Origin: a virus
Reading direction: 5' to 3' (one strand)
Virus record (IMG/VR): IMGVR_UViG_3300023178_002130
Span: 1-44,924 of that record
Length of the DNA: 44,924 bases
Shown: piece by piece, positions 1 to 44,924 of the stretch
How positions within the stretch are numbered: position 1 is the stretch's first letter
Layout: the number at the start of each line of letters is the position of its first letter
Notes under the pieces: model-generated
Seen by the model: only the letters and a program-made list of their open reading frames with translations
Database searches by the model: none
Told to the model about the DNA's origin: nothing
Program-made: the position numbers and the translations under genes

Positions 1-3000
1 CAAGCCCATAACCTAAGTCGTTAACTTGTGTAAAGTCGTTACCTAGCTGAGATCTGTTACCCGCTGTTTGAAGTGTTATAGCATAGCCGCCGCCTGGTAT
101 AGGTAGTTCAACTTCATCCCAACCTATGTTAATATCTGGGTTTGCGTCACTTACTGGTCCAGAAGTTGAGTCAAGTATTAATCTTGCTGTTGGAGCAAGT
201 AATGCACCACCGTCATTGTAATCAGTAACATCGTTTACCTGATATCTAATACCATTAATATAAAATGGGCAAGGTGTTTGCGGCTTTCTAATAGACAAAC
301 CGCTTCCTGGGTCTGCTGTAACTAATAGCTCAAATCCGTTAGCTTCAACACTTGTAACTTTAACTGGAGTGTTAGCACAGAACGCATCAACTAGCATCCC
401 GCCTCTAAATGCTTGTCTATTAAGTGATTGCGAGAAACTTGACCCTGTTTGAATATATGGTGATTTAGTAAGAATTTGTCCTTCTGGATCTAGCACACAC
501 ATAAATCCGCCATGACCTTGAACAGTCATATTACGTAGGATAGTAGCATCATTCATTAAGAAAGCATCTAGTGCTGTTGATCGTTTTGCTGGGTTCCAGT
601 CATTGTTTGGACTTTCGTCGTTACCCCATTTAATCAATTCAACAATATCATACACTAAGTTACCATTGCCAGCGACATCTGCACCACCTGTCAAGTTTGT
701 ATTGATGTATTGAGTTGGATGATCTGAACCTTTAAAAGCTGCATAAAGTATGTTATTGTAAGCATTGTTTATAATTACATTTTGTATAACATCAGCCGCT
801 GATATAATACTTTGGTATCTTGGGGTTGCCTCATTTGTATAATTTAACCCATCGAAGAAAATACTACCTTGGATATGTAATGTATTAATGCTACCACCTG
901 CTCTTAAATCAGCAGCAATAGCGTCACATAAACTTCCTATTGTTCTTCTATATCTGTCTCTAGCCTGATCGTCCCATACAACACCTGCATATCCTGTATA
1001 TCCTGGTTGTCCTTGGTTACTTTGATCTTTTGAAAAATCAAGGAATGCAATAACTTCTGCAATTACAAATTCTTTGTTCTTTTCAATTAAAACAGCTGCA
1101 TCTACATACTGTCCTGGATTTGTAATAGCAAGGTTGCCGCCATTGTCTACGTTTTTTGGTAAATTGGGGTTGTATAGATAATGTCTACCAAAATATCCAT
1201 CTGTTTCTCCTGTAAGCGGATTAATATATGCTTCACCGTCTACTGGTAAGTTAGGATCTGCTACACCTGTGACACTATCACTGTCACCTGTTAAGCCGTC
1301 AAATTCTTTATCTCTATAAAAATATGTTCCAGACCATGGTGATTGAGAAACTTCATCTTTTGGACGAATAATAACTCGTCTAAATTCATCACCAACTAGT
1401 GATACGTTTGCAGGAACTCTAATTGGATAGTCTTCAAAATACTGTCCTGTTTCTATTCTAATAGTGATTTGTCTATTGTTAACAATGTTGCCCATTTCCA
1501 GTTTTTCACCTATTGTGAATTCTACTGGTGTAAGCAATTCTAGTTCTGCTAAATCGTCAGTAGATCCTGGATTGTTAATGTTATCATCGCCTGTAAAATA
1601 TCTAATAATTTTACCAATAGCCCCAGATGTCTTACCTCTAATAACTTTACCTACTCGTAGATCTCTGTTTTGTGGATCGCCTTGGTCAACTTTACCTTGG
1701 CTTATTCCGTTAACACTGTTACTAAAAAATAGTTCGTATCTGTTACCGGTCTGCGGAGTCTCTGCAGAGAACACACCATTCAAAACAATATCTCTTTGTA
1801 TTGCCATATTACCTGATATGCCAGTTACTGAAGCTGCGTCATCGCTGTCTGGCTGGTTAGAACCAAATGTAATCAATTCTTGTGTGTAAATTGTTTGCGA
1901 AGGAGTTACAGGTGTATTTGTAATAATACTTGCTGTAATAGTCCTTGCTTGCTCTAATAAATGTGCATAAACAGTTTTTAGTAGACCATTTTGTGACCTA
2001 CCATATTCGTCATTATAAAACTCTACACCAACCCTTGTAGATAGTGCTGATGCAAGTGTACCTGCTACGTGATCTAACAGTGCTGCATCCAATGCTATGC
2101 TCAAATCAAGTTCAAGAGCTCTATCATTTACAACTCTATCTGTCCAGTTGACTGTAGTTGTTCCAACAGTAGTTGTAGCTTTATTTTCTATTTGTTCATT
2201 TTTCCATGCTATAACTTCAGCAATAATAAAGTTTTTGTTAGCATCAACAAGTGACTTAGTGTTACCTCTACTATCAAGACCTGCACCTGTTGCATAGCCT
2301 CGTTGTGTAACTTGTGAAAGTTCTACAACAGCGGGATCGCCTTCGTTTATTACTCGTGATGTAAATATGTCCTGCATATAAGGACCAGGTTCAAATGGTG
2401 AAGCAATTTGTATCTGCTCTGCCTTACGTGCTGCTGCGCCTATTGTTCTATACGCATATGCTAGTGAACTACCTTCCTTACCTGGAGGAGCAACATTTTG
2501 TGCATCATTACCTACAACACTAACAAATATATTTGCACTTGATTCTGTTGATTGGCTATCTACATATAACTTTGATACAGCCTGTAAGTCTGCAATACCA
2601 TTTGGAGTTCCTGCTCCTGCTAAATCACCTGGATGGTCATGGAGTGTAAGCGGACCCTCCATAGTATCGCCTTGTCTTCTTACAATGCTATCACGTGGCA
2701 TTACCTGATGGCTTAAGAAAAATCCTTCTAGGTCTTCGTTGAAGCCGCCGTCTGTAATACTCAAACCTGCCGAATCAGTTGTTGTTAATTTGTATCTTCT
2801 TCTATTTCTTTCTACAGAGTCATTTAGTAGTGCATCTTCTGGATTAGCAAAAAATCCAATATTATTTTCGTCCAAAATACCAAGATATACTACATCGCCA
2901 TTTTCTAAAGGACCATAAATTAGTTGATTGTTGTCGTCCAAGTCTGTGCTAGAAACTAGGGTGTCAGTTGCTGGATCAATTCTACTCCAATTTAATCCTG

Positions 3001-3700
3001 TACCTGAAGTATTAAAAATGTATGCTGCACCATCAGAACCTCTTGTCAATCCGTGTTGTGGTATAAGTGCTGTCCCAACACCAACCGCAGATGATAAACT
3101 TACTGTAAAGACTTTTGTATAACTTGATCCGTCAGCAGGCTCTGCTGGTACGTTAATTGTTTCTCCTGGATCTTGTCTACGGATGTAGTTTTTGTCAGCA
3201 AACTTCTTGTCAATAACTATATCATCGATAGAAAAAGATGTACCATGAGTATTGTTAAATCCAGTTACGTCATCTAGTTCAGTTCCTACATTTGCTATAG
3301 CAACGCCGGCGGCATTTAATGGACCACCTAATACTGGTTTAGCATCTGATTGTAATGTTATACTATTTAATTTTAGAATAATTTTGCCGTTAGTAGCAAC
3401 ACTTACATCAATAGTGTCTACATTGGCGGGATTCTCGTCGCTGTCAGAGCCTAGTTTTCTAATTTCAATTTCTGTGCCGTCTTGTGATACTATTGGCAAG
3501 TAAGCATCAACGCCGTCACCTTTAAATGGATTTAAACTGTCTGGTGTGTCAGCAAGCAATGTAAAGGTTATTTGTCCACCTTTACCTACTACAGCATATA
3601 TCTCTTGAAAGTTTTCGTTTACCTTACGAAACGATTCTCTAATACTATCACCGGTTCCGTCATTACCTTCAATGCCGATGTCTACTTCTTGTCTTGCCAT
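1..3700 (-). CDS. Large tail fibre/spike-like structural protein (3' part cut by window edge)
   Basis: An uninterrupted minus-strand frame of 1233 codons starts at 3700 and runs off the left edge, so the C-terminus is missing. The N-terminus begins MARQEVDIGIEGNDGTGDS and continues into a segment about fibres and NENF, a beginning I associate with baseplate or tail-fibre proteins of marine T4-like phages. Around residues 745-775 is a YPIRVPANVSLVGD-type stretch typical of pectin-lyase-like beta-helix tail spikes. The middle holds two similar blocks, each around a (E/K)FxIAEVIAxxxF/W motif, suggesting an internal duplication. The start lies one base after the stop of the IscA-like gene, so the two are probably co-transcribed late. 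A virion role is an inference from family resemblance; receptor binding is possible but not shown. Confidence 0.85.
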   Translation of the reverse strand, partial: MARQEVDIGIEGNDGTGDSIRESFRKVNENFQEIYAVVGKGGQITFTLLADTPDSLNPFKGDGVDAYLPIVSQDGTEIEIRKLGSDSDENPANVDTIDVSVATNGKIILKLNSITLQSDAKPVLGGPLNAAGVAIANVGTELDDVTGFNNTHGTSFSIDDIVIDKKFADKNYIRRQDPGETINVPAEPADGSSYTKVFTVSLSSAVGVGTALIPQHGLTRGSDGAAYIFNTSGTGLNWSRIDPATDTLVSSTDLDDNNQLIYGPLENGDVVYLGILDENNIGFFANPEDALLNDSVERNRRRYKLTTTDSAGLSITDGGFNEDLEGFFLSHQVMPRDSIVRRQGDTMEGPLTLHDHPGDLAGAGTPNGIADLQAVSKLYVDSQSTESSANIFVSVVGNDAQNVAPPGKEGSSLAYAYRTIGAAARKAEQIQIASPFEPGPYMQDIFTSRVINEGDPAVVELSQVTQRGYATGAGLDSRGNTKSLVDANKNFIIAEVIAWKNEQIENKATTTVGTTTVNWTDRVVNDRALELDLSIALDAALLDHVAGTLASALSTRVGVEFYNDEYGRSQNGLLKTVYAHLLEQARTITASIITNTPVTPSQTIYTQELITFGSNQPDSDDAASVTGISGNMAIQRDIVLNGVFSAETPQTGNRYELFFSNSVNGISQGKVDQGDPQNRDLRVGKVIRGKTSGAIGKIIRYFTGDDNINNPGSTDDLAELELLTPVEFTIGEKLEMGNIVNNRQITIRIETGQYFEDYPIRVPANVSLVGDEFRRVIIRPKDEVSQSPWSGTYFYRDKEFDGLTGDSDSVTGVADPNLPVDGEAYINPLTGETDGYFGRHYLYNPNLPKNVDNGGNLAITNPGQYVDAAVLIEKNKEFVIAEVIAFLDFSKDQSNQGQPGYTGYAGVVWDDQARDRYRRTIGSLCDAIAADLRAGGSINTLHIQGSIFFDGLNYTNEATPRYQSIISAADVIQNVIINNAYNNILYAAFKGSDHPTQYINTNLTGGADVAGNGNLVYDIVELIKWGNDESPNNDWNPAKRSTALDAFLMNDATILRNMTVQGHGGFMCVLDPEGQILTKSPYIQTGSSFSQSLNRQAFRGGMLVDAFCANTPVKVTSVEANGFELLVTADPGSGLSIRKPQTPCPFYINGIRYQVNDVTDYNDGGALLAPTARLILDSTSGPVSDANPDINIGWDEVELPIPGGGYAITLQTAGNRSQLGNDFTQVNDLGYGL

Positions 3701-3701
3701 T

Positions 3702-4076
3702 TTATTTTAGCTCCAAAATTTGTATATTGTCTTCTATGTTATCATTAAAATTAACGCTTACGCCGCATCCGCAACTACTTTGAGCGTTAGGATTATTAAT
3801 AACAAATTGGGTCTGGAATACATCTTTAGAATAATCTACTTCACTTCCAAATAGATACATTAAACTAGTTGCATCTACTACTAGATTTCCATTATTTGTA
3901 GGTATTATTTCGTCATTTACACCTACGTCTTCCTTATTGACCATGCTCCACTCGTATTCAAATCCTGCACAACCGCCTCCTTTCAGTCCTAAATGCACGG
4001 CAAAGTGTTTTGGCTCTACATTGCATAGTTCATCTATTTTTTCTTTGGCTGATTTAGTAAGATTTAATACAAACAT
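3702..4076 (-). CDS. IscA/HesB-type iron-sulfur cluster carrier
   Basis: This 124-residue protein has the A-type carrier layout: a GGGCAGFEYEW segment with Cys36, and a C-terminal SCGCG with Cys102 and Cys104. These are the three cysteines that bind the Fe-S cluster or iron in IscA, SufA and HesB. Length is normal for the family. The frame is open for a further 32 codons upstream, but the start at 4076 is preferred: it has an AAAGGAGT ribosome site (4082-4089) and gives the usual family N-terminus. A late-type box GATAAATA lies at 4093-4100. It is followed after one base by the giant tail gene. HesB-like genes are known in marine T4-like phages; a role in loading clusters or in virion assembly is inference. 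Confidence 0.92.
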   Translation of the reverse strand: MFVLNLTKSAKEKIDELCNVEPKHFAVHLGLKGGGCAGFEYEWSMVNKEDVGVNDEIIPTNNGNLVVDATSLMYLFGSEVDYSKDVFQTQFVINNPNAQSSCGCGVSVNFNDNIEDNIQILELK

Positions 4077-4092
4077 CTGTACTCCTTTAATA

Positions 4093-4100
4093 TATTTATC
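4093..4100 (-). promoter_or_regulatory. T4-late-like promoter box, IscA/tail operon
   Basis: On the minus strand this reads GATAAATA, matching the T4 late -10 box TATAAATA at 7 of 8 positions. It is followed by AT-rich sequence, AAGGAGT and the ATG at 4076. Confidence 0.5.
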
Positions 4101-4123
4101 GATAAGTTTTATAATCCTAATGT

Positions 4124-4131
4124 AATAAATA
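4124..4131 (+). promoter_or_regulatory. T4-late-like promoter box, plus strand
   Basis: AATAAATA ends six bases before the plus-strand ATG at 4137 and is divergent from the minus-strand late box at 4093-4100. That gives a 60-base divergent promoter region. No clear ribosome site separates it from the ATG. Confidence 0.35.
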
Positions 4132-4136
4132 TAATT

Positions 4137-4424
4137 ATGTTCATAAAAGAATTTGTTGTACAAACAAGACATGTGAGAACGTCAAAATTAGGTCGTACGC
4201 ACCCTTACACACGTAATAAGACCTATGTATTGCTAAGATGTGATAACTGTGATAACGAGTTTGAAAGACCTAGAGGCAAGATGGATGCCAAGCGGTTAAG
4301 CAACAATTATTTTCATGTGTGTAATGATTGTGATAGCAAAAAATTTGCACAAAAAAAGGGAGTAGAACAAAAACAGAAATGGAAATTTTCTGCTAGTTCT
4401 GATCTCCCTATTAGTAAACTTTAG
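4137..4424 (+). CDS. Small zinc-ribbon-like protein
   Basis: The 95-residue product has two CxxC pairs (CDNC and CNDC) about 25 residues apart, the pattern of a small zinc ribbon or HNH-associated finger. It is rich in Lys and Arg, so nucleic-acid binding is likely. It is one of the few plus-strand genes and is divergent from the IscA-like gene. Its stop overlaps the stop of the opposing gene by three bases (4422-4424 versus 4421-4423). There is no strong Shine-Dalgarno, only a late-type box just before the ATG. Specific function unknown. Confidence 0.7.
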   Translation: MFIKEFVVQTRHVRTSKLGRTHPYTRNKTYVLLRCDNCDNEFERPRGKMDAKRLSNNYFHVCNDCDSKKFAQKKGVEQKQKWKFSASSDLPISKL

Positions 4425-4672
4425 TCTACGTAACTTGCATTAACATAGCAACAACTAGGACCGTCTTCGTGATCTAATCCTTCTTTTGCATGTTCAAATA
4501 CAGTTTGGCACCAGTCATCTCTATCATAAGTGCTTACAACATCAACTATTGAGATAGTTTGTCCTGTTTCTACTTTAGTAATAGTAACATTATACAGTTC
4601 TTTAGTAACACCTTCAGATACTTCTCTTGTATTTTCAGATGTTTCAACAGTCAATATATACTCTCTAGACAT
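4421..4672 (-). CDS. Hypothetical small acidic protein
   Basis: An 83-residue protein that I do not recognise. It is acidic and beta-rich in appearance (alternating V/T/E residues), with a C-terminal CC pair and no membrane segment. The ATG at 4672 follows GAAGATTAATAA, in which the upstream gene's stop lies, so translation is probably coupled to the small membrane protein before it. Confidence 0.65.
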   Translation of the reverse strand: MSREYILTVETSENTREVSEGVTKELYNVTITKVETGQTISIVDVVSTYDRDDWCQTVFEHAKEGLDHEDGPSCCYVNASYVD

Positions 4673-4675
4673 TTA

Positions 4676-4840
4676 TTAATCTTCTTTTTTGTAGATAGTC
4701 CATGCACCGTATGCAATAGCACCGTATGCAACTAAACTAGCAATTGGTTTGAAGATAAGAAATGCTACACCTGCACCAATAAGTACAGCGCCATCAAGCG
4801 AAGTTCTTTCGCCTAGTCTGTCTATAATCCATTTTTTCAT
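4676..4840 (-). CDS. Small membrane protein, 54 aa
   Basis: Starts MKKWIIDRLGERTSLDG. One strongly hydrophobic segment (about residues 18-48, AVLIGAGVAFLIF then ASLVAYGAIAYG) could be one long or two short membrane spans, ending in a charged YKKED tail. The ATG shares a base with the stop of the upstream 51-aa gene (TAATG), and the next gene follows after three bases. Intact frame, coding-like codon use and coupling on both sides support it. Function unknown. Confidence 0.7.
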   Translation of the reverse strand: MKKWIIDRLGERTSLDGAVLIGAGVAFLIFKPIASLVAYGAIAYGAWTIYKKED

Positions 4841-4995
4841 TAGAACTTATATCCTCCTGGTCTAGTATTTTCAGTTGTTTTCATCGACCTTTTTTCTTCA
4901 GGTAGTTTTTGCTCGGGCTTTAGTTTAATAGGTTGAAAAGGTTTCTTATCTATTCTAAGTCCGTCAATCTTTTTTAGTTTTAAACTTTCTACCAT
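4840..4995 (-). CDS. Small basic, proline-rich protein, 51 aa
   Basis: The frame extends to 5034, but the ATG at 4995 (MVESLKLKKIDG) is chosen: AGGAG sits nine bases upstream and a late-type box CATAAATAC lies before that. The product is Lys/Pro-rich with no hydrophobic segment and is probably disordered. First gene of a coupled trio with the small membrane protein and the 83-aa protein. Function unknown. Confidence 0.6.
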   Translation of the reverse strand: MVESLKLKKIDGLRIDKKPFQPIKLKPEQKLPEEKRSMKTTENTRPGGYKF

Positions 4996-5014
4996 AATTA
5001 GTCTCCTATATAGA

Positions 5015-5022
5015 GTATTTAT
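5015..5022 (-). promoter_or_regulatory. T4-late-like promoter box
   Basis: Minus-strand CATAAATACTCTATATAGGAG: the ATAAATAC box is followed at about the right distance by a leader holding the AGGAG site of the gene starting at 4995. The same ATAAATACTCTATATA string recurs at 41145-41160. Confidence 0.6.
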
Positions 5023-5061
5023 GTAAATATACAAGCAAATATTTTATTATGGAGAATAATT

Positions 5062-5304
5062 ATGTTTAATTGGTTACGCAATCTTTTTTCATCTGCACAG
5101 CCAGAGCCAGTAGCAAAGCCTGCTCCTGCGCCTGCACCAAAGAAAGCAGAAGCTAAAAAGACTACTGTCAAAAAAGCAGACTTAGCAAAAATGACTAAAG
5201 AAAAACTTGAAGCATTTGCAAAAGAAAATTATAAAGTCGATATTGATAGAAGAAAGAAAAAAGCAGACCTAGTTGACGAAGTATTTAAACTTTCTAAGAA
5301 GTAA
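5062..5304 (+). CDS. Rho-N/SAP-like small DNA-binding protein
   Basis: 80 residues. An amphipathic MFNWLRNLFSS start, a Pro/Ala-rich linker (residues 14-27), a Lys-rich linker, then about residues 40-78 resembling the Rho N-terminal or SAP-type helical domain (LAKMTKEKLEAFAKENY, then DLVDEVFKL). Such domains bind nucleic acid. The ribosome site GGAG lies eight bases before the ATG. It is a lone plus-strand gene and converges, with an 11-base overlap, on the gene at 5294-5587. A probable terminator lies beyond its stop, inside that gene. Confidence 0.75.
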   Translation: MFNWLRNLFSSAQPEPVAKPAPAPAPKKAEAKKTTVKKADLAKMTKEKLEAFAKENYKVDIDRRKKKADLVDEVFKLSKK

Positions 5305-5587
5305 TATTTCTAACACTTAGTCTTTCGATAGCAGACTCACAGCGAGCCAGCTTACGCTCTAATACAGTGATAGCGGCTCGCTGTTTTCTTGACTGTTCTT
5401 CCAAACTACGAACATACTGTAAAGTAGGAAGTTCTTGAGTTGAGCCATCTTCTCCCAGCAACACCATAGTATCTACACCTTGGGCTTTTAACCCGCCCGT
5501 TACACGATTAGGATTTTTTGTAGATTCGCTAGATGATGATTGGGTCTGGGCCGGATTTCTTCCGTACATTTTGTTTAAATAGCTCAT
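5294..5587 (-). CDS. Hypothetical protein with C-terminal coiled coil
   Basis: 97 residues. A Ser/Gln/Asn-rich, probably disordered N-terminus (to about 30), a short beta-like middle (TMVLLGEDGSTQELPTLQ), then a heptad-rich helix from about residue 58 to 92 with Leu/Ile spacing that suggests a coiled coil. The middle and coil recall small phage structural or chaperone proteins, but I do not recognise a family. CGGAG lies nine bases before the ATG and a GTAAATAC box precedes it, so late expression is likely. Confidence 0.7.
   Translation of the reverse strand: MSYLNKMYGRNPAQTQSSSSESTKNPNRVTGGLKAQGVDTMVLLGEDGSTQELPTLQYVRSLEEQSRKQRAAITVLERKLARCESAIERLSVRNITS
5339..5390 (+). terminator. Probable intrinsic terminator of the plus-strand Rho-N-like gene
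   Basis: Perfect 10-base inverted repeat ACAGCGAGCC (5339-5348) / GGCTCGCTGT (5375-5384) with a 26-base loop, followed by TTTTCTT. It lies 35 bases past the stop of the plus-strand gene and wholly inside the coding region of the opposing gene. The long loop lowers confidence. Confidence 0.45.
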
Positions 5588-5603
5588 TGTTTATCTCCGT
5601 ACT

Positions 5604-5611
5604 GTATTTAC
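5604..5611 (-). promoter_or_regulatory. T4-late-like promoter box
   Basis: Minus-strand GTAAATAC lies 17 bases before the ATG at 5587, with CGGAG between them. The TAA stop of the upstream oxygenase gene is inside the box. Confidence 0.4.
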
Positions 5612-6321
5612 TCTGCTTGCTCATAGAATTGTGAACGTCTTGGATCATGCTCATATGTTGCATTTGAAGTATAGTAGAATAGTATTAAACTATCTCTAGT
5701 TATTGTTTTTGGACATTCTATAGGTTCGGGATGCCCATGAACTAAATCATAACCATAGTCCCAAAAAATTAATCTATTAGGCTTTGGTGCAATTTTTTTA
5801 ACACATTCTGTTCTTTCATTGTTCCAAAATTCTAAATGTCCATTCCACTCTTCTTTCCAATCTTTGTTAAGATAGAGTATGGCATTCTTTTGTCTATTTA
5901 ATTTAAGACCGTTATTCCAATTAAAGTCTGTATGTAATCCTAATGATGTATTTCTGCTACTTCTACAAAACCCACCGCCTAAGAAGTGAGGATCTGGAAC
6001 AAGAGATTCTGTACCAGTACAAACTTCTAACCAATCTACAAACAATTTACTGTTAAAACTATTTGCAAGGGTTTGTAGTAAAGGCGCCTCAGCAAAGTTT
6101 CTACATTCTCTTCGTTCGCTATACTGATTAGCAAAAATTTTATAGCGTTCTTCCGGGATATCTTCAAATGAATTTATAATAGTATTGTACAACCATGGTG
6201 GCAAAAAGTTGTCTATCATATAAAATGGAGTAGGCTCACCTTTTGCATATTCTGCAAAAATTGTTTCTGGATTGTAAGTTGTACTTAGATCTTGGAAAAA
6301 ATTATATATTTGTTCATGCAT
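5608..6321 (-). CDS. 2OG-Fe(II) oxygenase (prolyl-4-hydroxylase-like)
   Basis: 237 residues with the double-stranded beta-helix signature of Fe(II)/2-oxoglutarate dioxygenases: HTD (His130, Asp132), a distal VHGHP (His195 or His197) and ITRDS with Arg209 as the 2-oxoglutarate ligand. The AILYLN and RLIFWDYG strands fit a prolyl-4-hydroxylase-like subfamily. Such enzymes hydroxylate proteins or nucleobases; the phage substrate is unknown. It is one of four such genes in the window. An ATAAATAG box overlaps the stop of the upstream uvsE gene just before the ATG at 6321, leaving a very short leader. Confidence 0.85.
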   Translation of the reverse strand: MHEQIYNFFQDLSTTYNPETIFAEYAKGEPTPFYMIDNFLPPWLYNTIINSFEDIPEERYKIFANQYSERRECRNFAEAPLLQTLANSFNSKLFVDWLEVCTGTESLVPDPHFLGGGFCRSSRNTSLGLHTDFNWNNGLKLNRQKNAILYLNKDWKEEWNGHLEFWNNERTECVKKIAPKPNRLIFWDYGYDLVHGHPEPIECPKTITRDSLILFYYTSNATYEHDPRRSQFYEQAE

Positions 6322-6325
6322 AAAA

Positions 6326-6333
6326 CTATTTAT
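6326..6333 (-). promoter_or_regulatory. T4-late-like promoter box
   Basis: Minus-strand GCATAAATAG ends only five bases before the ATG at 6321 and contains the TAA stop of uvsE. A transcript from it would be nearly leaderless. Confidence 0.35.
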
Positions 6334-7439
6334 GCATATATTTTTCCTGCGAAGTCTTTTGCCATTGAGTTATAATCTTCTGTTGCTAGACCATATTTGT
6401 ATAGGTCAATACTAGCAAGATTCTTAGACTTAGACTCGACCATAATGTCTGCGTAATCTAAAAATTCTAATGCCCAGTCGTTAACAGCATTATTCCACAT
6501 AAAGTCAGAATGTGCTCTAAGTTTTTGCTTCTTAAAGCCTTGCTCTAATAGCGAATCCATATTAGGTAAAGAGTTATCATCATGGTCTACTAGTAGATCT
6601 TCGCGTGAAACTGAGTAATGAATAACAGGTCTTACTCCACGCCAACTGTCAACTATACGTAAAAATCTATCGTCGGTGGGCGATATGTATTCTCCACTAG
6701 CAACCCAGTGGTGGTGTATGTCCAATACGAGAGCGACATGCTTTTCAAGTTCGAGGCTTGCGTCAATGCCCCAAGACATTTCGTCGTTTTCGATTGTGAT
6801 TGCGTTTCGCGCTTCTGGCGAGAGTCTCGGTAAGACGTCGATGATGCCTTGTGGACCTTTTCGACCCGATATGTGTACGTTGCATTTAAAGTCTTGGAAG
6901 GTGCGGCCGTATCCCATCCAGCGCAAGACATCGGTGTGATATTCAAATTCTTCTATGCTCCTCTCAACAATTTCCGGATTATCCGAGGCAAGTACAGTAA
7001 ATTGTCCCGGATGCATTGATAGTCGGACGTCAAGGGCTCTTGCGGTTTCTCCAACTTTTGCGAATTCTTTTTCACAGTATGCAACCACATCCGGCTTGCG
7101 CCAAAAATAACACCAAGTAGGCTCGGTATAAACAGGAAGTACATCACTACCCAATCTGACCATTCTAAGTTGAGGGGGAAGACTTCCAACATATTCAATC
7201 AACCTTCTGTATGACGCTATGTTGTGGACCATAATGTCCCACAAGCGTTCTTCAGCAACATCACGTGTTTGCCTATTGAGCCACGCAACTGTTGTGCTAC
7301 GAGTATTTAGTGGTCGCTGTATCTCCTCAAGCAATTTCTTCTTCTGTGTTTGATCAGGATACATGTATTTGCATGCAAAACCTATGCGTTTTTGTTGTGC
7401 TTTCAAAAAGTCACCTGCTGTTGTAAATTTTAAATCCAT
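6330..7439 (-). CDS. uvsE: UV-damage endonuclease UvsE/UVDE
   Basis: 369-residue TIM-barrel nuclease that nicks DNA 5' of UV photoproducts using metal ions, starting an alternative excision repair. Family segments are clear: MHPGQFTVLAS, NVHISGRKG, TIENDEMSW, LVLDIHHHW and HYSVSRED followed by AHSDFMW. The His, Glu and Asp residues in these segments are the metal ligands. The ATG at 7439 is chosen because it overlaps the stop of the upstream gene (TAATG) and gives MDLKF; an eight-residue upstream extension would lie inside that gene. Fits a phage exposed to surface sunlight. Confidence 0.95.
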   Translation of the reverse strand: MDLKFTTAGDFLKAQQKRIGFACKYMYPDQTQKKKLLEEIQRPLNTRSTTVAWLNRQTRDVAEERLWDIMVHNIASYRRLIEYVGSLPPQLRMVRLGSDVLPVYTEPTWCYFWRKPDVVAYCEKEFAKVGETARALDVRLSMHPGQFTVLASDNPEIVERSIEEFEYHTDVLRWMGYGRTFQDFKCNVHISGRKGPQGIIDVLPRLSPEARNAITIENDEMSWGIDASLELEKHVALVLDIHHHWVASGEYISPTDDRFLRIVDSWRGVRPVIHYSVSREDLLVDHDDNSLPNMDSLLEQGFKKQKLRAHSDFMWNNAVNDWALEFLDYADIMVESKSKNLASIDLYKYGLATEDYNSMAKDFAGKIYA

Positions 7440-8158
7440 TATATTTCTTCTAGTAATTGCCACGTTTCTTTATAATCTTTAACATTATAACACATACCTA
7501 AGTCACTGTCAATGATCTGTTTTTTAAGAGGATAATCATTTCCTGCTTTATCCATCCTATCACCAAAAAAGTGTAATTCATCATTTATATCAAAGTCGTG
7601 TAGTATTTGACTTTTATCACTACCCTTGAGTCCAATATCAATACCTGTTTCTCCTCCAGGTCTTGCTTCTAACTCTGGAAAGAGCAAATTAAACTTTCCA
7701 GCTATTTTATTTCTTTCGTTATGTTCGAGATCATATTTTACATACAATTTGCGTTCGCCCAGTGTAGCATTGCGCCCAACTACGCTGTAATTTGTCATTC
7801 CGTGTCTATGTTCAAAATGTAGCCCAGTTCTTAACGGAAAAGCACTACTAGTGAGCTCAATCGACAACCATTCGTGTGCATCTTCTGGTAATGTCCATTC
7901 GGAGTGTTTAATATTAACTTTGCCTTCCCAAACATCATTACCGTTACATTGATAAACACGTTTGCACAAGTTATAAGTTGGTTCTGTAATCTGTTCTATA
8001 GTTTTAGGTTTATCACTACCTGTTACAAGATATACGTCATTGACCATAGAGAACGCATTAAAGAATGCTCTAAAGTCATAGTCCATTCTACCTCTGCTAG
8101 GAGTCAATGTTCCGTCTACATCAAATATATATTTTATCGCCAATTTTCTACTACCCAT
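7439..8158 (-). CDS. Eukaryotic-type phosphomannomutase-like HAD phosphatase
   Basis: 239 residues of the HAD IIB/PMM family. FDVDGTLTPSRG (Asp13, Asp15) is the nucleophile loop, YSVVGRNA and DIGLKGSDKSQIL are the cap and substrate-binding segments, and FFGDRMDKAGNDYPL carries the acidic metal site. PMM converts mannose-6-phosphate to mannose-1-phosphate, which feeds GDP-sugar synthesis. The start at 8158 gives the usual N-terminus and overlaps the glycosyltransferase gene by 25 bases; a TTG six codons on is the alternative. Its place between a glycosyltransferase and a repair gene suggests sugar metabolism, perhaps capsid or surface glycans, but this is inference. Confidence 0.85.
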   Translation of the reverse strand: MGSRKLAIKYIFDVDGTLTPSRGRMDYDFRAFFNAFSMVNDVYLVTGSDKPKTIEQITEPTYNLCKRVYQCNGNDVWEGKVNIKHSEWTLPEDAHEWLSIELTSSAFPLRTGLHFEHRHGMTNYSVVGRNATLGERKLYVKYDLEHNERNKIAGKFNLLFPELEARPGGETGIDIGLKGSDKSQILHDFDINDELHFFGDRMDKAGNDYPLKKQIIDSDLGMCYNVKDYKETWQLLEEI

Positions 8159-8943
8159 GGATCTTTGCAATGTTCTGGATTTGGATCTCCGTGGAAAACA
8201 CACACGCAACATTCTATTCGAGGTACACAGTTTTCCACTACCTTAAATGTTCTTTTTCCTCTGACGCCGCCTGGTTCAAAATCTCTACTTTGTCTTACTT
8301 CCCATTTCCAACTTTGTGTCCAACTATCTGGATATAACATTGCGGCTTTTTCTTTATGTGTTACATCATACAAGTAGTCTTGATCACCAAAGAACAGTTT
8401 TTGATATTTTTCTGGATCTTGTTTATACTTGTCCCAAACAAACCCCAGTTCTCCTGTTTTAAACTTTATAACCGAACTGTTATACTTTTGATAACTAGGA
8501 CGCATAGCTCGAGTGTAGTCTTTTACAATGCACCAATGATTAGGTTGCCAAGTTAATAACTTATCTATATTACCGCTTATAACAACATCTAAATCTAAGT
8601 ACAGTATAGTTCCTTTAATGGGAAGATCTTTAGAAAACATATAAGGCTTGCACCACCACCCATGTAAGCCTTTTGGTAAGTTGAGTATTTGTATGTTAGG
8701 ATCTAACCCCATTGGATCGTCTGTAAGACATGCAAACTTATAGTCTAACGTACAATTACGTTTTACCATATTATACAATTTGTTTACATAATCTGCAGAA
8801 TATTTTGTGCCATGTTTAAGACATAACACAAAATAATCCTGCGGAAGTGTAGAAATAAGTTTACTAGCCTTTGCTTCTCTGCGTTCGGCCTTAATCTTTA
8901 ACCATTCTTCCTTAGTGTATTGACTCTTATCAATCTTTGCCAT
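8134..8943 (-). CDS. GT-A-fold glycosyltransferase-like protein
   Basis: 269 residues. The DxD motif in LYLDLDVVISGNIDKLL (about residues 145-160) is the metal/nucleotide-sugar site of GT-A enzymes, similar to family 8-like transferases. The FACLTDDP and GDQDYLYD segments fit that fold, and the C-terminal CVCVFHGDPNPEHC is His/Cys-rich. The start at 8943 (MAKIDKSQ) overlaps the queD stop by 14 bases; the longer frame has no support. Sugar donor and acceptor are unknown. Adjacent PMM-like and sugar-related genes suggest one pathway. Confidence 0.75.
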   Translation of the reverse strand: MAKIDKSQYTKEEWLKIKAERREAKASKLISTLPQDYFVLCLKHGTKYSADYVNKLYNMVKRNCTLDYKFACLTDDPMGLDPNIQILNLPKGLHGWWCKPYMFSKDLPIKGTILYLDLDVVISGNIDKLLTWQPNHWCIVKDYTRAMRPSYQKYNSSVIKFKTGELGFVWDKYKQDPEKYQKLFFGDQDYLYDVTHKEKAAMLYPDSWTQSWKWEVRQSRDFEPGGVRGKRTFKVVENCVPRIECCVCVFHGDPNPEHCKDPWVVENWR

Positions 8944-9415
8944 CAGCAAACGACATCTTTTGTGTTTGATATGGAGTATAAATTGCTGAGTTAGCACCGT
9001 GCTCTGCACACTCTGCACTCTCACACCAGCAACGTCCGTCACTCATTTCACGCACAAGATTATCCGCAAACTTCCACGCATGATATGCAAACTTTTCTGC
9101 ACCTACACCGTCAAAAATTCTTAGCTCTGCTAGTCCTTTTTCTTCTAGTGCTTTAAGCGTTTCAAGTTCAGGGTCGTCTGCATCTACAGCAACTTTATGA
9201 TCAAAACTATCTTCTAGCCAAGCCTTCAAAGGTTTTAGTCCTCCAAAGTCTACAGCCCAGTTTTTTTCATCTAGATCACTACAGCCAAATACAAATTTAA
9301 AAGCAAGACTGTAGCCATGCAATAAATGACAATGTGAATGTAATGCTTTTGGTTGACGGAACACCGCTGAAAGACCGATGTTGTGTCCGTATGTTTTAGT
9401 ACTATAAAATGCCAT
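8930..9415 (-). CDS. queD: QueD/6-pyruvoyl-tetrahydropterin synthase-like protein
   Basis: 161 residues of the PTPS/QueD fold, which in bacteria makes 6-carboxytetrahydropterin for queuosine and 7-deazaguanine. Evidence: LHSHCHLLHGYSLAFKF, AVDFGGLK, DSFDHKV and the GVGAEKFA glutamate. The usual zinc motif HGH reads HGY here, with extra histidines just before it (His26, His28, His30, His33), as in a distinct subfamily I recall from marine genomes. AGGAG is six bases before the ATG at 9415; the longer frame is not needed. No other 7-deazaguanine genes are in the window. A sigma-70-type promoter lies at 9484-9512. Confidence 0.85.
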   Translation of the reverse strand: MAFYSTKTYGHNIGLSAVFRQPKALHSHCHLLHGYSLAFKFVFGCSDLDEKNWAVDFGGLKPLKAWLEDSFDHKVAVDADDPELETLKALEEKGLAELRIFDGVGAEKFAYHAWKFADNLVREMSDGRCWCESAECAEHGANSAIYTPYQTQKMSFADGKD

Positions 9416-9477
9416 ATGTTTTCTCCTATAATATGGCGGCAGAATTAGAAGGGTTGACGCCAAGTCCTATATTAATA

Positions 9478-10071
9478 TTAACTATTATACGATATGTTAC
9501 TTATCGTGTCAACCATTACGTTAGGATAAATCCAGGATTCTTTTAGTTTTATATGTTTATTATAGACTATAAATTTAGTTTTAGGAAAACATTGGAATAC
9601 TTTTCCTATTTGGTGTATCCAATATCTAGGATCAACGGCTCTCTTATCTGCTCTATCATAGTTTCGTGTATCTTTGTATATGTTATTAACTGTGCTAGTG
9701 TCACTGTACATATCAAAGCCTATTAAATGAACTGTTTCTTTTTTGCTCTTTAGAGCTCCTAAAAGAACAGCATAAGGACCACTACCCCATTGAAATGGTT
9801 CGTCCCATCTCTCATTTCCTTCATAAGGTAAATTAGGAAGTAATCTTATGTTTTTGTGTTGTTTGAATCTAGGATACCAATCGCTTCTTGTGTAAATTTT
9901 TGTTTCCTCATTTATACCAGCGTTGATAGATTCTTCAACCATTCGTTTGTCAACACAGATAAGATGATCCATTTTATAATCACGCATAATGGCATTGCAC
10001 CCTATTTTAGTTCCAAACAGAGAGTCAATATCAAGCCGAGAACGGCTTTCACCGTTACCAAATACATACAT
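9478..10071 (-). CDS. Sialyltransferase/DUF115-like protein (tentative)
   Basis: 197 residues beginning MYVFGNGESRSRLD, followed by ICVDKRMVEE and, in the middle, VHLIGFDMYS. This arrangement (N-terminal GNG loop, central IGFD) resembles DUF115 or sialyltransferase-like Rossmann proteins in phage and bacterial glycan loci. I cannot identify catalytic residues with confidence. The 3' end carries the promoter for queD. A role in glycan modification is suggested by the neighbouring glycosyltransferase and PMM genes. Confidence 0.65.
   Translation of the reverse strand: MYVFGNGESRSRLDIDSLFGTKIGCNAIMRDYKMDHLICVDKRMVEESINAGINEETKIYTRSDWYPRFKQHKNIRLLPNLPYEGNERWDEPFQWGSGPYAVLLGALKSKKETVHLIGFDMYSDTSTVNNIYKDTRNYDRADKRAVDPRYWIHQIGKVFQCFPKTKFIVYNKHIKLKESWIYPNVMVDTISNISYNS
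9484..9512 (-). promoter_or_regulatory. Sigma-70-type promoter of the queD operon
   Basis: Minus strand: TTGACA (9507-9512), 17-base spacer, TATAAT (9484-9489). Perfect consensus in both hexamers, preceded by GG. It overlaps the 3' end of the upstream gene. Confidence 0.85.
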
Positions 10072-10075
10072 ACAA

Positions 10076-10083
10076 TTATTTAT
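10076..10083 (-). promoter_or_regulatory. T4-late-like promoter box
   Basis: Minus-strand AATAAATAATTG, with the stop of the upstream membrane-protein gene inside it, ends just before the ATG at 10071. Weak candidate. Confidence 0.3.
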
Positions 10084-10387
10084 TGTTGTTTATATCTTCT
10101 TTTAAGACAGTAATGTCTTGCTTAACTTCTTTAAATTTTTCAGCCGCTTGAGACATTAATTCAACAACAGAGGAAATTTTATCTATTGCCCACCACCACC
10201 AAATTGCGGCGACGAACATAAAAGTACAAGTGCCTGTTAAAATAAGCCAATAATATGTTTCATGAGCTCCTAGCCAATACGAAATCGCTAGAGCTATAAA
10301 GCCTGTCATGGGAAGTACACTGCCTATTATTTTCCAAATAAGTGCCTGTTTTTTAGTTTGTTTTTTTAATAAGTCAAAGTTAGTCAT
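10076..10387 (-). CDS. Two-span membrane protein with C-terminal coiled coil
   Basis: 103 residues. Hydrophobic spans at about 18-38 (IIGSVLPMTGFIALAISYW) and 44-66 (YYWLILTGTCTFMFVAAIW, then a WWWW run), then a charged helix (about 68-100) with heptad spacing. A holin- or spanin-accessory role is possible from topology only. A TATAAATA box at 10393-10400 immediately precedes the ATG, so late expression is likely. No family recognised. Confidence 0.7.
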   Translation of the reverse strand: MTNFDLLKKQTKKQALIWKIIGSVLPMTGFIALAISYWLGAHETYYWLILTGTCTFMFVAAIWWWWAIDKISSVVELMSQAAEKFKEVKQDITVLKEDINNNK

Positions 10388-10392
10388 ACTAA

Positions 10393-10400
10393 TATTTATA
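10393..10400 (-). promoter_or_regulatory. T4-late-like promoter box
   Basis: Minus-strand CTATAAATATTAGTATG: a full TATAAATA box five bases before the ATG at 10387. Nearly the same string (CTAAATATTAGTATG) precedes the plus-strand gene at 32435. Confidence 0.6.
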
Positions 10401-10429
10401 GGGTACTCTTACTTTATTTTGTTGGTAGT

Positions 10430-11563
10430 TTATGAGCTGATTTGACCGAAAGGCTTCCATTCTCCTGGAGTGCCTTCCAAAATGCATACCCAACCTATAT
10501 AGCCTGTTGGCTTTGGGTCATCATTCCAAACTATATCGCCTTTACGATATTGTCCACTAGTGGGTGAACCGGAACCTACTTGCATTTTTTTGTTTTCAAA
10601 TTTTATCGGGCCTGCAACAGCAAGATCGCTGTCGTCTGAAATTGTGTTTACACCAACACCTAATTTACCATGTACTGTAACCCTTGCTGAGTCACTGTTC
10701 TTGTTACCTAGGTGTATTTTACCATTAGCACTTACACTAATTCTAGTTGTATTGTCAGTTATAATTTCTAGGTCATGTGTTGTATATGTTCCTAATTTGA
10801 TCTCTGGTTGATCTATATCAATAACAAACTCAGAATCAAAGCCCATTATACCAACAGCACCATTAGGTGCTTCAGTACCAATACCTAGCCTATCAGCATC
10901 GCTGTTCCAAAATAGATGTTGACCAAAAGAAACATTGCCTCTAACATTTAACTTATGAAGTGTACCTACTTCTCTAAGGCTACTTGTTTTAATATCAGGG
11001 CCTAGTGAATCTTTGCTTAGAACATAGTTGCCGTTTACAAAGTATGCAGCATCTGCATGTAAATCTATTGGATCACTACTCCAAAGTCTATCTGGATTAG
11101 GTCTGTACACAAACTGTTTTGTAGGTTGTCCTTTTTGCACCCACAATAATCCTTTATTATAGATGTTACCATCTGCATCATTGAATTCAAGTGGTCCAGA
11201 TCTTTCATTTCTAACGTCTGCTGTAACTTCGTCAACATGAAGTTTTTTTGCATAAACTTCGCCGTCTACATGTAAATTACCAGAAACATTTGTGTCGCCT
11301 ACTAGTGTTTCTACGTCTATTGTATCAGTTAGTATTCCATCGTCATTTACAAACACTACAAGTCTAGTTGACTCGTCTTTAATACCGGTGCTTTTAAACT
11401 TAGATATTGTACCTCCTTGAATTAAGTCTCCACTTAGGCTGTTATTTGCTAGTTTTGACATGTCAGGAGTGTTGTCTATGCTTGCTAAAGCATCAACAAC
11501 TTCTGCTAAAATAGGTAGTCCTTCTACAGCAATACGGACTTTATTAGGATCTGGCTTCTTCAT
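10430..11563 (-). CDS. Tail-fibre-like virion protein
   Basis: 377 residues, Gly/Asn/Asp-rich with repeated short beta units of the kind seen in phage fibres: SGNLHVDGEVYAKKLHV, NVRGNVSFGQHLFW, DRLGIGTEAPNGAVGI and GKLGVGVNTISDDSDLAVAG. The C-terminus ends WKPFGQISS, a short tip-like domain (about residues 330-377). No enzymatic motif. A GATAAATAC box is directly before the ATG at 11563. It may be a fibre, collar or baseplate decoration; the exact structure is unknown. Confidence 0.8.
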   Translation of the reverse strand: MKKPDPNKVRIAVEGLPILAEVVDALASIDNTPDMSKLANNSLSGDLIQGGTISKFKSTGIKDESTRLVVFVNDDGILTDTIDVETLVGDTNVSGNLHVDGEVYAKKLHVDEVTADVRNERSGPLEFNDADGNIYNKGLLWVQKGQPTKQFVYRPNPDRLWSSDPIDLHADAAYFVNGNYVLSKDSLGPDIKTSSLREVGTLHKLNVRGNVSFGQHLFWNSDADRLGIGTEAPNGAVGIMGFDSEFVIDIDQPEIKLGTYTTHDLEIITDNTTRISVSANGKIHLGNKNSDSARVTVHGKLGVGVNTISDDSDLAVAGPIKFENKKMQVGSGSPTSGQYRKGDIVWNDDPKPTGYIGWVCILEGTPGEWKPFGQISS

Positions 11564-11567
11564 GTAA

Positions 11568-11575
11568 GTATTTAT
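11568..11575 (-). promoter_or_regulatory. T4-late-like promoter box
   Basis: Minus-strand GATAAATACTTACATG, four bases before the ATG of the fibre gene. The upstream gene's TGA stop overlaps its first bases. Confidence 0.5.
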
Positions 11576-12867
11576 CAGTTTACTTTAAGAAGCACTGTAT
11601 CCGGATTACAACGTCCGTTTAGTTTTGTATCAGTAGTTTTTATCTCCTCTAGAAACTTGCGTAATGCTACTTTACCTGCATTTTTAAACTCTTTTAGTTG
11701 TTCTTCTGGCTTACGTAGCGTCTTTTGAATACTTTCTTTTTCGTCAAACCCTATTATTGTTGTGCCTTTAACACTAAGTCCAGTACCGTCTCTAGCAAGA
11801 CCTTTTGGATCTATATTTGATGCAACATATTTGCCTAGTTTACGTGTCTTACTGTTAAACACCCACAGCTCACTAGCACCTACAATAAGTGTAGGATCAA
11901 TACTTGCAAGTGAATACTTGTCATCTGCTTTGTTAAACTTCAACTTCTCTACAATTTTACTTGCAGATCGTTGCTTAGGCTTACGTGGTTTACGTGTTGC
12001 CTTAGCTTGCTCAATAATAAAGTCTAGCTCTGCATTCACGGTTTCGATTGCTTTGCGATATTTTGCAATATCAGATTTTTTGTGATCTGCGTAACCTTCT
12101 TTTAGTTGTTCCCACATATCTCTTTCGTGTTCGTCCATTTTTGCCAACTGTCCTTTTGTTGGCATTCTTTCTAGGTCGTCAAAGTCTACTAGTTCCGACT
12201 CCCAAAAAGATTTCATTTTGCGAGCGTGAGCTTGACTTGGTTGAACTTTTTTAAAATATGCTTTAAAGTCAAACCCTTTTGGGTCAAACAACTTTGGGTC
12301 TTGTACCCAAACTTCCAACCATTCGTCAATTGGTTCAGACATATCATATGCCTGGTCTCTTATACGTTCTTGTATTGTAGGAACGTAGACGTTTGCTTTT
12401 GCTTTTTCTTCTTTTGTTTTAACTTGAACAGCCTTTGAGCCACCTTCAATGTAAGTTTCAATTCGTTTTTTAAGGAATTCGCTAGGACCTTTCTTAGGAC
12501 CCATTGTGCCAGCAAGACTTTGCCAATGCTCATCTTCTCTCTTTACATAGTCAGGAGCACCATCTAAAAATGATTGTGCAACAATAGCACTTGTAATACT
12601 GATGTAAGTATTAGGCATTGCCTTTGCGTGTTTTATTTGTTCTTTAGTATATTCTCCGCTTGCTTCCATCCATTTGAATATACTAGGATACAAATCAGCT
12701 GGCTTATAATTTTCATAGTAAAAAGATCTTACATATTCTCTATGACGGTGAATCTGTTCACCCGTCCATTCTTCCCAGCCATCCCAACTAGGCGCTGTAA
12801 GTTTAGCACCGCGTTTTAGACGAGGAGCCGCTCTAGGTTTTTTTCTTTTAGTCTTCGGCAGGGCCAT
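11575..12867 (-). CDS. Conserved-looking phage protein, unknown function
   Basis: 430 residues, Lys/Arg-rich (very basic first 25 residues, KTKRKKPRAAPRLKRG) with long helical stretches. The C-terminal third (about 310-430) has beta-type segments such as ELWVFNSKTRKLGKYVAS and a GLSVKGTTIIGFDE unit. It looks like large hypothetical proteins of marine T4-like phages; a nucleic-acid-binding role is suggested only by charge. GGAG lies seven bases before the ATG and a sigma-70-type promoter at 12897-12925. Confidence 0.75.
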   Translation of the reverse strand: MALPKTKRKKPRAAPRLKRGAKLTAPSWDGWEEWTGEQIHRHREYVRSFYYENYKPADLYPSIFKWMEASGEYTKEQIKHAKAMPNTYISITSAIVAQSFLDGAPDYVKREDEHWQSLAGTMGPKKGPSEFLKKRIETYIEGGSKAVQVKTKEEKAKANVYVPTIQERIRDQAYDMSEPIDEWLEVWVQDPKLFDPKGFDFKAYFKKVQPSQAHARKMKSFWESELVDFDDLERMPTKGQLAKMDEHERDMWEQLKEGYADHKKSDIAKYRKAIETVNAELDFIIEQAKATRKPRKPKQRSASKIVEKLKFNKADDKYSLASIDPTLIVGASELWVFNSKTRKLGKYVASNIDPKGLARDGTGLSVKGTTIIGFDEKESIQKTLRKPEEQLKEFKNAGKVALRKFLEEIKTTDTKLNGRCNPDTVLLKVN

Positions 12868-12896
12868 TTAAAATCTCCAAAAAGTTTATTACAAAA

Positions 12897-12925
12897 AGTA
12901 TATATGCAAAGATTAAAAAAGTCAA
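12897..12925 (-). promoter_or_regulatory. Sigma-70-type promoter
   Basis: Minus strand: TTGACT (12920-12925), 17-base spacer, TATACT (12897-12902). One mismatch per hexamer. It drives the 430-aa gene and overlaps the stop of the gene at 12922. Confidence 0.65.
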
Positions 12926-13161
12926 TCTTTTTTCAAACGTAGCACAGTTTCATACTTGCCAGCAAATTCTCCTGTTATAGTAACTCTATGTCCGTAGGAA
13001 AAATCGTCTGGTGCTATAGTGTACTTAATATTTTTTCCGTACTTCATAGCAAATTTACCTTGCTGAGTTTGTTGCCATTCCCAAATTGGCGCTGTCACGT
13101 AAATATGCGGGTCCTCTACATCTCCCATCGTAAACTCATGCAAAACAAACTGTTTCTTCAT
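12922..13161 (-). CDS. Small conserved phage protein
   Basis: 79 residues with the start chosen at 13161 (MKKQFVLHEFTMGDVEDP). The GDVEDPHIYVTAPIWEWQQ segment followed by a basic beta C-terminus resembles a small protein I recall beside nucleotide genes in marine T4-like phages. It overlaps the deaminase gene by 26 bases. Function unknown; no catalytic motif. Confidence 0.65.
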   Translation of the reverse strand: MKKQFVLHEFTMGDVEDPHIYVTAPIWEWQQTQQGKFAMKYGKNIKYTIAPDDFSYGHRVTITGEFAGKYETVLRLKKD

Positions 13162-13546
13162 CTTCAGTCCAATAAACATTCTTTAAATCGAAACTACTAA
13201 TTAATTGCATACATCCTGGACACGGTTTTGCTAGTCCGGGAACAAATGTAGTTCCATATGGTTGAGTTTTCTTCAACCGTACAATGTACATATCACATTT
13301 TGATAATTGATCAACAGAAATGATTCTTAATGCATTTTTAATAGCATCAACTTCTGCATGTAAGTAGATTTGCCCATCCCTGTAACCGTTAGATTCACAC
13401 ATTAAGGGATGGGTCTTATAACTGTTTATACCTGTTGCAATTAGATGTCTTTTATAGATAATACCGGCAGCCATTTTAACACGGCCTTGAACTCCAGGAT
13501 TATCGTATGCAACCTGTAACAGTTTTTTGCGAATAAGAGAGTGCAA
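13136..13546 (-). CDS. Cytidine/deoxycytidylate deaminase-family protein
   Basis: 136 residues with the zinc deaminase signature: HAE (LHAEVDAIKNAL) and PCPGC (KPCPGCMQLI). The Glu is the proton shuttle, and His plus two Cys bind zinc. In phages this family usually makes dUMP from dCMP for nucleotide supply. A stop lies five codons upstream in frame and there is no in-frame ATG near it, so the start must be the TTG at 13546, with AAAGG upstream. The C-terminal 26 bases overlap the next gene. Confidence 0.85.
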   Translation of the reverse strand: MHSLIRKKLLQVAYDNPGVQGRVKMAAGIIYKRHLIATGINSYKTHPLMCESNGYRDGQIYLHAEVDAIKNALRIISVDQLSKCDMYIVRLKKTQPYGTTFVPGLAKPCPGCMQLISSFDLKNVYWTEDEETVCFA

Positions 13547-13558
13547 CTCATGATGCCT

Positions 13559-13798
13559 TTATTTTTTCTTGAGCTCGTCTAAGATCTCATCACGTTCTGC
13601 TAGAAAGTCATTGTATCTATTACGCACAATATCAACTGTCATATCAACAAATATTAAAATAGGCGTAATAAAAAATCCGTTCTCAACAAGCATTCCAAAT
13701 ACAATACCTAATATAAAATATCCAAGCATGCGTTTGCTGTAAGGTTGCCATTCTTGAAAGTTAAAATTCCATTTAAGGAAATACCAAATGTGTTTCAT
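13559..13798 (-). CDS. Small membrane protein
   Basis: 79 residues: an aromatic N-terminus (WYFLKWNFNFQEW), one or two membrane spans about residues 25-52 (GYFILGIVFGMLVENGFFITPILIFV) and a charged helical tail ending in KKK. AAGGAT precedes the ATG at 13798. Directly upstream of the deaminase gene; function unknown. Confidence 0.7.
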   Translation of the reverse strand: MKHIWYFLKWNFNFQEWQPYSKRMLGYFILGIVFGMLVENGFFITPILIFVDMTVDIVRNRYNDFLAERDEILDELKKK

Positions 13799-13875
13799 GT
13801 CACTATCCTTCGTTTTCTAAGTCCCAAATACAACGAGCATTTTCATACTTTTTACTTTTTGTGTATTTGTAAAAT

Positions 13876-15183
13876 TTATATTTTTTCGCCGGCTTCGAAT
13901 CCCCGGAACGTTTTAAATCTTGGAAAACGTAACGAGTAAGTGCCGTCTTGATTTTGCGTAATTGCATCTGCTCGTACCTCTACAAGTTGGCCAACCAAAG
14001 ACCCACGATTGCTCCAAAAGGTATCGCGATCAGCGTCACTAAACCCGCTACCGCAATTGACCTCAACCATCCGTCCATCATCCTCACCGCGGCATACGAG
14101 TGCTCCAAGTCTTCCTTCATTTCTTCCTGTTCCTTCTTCGACATCTACTACCTCCAATGTTACTTCAATAAATGGCTTTGCTTTAAGCCATGCATGAGTA
14201 CGTTTACATTCATAAGGAGCATCAACGTCCTTAATCATAACACCTTCATATCCACCGTCTACAGCCGCTTTATTAAGCTCTGTAAAGCGTTTTTCGCCTT
14301 CGGGAGTACTTAGGTCTACTGTTTCCCAATCAAGTGCTTGTACGTGCTTTAAAACGCTTTTATGATCTTCTACCCAATACTTTACCATAGCACTACGTTC
14401 ATGCTGTGGTTTGTCATACTTTCCGTTTAAGAAGTTACCCAAAGGTGCCATGTCAAACAAATGTAGTACAGCATCGTTTGCACTTACATTGTCCTTACGA
14501 TGTACCTGTTTCATTAAGTCTTGAAAGTTAGCACTCATTACTTCGCCGTCGAGCATAAGCGGATACGGTGCAGGATAATCTTTTAGTACTTCTTCTATTT
14601 CTGCAATGATGTGTCCAAAGTTGTGAAACTGTTTACCATTACGACTGAACATCTCAACTTTGTTACCACGTATAGTAGTAAGAACACGAACGCCATCTAA
14701 TTTGATTTCAATTTGTTTCTTGCCAGTCATTTTCTTTTCGTGTTTAGCAGAGTCGTGTGCCAATGAACAAGTGAATACCGGTACAGTACCAGGCACCACT
14801 TTGTTCACGGTCTTTTCACTTACTCCGCAACGTAAATCTTTAATAAGGATACGGCGATACCAATCATTCCATTGTTCTGTAGTAGCCACACCCATTGCTA
14901 ATTCAATAGCATCACGTGCCGCATGTCCGGTTAGTTCACGCTGTTGTAGTTTTTCAGCAAGTTCTTTAAACACAGACCAAGACAATCCTTGTCCAGTTAA
15001 TATATCTGAACGTTCAGGTACCTGCTTTACTCCAAATGTTACAAGCGGATCTAGTGCCATTGTAAGACCTTCAAAGAACTCAGGAAGTCCTTCTTCGTGT
15101 GCTTGTTTTAGGATTGCTTCTTTGCCCAAGCGACTGTTGTCTGCTTCAAGTTGCCTAATAATTGCGTCTGGTTGTGTTCTCAT
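13876..15183 (-). CDS. ATP-dependent DNA ligase
   Basis: 435 residues. Nucleotidyltransferase motifs: I EIKLDGVR with the adenylated Lys161, a SRNGKQF segment (Ia), III LMLDGEV, IV YEGVMIKD and V AWLKAKP, then an OB-fold C-terminus with RFPRFKTFR. Size and order fit the single-polypeptide ATP-dependent ligases of T4-like phages, which seal nicks in replication and repair. The start overlaps the stop of the SWIM gene (ATGA). The stop at 13876 is followed by a second protein-like frame (see findings). Confidence 0.96.
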   Translation of the reverse strand: MRTQPDAIIRQLEADNSRLGKEAILKQAHEEGLPEFFEGLTMALDPLVTFGVKQVPERSDILTGQGLSWSVFKELAEKLQQRELTGHAARDAIELAMGVATTEQWNDWYRRILIKDLRCGVSEKTVNKVVPGTVPVFTCSLAHDSAKHEKKMTGKKQIEIKLDGVRVLTTIRGNKVEMFSRNGKQFHNFGHIIAEIEEVLKDYPAPYPLMLDGEVMSANFQDLMKQVHRKDNVSANDAVLHLFDMAPLGNFLNGKYDKPQHERSAMVKYWVEDHKSVLKHVQALDWETVDLSTPEGEKRFTELNKAAVDGGYEGVMIKDVDAPYECKRTHAWLKAKPFIEVTLEVVDVEEGTGRNEGRLGALVCRGEDDGRMVEVNCGSGFSDADRDTFWSNRGSLVGQLVEVRADAITQNQDGTYSLRFPRFKTFRGFEAGEKI

Positions 15184-15401
15184 GCCATTGCCCTCTCAAC
15201 TTTTTTTACAATAGATTTAGAATGTTTGCAATACCCATGGTATCCAAAACCTGTACAATCACAGTTAAATCCACGATCATGTAATGTGACGGAATACTCA
15301 TTCCCTTTACTTCCTTGTACTGGCCAAACAGTTCCTACCATCCAATGTCCTTTTGGATTAAAAAGAGTAGGCTTCAAAAACTTCTCTTGAAACCTACTCA
15401 T
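15180..15401 (-). CDS. SWIM-type zinc-finger protein
   Basis: 73 residues with CDCTGFGYHGYCKHS, a CxC...CxH SWIM zinc finger, which in other proteins binds DNA or partner proteins. It lies between the ligase and the HD hydrolase with ATGA overlaps on both sides, so translation is coupled. A role with the ligase is possible but unproven. Confidence 0.8.
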   Translation of the reverse strand: MSRFQEKFLKPTLFNPKGHWMVGTVWPVQGSKGNEYSVTLHDRGFNCDCTGFGYHGYCKHSKSIVKKVERAMA

Positions 15402-15904
15402 CGTGTTACCTGATTTTTTGCAATTTCAACTAACTTTGCATCTGCTTTAGTTAATACATCTAAAAGCAAACGCTTTTCTTCTAAGTATACTTTTGCAAAC
15501 TTAGGATCATGTGCAACAATACTTTCAGTGTTGTCAATCATGTCTGCAACTTTGATAGTCTGTACACATGCAGGTGCCTTACTAAGTCTATCACGATCCA
15601 TTGCTTTACGTGCTTTACGATTAGGACCACCTTCAACTTTGGGCGGGTCACTAAGTAAAACAACCATATCAGCAACTTCAATACCAAATGCAAAAGCAAT
15701 ATCTTCTTTTGTAATTTTAGTATCTTCGATGACATCGTGCAACAAAGCGGCCGCTAACACCTTCTCGTCCTTGATTACTGTGCTAACAAGGTTCATTACT
15801 CTAATAGGGTGTGTAACGTATGGTTCGCCTGTGTATTTACGAACTTGTCCGATAGCCCCGTGTGCGGCTGTAGCGAACAATTTTGCTTGATCTACTAATG
15901 TCAT
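15398..15904 (-). CDS. SpoT/MESH1-like HD-domain hydrolase (putative ppGpp hydrolase)
   Basis: 168 residues, only the HD hydrolase domain. Motifs match the RelA/SpoT hydrolase half: RKYTGEPYVTHP (His32), LLHDVIEDT (His56, Asp57, Glu60, Asp61) and KVADMIDN (Asp121, Asn125). No synthetase, TGS or ACT domain. The likely reaction is removal of pyrophosphate from (p)ppGpp or a related nucleotide, which would blunt the stringent response of the host. GAGG precedes the ATG at 15904, which has a perfect sigma-70-type promoter (15938-15966) and starts an operon with the SWIM and ligase genes. Confidence 0.88.
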   Translation of the reverse strand: MTLVDQAKLFATAAHGAIGQVRKYTGEPYVTHPIRVMNLVSTVIKDEKVLAAALLHDVIEDTKITKEDIAFAFGIEVADMVVLLSDPPKVEGGPNRKARKAMDRDRLSKAPACVQTIKVADMIDNTESIVAHDPKFAKVYLEEKRLLLDVLTKADAKLVEIAKNQVTR

Positions 15905-15937
15905 TGTGTGCCTCTACTTTGCCTAATTTATGTATAT

Positions 15938-15966
15938 ATTATAGCAAAGGATTAGGGCATTGTCAA
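15938..15966 (-). promoter_or_regulatory. Sigma-70-type promoter of the HD hydrolase/ligase operon
   Basis: Minus strand: TTGACA (15961-15966), 17-base spacer, TATAAT (15938-15943), preceded by GG. Downstream sequence ATATACATAAATTAGGCAAA is shared with the promoter at 23779. Confidence 0.9.
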
Positions 15967-16550
15967 CCATTTTTGAAAGAAATTTTGGCATTAAATGACA
16001 GGCTTATTCTAGTGTCATCTGTGTCATTTGGCCTTACACCGTGATATATCCAACTAGGAAATAGTATAAGTTTCCCTATTTCTGGGTGATAATATATGCA
16101 TTCATCTGGTGCAAAATAGTGTGAGCTTACTAGGCTTGTAAGAGGATTCATCAAATATAGAGAACCGTCTTGTTTGTTTGTTTGAAAGTAATACACGCCA
16201 CTTATATCAAAACCACCGTGATTATGTACAGTAGTGTGTTCACCTTTTTGAGTACTTGTAAGCCAAGAATTCTCTATCTTAACTGTATATTCTTCGTGTT
16301 TGAACGCGGCTAGATATTGTTTGATGTGTTGTACAAATAATTTTTTTGTAAAACGTAGTTTATACTTGTCTATGTAATTAGTTTTAAATGTTGGATCGCT
16401 TAGACTATGATTTGTCTCTCCCCAACCTTTGTGTTTTGAAAACTCAACGCTAGGCAAAGTATCGCTTATTTCTGTCTGCACCTTATTAAGATCTTCACCT
16501 TTGATGAAGTCATAATAAGCAGGTGTATAGAACCATGCTTCAACTGGCAT
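15963..16550 (-). CDS. 2OG-Fe(II) oxygenase (TIGR02466-like)
   Basis: 195 residues. TTVHNHGGFDISGVYYF carries the first metal ligands, and LILFPSWIYHGVRPN followed by DDTRISLSFN gives the distal His and the 2-oxoglutarate-binding Arg. Order and spacing fit the small 2OG oxygenase family common in marine phages. Substrate unknown. AAAGGA lies 11 bases before the ATG. Its stop overlaps the promoter of the HD hydrolase gene, and tRNA-Ala lies just upstream. Confidence 0.85.
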   Translation of the reverse strand: MPVEAWFYTPAYYDFIKGEDLNKVQTEISDTLPSVEFSKHKGWGETNHSLSDPTFKTNYIDKYKLRFTKKLFVQHIKQYLAAFKHEEYTVKIENSWLTSTQKGEHTTVHNHGGFDISGVYYFQTNKQDGSLYLMNPLTSLVSSHYFAPDECIYYHPEIGKLILFPSWIYHGVRPNDTDDTRISLSFNAKISFKNG

Positions 16551-16574
16551 ATTTACATAGTATCCTTTCTAGAA

Positions 16575-16650
16575 TGGTGGAGCCGACAGGGGTCGAACCT
16601 GCGACCTACTGGATGCAAACCAGTCGCTCTCCCAACTGAGCTACGGCCCC
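16575..16650 (-). tRNA. tRNA-Ala (TGC)
   Basis: 76 bases with encoded CCA (16575-16577). Seven-pair acceptor (one G-U), a TTTGCAT anticodon loop, GTTCGAC T-loop and a normal D arm. Confidence 0.97.
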
Positions 16651-16652
16651 TA

Positions 16653-16787
16653 TCATAGATATTTACCTACCAAAAAACCTAAAAGAAATATGAACCAATC
16701 AAATACAAAATGCATCAGAAACGAAATTGCAAAAATTTCTTTCCAGTGTACTTTACAGATATCTAACCATTCTGCTATCTTTTTCAT
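16653..16787 (-). CDS. Small membrane protein, 44 aa
   Basis: Begins MKKIAEWLDICKVHWKE and continues as one hydrophobic helix of about 25 residues (FAISFLMHFVFDWF then a Leu/Phe-rich end). AGGAAG lies before the ATG at 16787. It sits alone between tRNA-Thr and tRNA-Ala, with only two bases to the tRNA-Ala end. Clear amphipathic start and single span; function unknown. Confidence 0.7.
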   Translation of the reverse strand: MKKIAEWLDICKVHWKEIFAISFLMHFVFDWFIFLLGFLVGKYL

Positions 16788-16802
16788 ACTTCTTCCTATA
16801 AA

Positions 16803-16878
16803 TGGTGCCGGATGTCGGATTCGAACTGACGACCTACTGATTACAAATCAGTTGCTCTACCAACTGAGCTAATCCGGC
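16803..16878 (-). tRNA. tRNA-Thr (TGT)
   Basis: 76 bases with encoded CCA. GCCGGAT/ATCCGGC acceptor, TTTGTAA anticodon loop, GTTCGAA T-loop. Confidence 0.97.
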
Positions 16879-16883
16879 GTAAC

Positions 16884-17246
16884 TTACTCTACATTACTTA
16901 GTGGTGTATCTTCTTCCAAATCATCAAACTTGGTTTTGACAAAATCTGATGCAATCATTTTTACATCTTTTCCAGACGCTCTCATTTCCATTTCAGCCTC
17001 GAAGACTTTCTTTAAACTTCCGGGCCCTTCCCAAATATCGTTCATAACTTCGTTGATTTGATCTAACGACACTCTTCGAATTCTTGCTTGACCAAAATAA
17101 TGTTGCAAAAAACCAATTAAAGCTTCTGGAATTAATCTATGGTCTGAAAAAGCCCATGTACCATTAAAACCATTTACTGAATAAGGGTTGTCGATATCTT
17201 TGTTGTGAAACTTCATTCTATCTTCAACTGATCTTAATTCTAACAT
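16884..17246 (-). CDS. Hypothetical protein
   Basis: 120 residues, mixed alpha, charged, no membrane segment; central AFSDHRLIPEALIGFLQHYFGQ and an acidic tail. TAGGAG lies before the ATG at 17246. It has its own sigma-70-type promoter (17270-17297) and sits inside the tRNA cluster, so it and the two downstream tRNAs may share a transcript. Family not recognised. Confidence 0.7.
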   Translation of the reverse strand: MLELRSVEDRMKFHNKDIDNPYSVNGFNGTWAFSDHRLIPEALIGFLQHYFGQARIRRVSLDQINEVMNDIWEGPGSLKKVFEAEMEMRASGKDVKMIASDFVKTKFDDLEEDTPLSNVE

Positions 17247-17269
17247 ACATACTCCTAATTAAAAAACAC

Positions 17270-17297
17270 ATTATAACACATATTTTGTCAATGTCAA
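17270..17297 (-). promoter_or_regulatory. Sigma-70-type promoter
   Basis: Minus strand: GG then TTGACA (17292-17297), 16-base spacer, TATAAT (17270-17275). A second TTGACA overlaps the spacer (17286-17291) but is too close to use. Confidence 0.8.
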
Positions 17298-17302
17298 CCA
17301 TT

Positions 17303-17376
17303 TGGAGCGGGATACGGGAATCGAACCCGTCTCGTCAGCTTGGAAGGCTGTCATAATACCACTATACCAATCCCGC
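17303..17376 (-). tRNA. tRNA-Gly (TCC)
   Basis: 74 bases with encoded CCA. GCGGGAT/ATCCCGC acceptor, CTTCCAA anticodon loop. Confidence 0.97.
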
Positions 17377-17380
17377 AATC

Positions 17381-17470
17381 TGGCGGAGAGTGAGGGATTC
17401 GAACCCTCGATACAGTTGCCCGTATAACACCTTAGCAGGGTGCCGCTTTCGACCACTCAGCCAACTCTCC
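17381..17470 (-). tRNA. tRNA-Ser (GCT)
   Basis: 90 bases with encoded CCA and a long variable arm as expected for Ser. GGAGAGT/ACTCTCC acceptor, CTGCTAA anticodon loop. Confidence 0.96.
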
Positions 17471-17473
17471 TAA

Positions 17474-17535
17474 AGTATACACTCCCAGTTTATCAGTCTG
17501 TTGCAAGTTGCTATACTTCCTGCAGAGTGTATACT
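17474..17535 (-). repeat. 11-base perfect inverted repeat in the Ser/Glu tRNA spacer
   Basis: AGTATACACTC (17474-17484) pairs perfectly with GAGTGTATACT (17525-17535), with 40 bases between them. In the precursor RNA this could fold into a long-looped hairpin spanning almost the whole spacer between the two tRNAs. There is no U-run, so it does not look like a terminator. Processing signal or small RNA are the options. Confidence 0.5.
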
Positions 17536-17539
17536 ATCT

Positions 17540-17614
17540 TGGTAGCCCGTAGGAGAATCGAACTCCTGTTGCATGGATGAAAACCATGTGTCCTAACCAC
17601 TAGACGAACGGGCC
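17540..17614 (-). tRNA. tRNA-Glu (TTC)
   Basis: 75 bases with encoded CCA. GGCCCGT acceptor, TTTTCAT anticodon loop, GTTCGAT T-loop. Confidence 0.96.
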
Positions 17615-17624
17615 ATAATTTTTT

Positions 17625-17698
17625 TGGCAGGCGAACAAGGAATCGAACCTCAGTTTACAGTTTTGGAGACTGTCGTGTTACCACTACACCATTCACCC
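17625..17698 (-). tRNA. tRNA-Trp (CCA)
   Basis: 74 bases with encoded CCA. ACAGT-CTCCAAA-ACTGT anticodon arm; acceptor GGGTGAA/TTCGCCT with one G-U pair at the end. First tRNA after the promoter at 17709-17737. Confidence 0.93.
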
Positions 17699-17708
17699 AG
17701 CGTATATT

Positions 17709-17737
17709 ACTATACAGTCAAGATTCTGTCTTGTCAA
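17709..17737 (-). promoter_or_regulatory. Sigma-70-type promoter of the tRNA cluster
   Basis: Minus strand: GG then TTGACA (17732-17737), 17-base spacer, TATAGT (17709-17714). It lies inside the 3' end of the gene at 17718 and points at tRNA-Trp, Glu, Ser and Gly. Confidence 0.8.
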
Positions 17738-18032
17738 CCTCGACTTTTGTTACACGATCATATTTAAAACTACGCCAACCCTTTGCATTGATATCCCAAA
17801 CAGTTACGTTACCAGCTGGTGGTTTTTTATCTGTTTTGGGCTTATGCTCTTCAGGGATAATGTCAAACGACTTAGTGCATGTCATTACACGCTCTGCGCC
17901 GTCTAACTTGTTGAAAGTTACAACTAGGACAGTTTCTTTCAACATGGTATTTAGTTCTTCTTCTGTAGGGATTCCTTTCTTATCAGCAACAAACTCTTTT
18001 AGTTTGTCAACATGCCAGATTGCACTACTCAT
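17718..18032 (-). CDS. DUF2693-like (SH3-fold) phage protein
   Basis: 104 residues, start at 18032 (MSSAIWHVDKL), which overlaps the upstream stop (ATGA). The core VVTFNKLDGAERVMTC, then IIPEEHKP, then VTVWDINAKGWRSF matches the pattern I know for DUF2693, small SH3-like proteins of T4-like and marine phages. Function unknown. The last 20 bases carry the -35 box of the tRNA promoter, so coding and promoter overlap. Confidence 0.75.
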   Translation of the reverse strand: MSSAIWHVDKLKEFVADKKGIPTEEELNTMLKETVLVVTFNKLDGAERVMTCTKSFDIIPEEHKPKTDKKPPAGNVTVWDINAKGWRSFKYDRVTKVEVDKTES

Positions 18033-18217
18033 AGTTCTTCTACTATTCCTAGAAGTTCTGCAACTAAAAACAATCCTGGCAACCACATAATATTTGCGCC
18101 AAGCAATACAGCCACACACCCTGCAATTCTTAAGCCACTTTTTACTAAACTAATATAAAAATGCTTAAGGCCAGGATCTTTAGACGCTGGAATAATGACT
18201 TTTTCAGGAATAGGCAT
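18029..18217 (-). CDS. Small membrane protein
   Basis: 62 residues. Hydrophobic segments about residues 23-40 and 44-58 (GLRIAGCVAVLLGANIMW, GLFLVAELLGIV). Starts by TAATG overlap with clpP and ends by ATGA overlap with the DUF2693-like gene, so it is translated as part of the clpP operon. Function unknown. Confidence 0.7.
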   Translation of the reverse strand: MPIPEKVIIPASKDPGLKHFYISLVKSGLRIAGCVAVLLGANIMWLPGLFLVAELLGIVEEL

Positions 18218-18804
18218 TAGCGTTTCTCTACAATTTGATCTACTAAGCCATAATCAAGAGCTTCTTGGGCAGACATAAATGTATCTCTGTCCATGTCTCT
18301 TTCAAATTCTTCGTAGGTCTTACCTTTTGAATTATGCTTTACATATAATTCAGTTAAGGTTTCTTTCATCTTTGTGATTTCCTTATACTGAATTTCAATG
18401 TCACTTGCCATGCCTTGTGTTCCGCCACTAGGTTGATGGATCATGTGTCGTGCATAAGGTAACATTTTACGTTTGCCTGGTTCACCTGCCTGTGCAAGGA
18501 AACTACCCATACTACATGCTTGTCCTAACACAATAGTATGTACAGGCGATTTAATAAATTGCATAGTGTCATAAATGCTCATGCCACTAGTAATAACGCC
18601 TCCTGGGCTATTAATGTAAAAGTTAATAGGCTTGTCTGGATTTTCACTTTCCAAGAACAACATTTGTGCTACAATTAGATTAGCACTATTATCTTCAACA
18701 GGACCATTCAGCATAACTATGCGGTCTTTAAGAAGTCTACTGTAAATATCGTATGAACGTTCGCCTCTTGACTCTTGCTCAACAACCATAGGAATTAGCG
18801 GCAT
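18217..18804 (-). CDS. clpP: ClpP serine protease subunit
   Basis: 195 residues, full length for processed ClpP. Catalytic triad visible: Ser98 in ACSMGSF, His123 in [10 protein letters not shown] and Asp172 in ERDMDRDTF; the [17 protein letters not shown] and [12 protein letters not shown] segments are typical. ClpP forms a 14-mer barrel that needs a Clp ATPase; none is in this window, though a ClpS adaptor is encoded at 42386-42697. Start overlaps the upstream stop. Probably remodels host proteolysis or matures virion proteins. Confidence 0.97.
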
Positions 18805-19013
18805 TATTTTACCTCCACTTTAGTTAACGGACGGACACTAGAAGTATCATTATAGTCGCCACTAGGATTATACTCGCGTCTTGTAACATATTCCGTAAGC
18901 ATTCCATCTGGCTTAACACGAACAGTTTTAATTTCTCTATACAGAACACCTTCTGTATCTTCTACAAGTGCCGCACTAAATGGTCCTTCCATGATCTCTA
19001 CTTTCTGTTTCAT
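18804..19013 (-). CDS. Hypothetical small protein
   Basis: 69 residues with alternating beta-type sequence ([20 protein letters not shown]) and no membrane segment. Coupled by single-base TAATG overlaps to clpP and to the gene upstream. Not recognised. Confidence 0.65.
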
Positions 19014-19237
19014 TAAAATCTCCCTTTAATTACACGCTCGTTTGGTCCTTTAGAAGTAAACTCCATGCCGTGAGCATTACCTATATAAATTTTACCATTC
19101 CAGCGCATGTGAATTTTGTTAGTTGCAATGAATGCATCAAAAGATTCATTTGCTCTAACGTTGTCAACTTCTACTTCAACTGATTGCTCGTTGCGAGTAT
19201 TAGTTAAAATTGCCTTATTGTCATATATTGTTTTCAT
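19013..19237 (-). CDS. Hypothetical small protein
   Basis: 74 residues, beta-rich, with AFIATNKIHMRWNGKIYIG in the middle and a basic C-terminus. Coupled to both neighbours. Not recognised. Confidence 0.65.
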   Translation of the reverse strand: MKTIYDNKAILTNTRNEQSVEVEVDNVRANESFDAFIATNKIHMRWNGKIYIGNAHGMEFTSKGPNERVIKGRF

Positions 19238-19476
19238 GTCTTTCCTAATAATTTAAGATTTAATACAAAGTTTTCTACTAGTAGTTTAACAATAATTGCG
19301 CCATCTGTCAAGTGATTTCTTTCCATTTCTAGCACATGAGTTGCCATCATAATGTAGGCCTGTTCTTCTGTAATCGCAAGTTCGCCCCAATCAATTGGAT
19401 CTACAGTTTCACACTCCTTAGCAAGGATTACTAGATTACGAACCGCTTCATCGTCTACTTCAAACATATCTGTCAT
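19234..19476 (-). CDS. Hypothetical small acidic helical protein
   Basis: 80 residues, acidic N-terminus, helical C-terminus (IIVKLLVENFVLNLKLLGK) that is amphipathic rather than clearly membrane-spanning. Overlaps both neighbours by four bases. Not recognised. Confidence 0.65.
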   Translation of the reverse strand: MTDMFEVDDEAVRNLVILAKECETVDPIDWGELAITEEQAYIMMATHVLEMERNHLTDGAIIVKLLVENFVLNLKLLGKT

Positions 19477-19883
19477 ACTGTTAAACTCGCTACTAAATTC
19501 ATTGCAACCGCTGTGCCACTTATACTTGATCCGATCATAATTGCCCTATCTCCCCAAGCCATGCCAACAAACACCCATCCCATTGAACTAAGGATATAAG
19601 ACACTTGTCCAATTTGTGTGAATCCTGCACTGATACTAAACACTCCAAATACCGCTAATACCATCGCACACCACTTTACATACCAGTCTATAGTTCCTGT
19701 TGGCGTAGTAGGTGTAAGATCTTCTACTTCTGTTTGAAGCTCTGCAAGTTCTGCTTTTAGACGTTTGCGTTCTTTAGACAGTTCCATCGCAAGATTACGA
19801 GCTCTTGTCTGAGAGGACATCTCTTTGTATTCTTCTTGCGTTGTTGTGTCTTTTAATTCCATTTCAATCCCAGAGGTTTTCAT
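19473..19883 (-). CDS. Coiled-coil plus three-span membrane protein
   Basis: 136 residues from 19883; an alternative ATG at 19862, one base after the upstream stop, would shorten it by seven residues. A charged helix (about 28-55, ELSKERKRLKAELAELQTEVEDL), then three hydrophobic segments (about 68-86, 90-107, 112-134). Topology could fit a membrane-anchored scaffold; family not recognised. Confidence 0.65.
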   Translation of the reverse strand: MKTSGIEMELKDTTTQEEYKEMSSQTRARNLAMELSKERKRLKAELAELQTEVEDLTPTTPTGTIDWYVKWCAMVLAVFGVFSISAGFTQIGQVSYILSSMGWVFVGMAWGDRAIMIGSSISGTAVAMNLVASLTV

Positions 19884-20580
19884 AATATTTTCCAAATAGT
19901 CGGAATCCATTACTTATTCTTTCTTGATATTTCTTTCTACCTTCCCAATTATACACCTTGGTGTGATTAGGTCCTTCTACCATTTGGCTGTTGCCATCTT
20001 CCAGCTTCTTCCACTGTAGGTCGCTTTCACCAGTTTCAAACTGATCTTCCCAGTCGTCATTGACCTTGCTGTCAAACGCAAAGATCATTTCGTCTAGCAC
20101 CCAGTCCCAACGTTCAAAGTGTGTGCTGTCAGTAGTACCGTTGTCACGTTCTTTCTTAGTCAGTTTCTTAGGTTTTAGTTCTGGTGGACAATCCTTAGGA
20201 TCAACTAAAGGAGCACCGTGCTTGGTTTCTTTTAGTTGCTTGAGCATAGGAAGTACGATAAGAGCAAGAGTATGATCCATGCTCCAAGTATCCCAGCGAT
20301 CAATGTGTACTTTAACAGTACGCTTCTGCTTACTGTGGATCCACGATAGGAACTTATAGAGCCACGTCTTAGGACGGTCTTCCCACATGTCGTAAACTTC
20401 GCCTACTTCAGGTTCAGGCAGCACTTTACCGTGAGCAAGCCATTCGCCAAACTTGTGTACACGATCTGCTGTATGCGGAAAGCCGTATTCGTCTTTTTCT
20501 TTTGGTACCCAAAACATTAGCGTTTGAGCGAGCTGATATGGTCCGTACCAAGATTCATAAGGTCCAATCTTAATTTTCAT
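19864..20580 (-). CDS. Conserved marine T4-like phage protein, unknown function
   Basis: 238 residues, start at 20580 (MKIKIGPYESWYGPYQ). Trp-rich with a central HIDRWDTWSMDHTLALIVLP, followed by MLKQLKETKHG and FERWDWVLDEMIFAF, and a C-terminal EGRKKYQERISNGFRLFGK. I recognise this as a protein found across T4-like cyanophages and relatives, but no function is known to me. The extra eight residues upstream would only extend into the preceding gene. Confidence 0.8.
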   Translation of the reverse strand: MKIKIGPYESWYGPYQLAQTLMFWVPKEKDEYGFPHTADRVHKFGEWLAHGKVLPEPEVGEVYDMWEDRPKTWLYKFLSWIHSKQKRTVKVHIDRWDTWSMDHTLALIVLPMLKQLKETKHGAPLVDPKDCPPELKPKKLTKKERDNGTTDSTHFERWDWVLDEMIFAFDSKVNDDWEDQFETGESDLQWKKLEDGNSQMVEGPNHTKVYNWEGRKKYQERISNGFRLFGKYYENLWD

Positions 20581-20776
20581 AACTCCATTCCTTAATGGCT
20601 TCAAAACTCTCCGCAGGATCCATCATGTCAAACTTGCGGGGATAGTGCTTCAACAGGCTACTTGCCTGTTTACGAACTTCACTTGGTACTCGCGGATACT
20701 TCTTAGGATCTCTCAAGTCCATTAAGAATCGTTCTACATTTAATACCGCATTTGTTCTTTCAATTGGTAATGTCAT
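20570..20776 (-). CDS. BPSL0761-family small protein
   Basis: 68 residues. RTNAVLNVERFLMDLRDP followed by PRVPSEVRKQASSLLKHYP matches the BPSL0761 family of small proteobacterial proteins of unknown function. Its occurrence here supports a proteobacterial host or past gene exchange. Overlaps both neighbours by a few bases. Confidence 0.8.
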   Translation of the reverse strand: MTLPIERTNAVLNVERFLMDLRDPKKYPRVPSEVRKQASSLLKHYPRKFDMMDPAESFEAIKEWSYEN

Positions 20777-21153
20777 GCTAAGTCCGTTATCAGTTTATAG
20801 TTATCCCACACTTTTTGCTGTGCAGGATTCATTTCTTCTGGCGGTACAAAACACTCTAACCAGTGGTAAGGCAGTCTACGTGGATGAGCTCCAAACTGAC
20901 GAGGTTGATGTAACTTGCCTGCATCATATAAACTTATTAGCAAGTCATGCATAGCCTTTTGTCTGTCTTCTAATCCTGCCCATTCAGGATGACTTAGGCC
21001 GCCATACAAGTAACCTTCCCAGATTGCTTTCCAGTGATTATCATTACGTGGGTCTATATCTGTTCGTGATACAATTACTAGCACATCGTGGAAGTCAACA
21101 CGTTCTTCTAGAATATCACGCACACAGCGTGACAAACTCAATCCAATTTTCAT
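20773..21153 (-). CDS. Conserved phage/bacterial hypothetical protein
   Basis: 126 residues, start at 21153 with GAGGAG eight bases upstream. MKIGLSLSRCVRDILE, VLVIVSRTDIDPRND and KLHQPRQFGAHPRR are hallmarks of a small protein widespread in phages and prophages. No function known to me; the LHQPR and HPRR segments suggest a conserved binding site. Confidence 0.8.
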   Translation of the reverse strand: MKIGLSLSRCVRDILEERVDFHDVLVIVSRTDIDPRNDNHWKAIWEGYLYGGLSHPEWAGLEDRQKAMHDLLISLYDAGKLHQPRQFGAHPRRLPYHWLECFVPPEEMNPAQQKVWDNYKLITDLA

Positions 21154-21356
21154 ACATTCCACTCCTCTTTTTCTTCTAAAGCAAATTGACAACCGTGAAT
21201 ATAATCTCTATCTTCTTCTGATAGAACAGACCAAAACTTACTTACGCTTTCAATTTGCATAGCAACTAATATTGGTTTTTCTAGATGCATATTGCTCTCC
21301 ATCATGGCTTGCAACTCGTCCATTCTCTGATCTATTTTAATACGTAGTTTGCTCAA
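21150..21356 (-). CDS. Hypothetical small protein
   Basis: 68 residues, helical and charged, ending in an acidic tail (EEKEEW). ATGA overlaps at both ends couple it to its neighbours. Not recognised. Confidence 0.65.
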   Translation of the reverse strand: MSKLRIKIDQRMDELQAMMESNMHLEKPILVAMQIESVSKFWSVLSEEDRDYIHGCQFALEEKEEWNV

Positions 21357-21559
21357 TGTATAGTTACCTCATCTTCTTCATCATTAGGGTCTATACCAAA
21401 TACATGTATACACAAATCTACAATAGTGTCTGGAATAGGTTCGTCCTCTTTACCTTTAGGCATCCACAATCCTTTTAACTCACCTGATTGGCCATCAATA
21501 ATAAGACCATAGTCATCTTCGGTTAGTGAATCTTCAAATTTTACGTAGTCGTCACTCAT
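21353..21559 (-). CDS. Hypothetical acidic small protein
   Basis: 68 residues, strongly acidic (DPNDEEDEV near the end), with a short GLWMPKGKEDEPIPDTIVDL segment. Possibly a DNA mimic by charge, but that is speculation. Overlaps both neighbours. Confidence 0.65.
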   Translation of the reverse strand: MSDDYVKFEDSLTEDDYGLIIDGQSGELKGLWMPKGKEDEPIPDTIVDLCIHVFGIDPNDEEDEVTIH

Positions 21560-21998
21560 ATTGATGGTCCTTGTAATCTATTAAATCTTCCAATGTTTTA
21601 ATATAGAACTTTCCGTTCTTAATTTGCATAGTAGTAGTGCCACCATTACTTCTAATATATTGTCGTCCGCCGTCAATCATCTTGCCTTCTACTACTTTAT
21701 AATCGTGATGTGATTGACTGTAATAGTACTTACCGTCTACTTCGATCATGCCGAACTCAAGTGATTCTACAATGTCTGCATCGGTAATCATAAGATGACC
21801 TCTAACGTGGTCGTGATACAAGCCAAAATAACGGTTACCAAACTCAGGGTGTGGCGTTGCTCTATAGTACACATCAACAGGCACATCACTAGCATTAAGA
21901 TCTGTAGTGCAAACATATGTCACAGGTACTCCGTCTTTTTTACTATAATGTTCTGTAACAAGTGCTACATCAAAATTAGGATTATGTTCAATGTTCAT
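21552..21998 (-). CDS. Hypothetical protein
   Basis: 148 residues, beta-rich with many His/Tyr (FGLYHDHVRGHLMITDADIVES; YYYSQSHHDYKVV). No clear catalytic motif; the histidines could bind metal. Starts within the tilS-like gene's 3' end (11-base overlap). Not recognised. Confidence 0.65.
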   Translation of the reverse strand: MNIEHNPNFDVALVTEHYSKKDGVPVTYVCTTDLNASDVPVDVYYRATPHPEFGNRYFGLYHDHVRGHLMITDADIVESLEFGMIEVDGKYYYSQSHHDYKVVEGKMIDGGRQYIRSNGGTTTMQIKNGKFYIKTLEDLIDYKDHQYE

Positions 21999-22590
21999 CT
22001 GCTTTTACCTTCTTAGCAATAACTTTATGAATACCGGGATTTACTCGTAAAATATTAGGCATCATTTCATGTCTAATATAGTTACGTGTGAATTTCGTAT
22101 CTTTATTCGACTTGTCTTCGATATAAGGCACTGATTTTAAATCTGCCCAAAGTTCTAAGTCACGTTTGCGGGTAAGGCGAAAAGGACGAATAACATTACG
22201 ATTGTTATACGGAATAATTTTACCTTGTCCATGCATGCTACTCCATACCCAAGTTTCTACACAATCATCTAAGTGATGTGCTGTCACAATTGGAGAATTA
22301 AAACTATGAAAATATTCATACCGTTTAATTCTCCAATACTCTTCCCAACTTTCTCCAGACGCTTTATTGTACTGTTTAGGGATACTACCATACACGAACC
22401 CAACATCGTATGCTACGGCCTGTTCTGATACAAATTCTAATGCTTCTTTGCTTGTTTCAGTTCCGTGATCAAAAAAACAAAGTGTTAGATTATGATTTCT
22501 ATGCAAGAAATCAAATACCGCCATACTGTCTACACCGCCAGAGCAGGCAACAAAAATATCTCTAGGTAGTTTATTTTGAAGTTTGATCAT
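21988..22590 (-). CDS. TilS-like PP-loop ATPase (N-terminal domain only)
   Basis: 200 residues. The PP-loop CSGGVDSMAVFDFL, then FFDHG, TAHHLDDCVETWVW, VIRPF and EDKSN followed by RNYIRH match tRNA(Ile)-lysidine synthetase TilS. Bacterial TilS is 320-450 residues; here only the catalytic N-terminal domain is present. TilS turns the CAU anticodon of tRNA-Ile2 into lysidine. No tRNA-Ile(CAT) is in this window, so the target would be a host tRNA or one elsewhere in the genome. Overlaps neighbours by 11-20 bases. Confidence 0.88.
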   Translation of the reverse strand: MIKLQNKLPRDIFVACSGGVDSMAVFDFLHRNHNLTLCFFDHGTETSKEALEFVSEQAVAYDVGFVYGSIPKQYNKASGESWEEYWRIKRYEYFHSFNSPIVTAHHLDDCVETWVWSSMHGQGKIIPYNNRNVIRPFRLTRKRDLELWADLKSVPYIEDKSNKDTKFTRNYIRHEMMPNILRVNPGIHKVIAKKVKADEH

Positions 22591-22789
22591 CGCACCACTC
22601 TGTCCAAGGAATAATCTCCATGTTATCGCCGTGGCCTTCAGTCTTCAGCATTTTTTGCTCGATCAAACTGTCGATGATCTTGTCAGTTACATTATAAACC
22701 GCATGTTTATATCCAAAATAAAACCCAAGCAGAGTGCCTACAATATATGCAAGTAATAACCAACTAGTGCTTTCACTAAAAAACTCCAT
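22571..22789 (-). CDS. Small single-span membrane protein
   Basis: 72 residues. One span at about residues 10-27 (LLLAYIVGTLLGFYFGY), then a charged helix and a Trp/Asp-rich tail. Shares a base with the stop of the next upstream gene and overlaps the tilS-like gene by 20 bases. Function unknown. Confidence 0.7.
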   Translation of the reverse strand: MEFFSESTSWLLLAYIVGTLLGFYFGYKHAVYNVTDKIIDSLIEQKMLKTEGHGDNMEIIPWTEWCDDQTSK

Positions 22790-22935
22790 TATACATTTTC
22801 CTTGTCAATAGGGTTACCATAATAATCGTGTGTACCAGCTCTATACGCCTGCTTCCTTTCATCAAGGATTTGAGACGATACCCAACATATCCATCCACCA
22901 ACAATGCATAATATAATTCCAAATAAAGTTTCCAT
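22789..22935 (-). CDS. Small single-span membrane protein, 48 aa
   Basis: Begins METLFGIILCIVGGWICWV, a single N-terminal membrane span, followed by a hydrophilic tail (QILDERKQAYRAGTHDYYG). Its stop TAA overlaps the ATG of the next gene (TAATG). Two bases separate it from the upstream stop. Likely translated in series with the other small membrane gene; function unknown. Confidence 0.7.
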   Translation of the reverse strand: METLFGIILCIVGGWICWVSSQILDERKQAYRAGTHDYYGNPIDKENV

Positions 22936-22937
22936 AG

Positions 22938-23744
22938 TTATACCTTATAAAGTTTTACATAATTAAGTCTAGTCTCATCGGCACTAAACAAACGGTTTTT
23001 TGTATGATCTTTTACTTTTGCTTTAATCCTTTTCATGGACCCAACTTCGTGATCAAACTTGTTCATAAACGAAACTAGGTTACCGTCAATTACACCAGTA
23101 TAGTTAAAACTTTCCCACCTTGCACTGTAGCGTTTATCTAAAAACTTTATAACGCCTTCAACAGCAGCACCTATAGGAGAAATGTGTTTGCTATCACGGT
23201 ACTCTATACGAATCTCTTTCTTTAGTCCACTTTCGTGTTGATCACGTTTGATAAATTCTGGAGCAAATGCAATTCGACCCATACCTTTAAGAGGTACTTC
23301 TTCTTTGCTAAGTTCCTCAATCATGTCACGTTTAAAATCATCAAGGTCAGCTAAACCAAGCATTACATATCGTTTCATCCACTTACGTGCTTCTTCTACC
23401 TTGACATAGTCTTCTTCAGTAGGCTCAAATGTAGGGAAGTCAGTTGGAACCCAGTCAACACCGTTCTTTTTATCATAGTAATAACGCACAAGATCTTTGT
23501 TAGGAAATTGTGTTGGCGCTTCATCAAACCGACGAATATCTTTGATGTAAGTTTCCTTGTTAATACGATAAGCCGCATATGCAACAGCAAGTGCATCTGT
23601 AAGTTTTACAGTTTTAAGCGGAAGCGGTTTACGACTAATAGGACGATCGTCTTCGTCTTGCAATTCATACGCTAGTTCCATACGCTTAAATTCAGCTTTG
23701 CTCATTGCACCCCAATCAAGAGTGTTTGGATCTGGTAATGACAT
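22938..23744 (-). CDS. Hypothetical phage protein, first gene of the clpP-region operon
   Basis: 268 residues with start at 23744: GAGG seven bases upstream favours MSLPDPN over a GTG/ATG five codons earlier. Mixed alpha/beta with an acidic PTFEPTEEDYVKVEEARKW middle and a basic C-terminus (MKRIKAKVKDHTKNR). It follows a perfect sigma-70-type promoter, and its leader copies that of the HD hydrolase gene. Heads about 15 tightly coupled genes down to the tRNA cluster. Not recognised. Confidence 0.75.
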   Translation of the reverse strand: MSLPDPNTLDWGAMSKAEFKRMELAYELQDEDDRPISRKPLPLKTVKLTDALAVAYAAYRINKETYIKDIRRFDEAPTQFPNKDLVRYYYDKKNGVDWVPTDFPTFEPTEEDYVKVEEARKWMKRYVMLGLADLDDFKRDMIEELSKEEVPLKGMGRIAFAPEFIKRDQHESGLKKEIRIEYRDSKHISPIGAAVEGVIKFLDKRYSARWESFNYTGVIDGNLVSFMNKFDHEVGSMKRIKAKVKDHTKNRLFSADETRLNYVKLYKV

Positions 23745-23778
23745 TTTTGTGCCTCTCATTTGCCTAATTTATGTATAT

Positions 23779-23807
23779 ATTATAGCAAATAGTGCTAAGG
23801 TTGTCAA
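23779..23807 (-). promoter_or_regulatory. Sigma-70-type promoter of the clpP-region operon
   Basis: Minus strand: GG then TTGACA (23802-23807), 17-base spacer, TATAAT (23779-23784). Perfect hexamers. It begins two bases before the stop of the methyltransferase gene. Confidence 0.92.
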
Positions 23808-23808
23808 C

Positions 23809-24960
23809 CTATTTTTTAAACAAATATATACCCTCAGACTTGTATGCATTGTTTAGTTTGTCATTTCCTACACCTGGTCTTACGTTAAGAATCATATCTA
23901 TTTTCTCTAAATACTTAAATCCTATACTTTCACTAATCTGTTTCCATCTGTCTACAATCTTGTATTCGTTCGGTGGAATTTTGTAGTCAGCAATATTAAC
24001 AGCATAGTACCCGTCTTTTGCAAGAGCTGTGTATAGCATTTCAACAGTAGGTGATACATAGTTATCAAACCATTCGTCTAAACTAGTACAACTGTTCATA
24101 CACTGTGTAGGTTCGTCGGTATAAGTTTCTAGATTAAAATAAGGAGGACTACTAAAAGCCGCATCATAATGTCCTTCTTTTGGCTTAAACTGTTCACTAG
24201 GTACATGGTGCATTTCATATCCGCTTCCTAGTCCTAATTCAGTCATTAGCTCACCTAGTGCAACAAGTCCATTATATGTTTTCGTATTAGGATCAATACC
24301 CGTGTAATGGTATCTTAGATTGCTTGTAAGGGCGCCTAGCATGCGTCCTCCGTAGCCTGAACTAAAGTCCAACACATTACCCATAAACACAGGACAGATA
24401 TATTCATATACGGCTTTTGCATTAAGCGGTTTGAAGTTTGCAATAGTGCCACCACTCACAAGATCTAATGCACGGCGTATGTTCGCAGGTAGCACACTAC
24501 GTTCACCTTCATCTCTATACTTATAGCAAAAACTAATTGCTCTTTTTAGCCTTTTGTCGTCATAAAACCGGGATCGCATACTAACCATCTTGTCGTTTTT
24601 ACTATATGCTTCTTGCATATTAGGAAACCAAAACCTACTGAAGTGTTGTCCTTCAGTTTGCCCTACTCCTATCTTACCATCTGCTACGTTATGCGACTTT
24701 TTACCAATTTCTAATAATGCTGTTTTGCACCCTTCAAGATTAAAATATGTAATTGGAATAATATTAATAGAACGGTACAGTTCGAACACTTCATCTTCTA
24801 TCTTCTGTCGGCCTTCTTCACTTTCTAATAGCCAACGTTCTTTACTGTAGGACTTTAGTTGATCGTATACCTGTTCATATCCTGTATATATTAAGTCTGT
24901 AGGTGTTACTCCCCATTCATTACAGATATGATTATAGTATTCAATTATAGTATTTGTCAT
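23809..24960 (-). CDS. DNA methyltransferase (SPPY type)
   Basis: 383 residues. Motif I VLDFSSGYGGRMLGA (about 196-210) binds S-adenosylmethionine; the next acidic residue is in YTGIDPN. Motif IV SSPPYFNLETY (271-274 is SPPY) is the catalytic loop of N4-cytosine/N6-adenine methyltransferases with an (S/D)PP(Y) site. The N-terminal 180 residues are specific to this protein and may recognise DNA. It overlaps the adjacent methyltransferase-fold gene by 20 bases and ends an operon with a helicase and SprT-like protease. Confidence 0.85.
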   Translation of the reverse strand: MTNTIIEYYNHICNEWGVTPTDLIYTGYEQVYDQLKSYSKERWLLESEEGRQKIEDEVFELYRSINIIPITYFNLEGCKTALLEIGKKSHNVADGKIGVGQTEGQHFSRFWFPNMQEAYSKNDKMVSMRSRFYDDKRLKRAISFCYKYRDEGERSVLPANIRRALDLVSGGTIANFKPLNAKAVYEYICPVFMGNVLDFSSGYGGRMLGALTSNLRYHYTGIDPNTKTYNGLVALGELMTELGLGSGYEMHHVPSEQFKPKEGHYDAAFSSPPYFNLETYTDEPTQCMNSCTSLDEWFDNYVSPTVEMLYTALAKDGYYAVNIADYKIPPNEYKIVDRWKQISESIGFKYLEKIDMILNVRPGVGNDKLNNAYKSEGIYLFKK

Positions 24961-26113
24961 ATATCTTTTTTACAGTTTTTTCATTTTTATAATGAGGTAT
25001 ACGTTGCCAAAATGTTGTGCCGTTAGCAGGACTAGTTGCATTTAATGCTAAAACTAATTCTGTTATATACTCACTATTGTAATATTCTATAACTTTGTCT
25101 GCTTCTGTTTTGTCTTTTACACCAATCCAAATAGCATTATGTCCTGTGCCATATTTTGGACTTGCATACTTTAGAACACTTTTTTTGCCTCTATTACCGT
25201 TCTTACTAATTACTACTTTGTGTTTACCTACACCTTCTCTAGGTGTAATAATACTTTTATCTACACCTATTGTCTTTTTGTATGGTCCATCTGCCCAACC
25301 TACTTGATAAATCAGCTCTACATCGCCGGGGTTATTAACAACTTCTTTTGCGTTGGCATAATACGAGCCGTACTGTGCTTCAAATGGATCTAGTTCTAAG
25401 TTAATAATTTCTGATGCATATTGATATTGTTTTAAATTTACACCTGGCAAGTAAATTGGATTATTTACAATAACTGAGTGTTCGTCACTTACAAATTCAA
25501 CTTTCTTACTTGCTTCAGGAGCAAAGTACATTGCACAAAGAGGTACACTAGTATCAGATACTCCTAAAAACCGATAACGTGTAAGTTCGTGTATATGTGT
25601 TGTAGCATATCTACACTTGTTTGGTCGTGTAATAATTAGTGTATTAGGAGCAATTCTTCTAAAATGATGTACAAAGTCATTTGTAGTATTAAATTGCACT
25701 CCGCTAACTACACAAGTAACTGTAGTCTCTACGTCTTTAAAGTCTGCTTGAGTAATATTAAATTCAAACGTTTTATCGTTAAGTGCCTTTTTAAAATTAG
25801 TTTTACATACTAATACTTGCAAACTATCAATGTCACTAGCAAATATTTGTTTTGTAAAAATGTGCTTTAAACGTTCTTTTTCATTGGGAATACTTGGGGC
25901 TAGTGCATCCATTAATCGTTTAACAAGATACAATAAGAGTGTTCCACTACCACATTGTGGATCAAGATAAGTGCTTTCTGGATTTTCTAATATACTAGTA
26001 TCAATTAAATCCAAAGCTCGATTAGCATCTTTTTCTGTAGCAATACTCTGTATGCTACTACTATCATATGCTTGAATTTGCTTTAGTCGCTTGTCTATAT
26101 TATTGATAATCAT
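24941..26113 (-). CDS. N6-methyltransferase-fold protein with degenerate motif IV
   Basis: 390 residues. YLDPQCGSGTLLLYLVKRL (about 49-67) is a good motif I, and IFASDIDSLQVLVCKTNF (about 90-107) fits the acidic motif II of Eco57I/HsdM-type enzymes. Where NPPY or NPPF is expected, the sequence is CVVSGVQFNT (about 134-143), so the catalytic loop looks lost. The C-terminal half (about 215-390) has a target-recognition-like basic pattern and WIGVKDK. It may be a DNA-recognition subunit working with the intact methyltransferase next to it. Overlaps the helicase gene by 14 bases. Confidence 0.75.
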   Translation of the reverse strand: MIINNIDKRLKQIQAYDSSSIQSIATEKDANRALDLIDTSILENPESTYLDPQCGSGTLLLYLVKRLMDALAPSIPNEKERLKHIFTKQIFASDIDSLQVLVCKTNFKKALNDKTFEFNITQADFKDVETTVTCVVSGVQFNTTNDFVHHFRRIAPNTLIITRPNKCRYATTHIHELTRYRFLGVSDTSVPLCAMYFAPEASKKVEFVSDEHSVIVNNPIYLPGVNLKQYQYASEIINLELDPFEAQYGSYYANAKEVVNNPGDVELIYQVGWADGPYKKTIGVDKSIITPREGVGKHKVVISKNGNRGKKSVLKYASPKYGTGHNAIWIGVKDKTEADKVIEYYNSEYITELVLALNATSPANGTTFWQRIPHYKNEKTVKKIYDKYYN

Positions 26114-28256
26114 AGTATTGCCCTAATGCTCGATTGACGCCTATTGTGTTAATACTAGGCATTATACTATTCCATTCGTCTACAGTCAAGCCAGTTACTT
26201 GTTCAACAATATCACTATCAAACTTTGCTATATCTTGTATCTTTTCTAGCTCAAAATCGTTTGCCCATGCAATATCTGCTAACTTGTAAATTTGTTTCAA
26301 ACTGTATCTAATACGTGACATTGCAATACTAACTGGATCATTTTCTGTAGGTTCACCCTTCTCGCTAGTACCTGATTTACGTTTTTTGTTTGTGCCTTCT
26401 TCAATGTCATTACTGTTTATATCTGTGCTTGCTTTGTTAGTATTAGAATCTTTTTGTTTACCCTCTAGCAACAAACATATCGCATCGTTGATCATATCTT
26501 TCTTAACACAGGCACCTATGCGATCGATATGATTAACGATATCAGCAAGGAATTTACTACTAACATCTTTGCCTGTAAGCATATTCCAAGTGTTACCATC
26601 ATAGTCATATACATCACTAACATCTAACCATTCGCTAATTACGCTTTCTGTAGTTGTATCACTTGAGTCTGCAACTCGTTCACAATAATTGTAAACTACA
26701 CTTACAAATCGCTCTGGTGCATAGTCAAATACTACAACACTTTCTTTGCCATCTGCAGGTGATTTGCAACGGAAACTACCTTGGAAGTAATCTGCTGCAC
26801 TCTTATCATTATTAATTTGGTGTACACTCCACCATTCAGGTACAGTAGTACCTTCTAGAAATCTACCACATGTAATAGTAATTGTGCCAGCGCCGCCGTC
26901 ATGGTCATTTCGTGCAATCAAGTCTTTAACCTGCTGTATGTTTCTAACACCTTTACCACTTGCATTTATTATTTTACGTTTACCAAAGAACGGGTGCGAT
27001 TGTAATGCCTTAACAAATAAACCAATTGCTTCTACATTATCGGGCAATACAAAAAGAGTATGACGGCAAAGTTTGTCTGCTACCTTACTGTAACGCTTTG
27101 GTGGTTTCTTGAAGTTTTGTACAAGGAAGTTAATAAATTCGTTTACTCCCATTACATTTTTAAAAGCGCCGTCTTCTGTAGCAAACAATTTGCTAAATGT
27201 AAAACCTTCATCTCCTAGATACTGTTTCACTTTGTCTGGAACATTAACTAGAGCATAGTTTATGTCTGCACGTTTACGGAACTGGTCTGTTAAAAAGTCA
27301 TCATTGTTTAAGTCAAGTAGTTGCTTACGTATTGTTTGTTCGTCAATGTAATCAAAGTTGTAAACATCTTCAGCACTATATCTACCACTTAGCATTGTCT
27401 TGTAAGGTGTACCACTAAGTTCGTATTTCTTTTTAAAATTTAGACTTTTCCAAAGACGCTGTGTATTGTCTGTAGTTGTAGCATAATGCTGCTCATCAAA
27501 AAATACTGTATCCCATTCTGTTGCTAGTATGTCCTTTAGTAACTGATTAGGATTATCCCAGTGTTTGTTTATAAATTGCAAACTTACAAAAACAACATCA
27601 GTACCAGTAAATTCTAATTTTTTAATTTTTTTATAGTTATGATATTTCCAACCTGAATAGTTAATGTGGTTTTCTTCGCCGCCTGGCAATAGAGCAGACC
27701 AACTATCGTTTACTCCTACTTTTGCTGTAACTACTAAGATCTTCTTTGCAGATTGTTCTCGTGCTATTTCGTAACTGATGCGGCATTTGCCTGCTCGCAT
27801 AATAGCGTTAATAAGCATGTCATCAGATACTTTACTACGTTCTACAGCCCAATCAATTATGTCTTGCTGATAAGGAAAACTATCCCAATCTTCTAGTGCT
27901 TCTACACCATTTATAAGTTCGTTTAAAACAGACTTAACAACATTACATGCTTCGTTTGCTGTTTCACACTCTGGAAAATCAAACCATTCACGGTTTTTGT
28001 CATCTCTACTTTTTATGTAACCTTTACGTTGCAGAGCTTTGTGCAATACTTTGTCAGTAATATGCACAGGAACTTTACGTTCAAAAACTTTTTTTAGAGG
28101 TTCACTATTAGATGTGCCGTCTTGTTGTTCGATACGGTCATCTGCGGTAAGCATTGTTTCGCCTACTTTCAAACGTACATTAAAGACTTCACCGTCAATA
28201 GTTGCGATTGACTTTTTGCTTTGGCTCTTAGTTGTGTAGTTGTAAATTGTATGCAT
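26100..28256 (-). CDS. SF2 helicase (type I/III restriction-enzyme-like)
   Basis: 718 residues, start at 28256 (TAATG overlap with the SprT-like gene). Motif I is unusual: MRAGKC (153-158, Lys157) for the usual GxGKT. Then motif Ia-like LVVTAKVG, motif II DEQH (254-257), motif III SGTP (281-284) and a motif VI-like QGSFRCKSP. This resembles the helicase part of type I/III restriction subunits. I see no clear PD-(D/E)XK nuclease at either end. A charged linker (about 600-640, Asn/Lys/Glu/Thr-rich) precedes a helical C-terminal domain. Likely DNA translocase partner of the adjoining methyltransferase proteins. Confidence 0.85.
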   Translation of the reverse strand: MHTIYNYTTKSQSKKSIATIDGEVFNVRLKVGETMLTADDRIEQQDGTSNSEPLKKVFERKVPVHITDKVLHKALQRKGYIKSRDDKNREWFDFPECETANEACNVVKSVLNELINGVEALEDWDSFPYQQDIIDWAVERSKVSDDMLINAIMRAGKCRISYEIAREQSAKKILVVTAKVGVNDSWSALLPGGEENHINYSGWKYHNYKKIKKLEFTGTDVVFVSLQFINKHWDNPNQLLKDILATEWDTVFFDEQHYATTTDNTQRLWKSLNFKKKYELSGTPYKTMLSGRYSAEDVYNFDYIDEQTIRKQLLDLNNDDFLTDQFRKRADINYALVNVPDKVKQYLGDEGFTFSKLFATEDGAFKNVMGVNEFINFLVQNFKKPPKRYSKVADKLCRHTLFVLPDNVEAIGLFVKALQSHPFFGKRKIINASGKGVRNIQQVKDLIARNDHDGGAGTITITCGRFLEGTTVPEWWSVHQINNDKSAADYFQGSFRCKSPADGKESVVVFDYAPERFVSVVYNYCERVADSSDTTTESVISEWLDVSDVYDYDGNTWNMLTGKDVSSKFLADIVNHIDRIGACVKKDMINDAICLLLEGKQKDSNTNKASTDINSNDIEEGTNKKRKSGTSEKGEPTENDPVSIAMSRIRYSLKQIYKLADIAWANDFELEKIQDIAKFDSDIVEQVTGLTVDEWNSIMPSINTIGVNRALGQYYDYQ

Positions 28257-28732
28257 TAGTCTAACTGTGTCCATTTATATTTTGCAAGATCGTTTGCTTC
28301 AGCCCAACGGATAAACAAACCGGTTTCACGCCCATGAGCTTCTATTTCCCACGGATGGTCCCAGTAGTCTTTTACACACTGTCGGTTATTAGATAACCAT
28401 TCGCCTTTCCAGCGATGCATACCTAAGTTTATTGATTCATATAATTCGCCTCTAGCAAACTGTTTTACATGTACCATTTCATGTGCAACAGTTTCAAGCA
28501 TTCTACGCATCTTAACTTTTCTATTAATTTCTACGTCGAATTGACGTGGACGTGATGTATCAGCTTCATCAGCAGGTAATGCATACCCATATGCTGAATC
28601 TTTTCCAAAATCTTTAAGGACTATGTTTACTTCAAGAGATTTCATTCTAGGCATGAGTTTCTTGATACAAAACTCAGCCATTGACATTGCTAGTTCACGT
28701 TGACGTTCTGAGCCACCTTTGACAAAGATCAT
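28256..28732 (-). CDS. SprT-like zinc metalloprotease
   Basis: 158 residues. The HEMVH zinc site (84-88) with a following HxxQ (HVKQFARG), and a distal WEIEAHGRE that could give the third ligand, match SprT/Spartan-like zincins. Such proteases act on DNA-bound proteins in other systems. First gene after a perfect sigma-70-type promoter, directly before a helicase and two methyltransferase-fold proteins. The start follows GAGGG by ten bases. Confidence 0.85.
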   Translation of the reverse strand: MIFVKGGSERQRELAMSMAEFCIKKLMPRMKSLEVNIVLKDFGKDSAYGYALPADEADTSRPRQFDVEINRKVKMRRMLETVAHEMVHVKQFARGELYESINLGMHRWKGEWLSNNRQCVKDYWDHPWEIEAHGRETGLFIRWAEANDLAKYKWTQLD

Positions 28733-28753
28733 AGGAAATATCCCTCTATTTGC

Positions 28754-28784
28754 TTACATGTTATACAACTATTATAGCATGTAA
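28754..28784 (-). repeat. Inverted repeat flanking the SprT promoter -10 box
   Basis: TTACATG (28754-28760) and CATGTAA (28778-28784) are perfect inverted copies 17 bases apart, bracketing the TATAAT box at 28771-28776. The geometry fits a repressor operator. Confidence 0.4.
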
Positions 28785-28799
28785 AGTAGGGTGTGTCAA
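28771..28799 (-). promoter_or_regulatory. Sigma-70-type promoter of the SprT/helicase/methyltransferase operon
   Basis: Minus strand: GG then TTGACA (28794-28799), 17-base spacer, TATAAT (28771-28776). Perfect consensus. The -35 side ends at the stop codon of the infA-like gene. Confidence 0.92.
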
Positions 28800-28800
28800 C

Positions 28801-29019
28801 CTAAAGTCTAAAGGTAATTCTACCTTTTGAGAGATCATATGGACTCATTTCTACACGTACCATATCACCTTGGATCATTTTAATTTTGAATTGACGCATT
28901 TTACCTGAGGTATAGCAGGTAATTTCATGGTCATTCTGTAGTTTTACAGTAAACATATTATTAGGGAGAACTTTAACAATTTCTCCCTCTAATTCTATTA
29001 GGCCTTTATCCTTCGACAT
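28801..29019 (-). CDS. infA: Translation initiation factor IF-1
   Basis: 72 residues, exactly the length of bacterial IF-1. [20 protein letters not shown], then the [27 protein letters not shown] and ITFRL segments match IF-1 across the whole length, including the OB-fold and the ribosomal A-site-contacting [11 protein letters not shown] phage copy could favour initiation on phage messages or replace the host factor. It follows the AbrB-like gene with a 14-base overlap. IF-1-like genes in phages are uncommon to my knowledge. Confidence 0.95.
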
Positions 29020-29206
29020 TTTCTTCTTTTTTAGATAATACGATTTGACCTTCTGACCATTCTACTGATAAGACATCGCCTTCTTTCCACCCCATTTTTT
29101 CTAATATTTCAGGTGGAATTGTCATATTAACATTATTAGGATCATCTGGGATGTCTGTGAAGATGTCCTCTGCTTTGAATGTAAAATTAGCTGTTTCTTC
29201 GCTCAT
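29006..29206 (-). CDS. AbrB/SpoVT/MazE-type DNA-binding protein
   Basis: 66 residues. The C-terminal half [20 protein letters not shown] then [15 protein letters not shown] is a swapped-hairpin AbrB fold. The acidic N-terminus (about 25 residues) is unlike typical MazE. No toxin gene adjoins it, so a transcriptional regulator is more likely than an antitoxin. AAGGAG and a full TATAAATA box precede the ATG. Confidence 0.85.
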
Positions 29207-29225
29207 TAAGTACTCCTTAGGTAAA

Positions 29226-29233
29226 TATTTATA
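29226..29233 (-). promoter_or_regulatory. T4-late-like promoter box (shared divergent site)
   Basis: Minus-strand ATATAAATATTTACC gives TATAAATA before AAGGAG and the ATG at 29206. The plus strand of the same bases reads GTAAATATTTATATG, so one AT-rich element may also serve the gene starting at 29233. Confidence 0.55.
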
Positions 29234-29646
29234 TGAAGGACGAATATGTTAGTGCCTTTAGAGGCGTTGTCCAACATACGCAAAACGATACAGGATTCAC
29301 GTTACCTATACACATTGAATCTTATATTGTATTGCTGTTAGCAAATTTTGTCGAGAAACCGGATTTCTTGCCAAACACTTCTTTTGCTGAAAGTTTCTTA
29401 AACAACCAAAGTCCGAAAGAACTTGCTGATACTTGTCTTTTTGTATCAGGGGTCTTTCCTGACTTTGGCTCCAAACACGGCATATCTCGCAGATATTATC
29501 AAGATATAGGTATATCATCTTATGATATAGTATCCAATACTCTTAACACTGACTTGTTTTCAGATCTATCAAAACACTTTGTATTTCTAAGCAATTTTAT
29601 AGAACTGTCTACTAGAGAAACTGAAATCAAAGATTTATTCTTCTAG
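29233..29646 (+). CDS. Hypothetical phage protein
   Basis: 137 residues on the plus strand. The central ELADTCLFVSGVFPDFG, followed by ISRRYYQDIGISSYDIVS, has the look of a small helical protein I associate with phage and bacterial hypothetical families (a LxxxxLFVSGxF...YYxxIGxxxY pattern). No Shine-Dalgarno precedes the ATG, so it may be leaderless. Converges on and overlaps the next gene by 12 bases. Confidence 0.65.
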   Translation: MKDEYVSAFRGVVQHTQNDTGFTLPIHIESYIVLLLANFVEKPDFLPNTSFAESFLNNQSPKELADTCLFVSGVFPDFGSKHGISRRYYQDIGISSYDIVSNTLNTDLFSDLSKHFVFLSNFIELSTRETEIKDLFF

Positions 29647-30372
29647 AAGATTATCTTCGTAACCTTCCCAAAATCCTTCTTCTTCAAGCATGTCGTCTGT
29701 ATACTGTTCAGGTTTATCATGCCACTTCTTATTAAAGTATCCGACAGACGCATAGTACCCTTTGCCAGTTGTATCATTGTAATCATAGTTTGGTTCTAGT
29801 TCTACCTTGTCATACCAAACATTTTCTACAAGTTCACACAAGTTCATTTCAATTGAACTAAATGCTAATTTCTTAGGATTAAAATCTTCACCATCGGTTT
29901 CTACAAACCAACATGCAAAGCCTCCTTTTTCTCCGCTATGGAAAGCAAGAACAGGAACAACTTTATCTAGGTCTGCTTCTTCTACATGTGTAGTAGCACT
30001 TTCATAACTTTCGTCATTATGATATGCTTCTCTACCATACATATGATAAGGTTCAAATTCTACGTCATCGTCATATGCAAAGTCGTCTGAACCATCTGCT
30101 GGAACTTCTGTGTACACCCAAGTACCGTCAGCATAAGCATTGTTTTGATGTTCAAATTCATCACACTCGTACCAAGCATAAAATTCGTCTCGAGGTTTTG
30201 GTGCATCTGCTAGACCCATATCTTCATCTTCCCATTCATAACTTTGAAGAGTGTCGATAAGATCTGATTCATCTTTATCAATAAAAAATTCAACAAATTC
30301 TTTGCTGACTTCTCCAATAACAGATTCTCCACCGTACCTGCCAGCTTCAATTCTAAATCTACGTTTTGCCAT
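29635..30372 (-). CDS. Hypothetical acidic phage protein
   Basis: 245 residues, very acidic with many Tyr, Trp and Asp (for example YAWYECDEFEHQNNAYADG). The N-terminus MAKRRFRIEAGRYGGESVIGE is beta-like. A very strong AAGGAGG ribosome site lies eight bases before the ATG, implying high expression. Resembles conserved hypothetical proteins of marine T4-like phages. A DNA-mimic role is possible from charge alone but unproven. tRNA-Arg lies immediately upstream. Confidence 0.75.
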   Translation of the reverse strand: MAKRRFRIEAGRYGGESVIGEVSKEFVEFFIDKDESDLIDTLQSYEWEDEDMGLADAPKPRDEFYAWYECDEFEHQNNAYADGTWVYTEVPADGSDDFAYDDDVEFEPYHMYGREAYHNDESYESATTHVEEADLDKVVPVLAFHSGEKGGFACWFVETDGEDFNPKKLAFSSIEMNLCELVENVWYDKVELEPNYDYNDTTGKGYYASVGYFNKKWHDKPEQYTDDMLEEEGFWEGYEDNLLEE

Positions 30373-30397
30373 AATAGGTCCTCCTTAAGACTCTGTT

Positions 30398-30474
30398 TGG
30401 CGCGGCTGAAGAGATTCGAACTCCTGACCCTTGGTTTCGTAGACCAATGCTCTATCCAGCTGAGCTACAGCCGC
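30398..30474 (-). tRNA. tRNA-Arg (ACG)
   Basis: 77 bases with encoded CCA. GCGGCTG/CAGCCGC acceptor, TTGGT-CTACGAA-ACCAA anticodon arm, GTTCGAA T-loop. Just 12 bases after its promoter. Confidence 0.95.
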
Positions 30475-30486
30475 GTAATTTATTAT

Positions 30487-30515
30487 ATTATAATTGGTTT
30501 TCATCTATGTGTCAA
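30487..30515 (-). promoter_or_regulatory. Sigma-70-type promoter of tRNA-Arg and the acidic gene
   Basis: Minus strand: GG then TTGACA (30510-30515), 17-base spacer, TATAAT (30487-30492). Perfect consensus; the TGA stop of the 51-aa gene lies inside the -35 box. Confidence 0.92.
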
Positions 30516-30667
30516 CCTTGTTTTATAAGTTTTAAAATTTCTTTTAGTAGCTCGCCGTTTCTTACAGCCAATTGTTTAACTCTATCTATTTCAGTTTCGC
30601 ACTCGTTTAAAAGTTTTTTAATTTCTGCAACATCTTTTGCAATGTGTCCTTGAGTAGGATATCCCAT
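30512..30667 (-). CDS. Small coiled-coil protein, 51 aa
   Basis: Begins MGYPTQGHIAKDVAEIKKLL, then a charged helix with Leu/Ile/Val heptads (about residues 10-48). Coupled to the upstream oxygenase by a TAATG overlap. Its stop is part of the next promoter's -35 box. Function unknown. Confidence 0.65.
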   Translation of the reverse strand: MGYPTQGHIAKDVAEIKKLLNECETEIDRVKQLAVRNGELLKEILKLIKQG

Positions 30668-31215
30668 TAGTACTCCAAGTCTGCCGCAACTATAAATCTG
30701 TCTTCTTCACAATTTAGTATTCCTGGCCTGTGCCAAGTTTCGCCAGGATAGATCATCCAATGTCCGTGTTTCCAAGGTACAAAGTATTTTCCTTCTCCTT
30801 CAACTCCATTTGGTGCAAGCTCAGTTCCTGCTGTCTCTAAATCGTTGTCTACATCTACTGGTAAGTGCAAATAGTAAACTCCACTTATAGTAGTAGTAGA
30901 AGTGTCGTGATTGTGATGATGCCACAAGATATCTCTATCTTCGGGATCTTTTAGACTAGTACGGTAACTCCAACTTTGTATATTTTTAATTTTTACTTCC
31001 TTTTCCATAAAAGCAAAACACGACCATATAAAACTCATTTTTAGATTTGTCCAATAACTTTGGGGCAAGCCAAAAATGTTTATATTGGTTTGATACTTAG
31101 GACTGTTTGTCCAGTAGTTACCTTTTGCAATAAGATGATTAATATCTTTGCACATATTAAAACGCATGTCTGGAGTAATCAAATGATTCCAGTTATAAAA
31201 TTCATGAACTTTCAT
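30667..31215 (-). CDS. 2OG-Fe(II) oxygenase-like protein
   Basis: 182 residues. DILWHHHNHDTSTTTISGVYY carries the first metal ligands, and HGHWMIYPGETWHRP then EDRFIVAAD gives the distal His and an Arg for 2-oxoglutarate. Same fold as the gene immediately upstream, with which it overlaps by 14 bases, so the two may act together. Substrate unknown. Confidence 0.8.
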   Translation of the reverse strand: MKVHEFYNWNHLITPDMRFNMCKDINHLIAKGNYWTNSPKYQTNINIFGLPQSYWTNLKMSFIWSCFAFMEKEVKIKNIQSWSYRTSLKDPEDRDILWHHHNHDTSTTTISGVYYLHLPVDVDNDLETAGTELAPNGVEGEGKYFVPWKHGHWMIYPGETWHRPGILNCEEDRFIVAADLEY

Positions 31216-31777
31216 TAACTTCCTTTTTTACAATTACACTATCAAACGCAATACTAAATCTTGCGTTGCTACTTTCCTCACTGTGGGCAACAAAGTGCCA
31301 CATCCAAGACGGAAATACTAAAAGTAAATCAGACTTAGGTGGAATGAATAATTGTTCGCTGTTAAAACTGTTAAAGTTTTTTATGTGTTCGGGTCTAATA
31401 ACATGTGCTAGTTCATGGTTAGGACTTGTAAATCCTAGCGGGCTAGAATTTTCGTCAGCCTGTGGATAATAGACAGCTGAAAAGAATGCCCCTGGATGCC
31501 TATGCATCCTTGTAATTGACTGATTGCAAAAACTGTTGACCCAGAACTGTTTGATACGCTGTTCGTAATCGTCGCTAAATTCTAACTTTGTGTGTAGCTC
31601 GTCTAAGAACTGTGTAATCTTTCCTCCTAGTTCGAGGAAAACAGATTCACCTGGGTCAACAAAAATTCCGTCATTATCTTTTACTCGCTCTTTACAAAAC
31701 TCTATAAGTGCTTCTCTATTTGATACACCTAATTCTTTGTAGGCGATAAAATTAGTAAAGACTGAATCAATCTGCAT
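31202..31777 (-). CDS. 2OG-Fe(II) oxygenase (TIGR02466-like)
   Basis: 191 residues. RMHRHPGAFFSAVYY is the HxD/HxxG-type metal segment; LLVFPSWMWHFVAHS followed by NARFSIAFD gives the distal His and Arg. Closest in this window to the oxygenase at 15963-16550. Joined by a one-base overlap to the peroxiredoxin gene upstream, so oxygen-using and peroxide-removing enzymes share a transcript. Confidence 0.85.
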   Translation of the reverse strand: MQIDSVFTNFIAYKELGVSNREALIEFCKERVKDNDGIFVDPGESVFLELGGKITQFLDELHTKLEFSDDYEQRIKQFWVNSFCNQSITRMHRHPGAFFSAVYYPQADENSSPLGFTSPNHELAHVIRPEHIKNFNSFNSEQLFIPPKSDLLLVFPSWMWHFVAHSEESSNARFSIAFDSVIVKKEVNESS

Positions 31778-32334
31778 TAACTTGCTTTCAAGTATTCGAG
31801 TATAGCTTCTGGGGAAGTTTCACCGTATGGATCAGTTGGACAGTTATCTTCTTGTCCTGGTTCAACAAATGCTTTTTCAACTACTCCGTCGTTTACAACC
31901 ATAGCATAGCGCCATGAACGATTGCCAAAGCCTAGATTGTCTTTGCATACAAGCATACCCATCTTTTCAGTAAATTCGCCTGTACCGTCTGGAATGAATT
32001 TGATCTTTTTAACTTCTTGATCAATCATCCATTTACGCATTACAAACGTATCATTAACACTGATAACATAAATGTCATCTACATTTTGTGCAATAATATC
32101 GTCATATAAATCTTCGAAACCGGGAACTTGGTAGGTTGAGCATGTTGGTGTAAATGCACCAGGTAGTGAAAACACTACAATTCTTTTACCATCAAAAATG
32201 TCTTTTGTATTGACAGTTTTCCAATCAAATGGATTTTCGTCTCCATTGTCTTTGTTAACATAAGTGATAGGGAACCCGTCTGTTCTAACTCTATACTTAA
32301 AATCAACTTCAGGTAGTTGCATACCTTCTTTCAT
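31777..32334 (-). CDS. Peroxiredoxin (Prx5-like)
   Basis: 185 residues, start at 32334 with AGGAG upstream. FSLPGAFTPTCSTYQVPG carries the peroxidatic Cys65; a late NCPTDP has a second Cys (about 167) that may resolve the disulfide. The AMVVNDGVVEKAFVE region fits Prx5. Reduces peroxides, probably protecting the infected cell under light or oxidative stress. First gene of a run with two 2OG oxygenases. Confidence 0.93.
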   Translation of the reverse strand: MKEGMQLPEVDFKYRVRTDGFPITYVNKDNGDENPFDWKTVNTKDIFDGKRIVVFSLPGAFTPTCSTYQVPGFEDLYDDIIAQNVDDIYVISVNDTFVMRKWMIDQEVKKIKFIPDGTGEFTEKMGMLVCKDNLGFGNRSWRYAMVVNDGVVEKAFVEPGQEDNCPTDPYGETSPEAILEYLKAS

Positions 32335-32350
32335 TAATTTACTCCTAATC

Positions 32351-32380
32351 AAAAAAAAATGTTAGTAAGGCACTAACATT
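32351..32380 (-). terminator. Terminator-like hairpin in the peroxiredoxin leader
   Basis: Minus-strand AATGTTAGT-GCCTT-ACTAACATT (32358-32380), a nine-base perfect stem with a five-base loop, followed by nine U residues counting the stem end. It lies between the promoter (32384-32412) and the gene's AGGAG, starting close to the expected transcription start. It could end antisense read-through from 33 kb, act as an attenuator, or cap the message. Confidence 0.65.
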
Positions 32381-32383
32381 ATT

Positions 32384-32412
32384 AATTTAGCATCATCTGT
32401 ATAGTATGTCAA
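32384..32412 (-). promoter_or_regulatory. Sigma-70-type promoter of the peroxiredoxin operon
   Basis: Minus strand: GG then TTGACA (32407-32412), 17-base spacer, TAAATT (32384-32389). The -35 is perfect and the -10 has two mismatches. Confidence 0.65.
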
Positions 32413-32422
32413 CCATTTATGG

Positions 32423-32430
32423 CTAAATAT
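32423..32430 (+). promoter_or_regulatory. T4-late-like box, plus-strand cassette
   Basis: CTAAATATTAGTATG precedes the ATG at 32435; the same string with TATAAATA occurs at the minus-strand gene starting 10387. Candidate late promoter of the five-gene plus cassette. Confidence 0.4.
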
Positions 32431-32434
32431 TAGT

Positions 32435-32596
32435 ATGAATGTAGATCCACAAAACATACACTCTCCTAAAATACCTGAAGATACACAAAAATGTTTATCT
32501 TGCGGGGAAGACTGTCATTGTGGTGATGTAAGCAAAACAGGATTATGTGGTAGTTGTACTCACACACTACCAGACGACGACGAGGAAGATACATAA
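32435..32596 (+). CDS. Cys-rich mini-protein, 53 aa
   Basis: Contains CLSCGEDCHCG and LCGSCTHT, i.e. six Cys and two His spaced like a small zinc-binding knuckle, then an acidic DDDEEDT tail. It opens the plus-strand cassette and is followed by a membrane-protein gene after 33 bases. Intact frame with plausible zinc ligands; function unknown. Confidence 0.6.
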   Translation: MNVDPQNIHSPKIPEDTQKCLSCGEDCHCGDVSKTGLCGSCTHTLPDDDEEDT

Positions 32597-32629
32597 CGTA
32601 GGGCAACGTTCAAAAAAGAGGGCAACAAT

Positions 32630-32908
32630 ATGGAGTTTTTAAAATTAGTAGGCGAAGTAGGTTTTCCTATCGCAGGTGCTCTTGCATCAGGCCTATTTGT
32701 TTTTATTACACTTAGATTTATTTTAGACAGTGTTACGGGTTCTGTAAATGGTTTAAAAGGCATGATTAGTGCTTTAGATAACCGTGTGCAAACTATGAAC
32801 AACGATCTAGTTAAAATAGATACACTTATGAGCTATGCACTTAGCGTAAAACCAAATGTAGATAGAATCGCCGCTAATGAAGGCAAAGAGGACGCAAGGA
32901 GAGATTAA
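32630..32908 (+). CDS. Membrane protein of the GFPI pair (A), holin-like
   Basis: 92 residues. An N-terminal VGEVGFPIAGALASGLFVF span (about residues 7-30), then a helix with SALDNRVQTMNNDLVKIDTLM. The order, a GFP motif in a membrane span followed by a short DN-containing helix, is repeated in the protein at 33123-33503. It looks like BhlA/holin-type small phage membrane proteins by topology; the role is not established. AGAGGG precedes the ATG. Confidence 0.7.
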   Translation: MEFLKLVGEVGFPIAGALASGLFVFITLRFILDSVTGSVNGLKGMISALDNRVQTMNNDLVKIDTLMSYALSVKPNVDRIAANEGKEDARRD

Positions 32909-33133
32909 ATGTTATGGGTAGACTATAATATAGAACAGGGGTCAAACGGTAGTTTTACTATAAGAGGTGAATGGCCCGGTGAAGTTATGGGCAAAGCGCA
33001 AGATGGTTCACCAAAAGACCATTACCTTTACAAACCTGGTGATGTTTTTATAGTAAATGAAGCAGGTTGGTTAGTTAGAGTAGACCAACTTACTAGCATG
33101 GTAATAGGACACGAGCATAAGGATGAGTTCTAG
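32909..33133 (+). CDS. Hypothetical small protein in the GFPI cassette
   Basis: 74 residues, beta-rich and soluble (SFTIRGEWPGEVMGKAQDG; KPGDVFIVNEAGWLVRVDQL). Starts one base after the stop of the first membrane gene and overlaps the second by 11 bases, so all three are translated in series. Not recognised. Confidence 0.7.
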   Translation: MLWVDYNIEQGSNGSFTIRGEWPGEVMGKAQDGSPKDHYLYKPGDVFIVNEAGWLVRVDQLTSMVIGHEHKDEF

Positions 33134-33503
33134 TATAGTAGAAGCAATTAATCAATATGGTTTTCCAATCATTGCTGCCATGGGTCTTGGTTATTTTGTC
33201 TTTTACGTTTGGAAATGGGTTACTACTGAAATCAAACCAGTATTAGGTGAAGCTAGTAGTACATTAATTGCTCTTATTGACAGAATTCGTATGTTAGACA
33301 ATGATATGATTCGTTTAACACAAAAAATTAATATGGTTTTAGAATTCAAAGAGCAATATGAAAAAATTACAGGTAAAAGTTTAGACTTAGATGTAAGCGA
33401 AATAGAAGAAATTATAGATAAGGATTATAAAAATGTTTCAACAGAGCAAGTGGAGCAAGTGGTACGAAAGCCAAAACGAAACAACAAAAACGTGGCTAGA
33501 TAA
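33123..33503 (+). CDS. Membrane protein of the GFPI pair (B), holin-like
   Basis: 126 residues. INQYGFPIIAAMGLGYFVFYV (about 9-29) is the membrane span, then a helix with LIDRIRMLDNDMIRLTQKINMVL, parallel to the protein at 32630. A longer acidic then basic tail ends RKPKRNNKNVAR. Likely a paralogue or hetero-oligomer partner; a channel or holin role is inference. Confidence 0.7.
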   Translation: MSSSIVEAINQYGFPIIAAMGLGYFVFYVWKWVTTEIKPVLGEASSTLIALIDRIRMLDNDMIRLTQKINMVLEFKEQYEKITGKSLDLDVSEIEEIIDKDYKNVSTEQVEQVVRKPKRNNKNVAR

Positions 33504-33600
33504 TCAAGCTATATGGCATGACAAAGATATGGTAATATCTGGTTGTGTTGGTTTTGTAATTGGTGTACTGTTTGGAATAGTTATTTCGTTGTCGCTATAA
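33433..33600 (+). CDS. Small single-span membrane protein overlapping gene B, 55 aa
   Basis: Begins MFQQSKWSKWYESQNETTK and ends in one span (VISGCVGFVIGVLFGIVISL, then SL). It starts 71 bases inside the 3' end of the previous gene in another frame and overlaps the opposing cyclase gene by 20 bases. The Trp-rich head and clean C-terminal span look real; it lacks a strong ribosome site. Confidence 0.55.
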   Translation: MFQQSKWSKWYESQNETTKTWLDNQAIWHDKDMVISGCVGFVIGVLFGIVISLSL

Positions 33601-35632
33601 AGACGCCGTTCCAATCTTTAGGTAGGTCTTGAGTTTTCATATACTCGCAACGTTCTATCCACATTTTATAGTAACCTTCCATTTTAGCATCAAAGTGTCT
33701 TTTTAATCTCTCACAAATCCAAATTGCTTCATCAAACTTTTGAGCTCTATATGCTTCATGCATTCTATCATGCATTTCCTTGCTTTTAAGCTGTGCAGGT
33801 GTTCCTTTTAAATCTAGAACAGTATGTATTCCTATACCTACACTTTTTCCTTTTACAGCAAGATCATCTACTTTCAAAAAGAACCAATCTTTTTTGCACT
33901 GTTTAACTGTTGCTTCTCCAACAAGTAACAAGCATCCGTACTCTTTACATTTGGATTCAATTCTAGCCGCTGTTGAAACTGAATCTCCTAAAACATCATA
34001 AGAATGTCGCTTTGTACTACCCATTTCGCCAAGGTAACCCAAGCCGCTATTAATGCCAGCACCCATACCGATGGGAGGTCTACCTTCTTCTTTGAGCGTT
34101 TCATTAAATTTCTCCACAGCCTTTAACATGCGTAATCCTGTATCCACGGCTGTATCTGGATGATCAGGATCGTCAGTTGGTGCATTATGAACGTGCATAC
34201 TTGCGTCACCGATATATTTGATAACCATACCATTTGAATCAAGTATAGGCTGTGTAATAGCGTCCATGTAGCCATTCATTATTTGTGTTAAGCCTTTTAC
34301 ATCATCTCCAAAACTTTCACCTAATGGTGTAAAGCCACGCAAGTCCGAAAAGCAAATACTAATCTCACGCTTCATACCGTCTTTAATAAGTGCAGGATTT
34401 TCTTGTAGCATACGCACTACAGTTGGAGATGCATATCCTGCAAATTGTTTTTTAATTGCTTGCTTTTGAAAATACTCTGATGTAAATCTATTGAATACAG
34501 CATGTAAACTTACTAGTACAAACGCTAATATAGGCATTGTTACATCTAGTAAGTATAAGTACTCTTGCCACGCATATAAAGCGCCGTACGCTAGTCCTCC
34601 TGCAACTACTAGTATAGTTATACCTACAGCCCAAAAAGGCGCAAGCGTAGCAACTACAATAGCAAGTAAACTTACTACCGCTGTTGTTGCTAATTCTGCT
34701 AGATCAGACCAAAATGGTCTTTGTATTTGGTCGCCATCTAATACAGTTTGTAGTGTTACAGCAGCAGGTATGTAATTATATTGTGGTCCTGTAGGACTTG
34801 CAATAAAGCCACCTAATCCTTCTGCTGTTAATCCTAACACAACCGTGCGACCAGCAAACTGACTATAGTCGTCACTGGCCGCACTAATCGTGTCAAACTT
34901 TTTATTCCAACGTAACCAAATTTGCCCGTTAGGATCTGTGCTGATTATAGGATATCCAGGTACCCTAACTTTTTCAACACCACCTTCATTTGCCTTTATT
35001 TGATATGAAGGTGCCTGTGTGGCAAGTCTAATTACCTCTACAGCGAGTGACGGATACGTATCTTCTCCAATACGCATAATCAAGGGTACTCGGCGTACTA
35101 CACCATCCACCTCAGGTGCTGTATTTAAAACGCCCACACCCCCGGCATTTTGACCTAGTAGAGGAATAGGGCCCAACATGCCTGGCCATTCAAACAGAAA
35201 TGGCAATGGGTCGCCTATTTTAGCAACTCCGCGAGGAACGGAATTTTTGTTGACAGATGTAGTTCCTGTTTGTGCAATAACTACACCATTATCTGCAAGT
35301 GCATCGGCTAATACTTCGTCTCCACCTAGTCTATCAGGTTCTGAGAAAAGTATAGGTATTACAATAATACCTGCACCTGCTTCTCGAAGCTTCCAGATTA
35401 TATCTGCTAAGACATCTCGCTTCCAAGGCCATTGACCGTACTTTTCAATAGCGGCTTCGTCAATAGCAACAATGCCAATATCTTGGGAGGTAGTTGGCTG
35501 ATCTGTGTTTTGAAGTAGATCAAATTGCTTCAGCCGAGCTGTTTCCACTATAGTGCTATTCCCATAGTGTAACATAAAAATTACAAGGGCCGTAATAATA
35601 CTTACAGACCAATGTGTGATCCACTTGCTCAT
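33581..35632 (-). CDS. CHASE2-domain class III nucleotide cyclase
   Basis: 683 residues. An N-terminal membrane helix (about 8-24), an extracytoplasmic CHASE2 sensor (about 30-300; GIVAIDEAAIEKYGQWPW, GVGVLNTAPEVDGVVRR), three membrane spans (about 313-380), then a class III cyclase domain. Metal Asp430 (FSDLRGFT) and Asp476 (YIGDAS) are present; Lys472 and Asp546 fit adenine specificity; Arg557 is kept, but the usual Asn of GDxVN is Ser553 (GDSVSTAAR). A TPR-like helical tail follows. It would make cAMP in response to a periplasmic signal if active. A TATAAATACG box sits directly before the ATG. Confidence 0.92.
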   Translation of the reverse strand: MSKWITHWSVSIITALVIFMLHYGNSTIVETARLKQFDLLQNTDQPTTSQDIGIVAIDEAAIEKYGQWPWKRDVLADIIWKLREAGAGIIVIPILFSEPDRLGGDEVLADALADNGVVIAQTGTTSVNKNSVPRGVAKIGDPLPFLFEWPGMLGPIPLLGQNAGGVGVLNTAPEVDGVVRRVPLIMRIGEDTYPSLAVEVIRLATQAPSYQIKANEGGVEKVRVPGYPIISTDPNGQIWLRWNKKFDTISAASDDYSQFAGRTVVLGLTAEGLGGFIASPTGPQYNYIPAAVTLQTVLDGDQIQRPFWSDLAELATTAVVSLLAIVVATLAPFWAVGITILVVAGGLAYGALYAWQEYLYLLDVTMPILAFVLVSLHAVFNRFTSEYFQKQAIKKQFAGYASPTVVRMLQENPALIKDGMKREISICFSDLRGFTPLGESFGDDVKGLTQIMNGYMDAITQPILDSNGMVIKYIGDASMHVHNAPTDDPDHPDTAVDTGLRMLKAVEKFNETLKEEGRPPIGMGAGINSGLGYLGEMGSTKRHSYDVLGDSVSTAARIESKCKEYGCLLLVGEATVKQCKKDWFFLKVDDLAVKGKSVGIGIHTVLDLKGTPAQLKSKEMHDRMHEAYRAQKFDEAIWICERLKRHFDAKMEGYYKMWIERCEYMKTQDLPKDWNGVFIATTK

Positions 35633-35635
35633 AAC

Positions 35636-35644
35636 GTATTTATA
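35636..35644 (-). promoter_or_regulatory. T4-late-like promoter box of the cyclase gene
   Basis: Minus-strand TATAAATACGTTATG, a complete late box four bases before the start codon. The TAA stop of the 34-aa upstream gene lies within it. The transcript would be leaderless or nearly so. Confidence 0.55.
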
Positions 35645-35744
35645 ACATAGATAATGCTATTAAAAAGCCAATGTTCAACCCAATTGAACAAGTAAATGCA
35701 AAGTCTTTCCAATAGTTATATTTTACGTATTCATATTCTTCCAT
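35640..35744 (-). CDS. Tiny membrane peptide, 34 aa
   Basis: Begins MEEYEYVKYNYWKDFAF and ends in a hydrophobic C-terminus (CSIGLNIGFLIALSML), a tail-anchored topology. AGG lies eight bases before the ATG. Lies between the coiled-coil gene and the cyclase, overlapping the former by 14 bases. Function unknown. Confidence 0.5.
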   Translation of the reverse strand: MEEYEYVKYNYWKDFAFTCSIGLNIGFLIALSML

Positions 35745-36039
35745 TACTTTTGCCTATTAGTTTTGCTTTGAGAGCATTCATTTCTGTTTCTCTGCTTGCT
35801 CTTTCAGGTGCTGAACCCAAGTTCGTTTCCTTAATACGTGCTTCCTCGGGTTTGCGTATATTTCTGGGTGTCGAATAACGATTAAGTCGTCTGTTCTGTT
35901 CTGCAATTCTTCTTCGGATATCTCGAACTTTGGCTTCAAGATCCAAGGTATTATTTTCTCTGTCATGAGTTGCCCTTTCTGCGACTGTGTTTGTCGCGCC
36001 CATATTTCTACAAATGATTTTACACAACCATTCCCTCAT
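35731..36039 (-). CDS. Charged coiled-coil-like protein
   Basis: 102 residues, rich in Arg and Glu with heptad-like DLEAKVRDIRRRIAEQNRRL (about 33-52). The ATG follows an AATAAATACAGC box. Another frame (35778-35966) also looks protein-like, but this frame has the A/T-biased third positions of the rest of the genome whereas the other does not. Function unknown. Confidence 0.6.
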   Translation of the reverse strand: MREWLCKIICRNMGATNTVAERATHDRENNTLDLEAKVRDIRRRIAEQNRRLNRYSTPRNIRKPEEARIKETNLGSAPERASRETEMNALKAKLIGKSNGRI

Positions 36040-36042
36040 GCT

Positions 36043-36050
36043 GTATTTAT
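36043..36050 (-). promoter_or_regulatory. T4-late-like promoter box
   Basis: Minus-strand AATAAATACAGCATG before the ATG at 36039, just past the stop of the 34-aa gene. Confidence 0.45.
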
Positions 36051-36051
36051 T

Positions 36052-36156
36052 TTATAAGATCCCTAGGAAGGCTAGCCTAAGTAGTAAGAGCCAGGTTACT
36101 ACGCATACTAGTAACCATAAGTAATGTCTATAAGTTGTGTCCTTATAGTGCCACAT
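36052..36156 (-). CDS. Tiny membrane peptide, 34 aa
   Basis: Begins MWHYKDTTYRHYLWLLVCVV and is almost wholly hydrophobic afterwards (Trp/Leu-rich, ending AFLGIL). GAGGG lies five bases before the ATG and an AATAAATAC box before that. Placed right after the second curlin gene. Function unknown. Confidence 0.5.
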   Translation of the reverse strand: MWHYKDTTYRHYLWLLVCVVTWLLLLRLAFLGIL

Positions 36157-36171
36157 GAATGCCCTCTATGT

Positions 36172-36179
36172 GTATTTAT
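36172..36179 (-). promoter_or_regulatory. T4-late-like promoter box
   Basis: Minus-strand AATAAATACACATAGAGGG: the box is followed by the ribosome site of the 34-aa gene starting at 36156 and lies just after the curlin stop. Confidence 0.5.
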
Positions 36180-36180
36180 T

Positions 36181-36849
36181 TTAGTTGTTTCTGTTTACAA
36201 TTACTGTGCAACCATTTGCGTTTGCACAATAACCAGTTATACTAAAACTATCAGCACTTGTAGTAACATTTTGAGTAAGAGTGTAGTTGTATGCTCCACC
36301 CGAGTTTGTTAAATCTATTGCGGCGCTTGCTGAGTTACTTCCTCGTTGATTTACGTCTACACTGTGTCCGTCACCTGTAAGAACTATGTCTGCCCATTTT
36401 TGTCCACCATTACCTCGTTGGTATAAATCTACTGTATTAGAATCGCCTTGTATTTCTATGAATCCGTCGTGTCCTGCCTTGCCCATCTGAATGTGTTCTA
36501 CTGTATTACTGTCACCATTTACTATATTTGCTAAATGATGTGGTGATCCTCCTCCTCCGTCTCTGTTGGTGTCTGTTTGATAACTGGCTACTGTGTTTCC
36601 ATCTCCAGTCACAGTCCAGTATGCTTCGTGTCCGCCAGTTTCGTCTCCGTCATAGGTGTTATCGTCGTGTATGCCTTGACGTATAGTAATATTATTGTTT
36701 GGACCTGTAGAATTTAAACTTATGTAGTTGTCTTCGCTACGTTGTTGTATTTCTAAATTAAGATTATCACCACTTTGTGTAATATAGATTTCATTTGCAA
36801 ACGCAGCTTGTGTTAAAAGTATTGTAAATATTCCTAAATAATATTTCAT
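36181..36849 (-). CDS. Curlin-like secreted amyloid protein (B)
   Basis: 222 residues. Signal peptide (KYYLGIFTILLTQAAFA, cleavage near residue 18), then ITQSGDNLNLEIQQ, an almost exact match to the start of the other curlin. Repeats of GD(S/G)NTV...QxG type follow at about 18-25 residue spacing (TGDGNTVASYQ, NGDSNTVEHIQMG, QGDSNTVDLYQRG, TGDGHSVDVNQRG). Such Asn/Gln repeats stack as beta-helical amyloid in CsgA/CsgB. Starts by ATGA overlap with the FecR-like gene. A secretion partner (CsgG/CsgF) is encoded in the same run. Confidence 0.85.
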   Translation of the reverse strand: MKYYLGIFTILLTQAAFANEIYITQSGDNLNLEIQQRSEDNYISLNSTGPNNNITIRQGIHDDNTYDGDETGGHEAYWTVTGDGNTVASYQTDTNRDGGGGSPHHLANIVNGDSNTVEHIQMGKAGHDGFIEIQGDSNTVDLYQRGNGGQKWADIVLTGDGHSVDVNQRGSNSASAAIDLTNSGGAYNYTLTQNVTTSADSFSITGYCANANGCTVIVNRNN

Positions 36850-37994
36850 TGGTTTTGTTGTATGTCAATCTCATTAGACCCTGCACCCACTCTATAATCT
36901 AATATTGACTCTCCTTGTTGTTCCATTGTTATTATATAACCATATTCTTGGTTTAATCTTAATTGCAAATAATTTGTTAATCCTGCATCTGATCTTGATA
37001 CAAAATAGTTTGGGTCTTCTTTTTCAAATGTAATTCTAGTTTCAGGATCGTACCCAAATTTTTGTTCTGCAAAAAATTGTTCTGTTTGTATATCTAATTC
37101 ATTCCTAAATAATTGAGCTAATTGTGCATTTAGTTGATCAATCATATCATGTAATAATTCGCCTAAATAGTAATCAGTACCTCGCATTAAATCAGTTACC
37201 CAAATATCTTTTATGCTATCATTTAATGCGTCTGCGTCAAGATCATCAAACTCTAAATAATCGATATCTAAAAATTCAAATTGTTCTCGTTGTTTTTTTG
37301 CTAGTTCAAGCTCTTCCTCATCATAAGGAGAACGCTTTCTTAGTATTAACAATGTGCCAATTTGTTTTTCGTCTAAATCTAGTATAAGTGGTTTTGTAGG
37401 TGCTTGATAAGAAGTTTTTATCTGTGTAGTTTGGAAGGCCTGATTCATAATAACAAAACCTGTATCACTTTCAACAGATATTTCTCCTGTTACACACACT
37501 CCATCCTCGTCACAACTAGGCAACAGTGTTACCATGGTTCCGCCAATTTCATCTACTAACATGATAAAGTCAGTTCCCCTAACACCAATAGTGGCACTAG
37601 GGGTTCTGATTTTTACATTTTGTTGATATCGTTTTGCTATCTGCCCACTTGCATAACGTACTGTTCCTAATGATGCTTTTAAACTTATAGAACCTACATT
37701 ATTTGAAGGATCATATACAAATTCATCAATTAGTAATCTACTATGCTCTGTAAGATCGACTCTAGTTTCATCAACGAAATCTATTCTCATAGTTCCTTTT
37801 GCTGTAACAGCCGTATCCATACTTTGGACATTAACTCCAGTGTCACCTGGAATAACCTGATTCTCCCTTTCTAGTACACCAGAACCCTTTATTTCGCCTA
37901 TTGAACCTGCATCAGGCACGGCAAAAGCCGGCAAACTAGAAAGTGCCAGTATGACAAATACTGTTCTATTAATCAGATTGCGTAATGTCAACAT
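36846..37994 (-). CDS. FecR-domain secreted protein
   Basis: 382 residues, start at 37994 chosen because it opens a signal peptide (FVILALSSLPAFA, cleavage near 25); the longer frame begins with TTG inside the curlin gene. The FecR domain spans about residues 30-200: GSIGEIKGSGVLERE, MDTAVTAKGTMRIDF, ASLGTVRYASG and KIRTPSATIGVRGTDF. The remainder is acidic and helical with an elongated tail. FecR domains here are probably cell-surface or fibre-binding rather than iron signalling. It sits between two curlin genes in the same transcript. Confidence 0.85.
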   Translation of the reverse strand: MLTLRNLINRTVFVILALSSLPAFAVPDAGSIGEIKGSGVLERENQVIPGDTGVNVQSMDTAVTAKGTMRIDFVDETRVDLTEHSRLLIDEFVYDPSNNVGSISLKASLGTVRYASGQIAKRYQQNVKIRTPSATIGVRGTDFIMLVDEIGGTMVTLLPSCDEDGVCVTGEISVESDTGFVIMNQAFQTTQIKTSYQAPTKPLILDLDEKQIGTLLILRKRSPYDEEELELAKKQREQFEFLDIDYLEFDDLDADALNDSIKDIWVTDLMRGTDYYLGELLHDMIDQLNAQLAQLFRNELDIQTEQFFAEQKFGYDPETRITFEKEDPNYFVSRSDAGLTNYLQLRLNQEYGYIITMEQQGESILDYRVGAGSNEIDIQQNQ

Positions 37995-38670
37995 CTTGAT
38001 TGTCGCCACTAAATGTTGCTTCAATTACATTATCACCTAAACCACTTTGAGTAATATCATAAGTACTGCCGCCGCCTGTTACATCAAGGTTAATAGTGTG
38101 ACCATTAATATCGCCGTCACCATCTACATCAATTGTAAAAGTATTTCCTGTGGCTGCTAAACTTGCTGAATTATCACTTACAAGTGTAAGTGCTACACTT
38201 GCACCGTCTACGTTTGTAGTTATAGTGTTTCCATCGCCGTCAATAGTAAAGTTTGCTACTAGGTTTTGTGCATCTGCACTTTCACCAATGTAAATGTTAA
38301 ATGCATTACTATCGCCGTTTGTTGTGATATTTGCTGTAACAGTTTCACAGTTTGTTCCGCTTGTTTGGTCACAAGACATATCAACTGTATTGCTGTTACC
38401 TATGAAACTCCAAGTACCAGTGTAAGTATTGCCTTTGATGTTAGCAGCTATCGTGTTAGAATCACCTTGCTGGGTAATACTAAAAGTCATGTCATCACCA
38501 TCAAGGTTAACATCTGTAGTAGAGTTACCTATCTGGTTATTAGAACCATCCTGTACAATATCTAAGTCTAAGTTATCTCCAACTTGCGTTATATAGATAT
38601 CGTTAGCAAAAGATGGTGCTGCTACCATTAAAAGCCCGACTATCGCTGTGCTTTTAATTATGTTTTTCAT
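37969..38670 (-). CDS. Curlin-like secreted amyloid protein (A)
   Basis: 233 residues. Signal peptide (TAIVGLLMVAAPSFA), then IYITQVGDNLDLDIVQDG, paralleling curlin B. Repeats such as QQGDSNTIAAN, IGNSNTVDMS, NGDSNAFNIYIG and DGDGNTITTNV, and a C-terminal GLGDNVIEATFSGDNQDVDITQ. One Cys pair (CDQTSGTNC). GAGGG lies seven bases before the ATG. It probably builds the fibre with curlin B. Confidence 0.85.
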   Translation of the reverse strand: MKNIIKSTAIVGLLMVAAPSFANDIYITQVGDNLDLDIVQDGSNNQIGNSTTDVNLDGDDMTFSITQQGDSNTIAANIKGNTYTGTWSFIGNSNTVDMSCDQTSGTNCETVTANITTNGDSNAFNIYIGESADAQNLVANFTIDGDGNTITTNVDGASVALTLVSDNSASLAATGNTFTIDVDGDGDINGHTINLDVTGGGSTYDITQSGLGDNVIEATFSGDNQDVDITQSD

Positions 38671-38673
38671 TTT

Positions 38674-39546
38674 TTAGCCCTCTTCTGAAACTTCCGTATC
38701 AGTTATATTTGTTTGTTCATCTGTTGTTTCAGAAGTCGTTTCTTGTACAAATTTCCATAAACCATTACGTTCGCCCTCGTAAATAAGTTCAATAACACCT
38801 TGTTCAACCGCCGCTCTCACAGCATAGTTGACTGGCTCGTTTACTGAAAATCCTGCTTCTGTTTCAACTAATCTAGTTCCCATATCAAGGAACTTGAATA
38901 TGTCCGCTCCGGATCTATAGCTTGCGATTGTTTTTTCTGTCGCAATGCTCATTAACACTTTCCCTGTGCTAACGCTTACAAGACGCATTACAACAGTTAC
39001 CGTATCAACACGATATTCTGTTTGTAATCCTATCCCTAGATATCTTGCGCCTGCACCTCCGACTGCCGTATTACTGTCGTAACCAACAATGCCACCCTCA
39101 AGTATTAAACCTGCAAATAACATCGGCTTTAAAGGTGTAGGTCCATTTGGAAGTTCTCTTTCATAAACTTCTCTTGTTTGCCTAATCAATTGCCTTTCTT
39201 TAATTAAATTGTCCATGCCTACACGTTCAACAACTTCAAACCATGTCGAGTTGCCAACGTCTTGTAGTGCCTTAATTACCCAAACTTCGCTTCCTTGTGT
39301 AACAGCACTACTTAAACTGGCTACCATGTCTGATGGTTTTCTCTGTCCTGTTTTATCACTAAACTGATATACAGCAATAGTAATTTTAGGCCCATCGAGG
39401 TTTGGTACGTCTTCTAATCTGTCTTGTACAGGACTATCCTGTATTTTAGGCGATGTAGCATGATCCTCCAGTATCTGTAAGGCCGGAGTCATAGCACATC
39501 CTCCTAAAAGAAGTGTTAAAAGAAATATGATGCCTGCTAGTCTCAA
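38674..39546 (-). CDS. csgG: CsgG-like outer-membrane secretion channel lipoprotein
   Basis: 290 residues. Signal peptide with lipobox LLGGC (Cys17), then the CsgG body: ITIAVYQFSDKTGQRK, SSAVTQGSEVWVIKALQD, WFEVVERVGMDNLIKERQLIR and GGIVGYDSNTAVGGAGARYLGIG, with MRLVSVSTGKVL near the end. CsgG is the nonameric channel that exports curlins. The start is TTG at 39546, overlapping the csgF stop (TTGA) with GGGGAG upstream. The C-terminal 25 residues are Thr/Glu-rich and unlike E. coli. Confidence 0.93.
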   Translation of the reverse strand: MRLAGIIFLLTLLLGGCAMTPALQILEDHATSPKIQDSPVQDRLEDVPNLDGPKITIAVYQFSDKTGQRKPSDMVASLSSAVTQGSEVWVIKALQDVGNSTWFEVVERVGMDNLIKERQLIRQTREVYERELPNGPTPLKPMLFAGLILEGGIVGYDSNTAVGGAGARYLGIGLQTEYRVDTVTVVMRLVSVSTGKVLMSIATEKTIASYRSGADIFKFLDMGTRLVETEAGFSVNEPVNYAVRAAVEQGVIELIYEGERNGLWKFVQETTSETTDEQTNITDTEVSEEG

Positions 39547-40013
39547 AAGTTAAACTCCCCTAATCCGGGAATTGTAATTTCTGTAACTGACCCATCTTCT
39601 CCAGTAATAGTAAGTGTAATACTTCCTGTTACTGTATCTTTAATCCATGAAATAGTATTACCTTCTACTTCTGCCGTACCTGTATTAGCACAGGTATCAC
39701 CGCAATCGGCAAACATCGCATCGACCATCTGTTTAGATAGTGTTGCATATATTCTACTTTCTAAATTTCTAATGAATTTGTTTAGGACGGAATTTTCAAG
39801 TTCTCGTTCAATACGAGCTGCTTCTGCTTCTGCTTCTTTTCTTAGCTCTTGTTTTCTATTGTGTTGAAGTTGCTCCACACTTAAAACATGAGTAGAGTAG
39901 CCGTTACCATAATGGAAAGCAGGGTTCTTGAATTTCCAGGTTAGTTCTGTTGCACCCACTGGGGAAAATCCTATTAGTGTTCCTAAAAGTGCAAATTGAA
40001 TAAGTTTTTTCAT
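39543..40013 (-). CDS. csgF: CsgF-like curli assembly factor
   Basis: 156 residues. Signal peptide (IQFALLGTLIGFSPVGA), then TWKFKNPAFHYGNGYSTHVL, the CsgF N-terminal segment that plugs the CsgG pore. GGAG lies five bases before the ATG at 40013. A helical middle (EAEAARIERELENS) and a beta C-terminal segment (NTISWIKDTVTGSITLTI) follow; a Cys pair (CGDTC) is unusual. First gene of the curli run after a late-type promoter. Confidence 0.88.
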   Translation of the reverse strand: MKKLIQFALLGTLIGFSPVGATELTWKFKNPAFHYGNGYSTHVLSVEQLQHNRKQELRKEAEAEAARIERELENSVLNKFIRNLESRIYATLSKQMVDAMFADCGDTCANTGTAEVEGNTISWIKDTVTGSITLTITGEDGSVTEITIPGLGEFNF

Positions 40014-40057
40014 ACATACTCCGTTGCGAACGCCCTCACGCTCTGTTAACATTACTA

Positions 40058-40075
40058 CCGTATATATTTATACGG
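40058..40075 (-). promoter_or_regulatory. T4-late-like promoter of the curli locus inside a palindrome
   Basis: CCGTATA-TATT-TATACGG is a perfect seven-base inverted repeat (40058-40075) that contains the minus-strand TATAAATA box (40065-40072). Both a promoter box and an operator-type palindrome therefore coincide, 45 bases before csgF. Confidence 0.6.
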
Positions 40076-40090
40076 AACTATAGTAGTAAT

Positions 40091-41131
40091 TTATCTACTT
40101 TTAGATAAAATGCCTACTTGTGCTTGTCCTTGACTACGTGAATCACTGTCTATAAGTGGTAGTGAAAAACTAAGTCTGTTTAATATTGGGTCAAGGTTGT
40201 CTACGTCGAAGTATAAACTTGCTCTTATATTTTTTTGTAGGATTAAGAAGTGTTCGTCTCCTTGTGATACACCATAGTTCTTTACAGCTAATTTTACTAG
40301 GTCTGCGGCTGTTACATTGGTTCCTAGTTTTCCTACTTTAATGGCAAGTGGTTGAGCATCAGGGGCTTTGAATATTGCAGATATAATCTTAACAGATTCA
40401 TCTGGTCCTAATCCGTTTGCTTCTAAGAATTGTGCATAGTTGTTTGCATTGATTTTGTTTACTTTTGCTAGTTCTGCACCTTTTACTGGATCATTTGGAA
40501 ATAGACTAGACCAAAACTCTTTGTTTCCGTGTAACATTCCAAGTGTACCTTTTGTAGGTGATAGTCTACCACCTGAACTTGTCATGCCGGCTTTGACTTC
40601 TACTGGAGTTCCGTCTACGTCAATATCGCCCTTTGCGCCTTTTAATCTAATTCTAGGACTTAGGATTGCGAGTGCAAATTCTCCTGGTCCTTTGTTGTCT
40701 TGTCTAAACGGAGCAAAGTTAAACATAGTATCAAATAGTCGTTGACTAAATGGTGTTCCTGTTAACCAATCACTCCAGCCTGACAATGGTTGCATAAGTG
40801 CCCGTGTATCGATATGATCTGCTTGTCCTAAAGTTTTAGCAAATGCAATTTTTTCTTCTACTGTTCCTTCAGTCTTATCTATTGCGTCAACTAACCCCTC
40901 AAGAAAGCCTGCACCATAGGTTTGATCATCTTCTGGTTTTGTATTTTCAGGACGTAGTGCGGCAACTATTCTACTTTCAAGGCCGCCATCGTCTGCTGAC
41001 ACTTTTGTACTAATGACTTTCCATAGCTCGTCAACAACCGCTGGATCTGCTTGCATCTTATCATAGATGCGTTGCATTTTCCTTACTTGATCACGATTGT
41101 TTTCTACTAATCTAAAGTCTTTAAAGCGCAT
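40091..41131 (-). CDS. Phage protein with PD-(D/E)XK-like nuclease motif
   Basis: 346 residues beginning MRFKDFRLVEN, a start I have seen in marine T4-like phages. The central GEFALAILSPRIRLKGAKGD and VDGTPVEVKAG give Glu151, Asp169/Asp171 and Glu178-x-Lys180, the spacing of a PD-(D/E)XK nuclease. The rest is helical. Possibly a DNA-processing or packaging-linked nuclease, or a structural protein with a degenerate fold. Late box GATAAATAC lies just before the start. Confidence 0.65.
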   Translation of the reverse strand: MRFKDFRLVENNRDQVRKMQRIYDKMQADPAVVDELWKVISTKVSADDGGLESRIVAALRPENTKPEDDQTYGAGFLEGLVDAIDKTEGTVEEKIAFAKTLGQADHIDTRALMQPLSGWSDWLTGTPFSQRLFDTMFNFAPFRQDNKGPGEFALAILSPRIRLKGAKGDIDVDGTPVEVKAGMTSSGGRLSPTKGTLGMLHGNKEFWSSLFPNDPVKGAELAKVNKINANNYAQFLEANGLGPDESVKIISAIFKAPDAQPLAIKVGKLGTNVTAADLVKLAVKNYGVSQGDEHFLILQKNIRASLYFDVDNLDPILNRLSFSLPLIDSDSRSQGQAQVGILSKSR

Positions 41132-41143
41132 GTACTCATTTCC

Positions 41144-41851
41144 TTATATAGAGTATTTATCTATTTTAGGAAACAACATGTCGGTGCAGAACTTTTCTAC
41201 GTCTGCTTCATTGAGGCCTAGAGTTTTCATTACCCTAGGAGTGTGTGGATTCTGTTGCTGATTTTCACAGTAATAATTCTGTGCAGCTAGAGTCATATAT
41301 TTGTCGCCGTAGCCCATAAAGTTAGGTACTTCTTCAAACCATGCTTGTAAATTTGCGATAGCCAAATCTATAATTTCTACAGCCTCTTCTTCAGTAGTAA
41401 CATTGCCTGCAGCAATCATGCTATCTGAAAATATATTTTGTGCCCATTCAGGCAATTCTCTTTTCTTACTTGGTATGAAGTCTTTTACAGCATCACGGTA
41501 CCCATCTATCATAGGATGGTTATCTCCGCCACTACTTGCTGAAAAATCATGAAAGGCTCCTGTCATTTTGCGTTTTCCTGCAATAACATCAAAGCCATAT
41601 ATGGGTGCATCGTTATCTAGTGTAGGAAAACAGCATACATGCATCATCCATAAGCCTTTTGATTCACGTGCATCTACAACATCTATATGTGCTCTACGTA
41701 CATAGTTGTTTGCCCAAACTCTGTTTATCCATCCGTTCTCTGGTTGATTAAAATGGGCTAATCCTGGCTCTTCGATTTCAGTAGCATGTTTGTCAAATAT
41801 TTCTAGTATTTGATTCTGACACTCAATCAGTCTGTTCCATATAATGCTCAA
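41144..41851 (-). CDS. pcyX: Ferredoxin-dependent bilin reductase (PcyX-like)
   Basis: 235 residues of the FDBR family, which reduces biliverdin with electrons from ferredoxin. Core segments: AHIDVVDARESKG (Asp57 where PcyA has a catalytic Glu), WMMHVCCFPTLDN (His71, the PcyA-type His) and PIYGFDVIAG (Asp88), then GAFHDFSASSGG. A His at that position points to PcyA/PcyX rather than PebS; PcyX is known from uncultured marine phage. The start is TTG at 41851 with GGAG upstream, coupled to the heme oxygenase gene. Together they could make a bilin from heme. Confidence 0.9.
   Translation of the reverse strand: MSIIWNRLIECQNQILEIFDKHATEIEEPGLAHFNQPENGWINRVWANNYVRRAHIDVVDARESKGLWMMHVCCFPTLDNDAPIYGFDVIAGKRKMTGAFHDFSASSGGDNHPMIDGYRDAVKDFIPSKKRELPEWAQNIFSDSMIAAGNVTTEEEAVEIIDLAIANLQAWFEEVPNFMGYGDKYMTLAAQNYYCENQQQNPHTPRVMKTLGLNEADVEKFCTDMLFPKIDKYSI
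41153..41160 (-). promoter_or_regulatory. T4-late-like promoter box
   Basis: Minus-strand GATAAATACTCTATATAAGG: the same leader string as at 5015. It is made from the last codons and stop of the bilin reductase gene. Confidence 0.6.
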
Positions 41852-42389
41852 TATCTAACTCCATAAGCTCTTTAAAGAGCTTTGTACTTGATTCAAAAAC
41901 AAACTTTGCTTCTTCTGCCATATCATCGTTAATTTTTGATCTAATCTTTTCTTTAAGTTCATTTGTATCGCCGTCAAAGTTATACATTCTTCCTTGTCCG
42001 GGTATACGTTTACTTATTATTTGTCCGCCACTTAAATCTCCCATATGGAGAACATATATATGAGCCATTACCTTATTTGGATCAGACATTATCGTTTTCA
42101 TATGTCCTAGATATTCGTTTGTACTTTCGACTATTGGCGGTGGTAGTTGATTATTCCAAAGCTCAAGATAGTCTTCATGAATAGCGTTTTTCCTGCGTAT
42201 TTCAAACAAGTCATCTAGCAAGCCATGCACATTCGCAATAGCTTCTAGCACGTCATATTTTTTATGTTGATTCCAAAGGTAAGTTGCATAGAACTGTGGG
42301 TTAATTTTTCCACTCATAAGAACTTTGACAAACTCTTGTCTTTCTGCTTCTTTGTGGTGTTCCCAAGTAAGTTCTTTAATTTTTGTCAT
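41823..42389 (-). CDS. ho1: Heme oxygenase
   Basis: 188 residues. LTWEHHKEAE near the N-terminus carries the proximal heme ligand (His12 of HxxAE), and IYVLHMGDLSGGQIISKR is the distal helix with the conserved Gly pair. Converts heme to biliverdin, the substrate of the bilin reductase encoded just downstream; the genes overlap by 29 bases. Follows clpS with an ATGA overlap. Confidence 0.95.
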   Translation of the reverse strand: MTKIKELTWEHHKEAERQEFVKVLMSGKINPQFYATYLWNQHKKYDVLEAIANVHGLLDDLFEIRRKNAIHEDYLELWNNQLPPPIVESTNEYLGHMKTIMSDPNKVMAHIYVLHMGDLSGGQIISKRIPGQGRMYNFDGDTNELKEKIRSKINDDMAEEAKFVFESSTKLFKELMELDIEHYMEQTD

Positions 42390-42697
42390 TCATCAGCTTC
42401 TTCTAACTTAATCTGTAGTGGAAATCCTTTGTTCCTACTTGCTGTAGTCGCTTCAGTTGCTTTTATTTCTGCAATTTCGTAGGAATAAATTCCAACTATT
42501 CCACTTCCTTCTGTATGTATCTGCATTGTAAGTTCTTCTGCAGATAATTGACTGTGTCTAAAGATATTTGTTAGAAGGAATACTACCCACTCCATTGGAG
42601 TTTGTTCGTCATTAAGGAACACTACTTTATACTTGCTAGGCTCTTTAATTTCCTGTGTAATTTTTTCGTCTAATTTTATATCTAAATCTACTGACAT
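42386..42697 (-). CDS. clpS: ClpS-like Clp protease adaptor
   Basis: 103 residues. YKVVFLNDEQTPMEWVVFLL, SAEELTMQIHTEGSG and GIYSYEIAEIKATEATTASR fit ClpS, which binds N-degron proteins and delivers them to ClpAP. The N-terminal extension is short. It is far from clpP (18 kb away), and no ClpA is in the window, so a host ATPase would be needed. GGAG precedes the ATG. Confidence 0.93.
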   Translation of the reverse strand: MSVDLDIKLDEKITQEIKEPSKYKVVFLNDEQTPMEWVVFLLTNIFRHSQLSAEELTMQIHTEGSGIVGIYSYEIAEIKATEATTASRNKGFPLQIKLEEADE

Positions 42698-42718
42698 CTT
42701 TTATTCACTCCAATAAAT

Positions 42719-42739
42719 GGGGGAGTGTAATACTCCCCC
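42719..42739 (-). terminator. GC-rich hairpin between hsp20 and clpS
   Basis: GGGGGAGT (42719-42726) / ACTCCCCC (42732-42739), an eight-base perfect stem with a five-base loop. On the minus strand it follows the hsp20 stop and is followed by ATTTATTGG rather than a U-run, so it may be a partial terminator or processing site. Confidence 0.55.
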
Positions 42740-42747
42740 TAGACTAG

Positions 42748-43212
42748 TTACTTCTCGCTAACTTCGCCGTCGATAGTAAGACCGTCATTGATCTTAATTT
42801 TCTTAGGTTGTAGCTCTTCTGGAACTTCACGTTTCAAGTGAATGTTCAGCATACCTAGTTCAAGACCAGCGTTTACAACGTCAACGTGGTCAGCAAGTGT
42901 AAATTCTCTACGGAATGAACGACCGCCAATTCCTTTGTGTAGATAGTTTACATCGTCGTCCCCTTTTGGAGCTGTACCTTCAATTTTCAAAGTGTTTTTA
43001 TCTTTTTCAATTGAAAGGTTGTCCATACCAAAGCCAGCAACCGCTAACGAAATCATATATTCGTCATCGTTGATCTGTGCAATGTTGTATGGGGGATACC
43101 CTTGACCTTTTGCTGAGTTTTCAAATATTCTATCCATCTCATTAAAGATGTTATCGAACCCTACAAAATGTCTGTGAATTGAGGGTAAGTCTAAGGTTGT
43201 TATTCTTGTCAT
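42748..43212 (-). CDS. Hsp20/small heat-shock protein
   Basis: 154 residues, start at 43212 with AAAGGAG upstream. The alpha-crystallin domain spans about residues 40-130: ISLAVAGFGMDNLSIEKDKN, GIGGRSFRREFTLADHV and GMLNIHLKREVPEE; the C-terminal tail lacks a clear IXI motif apart from IKIND. Holds unfolded proteins and is common in T4-like marine phages. Has both a sigma-70-type and a late-type promoter and a structured leader. Confidence 0.95.
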   Translation of the reverse strand: MTRITTLDLPSIHRHFVGFDNIFNEMDRIFENSAKGQGYPPYNIAQINDDEYMISLAVAGFGMDNLSIEKDKNTLKIEGTAPKGDDDVNYLHKGIGGRSFRREFTLADHVDVVNAGLELGMLNIHLKREVPEELQPKKIKINDGLTIDGEVSEK

Positions 43213-43308
43213 AGTTTTCTCCTTTATTAAGCAAGATTTATATAAAGAGTCCCTAATGGGCACTCCACCTTTAATGTATTGGGGAGAATCAATCTCCCCT
43301 CTACACTT
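43213..43308 (-). ncRNA. Structured 5' leader of hsp20
   Basis: About 96 bases between the late box and the ATG. It contains a GGGGAGA/TCTCCCC hairpin (43281-43299) and a second GAGT(G)CCC/GGGACTC stem (43247-43265). The UUCUCC in the first hairpin is a perfect complement of the GGAGAA at the ribosome site (43217-43222), so the leader could mask it. An RNA thermometer is a hypothesis, not shown. Confidence 0.35.
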
Positions 43309-43317
43309 TTATTTATC
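43309..43317 (-). promoter_or_regulatory. T4-late-like promoter box of hsp20
   Basis: Minus-strand GATAAATAA just after the sigma-70-type promoter, giving tandem early- and late-type start signals for hsp20. Confidence 0.4.
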
Positions 43318-43323
43318 AATTAT

Positions 43324-43352
43324 AGTATACTATAATTTGAATTTGAAGTCAA
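43324..43352 (-). promoter_or_regulatory. Sigma-70-type promoter of hsp20
   Basis: Minus strand: TTGACT (43347-43352), 17-base spacer, TATACT (43324-43329), inside the 3' end of the outer-membrane protein gene. One mismatch per hexamer. Confidence 0.65.
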
Positions 43353-43905
43353 CTATAAAGAACGCAATATCTTTATCAAATGACTTATCAAAGTCTACTT
43401 CAAGATAAGGCACTACAGTAAACTTATCATTTACTTTGTATTCTACACCAGTAAATGTTTGCATGTGACTGTAACCTGCATCTTTTGTATTGTAATTATA
43501 GTTAAATTGGGGTTCAAATGTTATAAACGGTTTGAACTTTCCAACTTTATAATTGTATCCGAATTGCGGACGGTAACGTAAGACGTCATCCTTCTGCTCT
43601 CGAATTCTGTGTTCAAAACGATGATTGTACCAAAACCCATTGCTAGAGAACTGTTTTATTTGTGCTCTAAGCCAATGTTCTTGTCTATCACCTTTTTGTA
43701 CGTTGCGGTACTCTACTCTATACGGAGTATCGGCAAAATCATAACGTAAAATATATTGTTGTACATCTAACCCTATGTTTTGTCTAGTTCCAAAAGTAAA
43801 GTCTCCGCTTTTTATAAAAGTATTAGTTTCTGTATGGTCAAAATCTTCTGCATGTGCAAAAGTTGAAGAACATAGCATTACTAAACTTATAATTATACTT
43901 CTCAT
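43330..43905 (-). CDS. Outer-membrane beta-barrel protein
   Basis: 191 residues from 43905, with a signal peptide (IIISLVMLCSSTFAHA) and then a barrel pattern of alternating aromatic/polar strands (RVEYRNVQKGD, QEHWLRAQIKQF, FWYNHRFEHRIR, PQFGYNYKVG, FEPQFNYNYN, VPYLEVDFD) ending in FKFKL, a typical barrel C-terminus. Size suits an 8-10 strand barrel. GGAG lies nine bases before the ATG. A phage-encoded porin-like protein next to a permease could change host uptake; substrate unknown. Confidence 0.75.
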   Translation of the reverse strand: MRSIIISLVMLCSSTFAHAEDFDHTETNTFIKSGDFTFGTRQNIGLDVQQYILRYDFADTPYRVEYRNVQKGDRQEHWLRAQIKQFSSNGFWYNHRFEHRIREQKDDVLRYRPQFGYNYKVGKFKPFITFEPQFNYNYNTKDAGYSHMQTFTGVEYKVNDKFTVVPYLEVDFDKSFDKDIAFFIVDFKFKL

Positions 43906-43919
43906 AGTTATCTTCTCCA

Positions 43920-44924
43920 TTAGATAACAAAGGTTAGTAATCCTGCTGTTCCACATAACATGAATGCCCAAGATCCTAATGCTTTGTAATATACCCTATA
44001 GGGTGTTCCGAAATATCGATTACCTATCATTACGCACTTGTGCGTAGGCGATAGCAAATACCCTGCGTAGTCTATAGCAAAAAACCATAAGAAATATTCC
44101 ATTCCAAACAGTTGTGCTAGTAGAACAGCGAAAGCAATAAACTTTCCGCTACTACCCATTAAGAAACTTGCCGCAAAACCAATAGCAGAAATACTCAACA
44201 TACCAATTAAGGTTGTTGGATCAAACGCACTGTCTGTAATTAGTGCCTTAAACTCTGCTTCGTTGGCTTTAAAATAGTTGCCTAGTACAATTACAACACC
44301 TACAACAATAAGTACTTCCCAATTAATGTAACTGAGAATTTTCTTATAATTCCAAGTTGTTGTAATTAACATATAGTACAATGCTAATAATCCAAAACTC
44401 AAGTAATAGTTGTTGAATGCAATATAACTTGCAATAGCAACAATCATAGGAAACACATTACGTGTAACCGCACTCATTTTGAACTTGGTTGGTGTAATTA
44501 CTACATCATCTTCGTGTACCTGTGTCCAGATATACCAACCTATGAATAGTAATGACACAGCAAGTAGAGGCCATATCATAGCCATCCATGCACTAAATGT
44601 CAAACCAAATGCCGCAATAGGTAGGATAACTGTTTTCTCTAGCGGAGACCATAGATAATAATGGTGTGTTGCTAGATAGTCAACTATTCCCATCTTTTGG
44701 CGTCCTGGACCATCTTTAGGCGCAACAGTATCTAGCAAACCTGCTGACACTGTAACACGACCTGAGATAGGTAACACGCCGCCAATTGCGGAAAGGATAA
44801 CTAGGACGAATCTATTTGAGCGGAAGACATTTCTTACGTAGGCAAAAACAGGGGCAAAGAGTTGATGCTCTTTTGCTAGTCCCGCACTGATCATAACGAA
44901 GACAATCATCCATAGGTAGCCTAA
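43920..44924 (-). CDS. Integral membrane permease, DUF401/ion-transporter-like (5' part cut by window edge)
   Basis: At least 330 residues, with no stop up to the right edge, so the N-terminus is missing (in-frame LGYLW precedes the first internal ATG). About nine hydrophobic spans. GGVLPISGRVTVSAGLLDTV and ASFLMGSSGKFIAFAVL look like the paired re-entrant motifs of ion-transporter-superfamily permeases, and YLLSPTHKCVMIGNRYFG resembles the SPxHxC motif of the DUF401 family. Substrate unknown. The downstream barrel protein follows after 14 bases, suggesting an inner- and outer-membrane transport pair. Confidence 0.75.
   Translation of the reverse strand, partial: LGYLWMIVFVMISAGLAKEHQLFAPVFAYVRNVFRSNRFVLVILSAIGGVLPISGRVTVSAGLLDTVAPKDGPGRQKMGIVDYLATHHYYLWSPLEKTVILPIAAFGLTFSAWMAMIWPLLAVSLLFIGWYIWTQVHEDDVVITPTKFKMSAVTRNVFPMIVAIASYIAFNNYYLSFGLLALYYMLITTTWNYKKILSYINWEVLIVVGVVIVLGNYFKANEAEFKALITDSAFDPTTLIGMLSISAIGFAASFLMGSSGKFIAFAVLLAQLFGMEYFLWFFAIDYAGYLLSPTHKCVMIGNRYFGTPYRVYYKALGSWAFMLCGTAGLLTFVI

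Follow-up and report, generated by a model that had tools for sequence, protein, structure and literature searches.

A conserved three-gene cassette of aquatic phages that may encode a split, Type ISP-like restriction system

In a 44,924-base viral record (IMG/VR IMGVR_UViG_3300023178_002130; this whole stretch is called the window) we identified three overlapping genes that belong to a real, conserved, restriction-derived cassette. They encode a restriction-type SF2 ATPase (HEL), a TaqI/Eco57I-type methyltransferase fold without the NPPY motif (DM) and a methyltransferase with an SPPY motif (SPPY). We predict that a restriction-type function of the cassette is likely, and we assign a probability of about 50% to the proposal that the three proteins make up a phage-borne, split, Type ISP-like ATP-dependent restriction system, with DM as the specificity subunit and a recruited SPPY providing the self-mark.

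Results

The cassette lies in an operon of four minus-strand genes (28732-23809; all features given here are on the minus strand) that encode, in the order of transcription, an SprT-like zincin, HEL, DM and SPPY, with successive overlaps of 19, 14 and 20 bases. The zincin, first in the transcription unit, has 158 aa (28256..28732) and matches phrog_10499 (3.6e-28). It is followed by HEL (724 aa, 26100..28274), by DM (390 aa, 24941..26113), the presumed specificity subunit, and by SPPY (383 aa, 23809..24960), the third gene of the cassette and presumed modification subunit. A perfect sigma-70-type promoter, TTGACA-N17-TATAAT, precedes the operon (28771..28799), and the perfect promoter of the next operon (23779..23807), which likely marks the end of the unit, begins right after the SPPY stop codon. 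Since these two promoters bracket the four genes, we consider them to be one transcription unit. The sequence-only reading had described four overlapping genes behind one perfect promoter, and coordinates, overlaps and promoter sequence all agreed with that description. The promoter itself is nothing special because such promoters are frequent in this phage (7 observed in the window vs. 0.10 expected). Promoter-like sites were also seen inside the four genes. The adenylate-cyclase-like protein of the window shows 65% identity to its counterpart in Methylophilales phages Melnitz and 47% to the one in Pelagibacter phage HTVC008M.

To survey the cassette, scans with a HEL profile and with a DM profile were run separately. 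At the level of the cassette both recovered the same 22 viral contigs, and 5 weaker relatives came up in addition with the DM profile. The order HEL-DM-SPPY with overlapping frames was present in 22/22 contigs, which hold 14 distinct triples when counted by the last 300 residues, the window cassette being 100% identical to L002 and L003. The overlap between HEL and DM is 14 bases in 11/13 cassettes and 11 bases in 2/13, while that between DM and SPPY spans 20-32 bases. Identity among the 13 cassettes ranges over 39-93% for HEL, 30-93% for DM and 57-94% for SPPY, and cassette DMs go as low as 30% identity to the DM of the window. The identity matrices correlate (Mantel r of 0.82 for HEL-DM, 0.73 for DM-SPPY and 0.53 for HEL-SPPY, each with p 0.0005), and the cassette HELs form a single clade (SH-aLRT 100). 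Judged by eye, the flanks of the L004 cassette share with the window a redoxin-type gene, a 264/273-aa gene and a ClpP-like gene; those of L005 differ, the cassette having an HNH-like gene on its upstream side and a ligase-like one on its downstream side, and therefore the cassette is not bound to one genomic site. The carriers are aquatic phages, some of them represented by records of 207-345 kb, and the cassette was found in no isolate among 50,697 phage records, where the best HEL matches reach ~25% identity.

These data bear directly on the simplest alternative, namely that four unrelated stand-alone phage genes happen to share a promoter. The SprT and SPPY families do occur singly, as this explanation would have it, but the conserved order, the overlapping frames and the joint divergence of HEL, DM and SPPY refute it for the core, and it stands only for SprT; for the operon as a whole we regard it as highly improbable. 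A lack of linked gene order, which by its own criterion would have refuted the sequence-only proposal, is not what we found for HEL-DM-SPPY, because the neighbourhood is kept in every one of the viral contigs.

The protease was proposed as a component of the system, and this part of the proposal had to be dropped. An SprT-like zincin lies within 5 kb in 2/13 cassette loci, on different sides (upstream in the window, downstream in L004), and relatives of it are carried by phages that gave no HEL match, namely Melnitz, cyanophages and Cr30. When five whole carrier records were searched with PF10263, one match was above the cut-off (in L264, outside the cassette), and L004's own zincin scored below it. 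Thus SprT is co-transcribed in the window, yet it is a neighbour outside the conserved system. A loose tie to the cassette is possible because a zincin is also found near the sister phage loci L025 and L027 and 0/77 orphan SPPY genes had one within 5 kb, as judged by a simple HExxH pattern. A 191-aa redoxin-type gene located 2.9 kb from the window cassette also matches the HExxH pattern and was not counted as a protease.

Next, we consider the properties of HEL. Its SF2 translocase core (residues 129-581, 26532..27890) contains MRAGKC, DEQH and SGTP, the last two forming the restriction-type core noted in the sequence-only reading, and ResIII (4.6e-7) is its sole clear Pfam match. The protein had been described as having no clear nuclease, and here our results differ: residues 35-102 of the window HEL give a weak MUG113 (GIY-YIG type) match (E 0.035, under the Pfam cut-off), and the domain is clear in relatives. 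Among 29 HEL members aligning over the full length, all of which carry ResIII, T5orf172 was matched in 12 (best 5.8e-11; 2.3e-9 in L006) and MUG113 in 14. Profile comparisons of the N-terminus (hhalign) against 52 bacterial relatives gave 97.8% (E 7e-13) for the 13 cassette HELs and 95.0% for the 8 freshwater ones. Y11 and R47 are invariant in 29/29 members. In the window HEL the acidic position preceding H78 is occupied by D and not by E. The KxG of the cassette HELs was identified by eye, MAFFT having placed that of the freshwater HELs out of register. We take the Y, KxG and R positions to correspond to the catalytic positions of GIY-YIG nucleases. From the T5orf172 matches of the relatives, the agreement of the N-terminal profiles and the invariant Y11 and R47, we read the N-terminus of HEL (residues 7-102, 27969..28256) as a diverged nuclease-type domain, probably of the T5orf172/MUG113 (GIY-YIG) type.

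The predicted structure of HEL (AlphaFold2; pLDDT 83, pTM 0.75) matches SNF2 ATPases, RadD and the LlaBIII translocase equally (Z 16-17; 16.2 for LlaBIII), in a comparison of the whole protein that hardly covers residues 1-126, so that the GIY-YIG-type assignment comes from the profiles and not from the fold. The Walker A motif reads GKC in 14/14 cassettes vs. GKT in the aligned bacterial-type relatives, a change from T to C that could weaken the ATPase. GKC is also found in the HEL of the sister locus L030, whose NPPY partner is intact.

DM is homologous to the NPPY methylases found alongside HEL in other loci (hhalign 99.7%, E 1.5e-26, 366 columns). Motif I is retained in 14/14 DMs, as DPQCGSG in the window (25943..25963), and Q53, C54, G55, G57 and the acidic D94 are invariant across 13 DMs. 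NPPY, on the other hand, is missing in 14/14, as had been noticed for the window: at the motif IV position (25691..25705), aligned with the NPP[YF] that the sister phage and bacterial proteins have, the window has SGVQF and other DMs have SAIDF, SSIDF, SNLDY, SNVDF, GSIQF and similar sequences, followed by a loop that is shorter than in the NPP[YF] relatives. An NPPF in the recognition-domain linker of some freshwater DMs (L014, L017, L019, L028, L275, L276) was examined as a displaced motif IV and rejected, given that its position is unconserved and lies off motif IV in the alignment. The predicted structure of DM (AlphaFold2; pLDDT 91, pTM 0.86) matches M.TaqI (Z 19.9 over 313 residues), CamA (18.5), LlaBIII (16.0) and also MmeI and BrxX over both the methyltransferase and the recognition domain; the M.TaqI and CamA matches agree with the recognition-like C-terminus suspected earlier. 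From its motifs and its modelled fold, we read DM as a degenerate, probably inactive relative of the TaqI/Eco57I-type enzymes, a pseudo-methyltransferase retained for recognition. The mean identity among DMs is 0.49 in residues 30-160, 0.42 in 160-260 and 0.48 in 260-390; as this variability does not single out the recognition domain, we do not claim fast specificity switching.

The second methyltransferase keeps its SPPY (24139-24150 in the window), in line with the sequence-only reading, and so do all 14 cassettes. Members of the SPPY alignment match phrog_12517 in 19/19 cases and phrog_498 (DNA methyltransferase) in 16/19, and comparison by sequence with solved structures gave none at E 0.1 and one insignificant match at E 0.43. 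The family is large in phages, with at least 543 relatives among at least 599 candidate stretches. When the HEL profile was run against 20 whole records, the 3 cassette records matched and 17/17 orphan-SPPY records, four of them of 130-141 kb, did not. SPPY thus thrives without its cassette partners, and its presence alone in related phages means that it is not tied to restriction. In the SPPY tree, the 13 core cassette SPPYs fall inside a 28-row clade (98/99) together with 15 rows without HEL. The tree has 4 label changes in total, one of them due to a far second SPPY copy in L028, and therefore losses of HEL-DM and repeated gains are indistinguishable in it. The specificity of SPPY is presumably its own, and its correspondence to that of DM is an assumption.

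An orphan life of SPPY is what would be expected of a protective methylase, and the Melnitz phage methylase has been interpreted as possible protection in excerpts of PMC9004378. Together with the diverged N-terminal domain and the GKC Walker A of HEL, this fits a modification machine without restriction, in which HEL would move on the phage DNA, DM would give specificity, SPPY would methylate the genome fast or at chosen sites against host nucleases, and the nuclease domain would be vestigial. However, a helicase is superfluous for orphan SPPY, and the N-terminal domain remains recognisable in all HELs, with Y11, R47, H78, E96 and W97 invariant across the 13 cassette proteins. We hold this alternative to be rather unlikely, at about one chance in five.

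Finally, we compared the cassette with bacterial and sister phage loci. HEL shows ~25% identity over 97% to L008 and 23-29% to bacterial genome loci. Among the best 80 of at least 547 confirmed bacterial HEL loci, 71 have an NPPY methylase, fused to HEL in 21 and separate nearby in 50, and 44 of these 50 also have a SAM-half protein; the other 9 have neither a fused nor an adjacent NPPY methylase, some of them lying on short contigs. An SPPY gene was found within 4.5 kb in 0 of these best 80. In named plasmids the trio is annotated as N-6 DNA methylase, Eco57I restriction-modification methylase, and helicase or GIY-YIG nuclease. The gene after HEL encodes an NPP[YF] methylase in each of six sister phage loci (L025, L027, L029, L030, L031 and L033). 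A small SAM-half protein comes third in L025, L030, L031 and L033, none is there in L027, and the L029 sequence ends earlier; SPPY takes the third place in none of the six. The HEL tree, obtained by a quick method and with long branches, separates sister and cassette phages from bacterial and prophage forms. The simplest history that we can infer from these sequences is that, in one phage-borne line of such a restriction system, the methylase motif disappeared and SPPY was acquired as a partner.

Discussion

We propose that DM, a former N6-adenine methyltransferase with a recognition domain, would bind the target DNA and perhaps SAM after having lost methylation, and that HEL would dock onto it to form a complex. 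The SF2 motor of HEL would then translocate and its GIY-YIG-type N-terminal domain would cut. SPPY, drawn from a widespread stand-alone family of phage methyltransferases, would mark the phage's own DNA, and this mark would block HEL-DM, so that unmarked DNA would be attacked, be it that of a co-infecting phage, the host chromosome or both. That a virus can carry restriction-modification is known from giant viruses, whose systems have been suggested to act in co-infections (excerpts of PMC7253447).

A bolder version of the proposal, which we offer tentatively and with clearly less confidence, is that the cassette represents a restriction architecture of a new kind, which the phages would use as a weapon. 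In it, an ATP-dependent nuclease-translocase would be guided by a pseudo-methyltransferase turned into a pure, possibly SAM-sensing specificity subunit, and the self-mark would be outsourced to a recruited orphan methyltransferase, the whole having been assembled about once in aquatic phages with genomes of up to 345 kb and serving to exclude rivals or to break down host DNA. The same machinery could instead have host-chromosome breakdown for nucleotides, and not the exclusion of rivals, as its main purpose. In a virulent phage, such a system would act chiefly on the chromosome of the host, which carries no mark, and the giant-virus systems offer a virus-borne precedent here too; against this, the melbournevirus restriction-modification system leaves host DNA undegraded, according to the same excerpts (PMC7253447). 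We think this purpose improbable, somewhat more so than modification without restriction.

If the restriction proposal is true, aquatic phages, including those of the 207-345 kb records, own a restriction system, and restriction-based exclusion between phages in aquatic environments becomes directly testable. It would also mean that a methylating subunit may lose catalysis and remain as a guide once another methyltransferase provides the mark.

Comparison with known systems

The three-gene set is undescribed in the open-licence PMC literature that was searched, including excerpts of PMC7824862, PMC9004378, PMC5512222 and PMC7253447. The statement of the sequence-only reading that no described system has this set is to that extent uncontradicted, although the close relatives of HEL and DM belong to ordinary bacterial restriction-type systems. 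Its suggestion of a split, phage-carried restriction-modification-like or BREX-like system is supported in its first half, given the conserved trio, and unsupported for BREX. BrxX/PglX does share, by predicted structure, the methyltransferase-recognition fold with DM, and DM is the only one of the four operon proteins with a weak PglX match (4e-4), but the cassette has no PglZ or BrxC alongside: a Pfam scan of 10 proteins from 21988-31215 gave neither.

The methylase-helicase dyad of polyvalent proteins, exemplified by DarB of phage P1 (excerpts of PMC5512222), also brings together a phage-borne TaqI-family methylase and an SF2 ATPase. A DarB-like antirestriction dyad, possibly packaged, could protect the phage DNA upon injection from Type I enzymes of the host, and as DM is degenerate by motif, shielding by mere binding to DNA is conceivable. 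In DarB, however, a single polypeptide and virion protein, the methylase comes before the helicase and LPD36 is present (in the same excerpts), whereas the cassette genes are separate and in reverse order, with HEL first. LPD36 was not found in the Pfam scan, although Pfam may hold no such model. Moreover, the HEL relatives are chromosomal or plasmid genes that adjoin methylases and carry a GIY-YIG-type domain; in the main text of PMC5512222 the GIY-YIG domain has 0 occurrences. We consider a DarB-like role quite unlikely, below host breakdown in probability.

Closer to the cassette is the bacterial trio (PADLOC PDLC03390, PDLC03375 and PDLC03626, REase_MTase_IIG), to which HEL is homologous over its full length and DM through the Eco57I-type subunit. 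Unlike the cassette, the trio keeps NPPY and has no SPPY partner (best 80 of at least 547 loci), and its usual order of methylase half, methylase and helicase is reversed in the phages. The sister phage systems share with the cassette the order of HEL and then a TaqI-type protein, and differ in their intact NPP[YF], in the absence of SPPY and in the SAM-half protein that is third in four of them.

The restriction proposal takes its model from the Type ISP enzymes LlaBIII and LlaGI, whose layout of nuclease, SF2 motor, methyltransferase fold and recognition domain occupies one polypeptide with an Mrr-family nuclease, and which cleave once two translocating enzymes have converged head-on (excerpts of PMC4666363). 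The cassette likewise has an SF2 translocase and a TaqI-fold methyltransferase with a recognition domain, and in the models HEL would correspond to residues 175-711 of LlaBIII (4xqk) and DM to residues 837-1441. It differs in being divided into separate genes, both in the window and in the other contigs that carry it; in its nuclease-type domain, which resembles T5orf172/MUG113, no Mrr model being among the Pfam matches; in the loss of motif IV from every DM; and in its separate SPPY methyltransferase. If our proposal is true, this split variant joins the Type ISP and Type IIG-like enzymes.

Promoters and neighbouring genes

We found seven perfect sigma-70 consensus promoters in the window, against 0.10 expected, and all of them lie on the minus strand (positions 7484, 9484, 15938, 17270, 23779, 28771 and 30487). 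A TilS-like PP-loop protein is encoded downstream of the operon (21988-22590; PF01171, 7.1e-29); the window also has a gene for a phage-encoded IF-1-like translation factor (28801-29019; PF01176, 9.8e-25), which overlaps an AbrB/MazE-like gene (29006-29206; match 8.2e-8). Elsewhere the window contains UvdE (6330-7463), phosphomannomutase-like (7439-8212), ClpP (18217-18804) and redoxin (31777-32352) genes, together with several 2OG-Fe(II) oxygenases.

Related loci

In the sister phage locus L030 (6902-10849), the helicase HEL carries the Walker A variant GKC, as in the cassettes, while its partners are an NPPY methylase and a small SAM-half protein. This arrangement is possibly an intermediate. 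The freshwater cassette carrier L028 has a second, very distant SPPY-like gene (607-1650) about 5 kb upstream of its cassette. Finally, a human gut phage locus (L006, 3109-15435) contains a gene run comprising an AAA ATPase, a split methylase, a GIY-YIG helicase and McrB-like, McrC-like and PLD-like members (the AAA, McrB-, McrC- and PLD-like labels were assigned by eye from sequence), which resembles a defence island.

Follow-up and report, generated by a model that had tools for sequence, protein, structure and literature searches.

The window analyzed here, a whole stretch of 44,924 nucleotides from a marine phage, encodes a CHASE2-membrane-class III adenylyl cyclase in which two active-site residues differ as a pair from those of most relatives: Asp546 stands where sister CHASE2 cyclases carry Ser or Thr, and Ser553 stands at the position usually held by Asn. 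On the evidence of the sequence tree, the two substitutions arose together, once, in the ancestor of a phage clade to which SAR116 bacteria also belong. We consider it probable that this phage gene encodes a working membrane adenylyl cyclase whose active site has been rewired and compensated, and the likeliest effect of such an enzyme would be changed host cAMP. What is new here is the Asp...Ser pairing in the active site, with its one-time origin and its conservation, together with the exchange of sensors and the promoter arrangement.

Domain architecture and the Asp...Ser pair

The cyclase ORF occupies exactly 33581–35632(-), is intact with no internal stop, encodes 683 residues and matches phrog_35576 over its full length; no family for it was found in NCBIfam. 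Pfam profile searches and the structural model described below place the CHASE2 extracytoplasmic sensor and the start of the membrane helices at residues 14–325 (34658–35593(-); PF05226, E 9e-42) and the class III catalytic domain at residues 421–597 (33842–34372(-); PF00211 Guanylate_cyc, E 1e-15, 58 bits vs a cut-off of 21.9). Both Pfam matches are far beyond chance. The AlphaFold2 model, built from a 34-sequence alignment (mean pLDDT 87.7), comprises an N-terminal helix, the CHASE2 fold, three more membrane-type helices (309–330, 333–358 and 365–397), the cyclase fold and, at the C terminus, a helical tail; the hydrophobic windows of the sequence fall at 309–354 and 358–381. CHASE2 sensor proteins have this layout, with three membrane helices after the CHASE2 domain. 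Superposition of the modeled catalytic part on P. aeruginosa CyaB gave Z 26.5 and 1.7 Å over 189 residues, and the values for Rv1900c and Ma1120 were Z 22.1 and Z 21.5, respectively. The intact ORF, the two Pfam domains and the confident model bear out the sensor-membrane-cyclase architecture proposed in the initial annotation of this DNA.

Alignment with relatives identified Asp430 and Asp476 as the metal-binding residues and Arg557 as the transition-state Arg which, together with the Guanylate_cyc fold and profile, are the features of a class III nucleotide cyclase. The base-specifying residues are Lys472 and Asp546 (33995–33997(-)), a Lys and Asp combination of the ATP type. The position of the transition-state Asn, a residue that is usual and not universal, is occupied by Ser553 (33974–33976(-)), as seen in both the alignment and the codons. 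These assignments agree with the residue claims made earlier for both metal Asp, Lys472, Asp546, Arg557 and the Ser in place of Asn. Both metal Asp, the Lys and the Arg are invariant across the relatives where aligned; Asp546 is itself a change.

The Asn position holds Ser in 76 of 80 virus relatives and Asn in 3, and the remaining one is a fragment that does not cover it. In a sample of 267 non-redundant catalytic domains from virus, bacterial and further phage sequences, the two positions were occupied by Asp...Ser in 63 domains, Ser...Asn in 160, Thr...Asn in 35 and Arg...Asn in 4, with Thr...Thr (3), Ser...Gly (1) and Asn...Asn (1) rarer; the mixed pairs Asp...Asn and Ser/Thr...Ser were found in none of the 267. 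The Asp...Ser sequences form a single clade (SH-aLRT 99) inside which three SAR116 bacterial genes are nested. All 63 members of the clade carry Asp...Ser, as against 195 relatives with Ser/Thr...Asn, a coupling across sequences that does not count as independent evidence of compensation because the paired change is one retained event and not many.

Ser553 is kept in all 56 unique phage domains of the clade, where it is encoded by AGY in 40 and by TCN in 16; the use of both serine codon boxes is also seen at other invariant serines of the domain. The median dN/dS of the clade's phage catalytic domains was 0.056, which indicates strong purifying selection. A further coupling with position 556, Ala or Ser (AAR vs ASR), was rejected as unspecific, since AAR is also common in Ser/Thr...Asn cyclases. 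Another group lacking the Asn is represented by three bacterial CHASE2 cyclases (L193, L195 and L206) with Thr...Thr at the coupled positions.

Characterized cyclases indicate that a missing Asn is no sign of inactivity. Ma1120 of M. avium is active with Lys, Asp and Ala at the equivalent positions, and changing its Ala to Asn cost activity (PMC4215837). Rv1900c has His at the Asn position, and several established cyclases are without the Asn (PMC4886424). Furthermore, the hydrogen bond between Asn and the sugar is absent in several nucleotide-bound cyclase structures (PMC7384201). The Asn has been called “essential” on the basis of mammalian work, according to the title of a reference cited in PMC4215837; its tolerated absence from Ma1120 and Rv1900c means that it is not a strict mark of class III membership. 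These two mycobacterial class III enzymes are structurally like the window cyclase (Z about 22) and also lack the Asn, but they have no CHASE2 sensor and carry Ala or His, not Ser. Ma1120 also keeps the Lys and Asp, with identical 7- and 4-residue spacings (D157, A164, R168).

Phage relatives, the curli module and late-promoter motifs

At least 400 virus contig stretches in IMG/VR encode a relative of the cyclase, and a virus contig of 99.6 kb carries the window cyclase, 100% identical, with its neighbors. The genes before the cyclase in the window encode, in order, CsgF (39543–40052(-); PF10614), CsgG (38674–39546(-); PF03783), a CsgA/B-like curlin-repeat protein (37969–38670(-); a weak PF07012 match, with an annotated curlin repeat protein in the same place in phage Melnitz), an exported FecR-domain protein (36846–38024(-) from the longest-ORF start, the true start being probably further in; PF04773, phrog_37870) and a second CsgA/B-like curlin-repeat protein (36181–36849(-); PF07012). 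These are the features of the phage curli (T8SS) module, and the available passages of Wittmers et al. 2022 describe these genes in this order, FecR and the adenylate cyclase among them, with a tree of the cyclase and metatranscriptome expression of the module (PMC9599517). Phage CsgF and CsgG had been reported earlier (PMC7029224, PMC9004378). The module itself is therefore known; the same passages of PMC9599517 contain nothing on the active-site pair, CHASE2 sensor exchange or a promoter.

Among the related loci, 53 extend far enough upstream to show the gene order, and 50 of these have CsgF-CsgG-CsgA/B-FecR-cyclase. So do two cultured phages, Melnitz, which infects OM43, and HTVC008M, which infects Pelagibacter. 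In two loci, the curli block has the opposite orientation with respect to the cyclase. A search for csgG beside the cyclase in other phages, which had been proposed as a check, thus found this adjacency conserved. The recurrence of the same neighbors in these contigs and in both cultured phages leaves an annotation or assembly artefact, in which a bacterial gene was joined to a phage contig, to all intents ruled out, and nothing was found in its favor.

Just past the cyclase, on the opposite strand, the window encodes two small paralogous phrog_18771 proteins (32630–33503(+)), which are found beside the module in most relatives. Just upstream of csgF lies an ORF of 346 residues (40091–41131(-)) for which no Pfam, PHROG or NCBIfam family was found; it is weakly similar (26–35%) to ORFs of some relatives and occupies the place of a histidine kinase in published podophage modules. 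Seven tRNA genes (Ala, Thr, Gly, Ser, Glu, Trp and Arg) are located at 16575–17698(-) and 30398–30474(-).

The Melnitz cyclase (QZI94387; MZ577095, a Methylophilales phage of an OM43 methylotroph) is 64.7% identical to the window cyclase over its full length, has the Asp...Ser pair, and follows a module in the window's order, CsgF-CsgG-curlin-FecR-curlin-cyclase; it is preceded by NATAAATA 5 bp before its ATG, and the Melnitz paper does not mention it. The HTVC008M cyclase (YP_007517885, Pelagibacter phage) shares the module and the CHASE2-type sensor with the window, but its identity is 46.5%, it is about 70 residues shorter and it has the canonical Ser...Asn pair. Thus, both pair types serve in the same module.

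Among the phage relatives, the catalytic domain is better conserved than the sensor. Seven loci have a CHASE2 domain 34–38% identical to that of the window and a catalytic domain 75–88% identical, and three others show the opposite arrangement, with 64–76% identity in CHASE2 and 45–51% in the catalytic domain. These figures suggest that recombination has swapped sensor and enzyme domains. The interchange of sensors above a near-constant catalytic domain suggests variable input and fixed output.

A T4-type late-promoter-like motif, TATAAATA, lies 4 bp before the cyclase ATG (35637–35644(-)), and the same motif precedes csgF (40065–40072(-)), where it probably marks the start of the curli/FecR transcript. 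Simply counted, TATAAATA is no more frequent in the window than chance predicts (4 vs 5.9 expected), and only its position relative to start codons stands out. Across 80 phage loci, the T4-type core NATAAATA was found 4–5 bp before the ATG in 40 of 983 upstreams, compared with about 1 for scrambled motifs, and at this spacing it was found in none of 461 bacterial control upstreams. Of 58 unique cyclase upstreams, 26 contain it (2 expected), as do 12 of 35 CsgF upstreams (1 expected), and it is hardly ever seen before the CsgG, FecR or curlin genes. HTVC008M has it 5 bp before the genes annotated as tail tape measure, DNA end protector, baseplate tail tube cap, CsgF and 2OG-Fe oxygenase; the HTVC008M genes with the motif are mostly late structural genes. 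To judge from the motif, the cyclase probably has a NATAAATA promoter to itself and is expressed late, on a separate transcript.

In the window, NATAAATA occurs exactly 4–5 bp before the ATG in 6 of 48 ORF upstreams, and the motif sites are 35637–35644(-), 11569–11576(-), 10393–10400(-), 10077–10084(-), 6327–6334(-), 36044–36051(-) and 4124–4131(+); this spacing is also seen in the HTVC008M and Melnitz loci. In T4, the +1 position follows the late-promoter core by about 6 nt, so that a motif 4–5 bp before the ATG would give leaderless mRNAs. The arrangement suggests that late mRNAs are leaderless in these phages. A previous study of pelagimyophages reported failing to find any late promoters (PMC7029224).

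Bacterial relatives and the cAMP receiver

In 38 bacterial genomes, which were chosen for close cyclase relatives and so do not constitute a survey, a FecR domain was located within 5 kb of 22 of 57 CHASE2-cyclase sites, compared with 0.66 expected. Bacterial CHASE2 cyclases partner FecR more generally, which makes FecR a candidate input no weaker than the fibers; CHASE2 may sense the envelope or neighboring fibers, as proposed initially. The SAR116 CHASE2 cyclase resembles that of the window in its domains, in its Asp...Ser pair and in the adjoining FecR gene, which follows it, but the two are 31% identical overall, and the genes before it in SAR116 encode a cNMP-binding/HlyD protein and a peptidase-C39 ABC exporter instead of curli proteins. 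In the apparent SAR116 operon (L086, positions 1–8688, and L087), genes for a repetitive protein, the exporter, the cNMP-binding-domain/HlyD fusion, the CHASE2 cyclase and FecR stand together, which suggests a cyclic-nucleotide-controlled (gated) type I secretion unit.

Besides SAR116, a genome scan with the A1 profile returned mostly phage contigs binned in MAGs (L082–L085), and the Asp...Ser codon pattern matched 1 of 385 alphaproteobacterial genomes, namely the SAR116 centre genome. A search of 18 phage records, several of them fragments and among them the complete Melnitz and HTVC008M, found no cNMP-binding protein; the receiver of the signal would therefore be a host protein. Searching the literature for a cAMP receptor of Pelagibacter brought no useful result, and the host receiver step is the weakest link of the cAMP-signaling interpretation.

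Proposed mechanism and alternatives

In the mechanism we favor, the protein would act as a homodimer whose CHASE2 domains read a periplasmic signal, such as envelope state, FecR or curli subunits, and whose cytoplasmic catalytic domains then turn ATP to cAMP in the infected cell. The enzyme would act at a late stage of infection, alongside the curli-secretion genes. Ser553 would be no lesion and would form one half of the active site, with Asp546 as its partner.

The initial annotation had read Ser553 as pointing to reduced activity or a decoy. A cyclase with little or no catalytic activity, retained for sensing, as a scaffold or as a decoy that binds nucleotides, would fit the conservation of the Asn in most class III cyclases. 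However, the Ser is fixed in the clade and coupled to Asp546, the metal, Lys, Asp and Arg positions are all kept, the catalytic domain is under strong purifying selection and is more conserved than the sensor, and active Asn-less enzymes are proven. On these grounds we do not uphold that claim, and we regard such a protein as unlikely. The case against it does not come from Ser being common in proven active cyclases: our literature search found no assayed cyclase with Ser at the Asn position. We give a small but real chance to an active cyclase with an altered product or relaxed specificity (cGMP, cCMP, cUMP or several), which might, for example, jam or feed the host cyclic-nucleotide system. 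The residues nearest the base and ribose changed together, the Asn-less Rv1900c is described as producing both cAMP and cGMP (PMC4886424), and the catalytic domain matches Pycsar cyclase models (E 1e-15). Lys472 and Asp546 are nevertheless the classical ATP-specifying pair under the Lys and Asp/Thr rule of adenylyl cyclases (PMC7384201); the Pycsar (PycC) profile matches span the shared class III core only. A PycC is marked by a pyrimidine-type active site and an adjacent Pycsar effector; the window enzyme keeps the purine pair, and the neighbors to which names could be given belong to the curli and FecR genes.

A neutral passenger of a curli/FecR module acquired from an alphaproteobacterium, functionless in the phage, is highly unlikely given that the gene is kept in hundreds of contigs with dN/dS about 0.06, has its own promoter-like motif and shows repeated replacement of the sensor or catalytic domain; in its favor, CHASE2 cyclases and FecR adjoin in bacteria too, and the published trees of PMC9599517 give the module an alphaproteobacterial origin. 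There is also a small chance that the Asp...Ser cyclases, evolved or spread in marine phages, make up a functional subclass of their own, with a rewired active site that alters the product, for example to some cyclic nucleotide instead of cAMP, or the regulation, for example so that the enzyme works only when its sensor is triggered. Such enzymes might respond to the envelope with a signal late in infection and thereby set the time of curli secretion or lysis.

Under the functional, compensated cyclase that we favor, the Asp...Ser change would be a natural example of class III cyclases dispensing with a supposedly catalytic residue, and it would correct the reflex of calling such a protein a dead enzyme. 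A phage-installed transmembrane cAMP synthase would rewire second-messenger signaling in some of the most abundant bacteria of the ocean.

Follow-up and report, generated by a model that had tools for sequence, protein, structure and literature searches.

Gene content of the locus

The window analyzed here is the whole 44,924-nucleotide stretch of IMG/VR virus record IMGVR_UViG_3300023178_002130, a marine bacteriophage. Its minus strand carries, between positions 40052 and 36181, a tightly packed run of csgF, csgG, curlin A, a FecR-domain protein and curlin B, in the order given by a preliminary description of this DNA. The first gene, csgF (39543–40052; Pfam CsgF, 1.2e-13), is likely to start at Met14 (position 40013, MKKLIQF...), which is preceded by GGAG, and it overlaps by 4 bp with csgG (38674–39546), the gene for an outer-membrane lipoprotein pore (Pfam CsgG, 1.9e-49; solved E. 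coli CsgG, 7.7e-51). A gap of 3 bp separates csgG from the gene for curlin A (37969–38670), a protein of conserved length that is assigned by family-level Curlin_rpt matches, homology to curlin B and curlin matches in BFVD. The next gene, for a secreted and probably periplasmic FecR-domain protein (36846–38024; Pfam FecR, 6.9e-9; phrog_37870), overlaps curlin A by 26–56 bp, depending on whether it starts at TTG (38024) or ATG (37994), and shares 4 bp with the gene for curlin B, a curlin of variable length (36181–36849; Pfam Curlin_rpt, 3.4e-10). The close junctions and export signals described previously are both present, since CsgG has a lipobox (LLGGC) and the other four proteins begin with segments resembling signal peptides.

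The preliminary description overlooked a sixth gene of the module, which encodes a CHASE2-class III nucleotidyl (adenylate/guanylate) cyclase (33581–35632, minus strand; Pfam CHASE2, 9.3e-42; Guanylate_cyc, 1e-15), and a pair of small proteins with transmembrane (TM) and coiled-coil segments, encoded downstream of the module on the opposite strand (32630–33503). TM protein A (92 aa, 32630–32908; phrog_18771, 4.7e-29) and TM protein B (126 aa, 33123–33503; phrog_18771, 2.6e-33) match no Pfam family above its cut-off, and the 74-aa protein encoded between them on the same strand (32909–33133) has relatives in 52 loci and no Pfam or PHROG match. A 102-aa open reading frame in the interval between curlin B and the cyclase (35731–36039, minus strand) occurs in only 13 loci and at varying positions; this and a 346-aa open reading frame were ruled out as module members by their patchy distribution.

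A curli system of the alphaproteobacterial type

A CsgG pore homologue, a CsgF with a conserved pore-binding N-terminus and a predicted secreted curlin-repeat subunit are all encoded, so that, at the level of sequence, the locus is a type VIII secretion (curli) system. As in the E. coli csgBAC/csgDEFG system, there are CsgG and CsgF homologues and curlin repeats, but the phage module lacks CsgE, has replacements at Tyr51 and Phe56 of CsgG like those of alphaproteobacterial CsgG, and adds FecR and the cyclase. The absence of CsgE from the window, which had been remarked on earlier, extends to HTVC008M, Melnitz and the Hyphomonas genome, in none of which was it found. Because the CsgE gate defines the E. 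coli type and is reported to be absent from alphaproteobacterial systems (PMC9599517), the system is assigned to the alphaproteobacterial/pelagiphage type. The loss of Tyr51 and Phe56 from the CsgG eyelet is likewise shared with ordinary cellular alphaproteobacterial CsgG, which rules out a phage-specific remodelling of the pore.

The CsgF sequence by itself had no relevant match among solved structures; its N-terminal, pore-binding segment (FK.P.F.GNGYS.H.LS.EQL) is conserved across 25 phage homologues. Curlin A alone matches Pfam Curlin_rpt at 0.0049, under the Pfam cut-off, and the family is matched in 20 of 33 orthologues (best, 6e-10); the curlin A and curlin B profiles are homologous (99.8%, 2.4e-30). 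A Foldseek search of solved structures with the curlin A model gave no significant match (nothing below 0.001), while its best BFVD matches are phage proteins named ‘Curlin associated’. The repeats have no structural or profile match to tail-fibre families, and their assignment to curlins thus survives the comparison with virion fibres that had been proposed as its test.

All parts of the module and the TM pair are under purifying selection. Median dN/dS is 0.11–0.19 for csgF, csgG (~0.11), curlin A, FecR, the cyclase and TM protein A, 0.26 for curlin B and 0.31 for TM protein B, making curlin B, which ranges from 196 to 484 aa in relatives, the fastest-evolving of the exported proteins.

Conservation of the module and its linkage to the TM pair

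The order csgF-csgG-curlin-FecR-curlin-cyclase is kept across IMG/VR loci, HTVC008M and Melnitz, bearing out the expectation that the five genes stay linked in relatives. The arrangement, with its paired curlins and FecR, is not new, since the full order has been published for pelagiphages (PMC9599517; partly PMC7029224, PMC9004378). The type VIII module of HTVC008M, pelagimyophages and HTVC023P-type podophages matches that of the window in gene content and order, with FecR, the second curlin and an adenylate cyclase all included, and is absent from the SAR11 hosts (PMC7029224, PMC9599517). A native SAR11 origin of the curli genes or class III cyclases was rejected here also: each occurs in 3 of 147 assemblies, two of these being common to both sets and interpreted as phage contigs. 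Methylophilales phage Melnitz shares the six-gene order and has the TM pair directly upstream; the Melnitz paper describes csgA/B as lacking and proposes a pinholin (PMC9004378), whereas the phage's own record annotates curlin-repeat proteins.

The TM proteins are paralogous, with two copies in 142 of 145 loci, and the pair is present beside the curli module wherever contigs extend far enough. When loci were retrieved by the TM pair alone and both flanks were long, at least one module gene was always present; the pair is tightly and almost exclusively linked to the module. This accompaniment is unreported, and new among the sequence libraries searched. The published podophage module is preceded by a ‘histidine kinase (HK), sometimes two’ (PMC9599517), whereas in 29 loci a TM pair of 90–126 aa, too short for a kinase, stands before csgF and no kinase was found there. 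We infer that the published HK corresponds to the TM pair, the comparison being with the HK as described.

A cellular relative is found in Hyphomonas sp. TMED17, where a 705-kb contig carries csgF-csgG-curlin-FecR-CHASE2 cyclase in the same order; this locus differs in having one long curlin, no TM pair, and a cyclase with Asn at the usual transition-state position.

Evidence for late expression

A T4-late-type box had been placed at the head of the run, and an exact TATAAATA does lie at a fitting distance before csgF, the first gene (40065–40072, minus strand; 51 nt before Met14). A second copy before the cyclase (35637–35644, minus strand) ends 5 nt from the ATG; ordinary late promoters lie farther from the start, and this copy is doubtful as a promoter. 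Over the window as a whole there is no enrichment of the box (4 found, 5.9 expected); each of the four copies lies a short way upstream of an annotated start on the minus strand. Among relatives, 15 of 79 have an exact copy ahead of csgF (1.3 in shuffles), and none has one ahead of csgG, curlin A or FecR. A second phage lineage has the curli module embedded in its lysis cassette, with a TM protein on one side and the Rz/Rz1 spanins, SNase and lysozyme on the other. Together, the box and this nesting point to late-type expression of the module, as proposed previously.

Replacement of curli by a type I adhesin exporter

Thirteen contigs of marine phages have the same cyclase and the same TM pair but no csg genes; the neighbours there are a type I secretion set and a giant adhesin, whose N-terminus belongs to the same FecR family, here fused. 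Like LapA-type systems, this variant has HlyD, a TolC-like protein and a giant adhesin, with a FecR-family domain at its N-terminus; it differs in having an ABC-like protein without a nucleotide-binding domain and in the attached cyclase and TM pair. Since curli can be swapped for an adhesin exporter while the cyclase and TM pair are kept, the job common to both is suggested to be display of an adhesive protein at the surface, which is favoured over a pore or lysis device. As far as the searched libraries show, this exchange, the curli module in a lysis cassette and the cellular Hyphomonas locus are all new.

Possible functions of the phage curli module

The function of phage-borne curli is a standing question in work on phages that infect the most abundant bacteria of the ocean. 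The proposal that these are curli-type secretion genes with products acting at the surface is supported, and the reading we somewhat favour is a late-expressed system for displaying adhesive surface fibres under control of FecR, the CHASE2 cyclase and the TM pair. Late in infection, curlins would cross the inner membrane by Sec and pass through the CsgG/CsgF pore and assemble on the doomed cell into adhesive fibres of the amyloid type, with curlin A as the constant subunit and curlin B as the subunit that varies and is exposed. In the periplasm, the secreted FecR protein may serve as an anchor or monitor for the exported fibre and act on the cyclase through the latter's CHASE2 domain; the TM pair could provide inner-membrane partners, and a cyclic nucleotide would then report or limit export status. 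The most likely benefit to the phage would be that infected cells and debris aggregate with or adhere to new hosts, or that the cell is protected from rival phages. Display is favoured by the conserved gene order, purifying selection, the conserved CsgF N-terminus, linkage to the TM pair, the type I exchange, the late box and the position in a lysis cassette. Against it count the absence of CsgE, the lack of a solved-structure match for curlin A, the altered cyclase residue and the scarcity of cyclic-nucleotide-binding domains described below, and the observation that Melnitz-infected cultures show no clumping (PMC9004378).

Superinfection exclusion on its own, in which a fibre coat or pore proteins block receptors of rival phages with no role in adhesion (an option in PMC9599517), would fit an exposed arms-race surface, as suggested by the fast-evolving, length-variable curlin B and by the exchangeable surface proteins; late expression comes late for exclusion, and we regard this explanation as improbable. 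Marginally less probable is a lysis-timing device, in which the CsgG/CsgF pore or a holin-like TM pair permeabilizes the envelope late, the cyclase acts as timer and the curlins are plugs or leftovers (compare the pinholin idea, PMC9004378). Nesting in the second lineage's lysis cassette, the late box before csgF and a weak match of TM protein B to holin family phrog_4898 (0.0047 in the window, 0.0011 in the second lineage) agree with such a device, but the curlins and FecR share the pore's purifying selection, the cyclase and TM pair stay where the csg pore is missing, the eyelet changes are not a phage adaptation, and the module does not adjoin lysis genes in the annotated myophages. Uptake of siderophores, cobalamin or other molecules through an ungated CsgG pore (PMC7029224, PMC9599517) is very unlikely: the missing CsgE gate and the naming of FecR after iron-transport control are in its favour, but it leaves CsgF, two conserved curlins and the swap for an adhesin exporter unexplained, and this FecR protein is secreted and neighbours a CHASE2 cyclase, not a FecI sigma factor or TonB receptor. 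Exit of virions through the outer membrane, suggested in the preliminary description, is unsupported, since the bore of CsgG is much too narrow for virions (PMC7029224).

FecR, the cyclase and a possible portable control unit

The FecR model resembles the FecR-type signalling domains of PupR and BDI_1681, and its predicted beta domain has a weak resemblance to an adhesin anchoring domain. These likenesses, together with fusion of the same family to the adhesin in the type I variant, provide a lead to FecR as a fibre anchor or cap. A curlin-like C-terminus of FecR was considered and was unsupported by profile comparison (2.9% and 1.1%).

In the cyclase, D430, K472, D476, D546 and R557 are conserved; the two metal-binding Asp, the adenine-site Lys/Asp and the transition-state Arg of class III enzymes are thus present, and Ser553 replaces the transition-state Asn, as it does in 49 relatives, which weighs against display and the relay. 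Domains that bind cyclic nucleotides occur in 5 of 61 Pelagibacter (SAR11) genomes and in none of three phage records (HTVC008M, Melnitz and a 99.6-kb sister contig); this scarcity counts against a cyclic-nucleotide relay and leaves little support for the idea that cAMP acts by way of a CRP-type receptor from host or phage.

We tentatively propose, at somewhat less than even confidence, that the FecR domain, CHASE2 cyclase and TM pair form a portable control unit for unrelated adhesive-protein exporters (curli type VIII, giant-adhesin type I), one that would monitor export and signal by cyclic nucleotide in cells mostly without such signalling. If the relay is real, this would be, to our knowledge, the first virus to operate cyclic-nucleotide signalling of its own, from periplasm to cytoplasm, on behalf of a secretion system. 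The exchange with the type I exporter singles out these three partners, whose interactions are directly testable. Precedents for such a relay include the Burkholderia BiofilmReg operon, a biofilm-regulating operon without curli genes that pairs a FecR-domain protein with a CHASE2 sensor, there a histidine kinase (PMC5192318), and Sinorhizobium CHASE2 cyclases, also without curli genes, which are coupled to an outer-membrane barrel (PMC13001267, PMC5498481) and respond through it to a protein signal (PMC13001267).

Two exporters sharing one gene set

The curli genes named in the preliminary description are real, largely known already, and one part of something broader. The five genes (csgF, csgG, curlin A, a FecR-domain gene and curlin B) form a single compact block on the minus strand of the window (35731-40075), and are followed by a gene the description had overlooked, which encodes a 683-aa CHASE2-class III cyclase (33581-35632; Pfam CHASE2 9.3e-42, cyclase 1e-15). 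On the plus strand lie genes for two small paralogous proteins, A (32630-32908, 92 aa) and B (33123-33503, 126 aa), each of which has a single hydrophobic segment and a tail resembling a coiled coil (the ‘TM pair’).

Two loci that carry the TM pair and cyclase are missing the csg genes, and contain instead HlyD (1.9e-17), a TolC-like protein (3.8e-51), an ABC-like membrane protein with no ATPase domain, and a 1310-aa protein that combines an N-terminal FecR domain (1.6e-7) with a cadherin domain. The FecR part of this adhesin and the window FecR belong to a common PHROG, phrog_37870. A scan with the TolC-like protein yielded 13 marine phage contigs (L363-L375, with L252 and L319 listed as the variant), all of which have the order TolC-ABC-HlyD, then cyclase; the TM pair is in view in 12, the FecR adhesin precedes the type I secretion (T1SS) genes wherever the contig extends to that place, and the surroundings in one include a phage exonuclease and other phage families. 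This variant had no match in phage records, and no published description of it was found in the literature searched. Thus, comparison of the curli and T1SS loci reveals that FecR, the CHASE2 cyclase and the TM pair are common to two different exporters of adhesive proteins. Of the evidence assembled here, this exchange argues most strongly that the module functions in surface-protein display, and suggests that FecR, cyclase and TM pair act as its controller. In two other loci (L231, L295) the CHASE2 cyclase and TM pair are present but the available stretch contains no csg or T1SS genes; these may be further controller variants.

Conservation and identity of the curli genes

CsgF and CsgG were already reported in pelagimyophages (PMC7029224), and the Methylophilales phage Melnitz was described in PMC9004378. 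The full order csgF-csgG-curlin-FecR-curlin-cyclase has been published for myophages and podophages (PMC9599517) and is also visible in the HTVC008M and Melnitz records, so the arrangement is not new, contrary to what had been supposed. The proposed link among these genes does recur in relatives: in 80 IMG/VR loci fetched with the window CsgG as query, csgG is followed by a curlin in every case and FecR is next wherever the contig reaches, while the cyclase is seen in 54, most others ending before it. Median dN/dS values (csgF 0.19; curlin B 0.26; csgG, curlin A, FecR and cyclase 0.11 each) indicate that all six are kept as proteins. Curlin A is steady in length (228-264 aa) and curlin B variable (196-484 aa), which would fit an exposed part of the fibre.

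Pfam identifies CsgF (1.2e-13), CsgG (1.9e-49), FecR (6.9e-9) and curlin repeats in curlin B (3.4e-10). Curlin A of the window alone is under the cut-off for Curlin_rpt, which is matched by 20 of 33 orthologues, and the curlin A and curlin B family profiles align with 99.8% probability. The predicted curlin A structure (pLDDT 83) best matches ‘Curlin associated’ phage proteins in a viral structure library (1e-8 to 1e-5), where no tail fibre gave a significant match; therefore, these profile and structure matches argue for curlins, as first described, over a virion-fibre family. The modelled FecR structure is similar to signalling domains of the FecR type (PupR, 2.3e-4), and shows weak likeness to the adhesin anchoring domain 5ix9 (0.028).

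The TM pair

In 29 loci the TM pair directly precedes csgF, on the same strand; in 27, including the window's contig sister, it directly follows the cyclase and lies on the opposite strand. Where it is missing, the contig is cut short or the locus is the unrelated one of Brevundimonas. Among 50,697 phage records it matched only HTVC008M and four Melnitz records. In 145 loci fetched independently of CsgG, and partially overlapping the first set, two copies occur in 142 and csgF or csgG is visible in 93; in many of the others the cyclase is seen before the end of the contig, and all loci with 5.5 kb on both sides had at least one module gene. The pair was absent from all 299 genomes of the Hyphomonas order. 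Matches to holin families were weak (0.0047 and 0.0011). A histidine kinase is reported ahead of csgF (PMC9599517); the TM pair may represent the same genes, and its short length rules out a histidine kinase. A 55-aa ORF (33433-33600, plus strand), which includes a hydrophobic segment at its C-terminal end and had no family match, overlaps the ends of the TM protein B and cyclase genes.

Cyclase and proposed mechanism

The cyclase retains metal-binding D430 and D476, adenine-site K472 and D546, and R557, but Ser553 replaces the usual Asn at the transition-state position in the window and 49 relatives (Asn is kept in HTVC008M, Hyphomonas and a few others); therefore, activity is likely but not certain. 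In L001 and L055 the CHASE2 part is shared with most relatives, whereas the catalytic C-terminal part belongs to a different lineage, which suggests domain exchange.

From gene content, order, selection, exchange and late-type signals, we infer a mechanism in which curlins would be exported across the inner membrane by Sec and then through CsgG/CsgF, with fibres growing on the infected cell. FecR in the periplasm would act on CHASE2, with a cyclic nucleotide as the cyclase output and the TM pair as partners at the inner membrane; the phage might benefit through adhesion or aggregation, or through shielding. There are bacterial precedents: FecR is paired with CHASE2 in biofilm regulation (PMC5192318), and CHASE2 cyclases are coupled with a barrel in the outer membrane (PMC13001267, PMC5498481).

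It has been proposed that cAMP works through CsgD-type control (PMC9599517). CsgG occurs in 3 of 147 SAR11-family assemblies (two of them, when read, were phage contigs), and the TM pair in exactly those 3 with phage-type CsgG. Class III cyclases also occur in 3 of the 147, and cNMP-binding domains in 5 of 61 genomes of Pelagibacter (SAR11), which may not be the window's host; HTVC008M, Melnitz and the 99.6-kb sister contig contain no cNMP-binding domains. Therefore, CsgD-type control by cAMP appears little supported.

Timing of expression

In the window, an exact match to the T4-late box is found 51 nt ahead of the likely csgF start. Among relatives the box shows ~tenfold enrichment ahead of csgF and does not occur ahead of csgG, curlin A or FecR, the pattern that a single late transcript would produce. 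In a second lineage (L199 plus 14 IMG/VR contigs) the module runs, wherever the contig extends, into genes for Rz (2.7e-11), Rz1 (1.1e-10), a nuclease, lysozyme (1.1e-49), terminase and portal; the cassette in L199 and L204-L217 reads TM protein, TM pair, csg genes, cyclase, Rz, Rz1, SNase, lysozyme, terL. Late expression, as originally suggested, is thus well supported by promoter and position, and does not by itself mean a role in lysis.

Cellular relatives

Of the cellular T8SS loci, taken with 10-kb flanks, only that of Hyphomonas sp. TMED17 (705-kb contig) has csgF-csgG-curlin-FecR-cyclase, and FecR and cyclase were missing from those of Sphingomonadales and others; so a cellular curli operon can include FecR and cyclase, and the statement in PMC9599517 needs to be modified accordingly. 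In a CsgG tree the Hyphomonas protein sits on a long branch and clusters with those of phages, which fits donor or recipient alike. When several hundred sampled alphaproteobacterial genomes were examined by CsgF score, no second cellular case emerged.

Module-bearing phage contigs (L085-L091, L127, L143, L153, L199, L200) are binned into bacterial assemblies labelled Rhodobacteraceae, Flavobacteriaceae, Pelagibacter, Synechococcus and others, which gives rise to erroneous host assignments and to false claims of ‘cellular curli’. A distant, lone CsgG-like gene is present in L003 and four related Brevundimonas jumbo phages; csgF, curlins and cyclase were not detected near it. An unannotated 1499-base record with a csgG-like frame (OR851715.1, Salmonella phage S.Kent 1-2-1) is probably mislabelled bacterial DNA.

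Other genes of the window

Directly upstream of the module are genes for heme oxygenase and a PcyX-type bilin reductase (41144-42389, minus strand). This pair is upstream of the curli module in ~36 of the 80 IMG/VR loci, with a late-type box ahead of heme oxygenase in 9 of the 36; no earlier report of this linkage was found. The window also has seven minus-strand tRNA genes (16575-17698 and 30398-30474; Ala, Thr, Gly, Ser, Glu, Trp, Arg), and encodes a UvdE-type UV endonuclease (6330-7463), a phosphomannomutase-like protein (7439-8212), a peroxiredoxin (31777-32352), ClpS and Hsp20 (42386-43263), and a DUF401 membrane protein (43920-44909).
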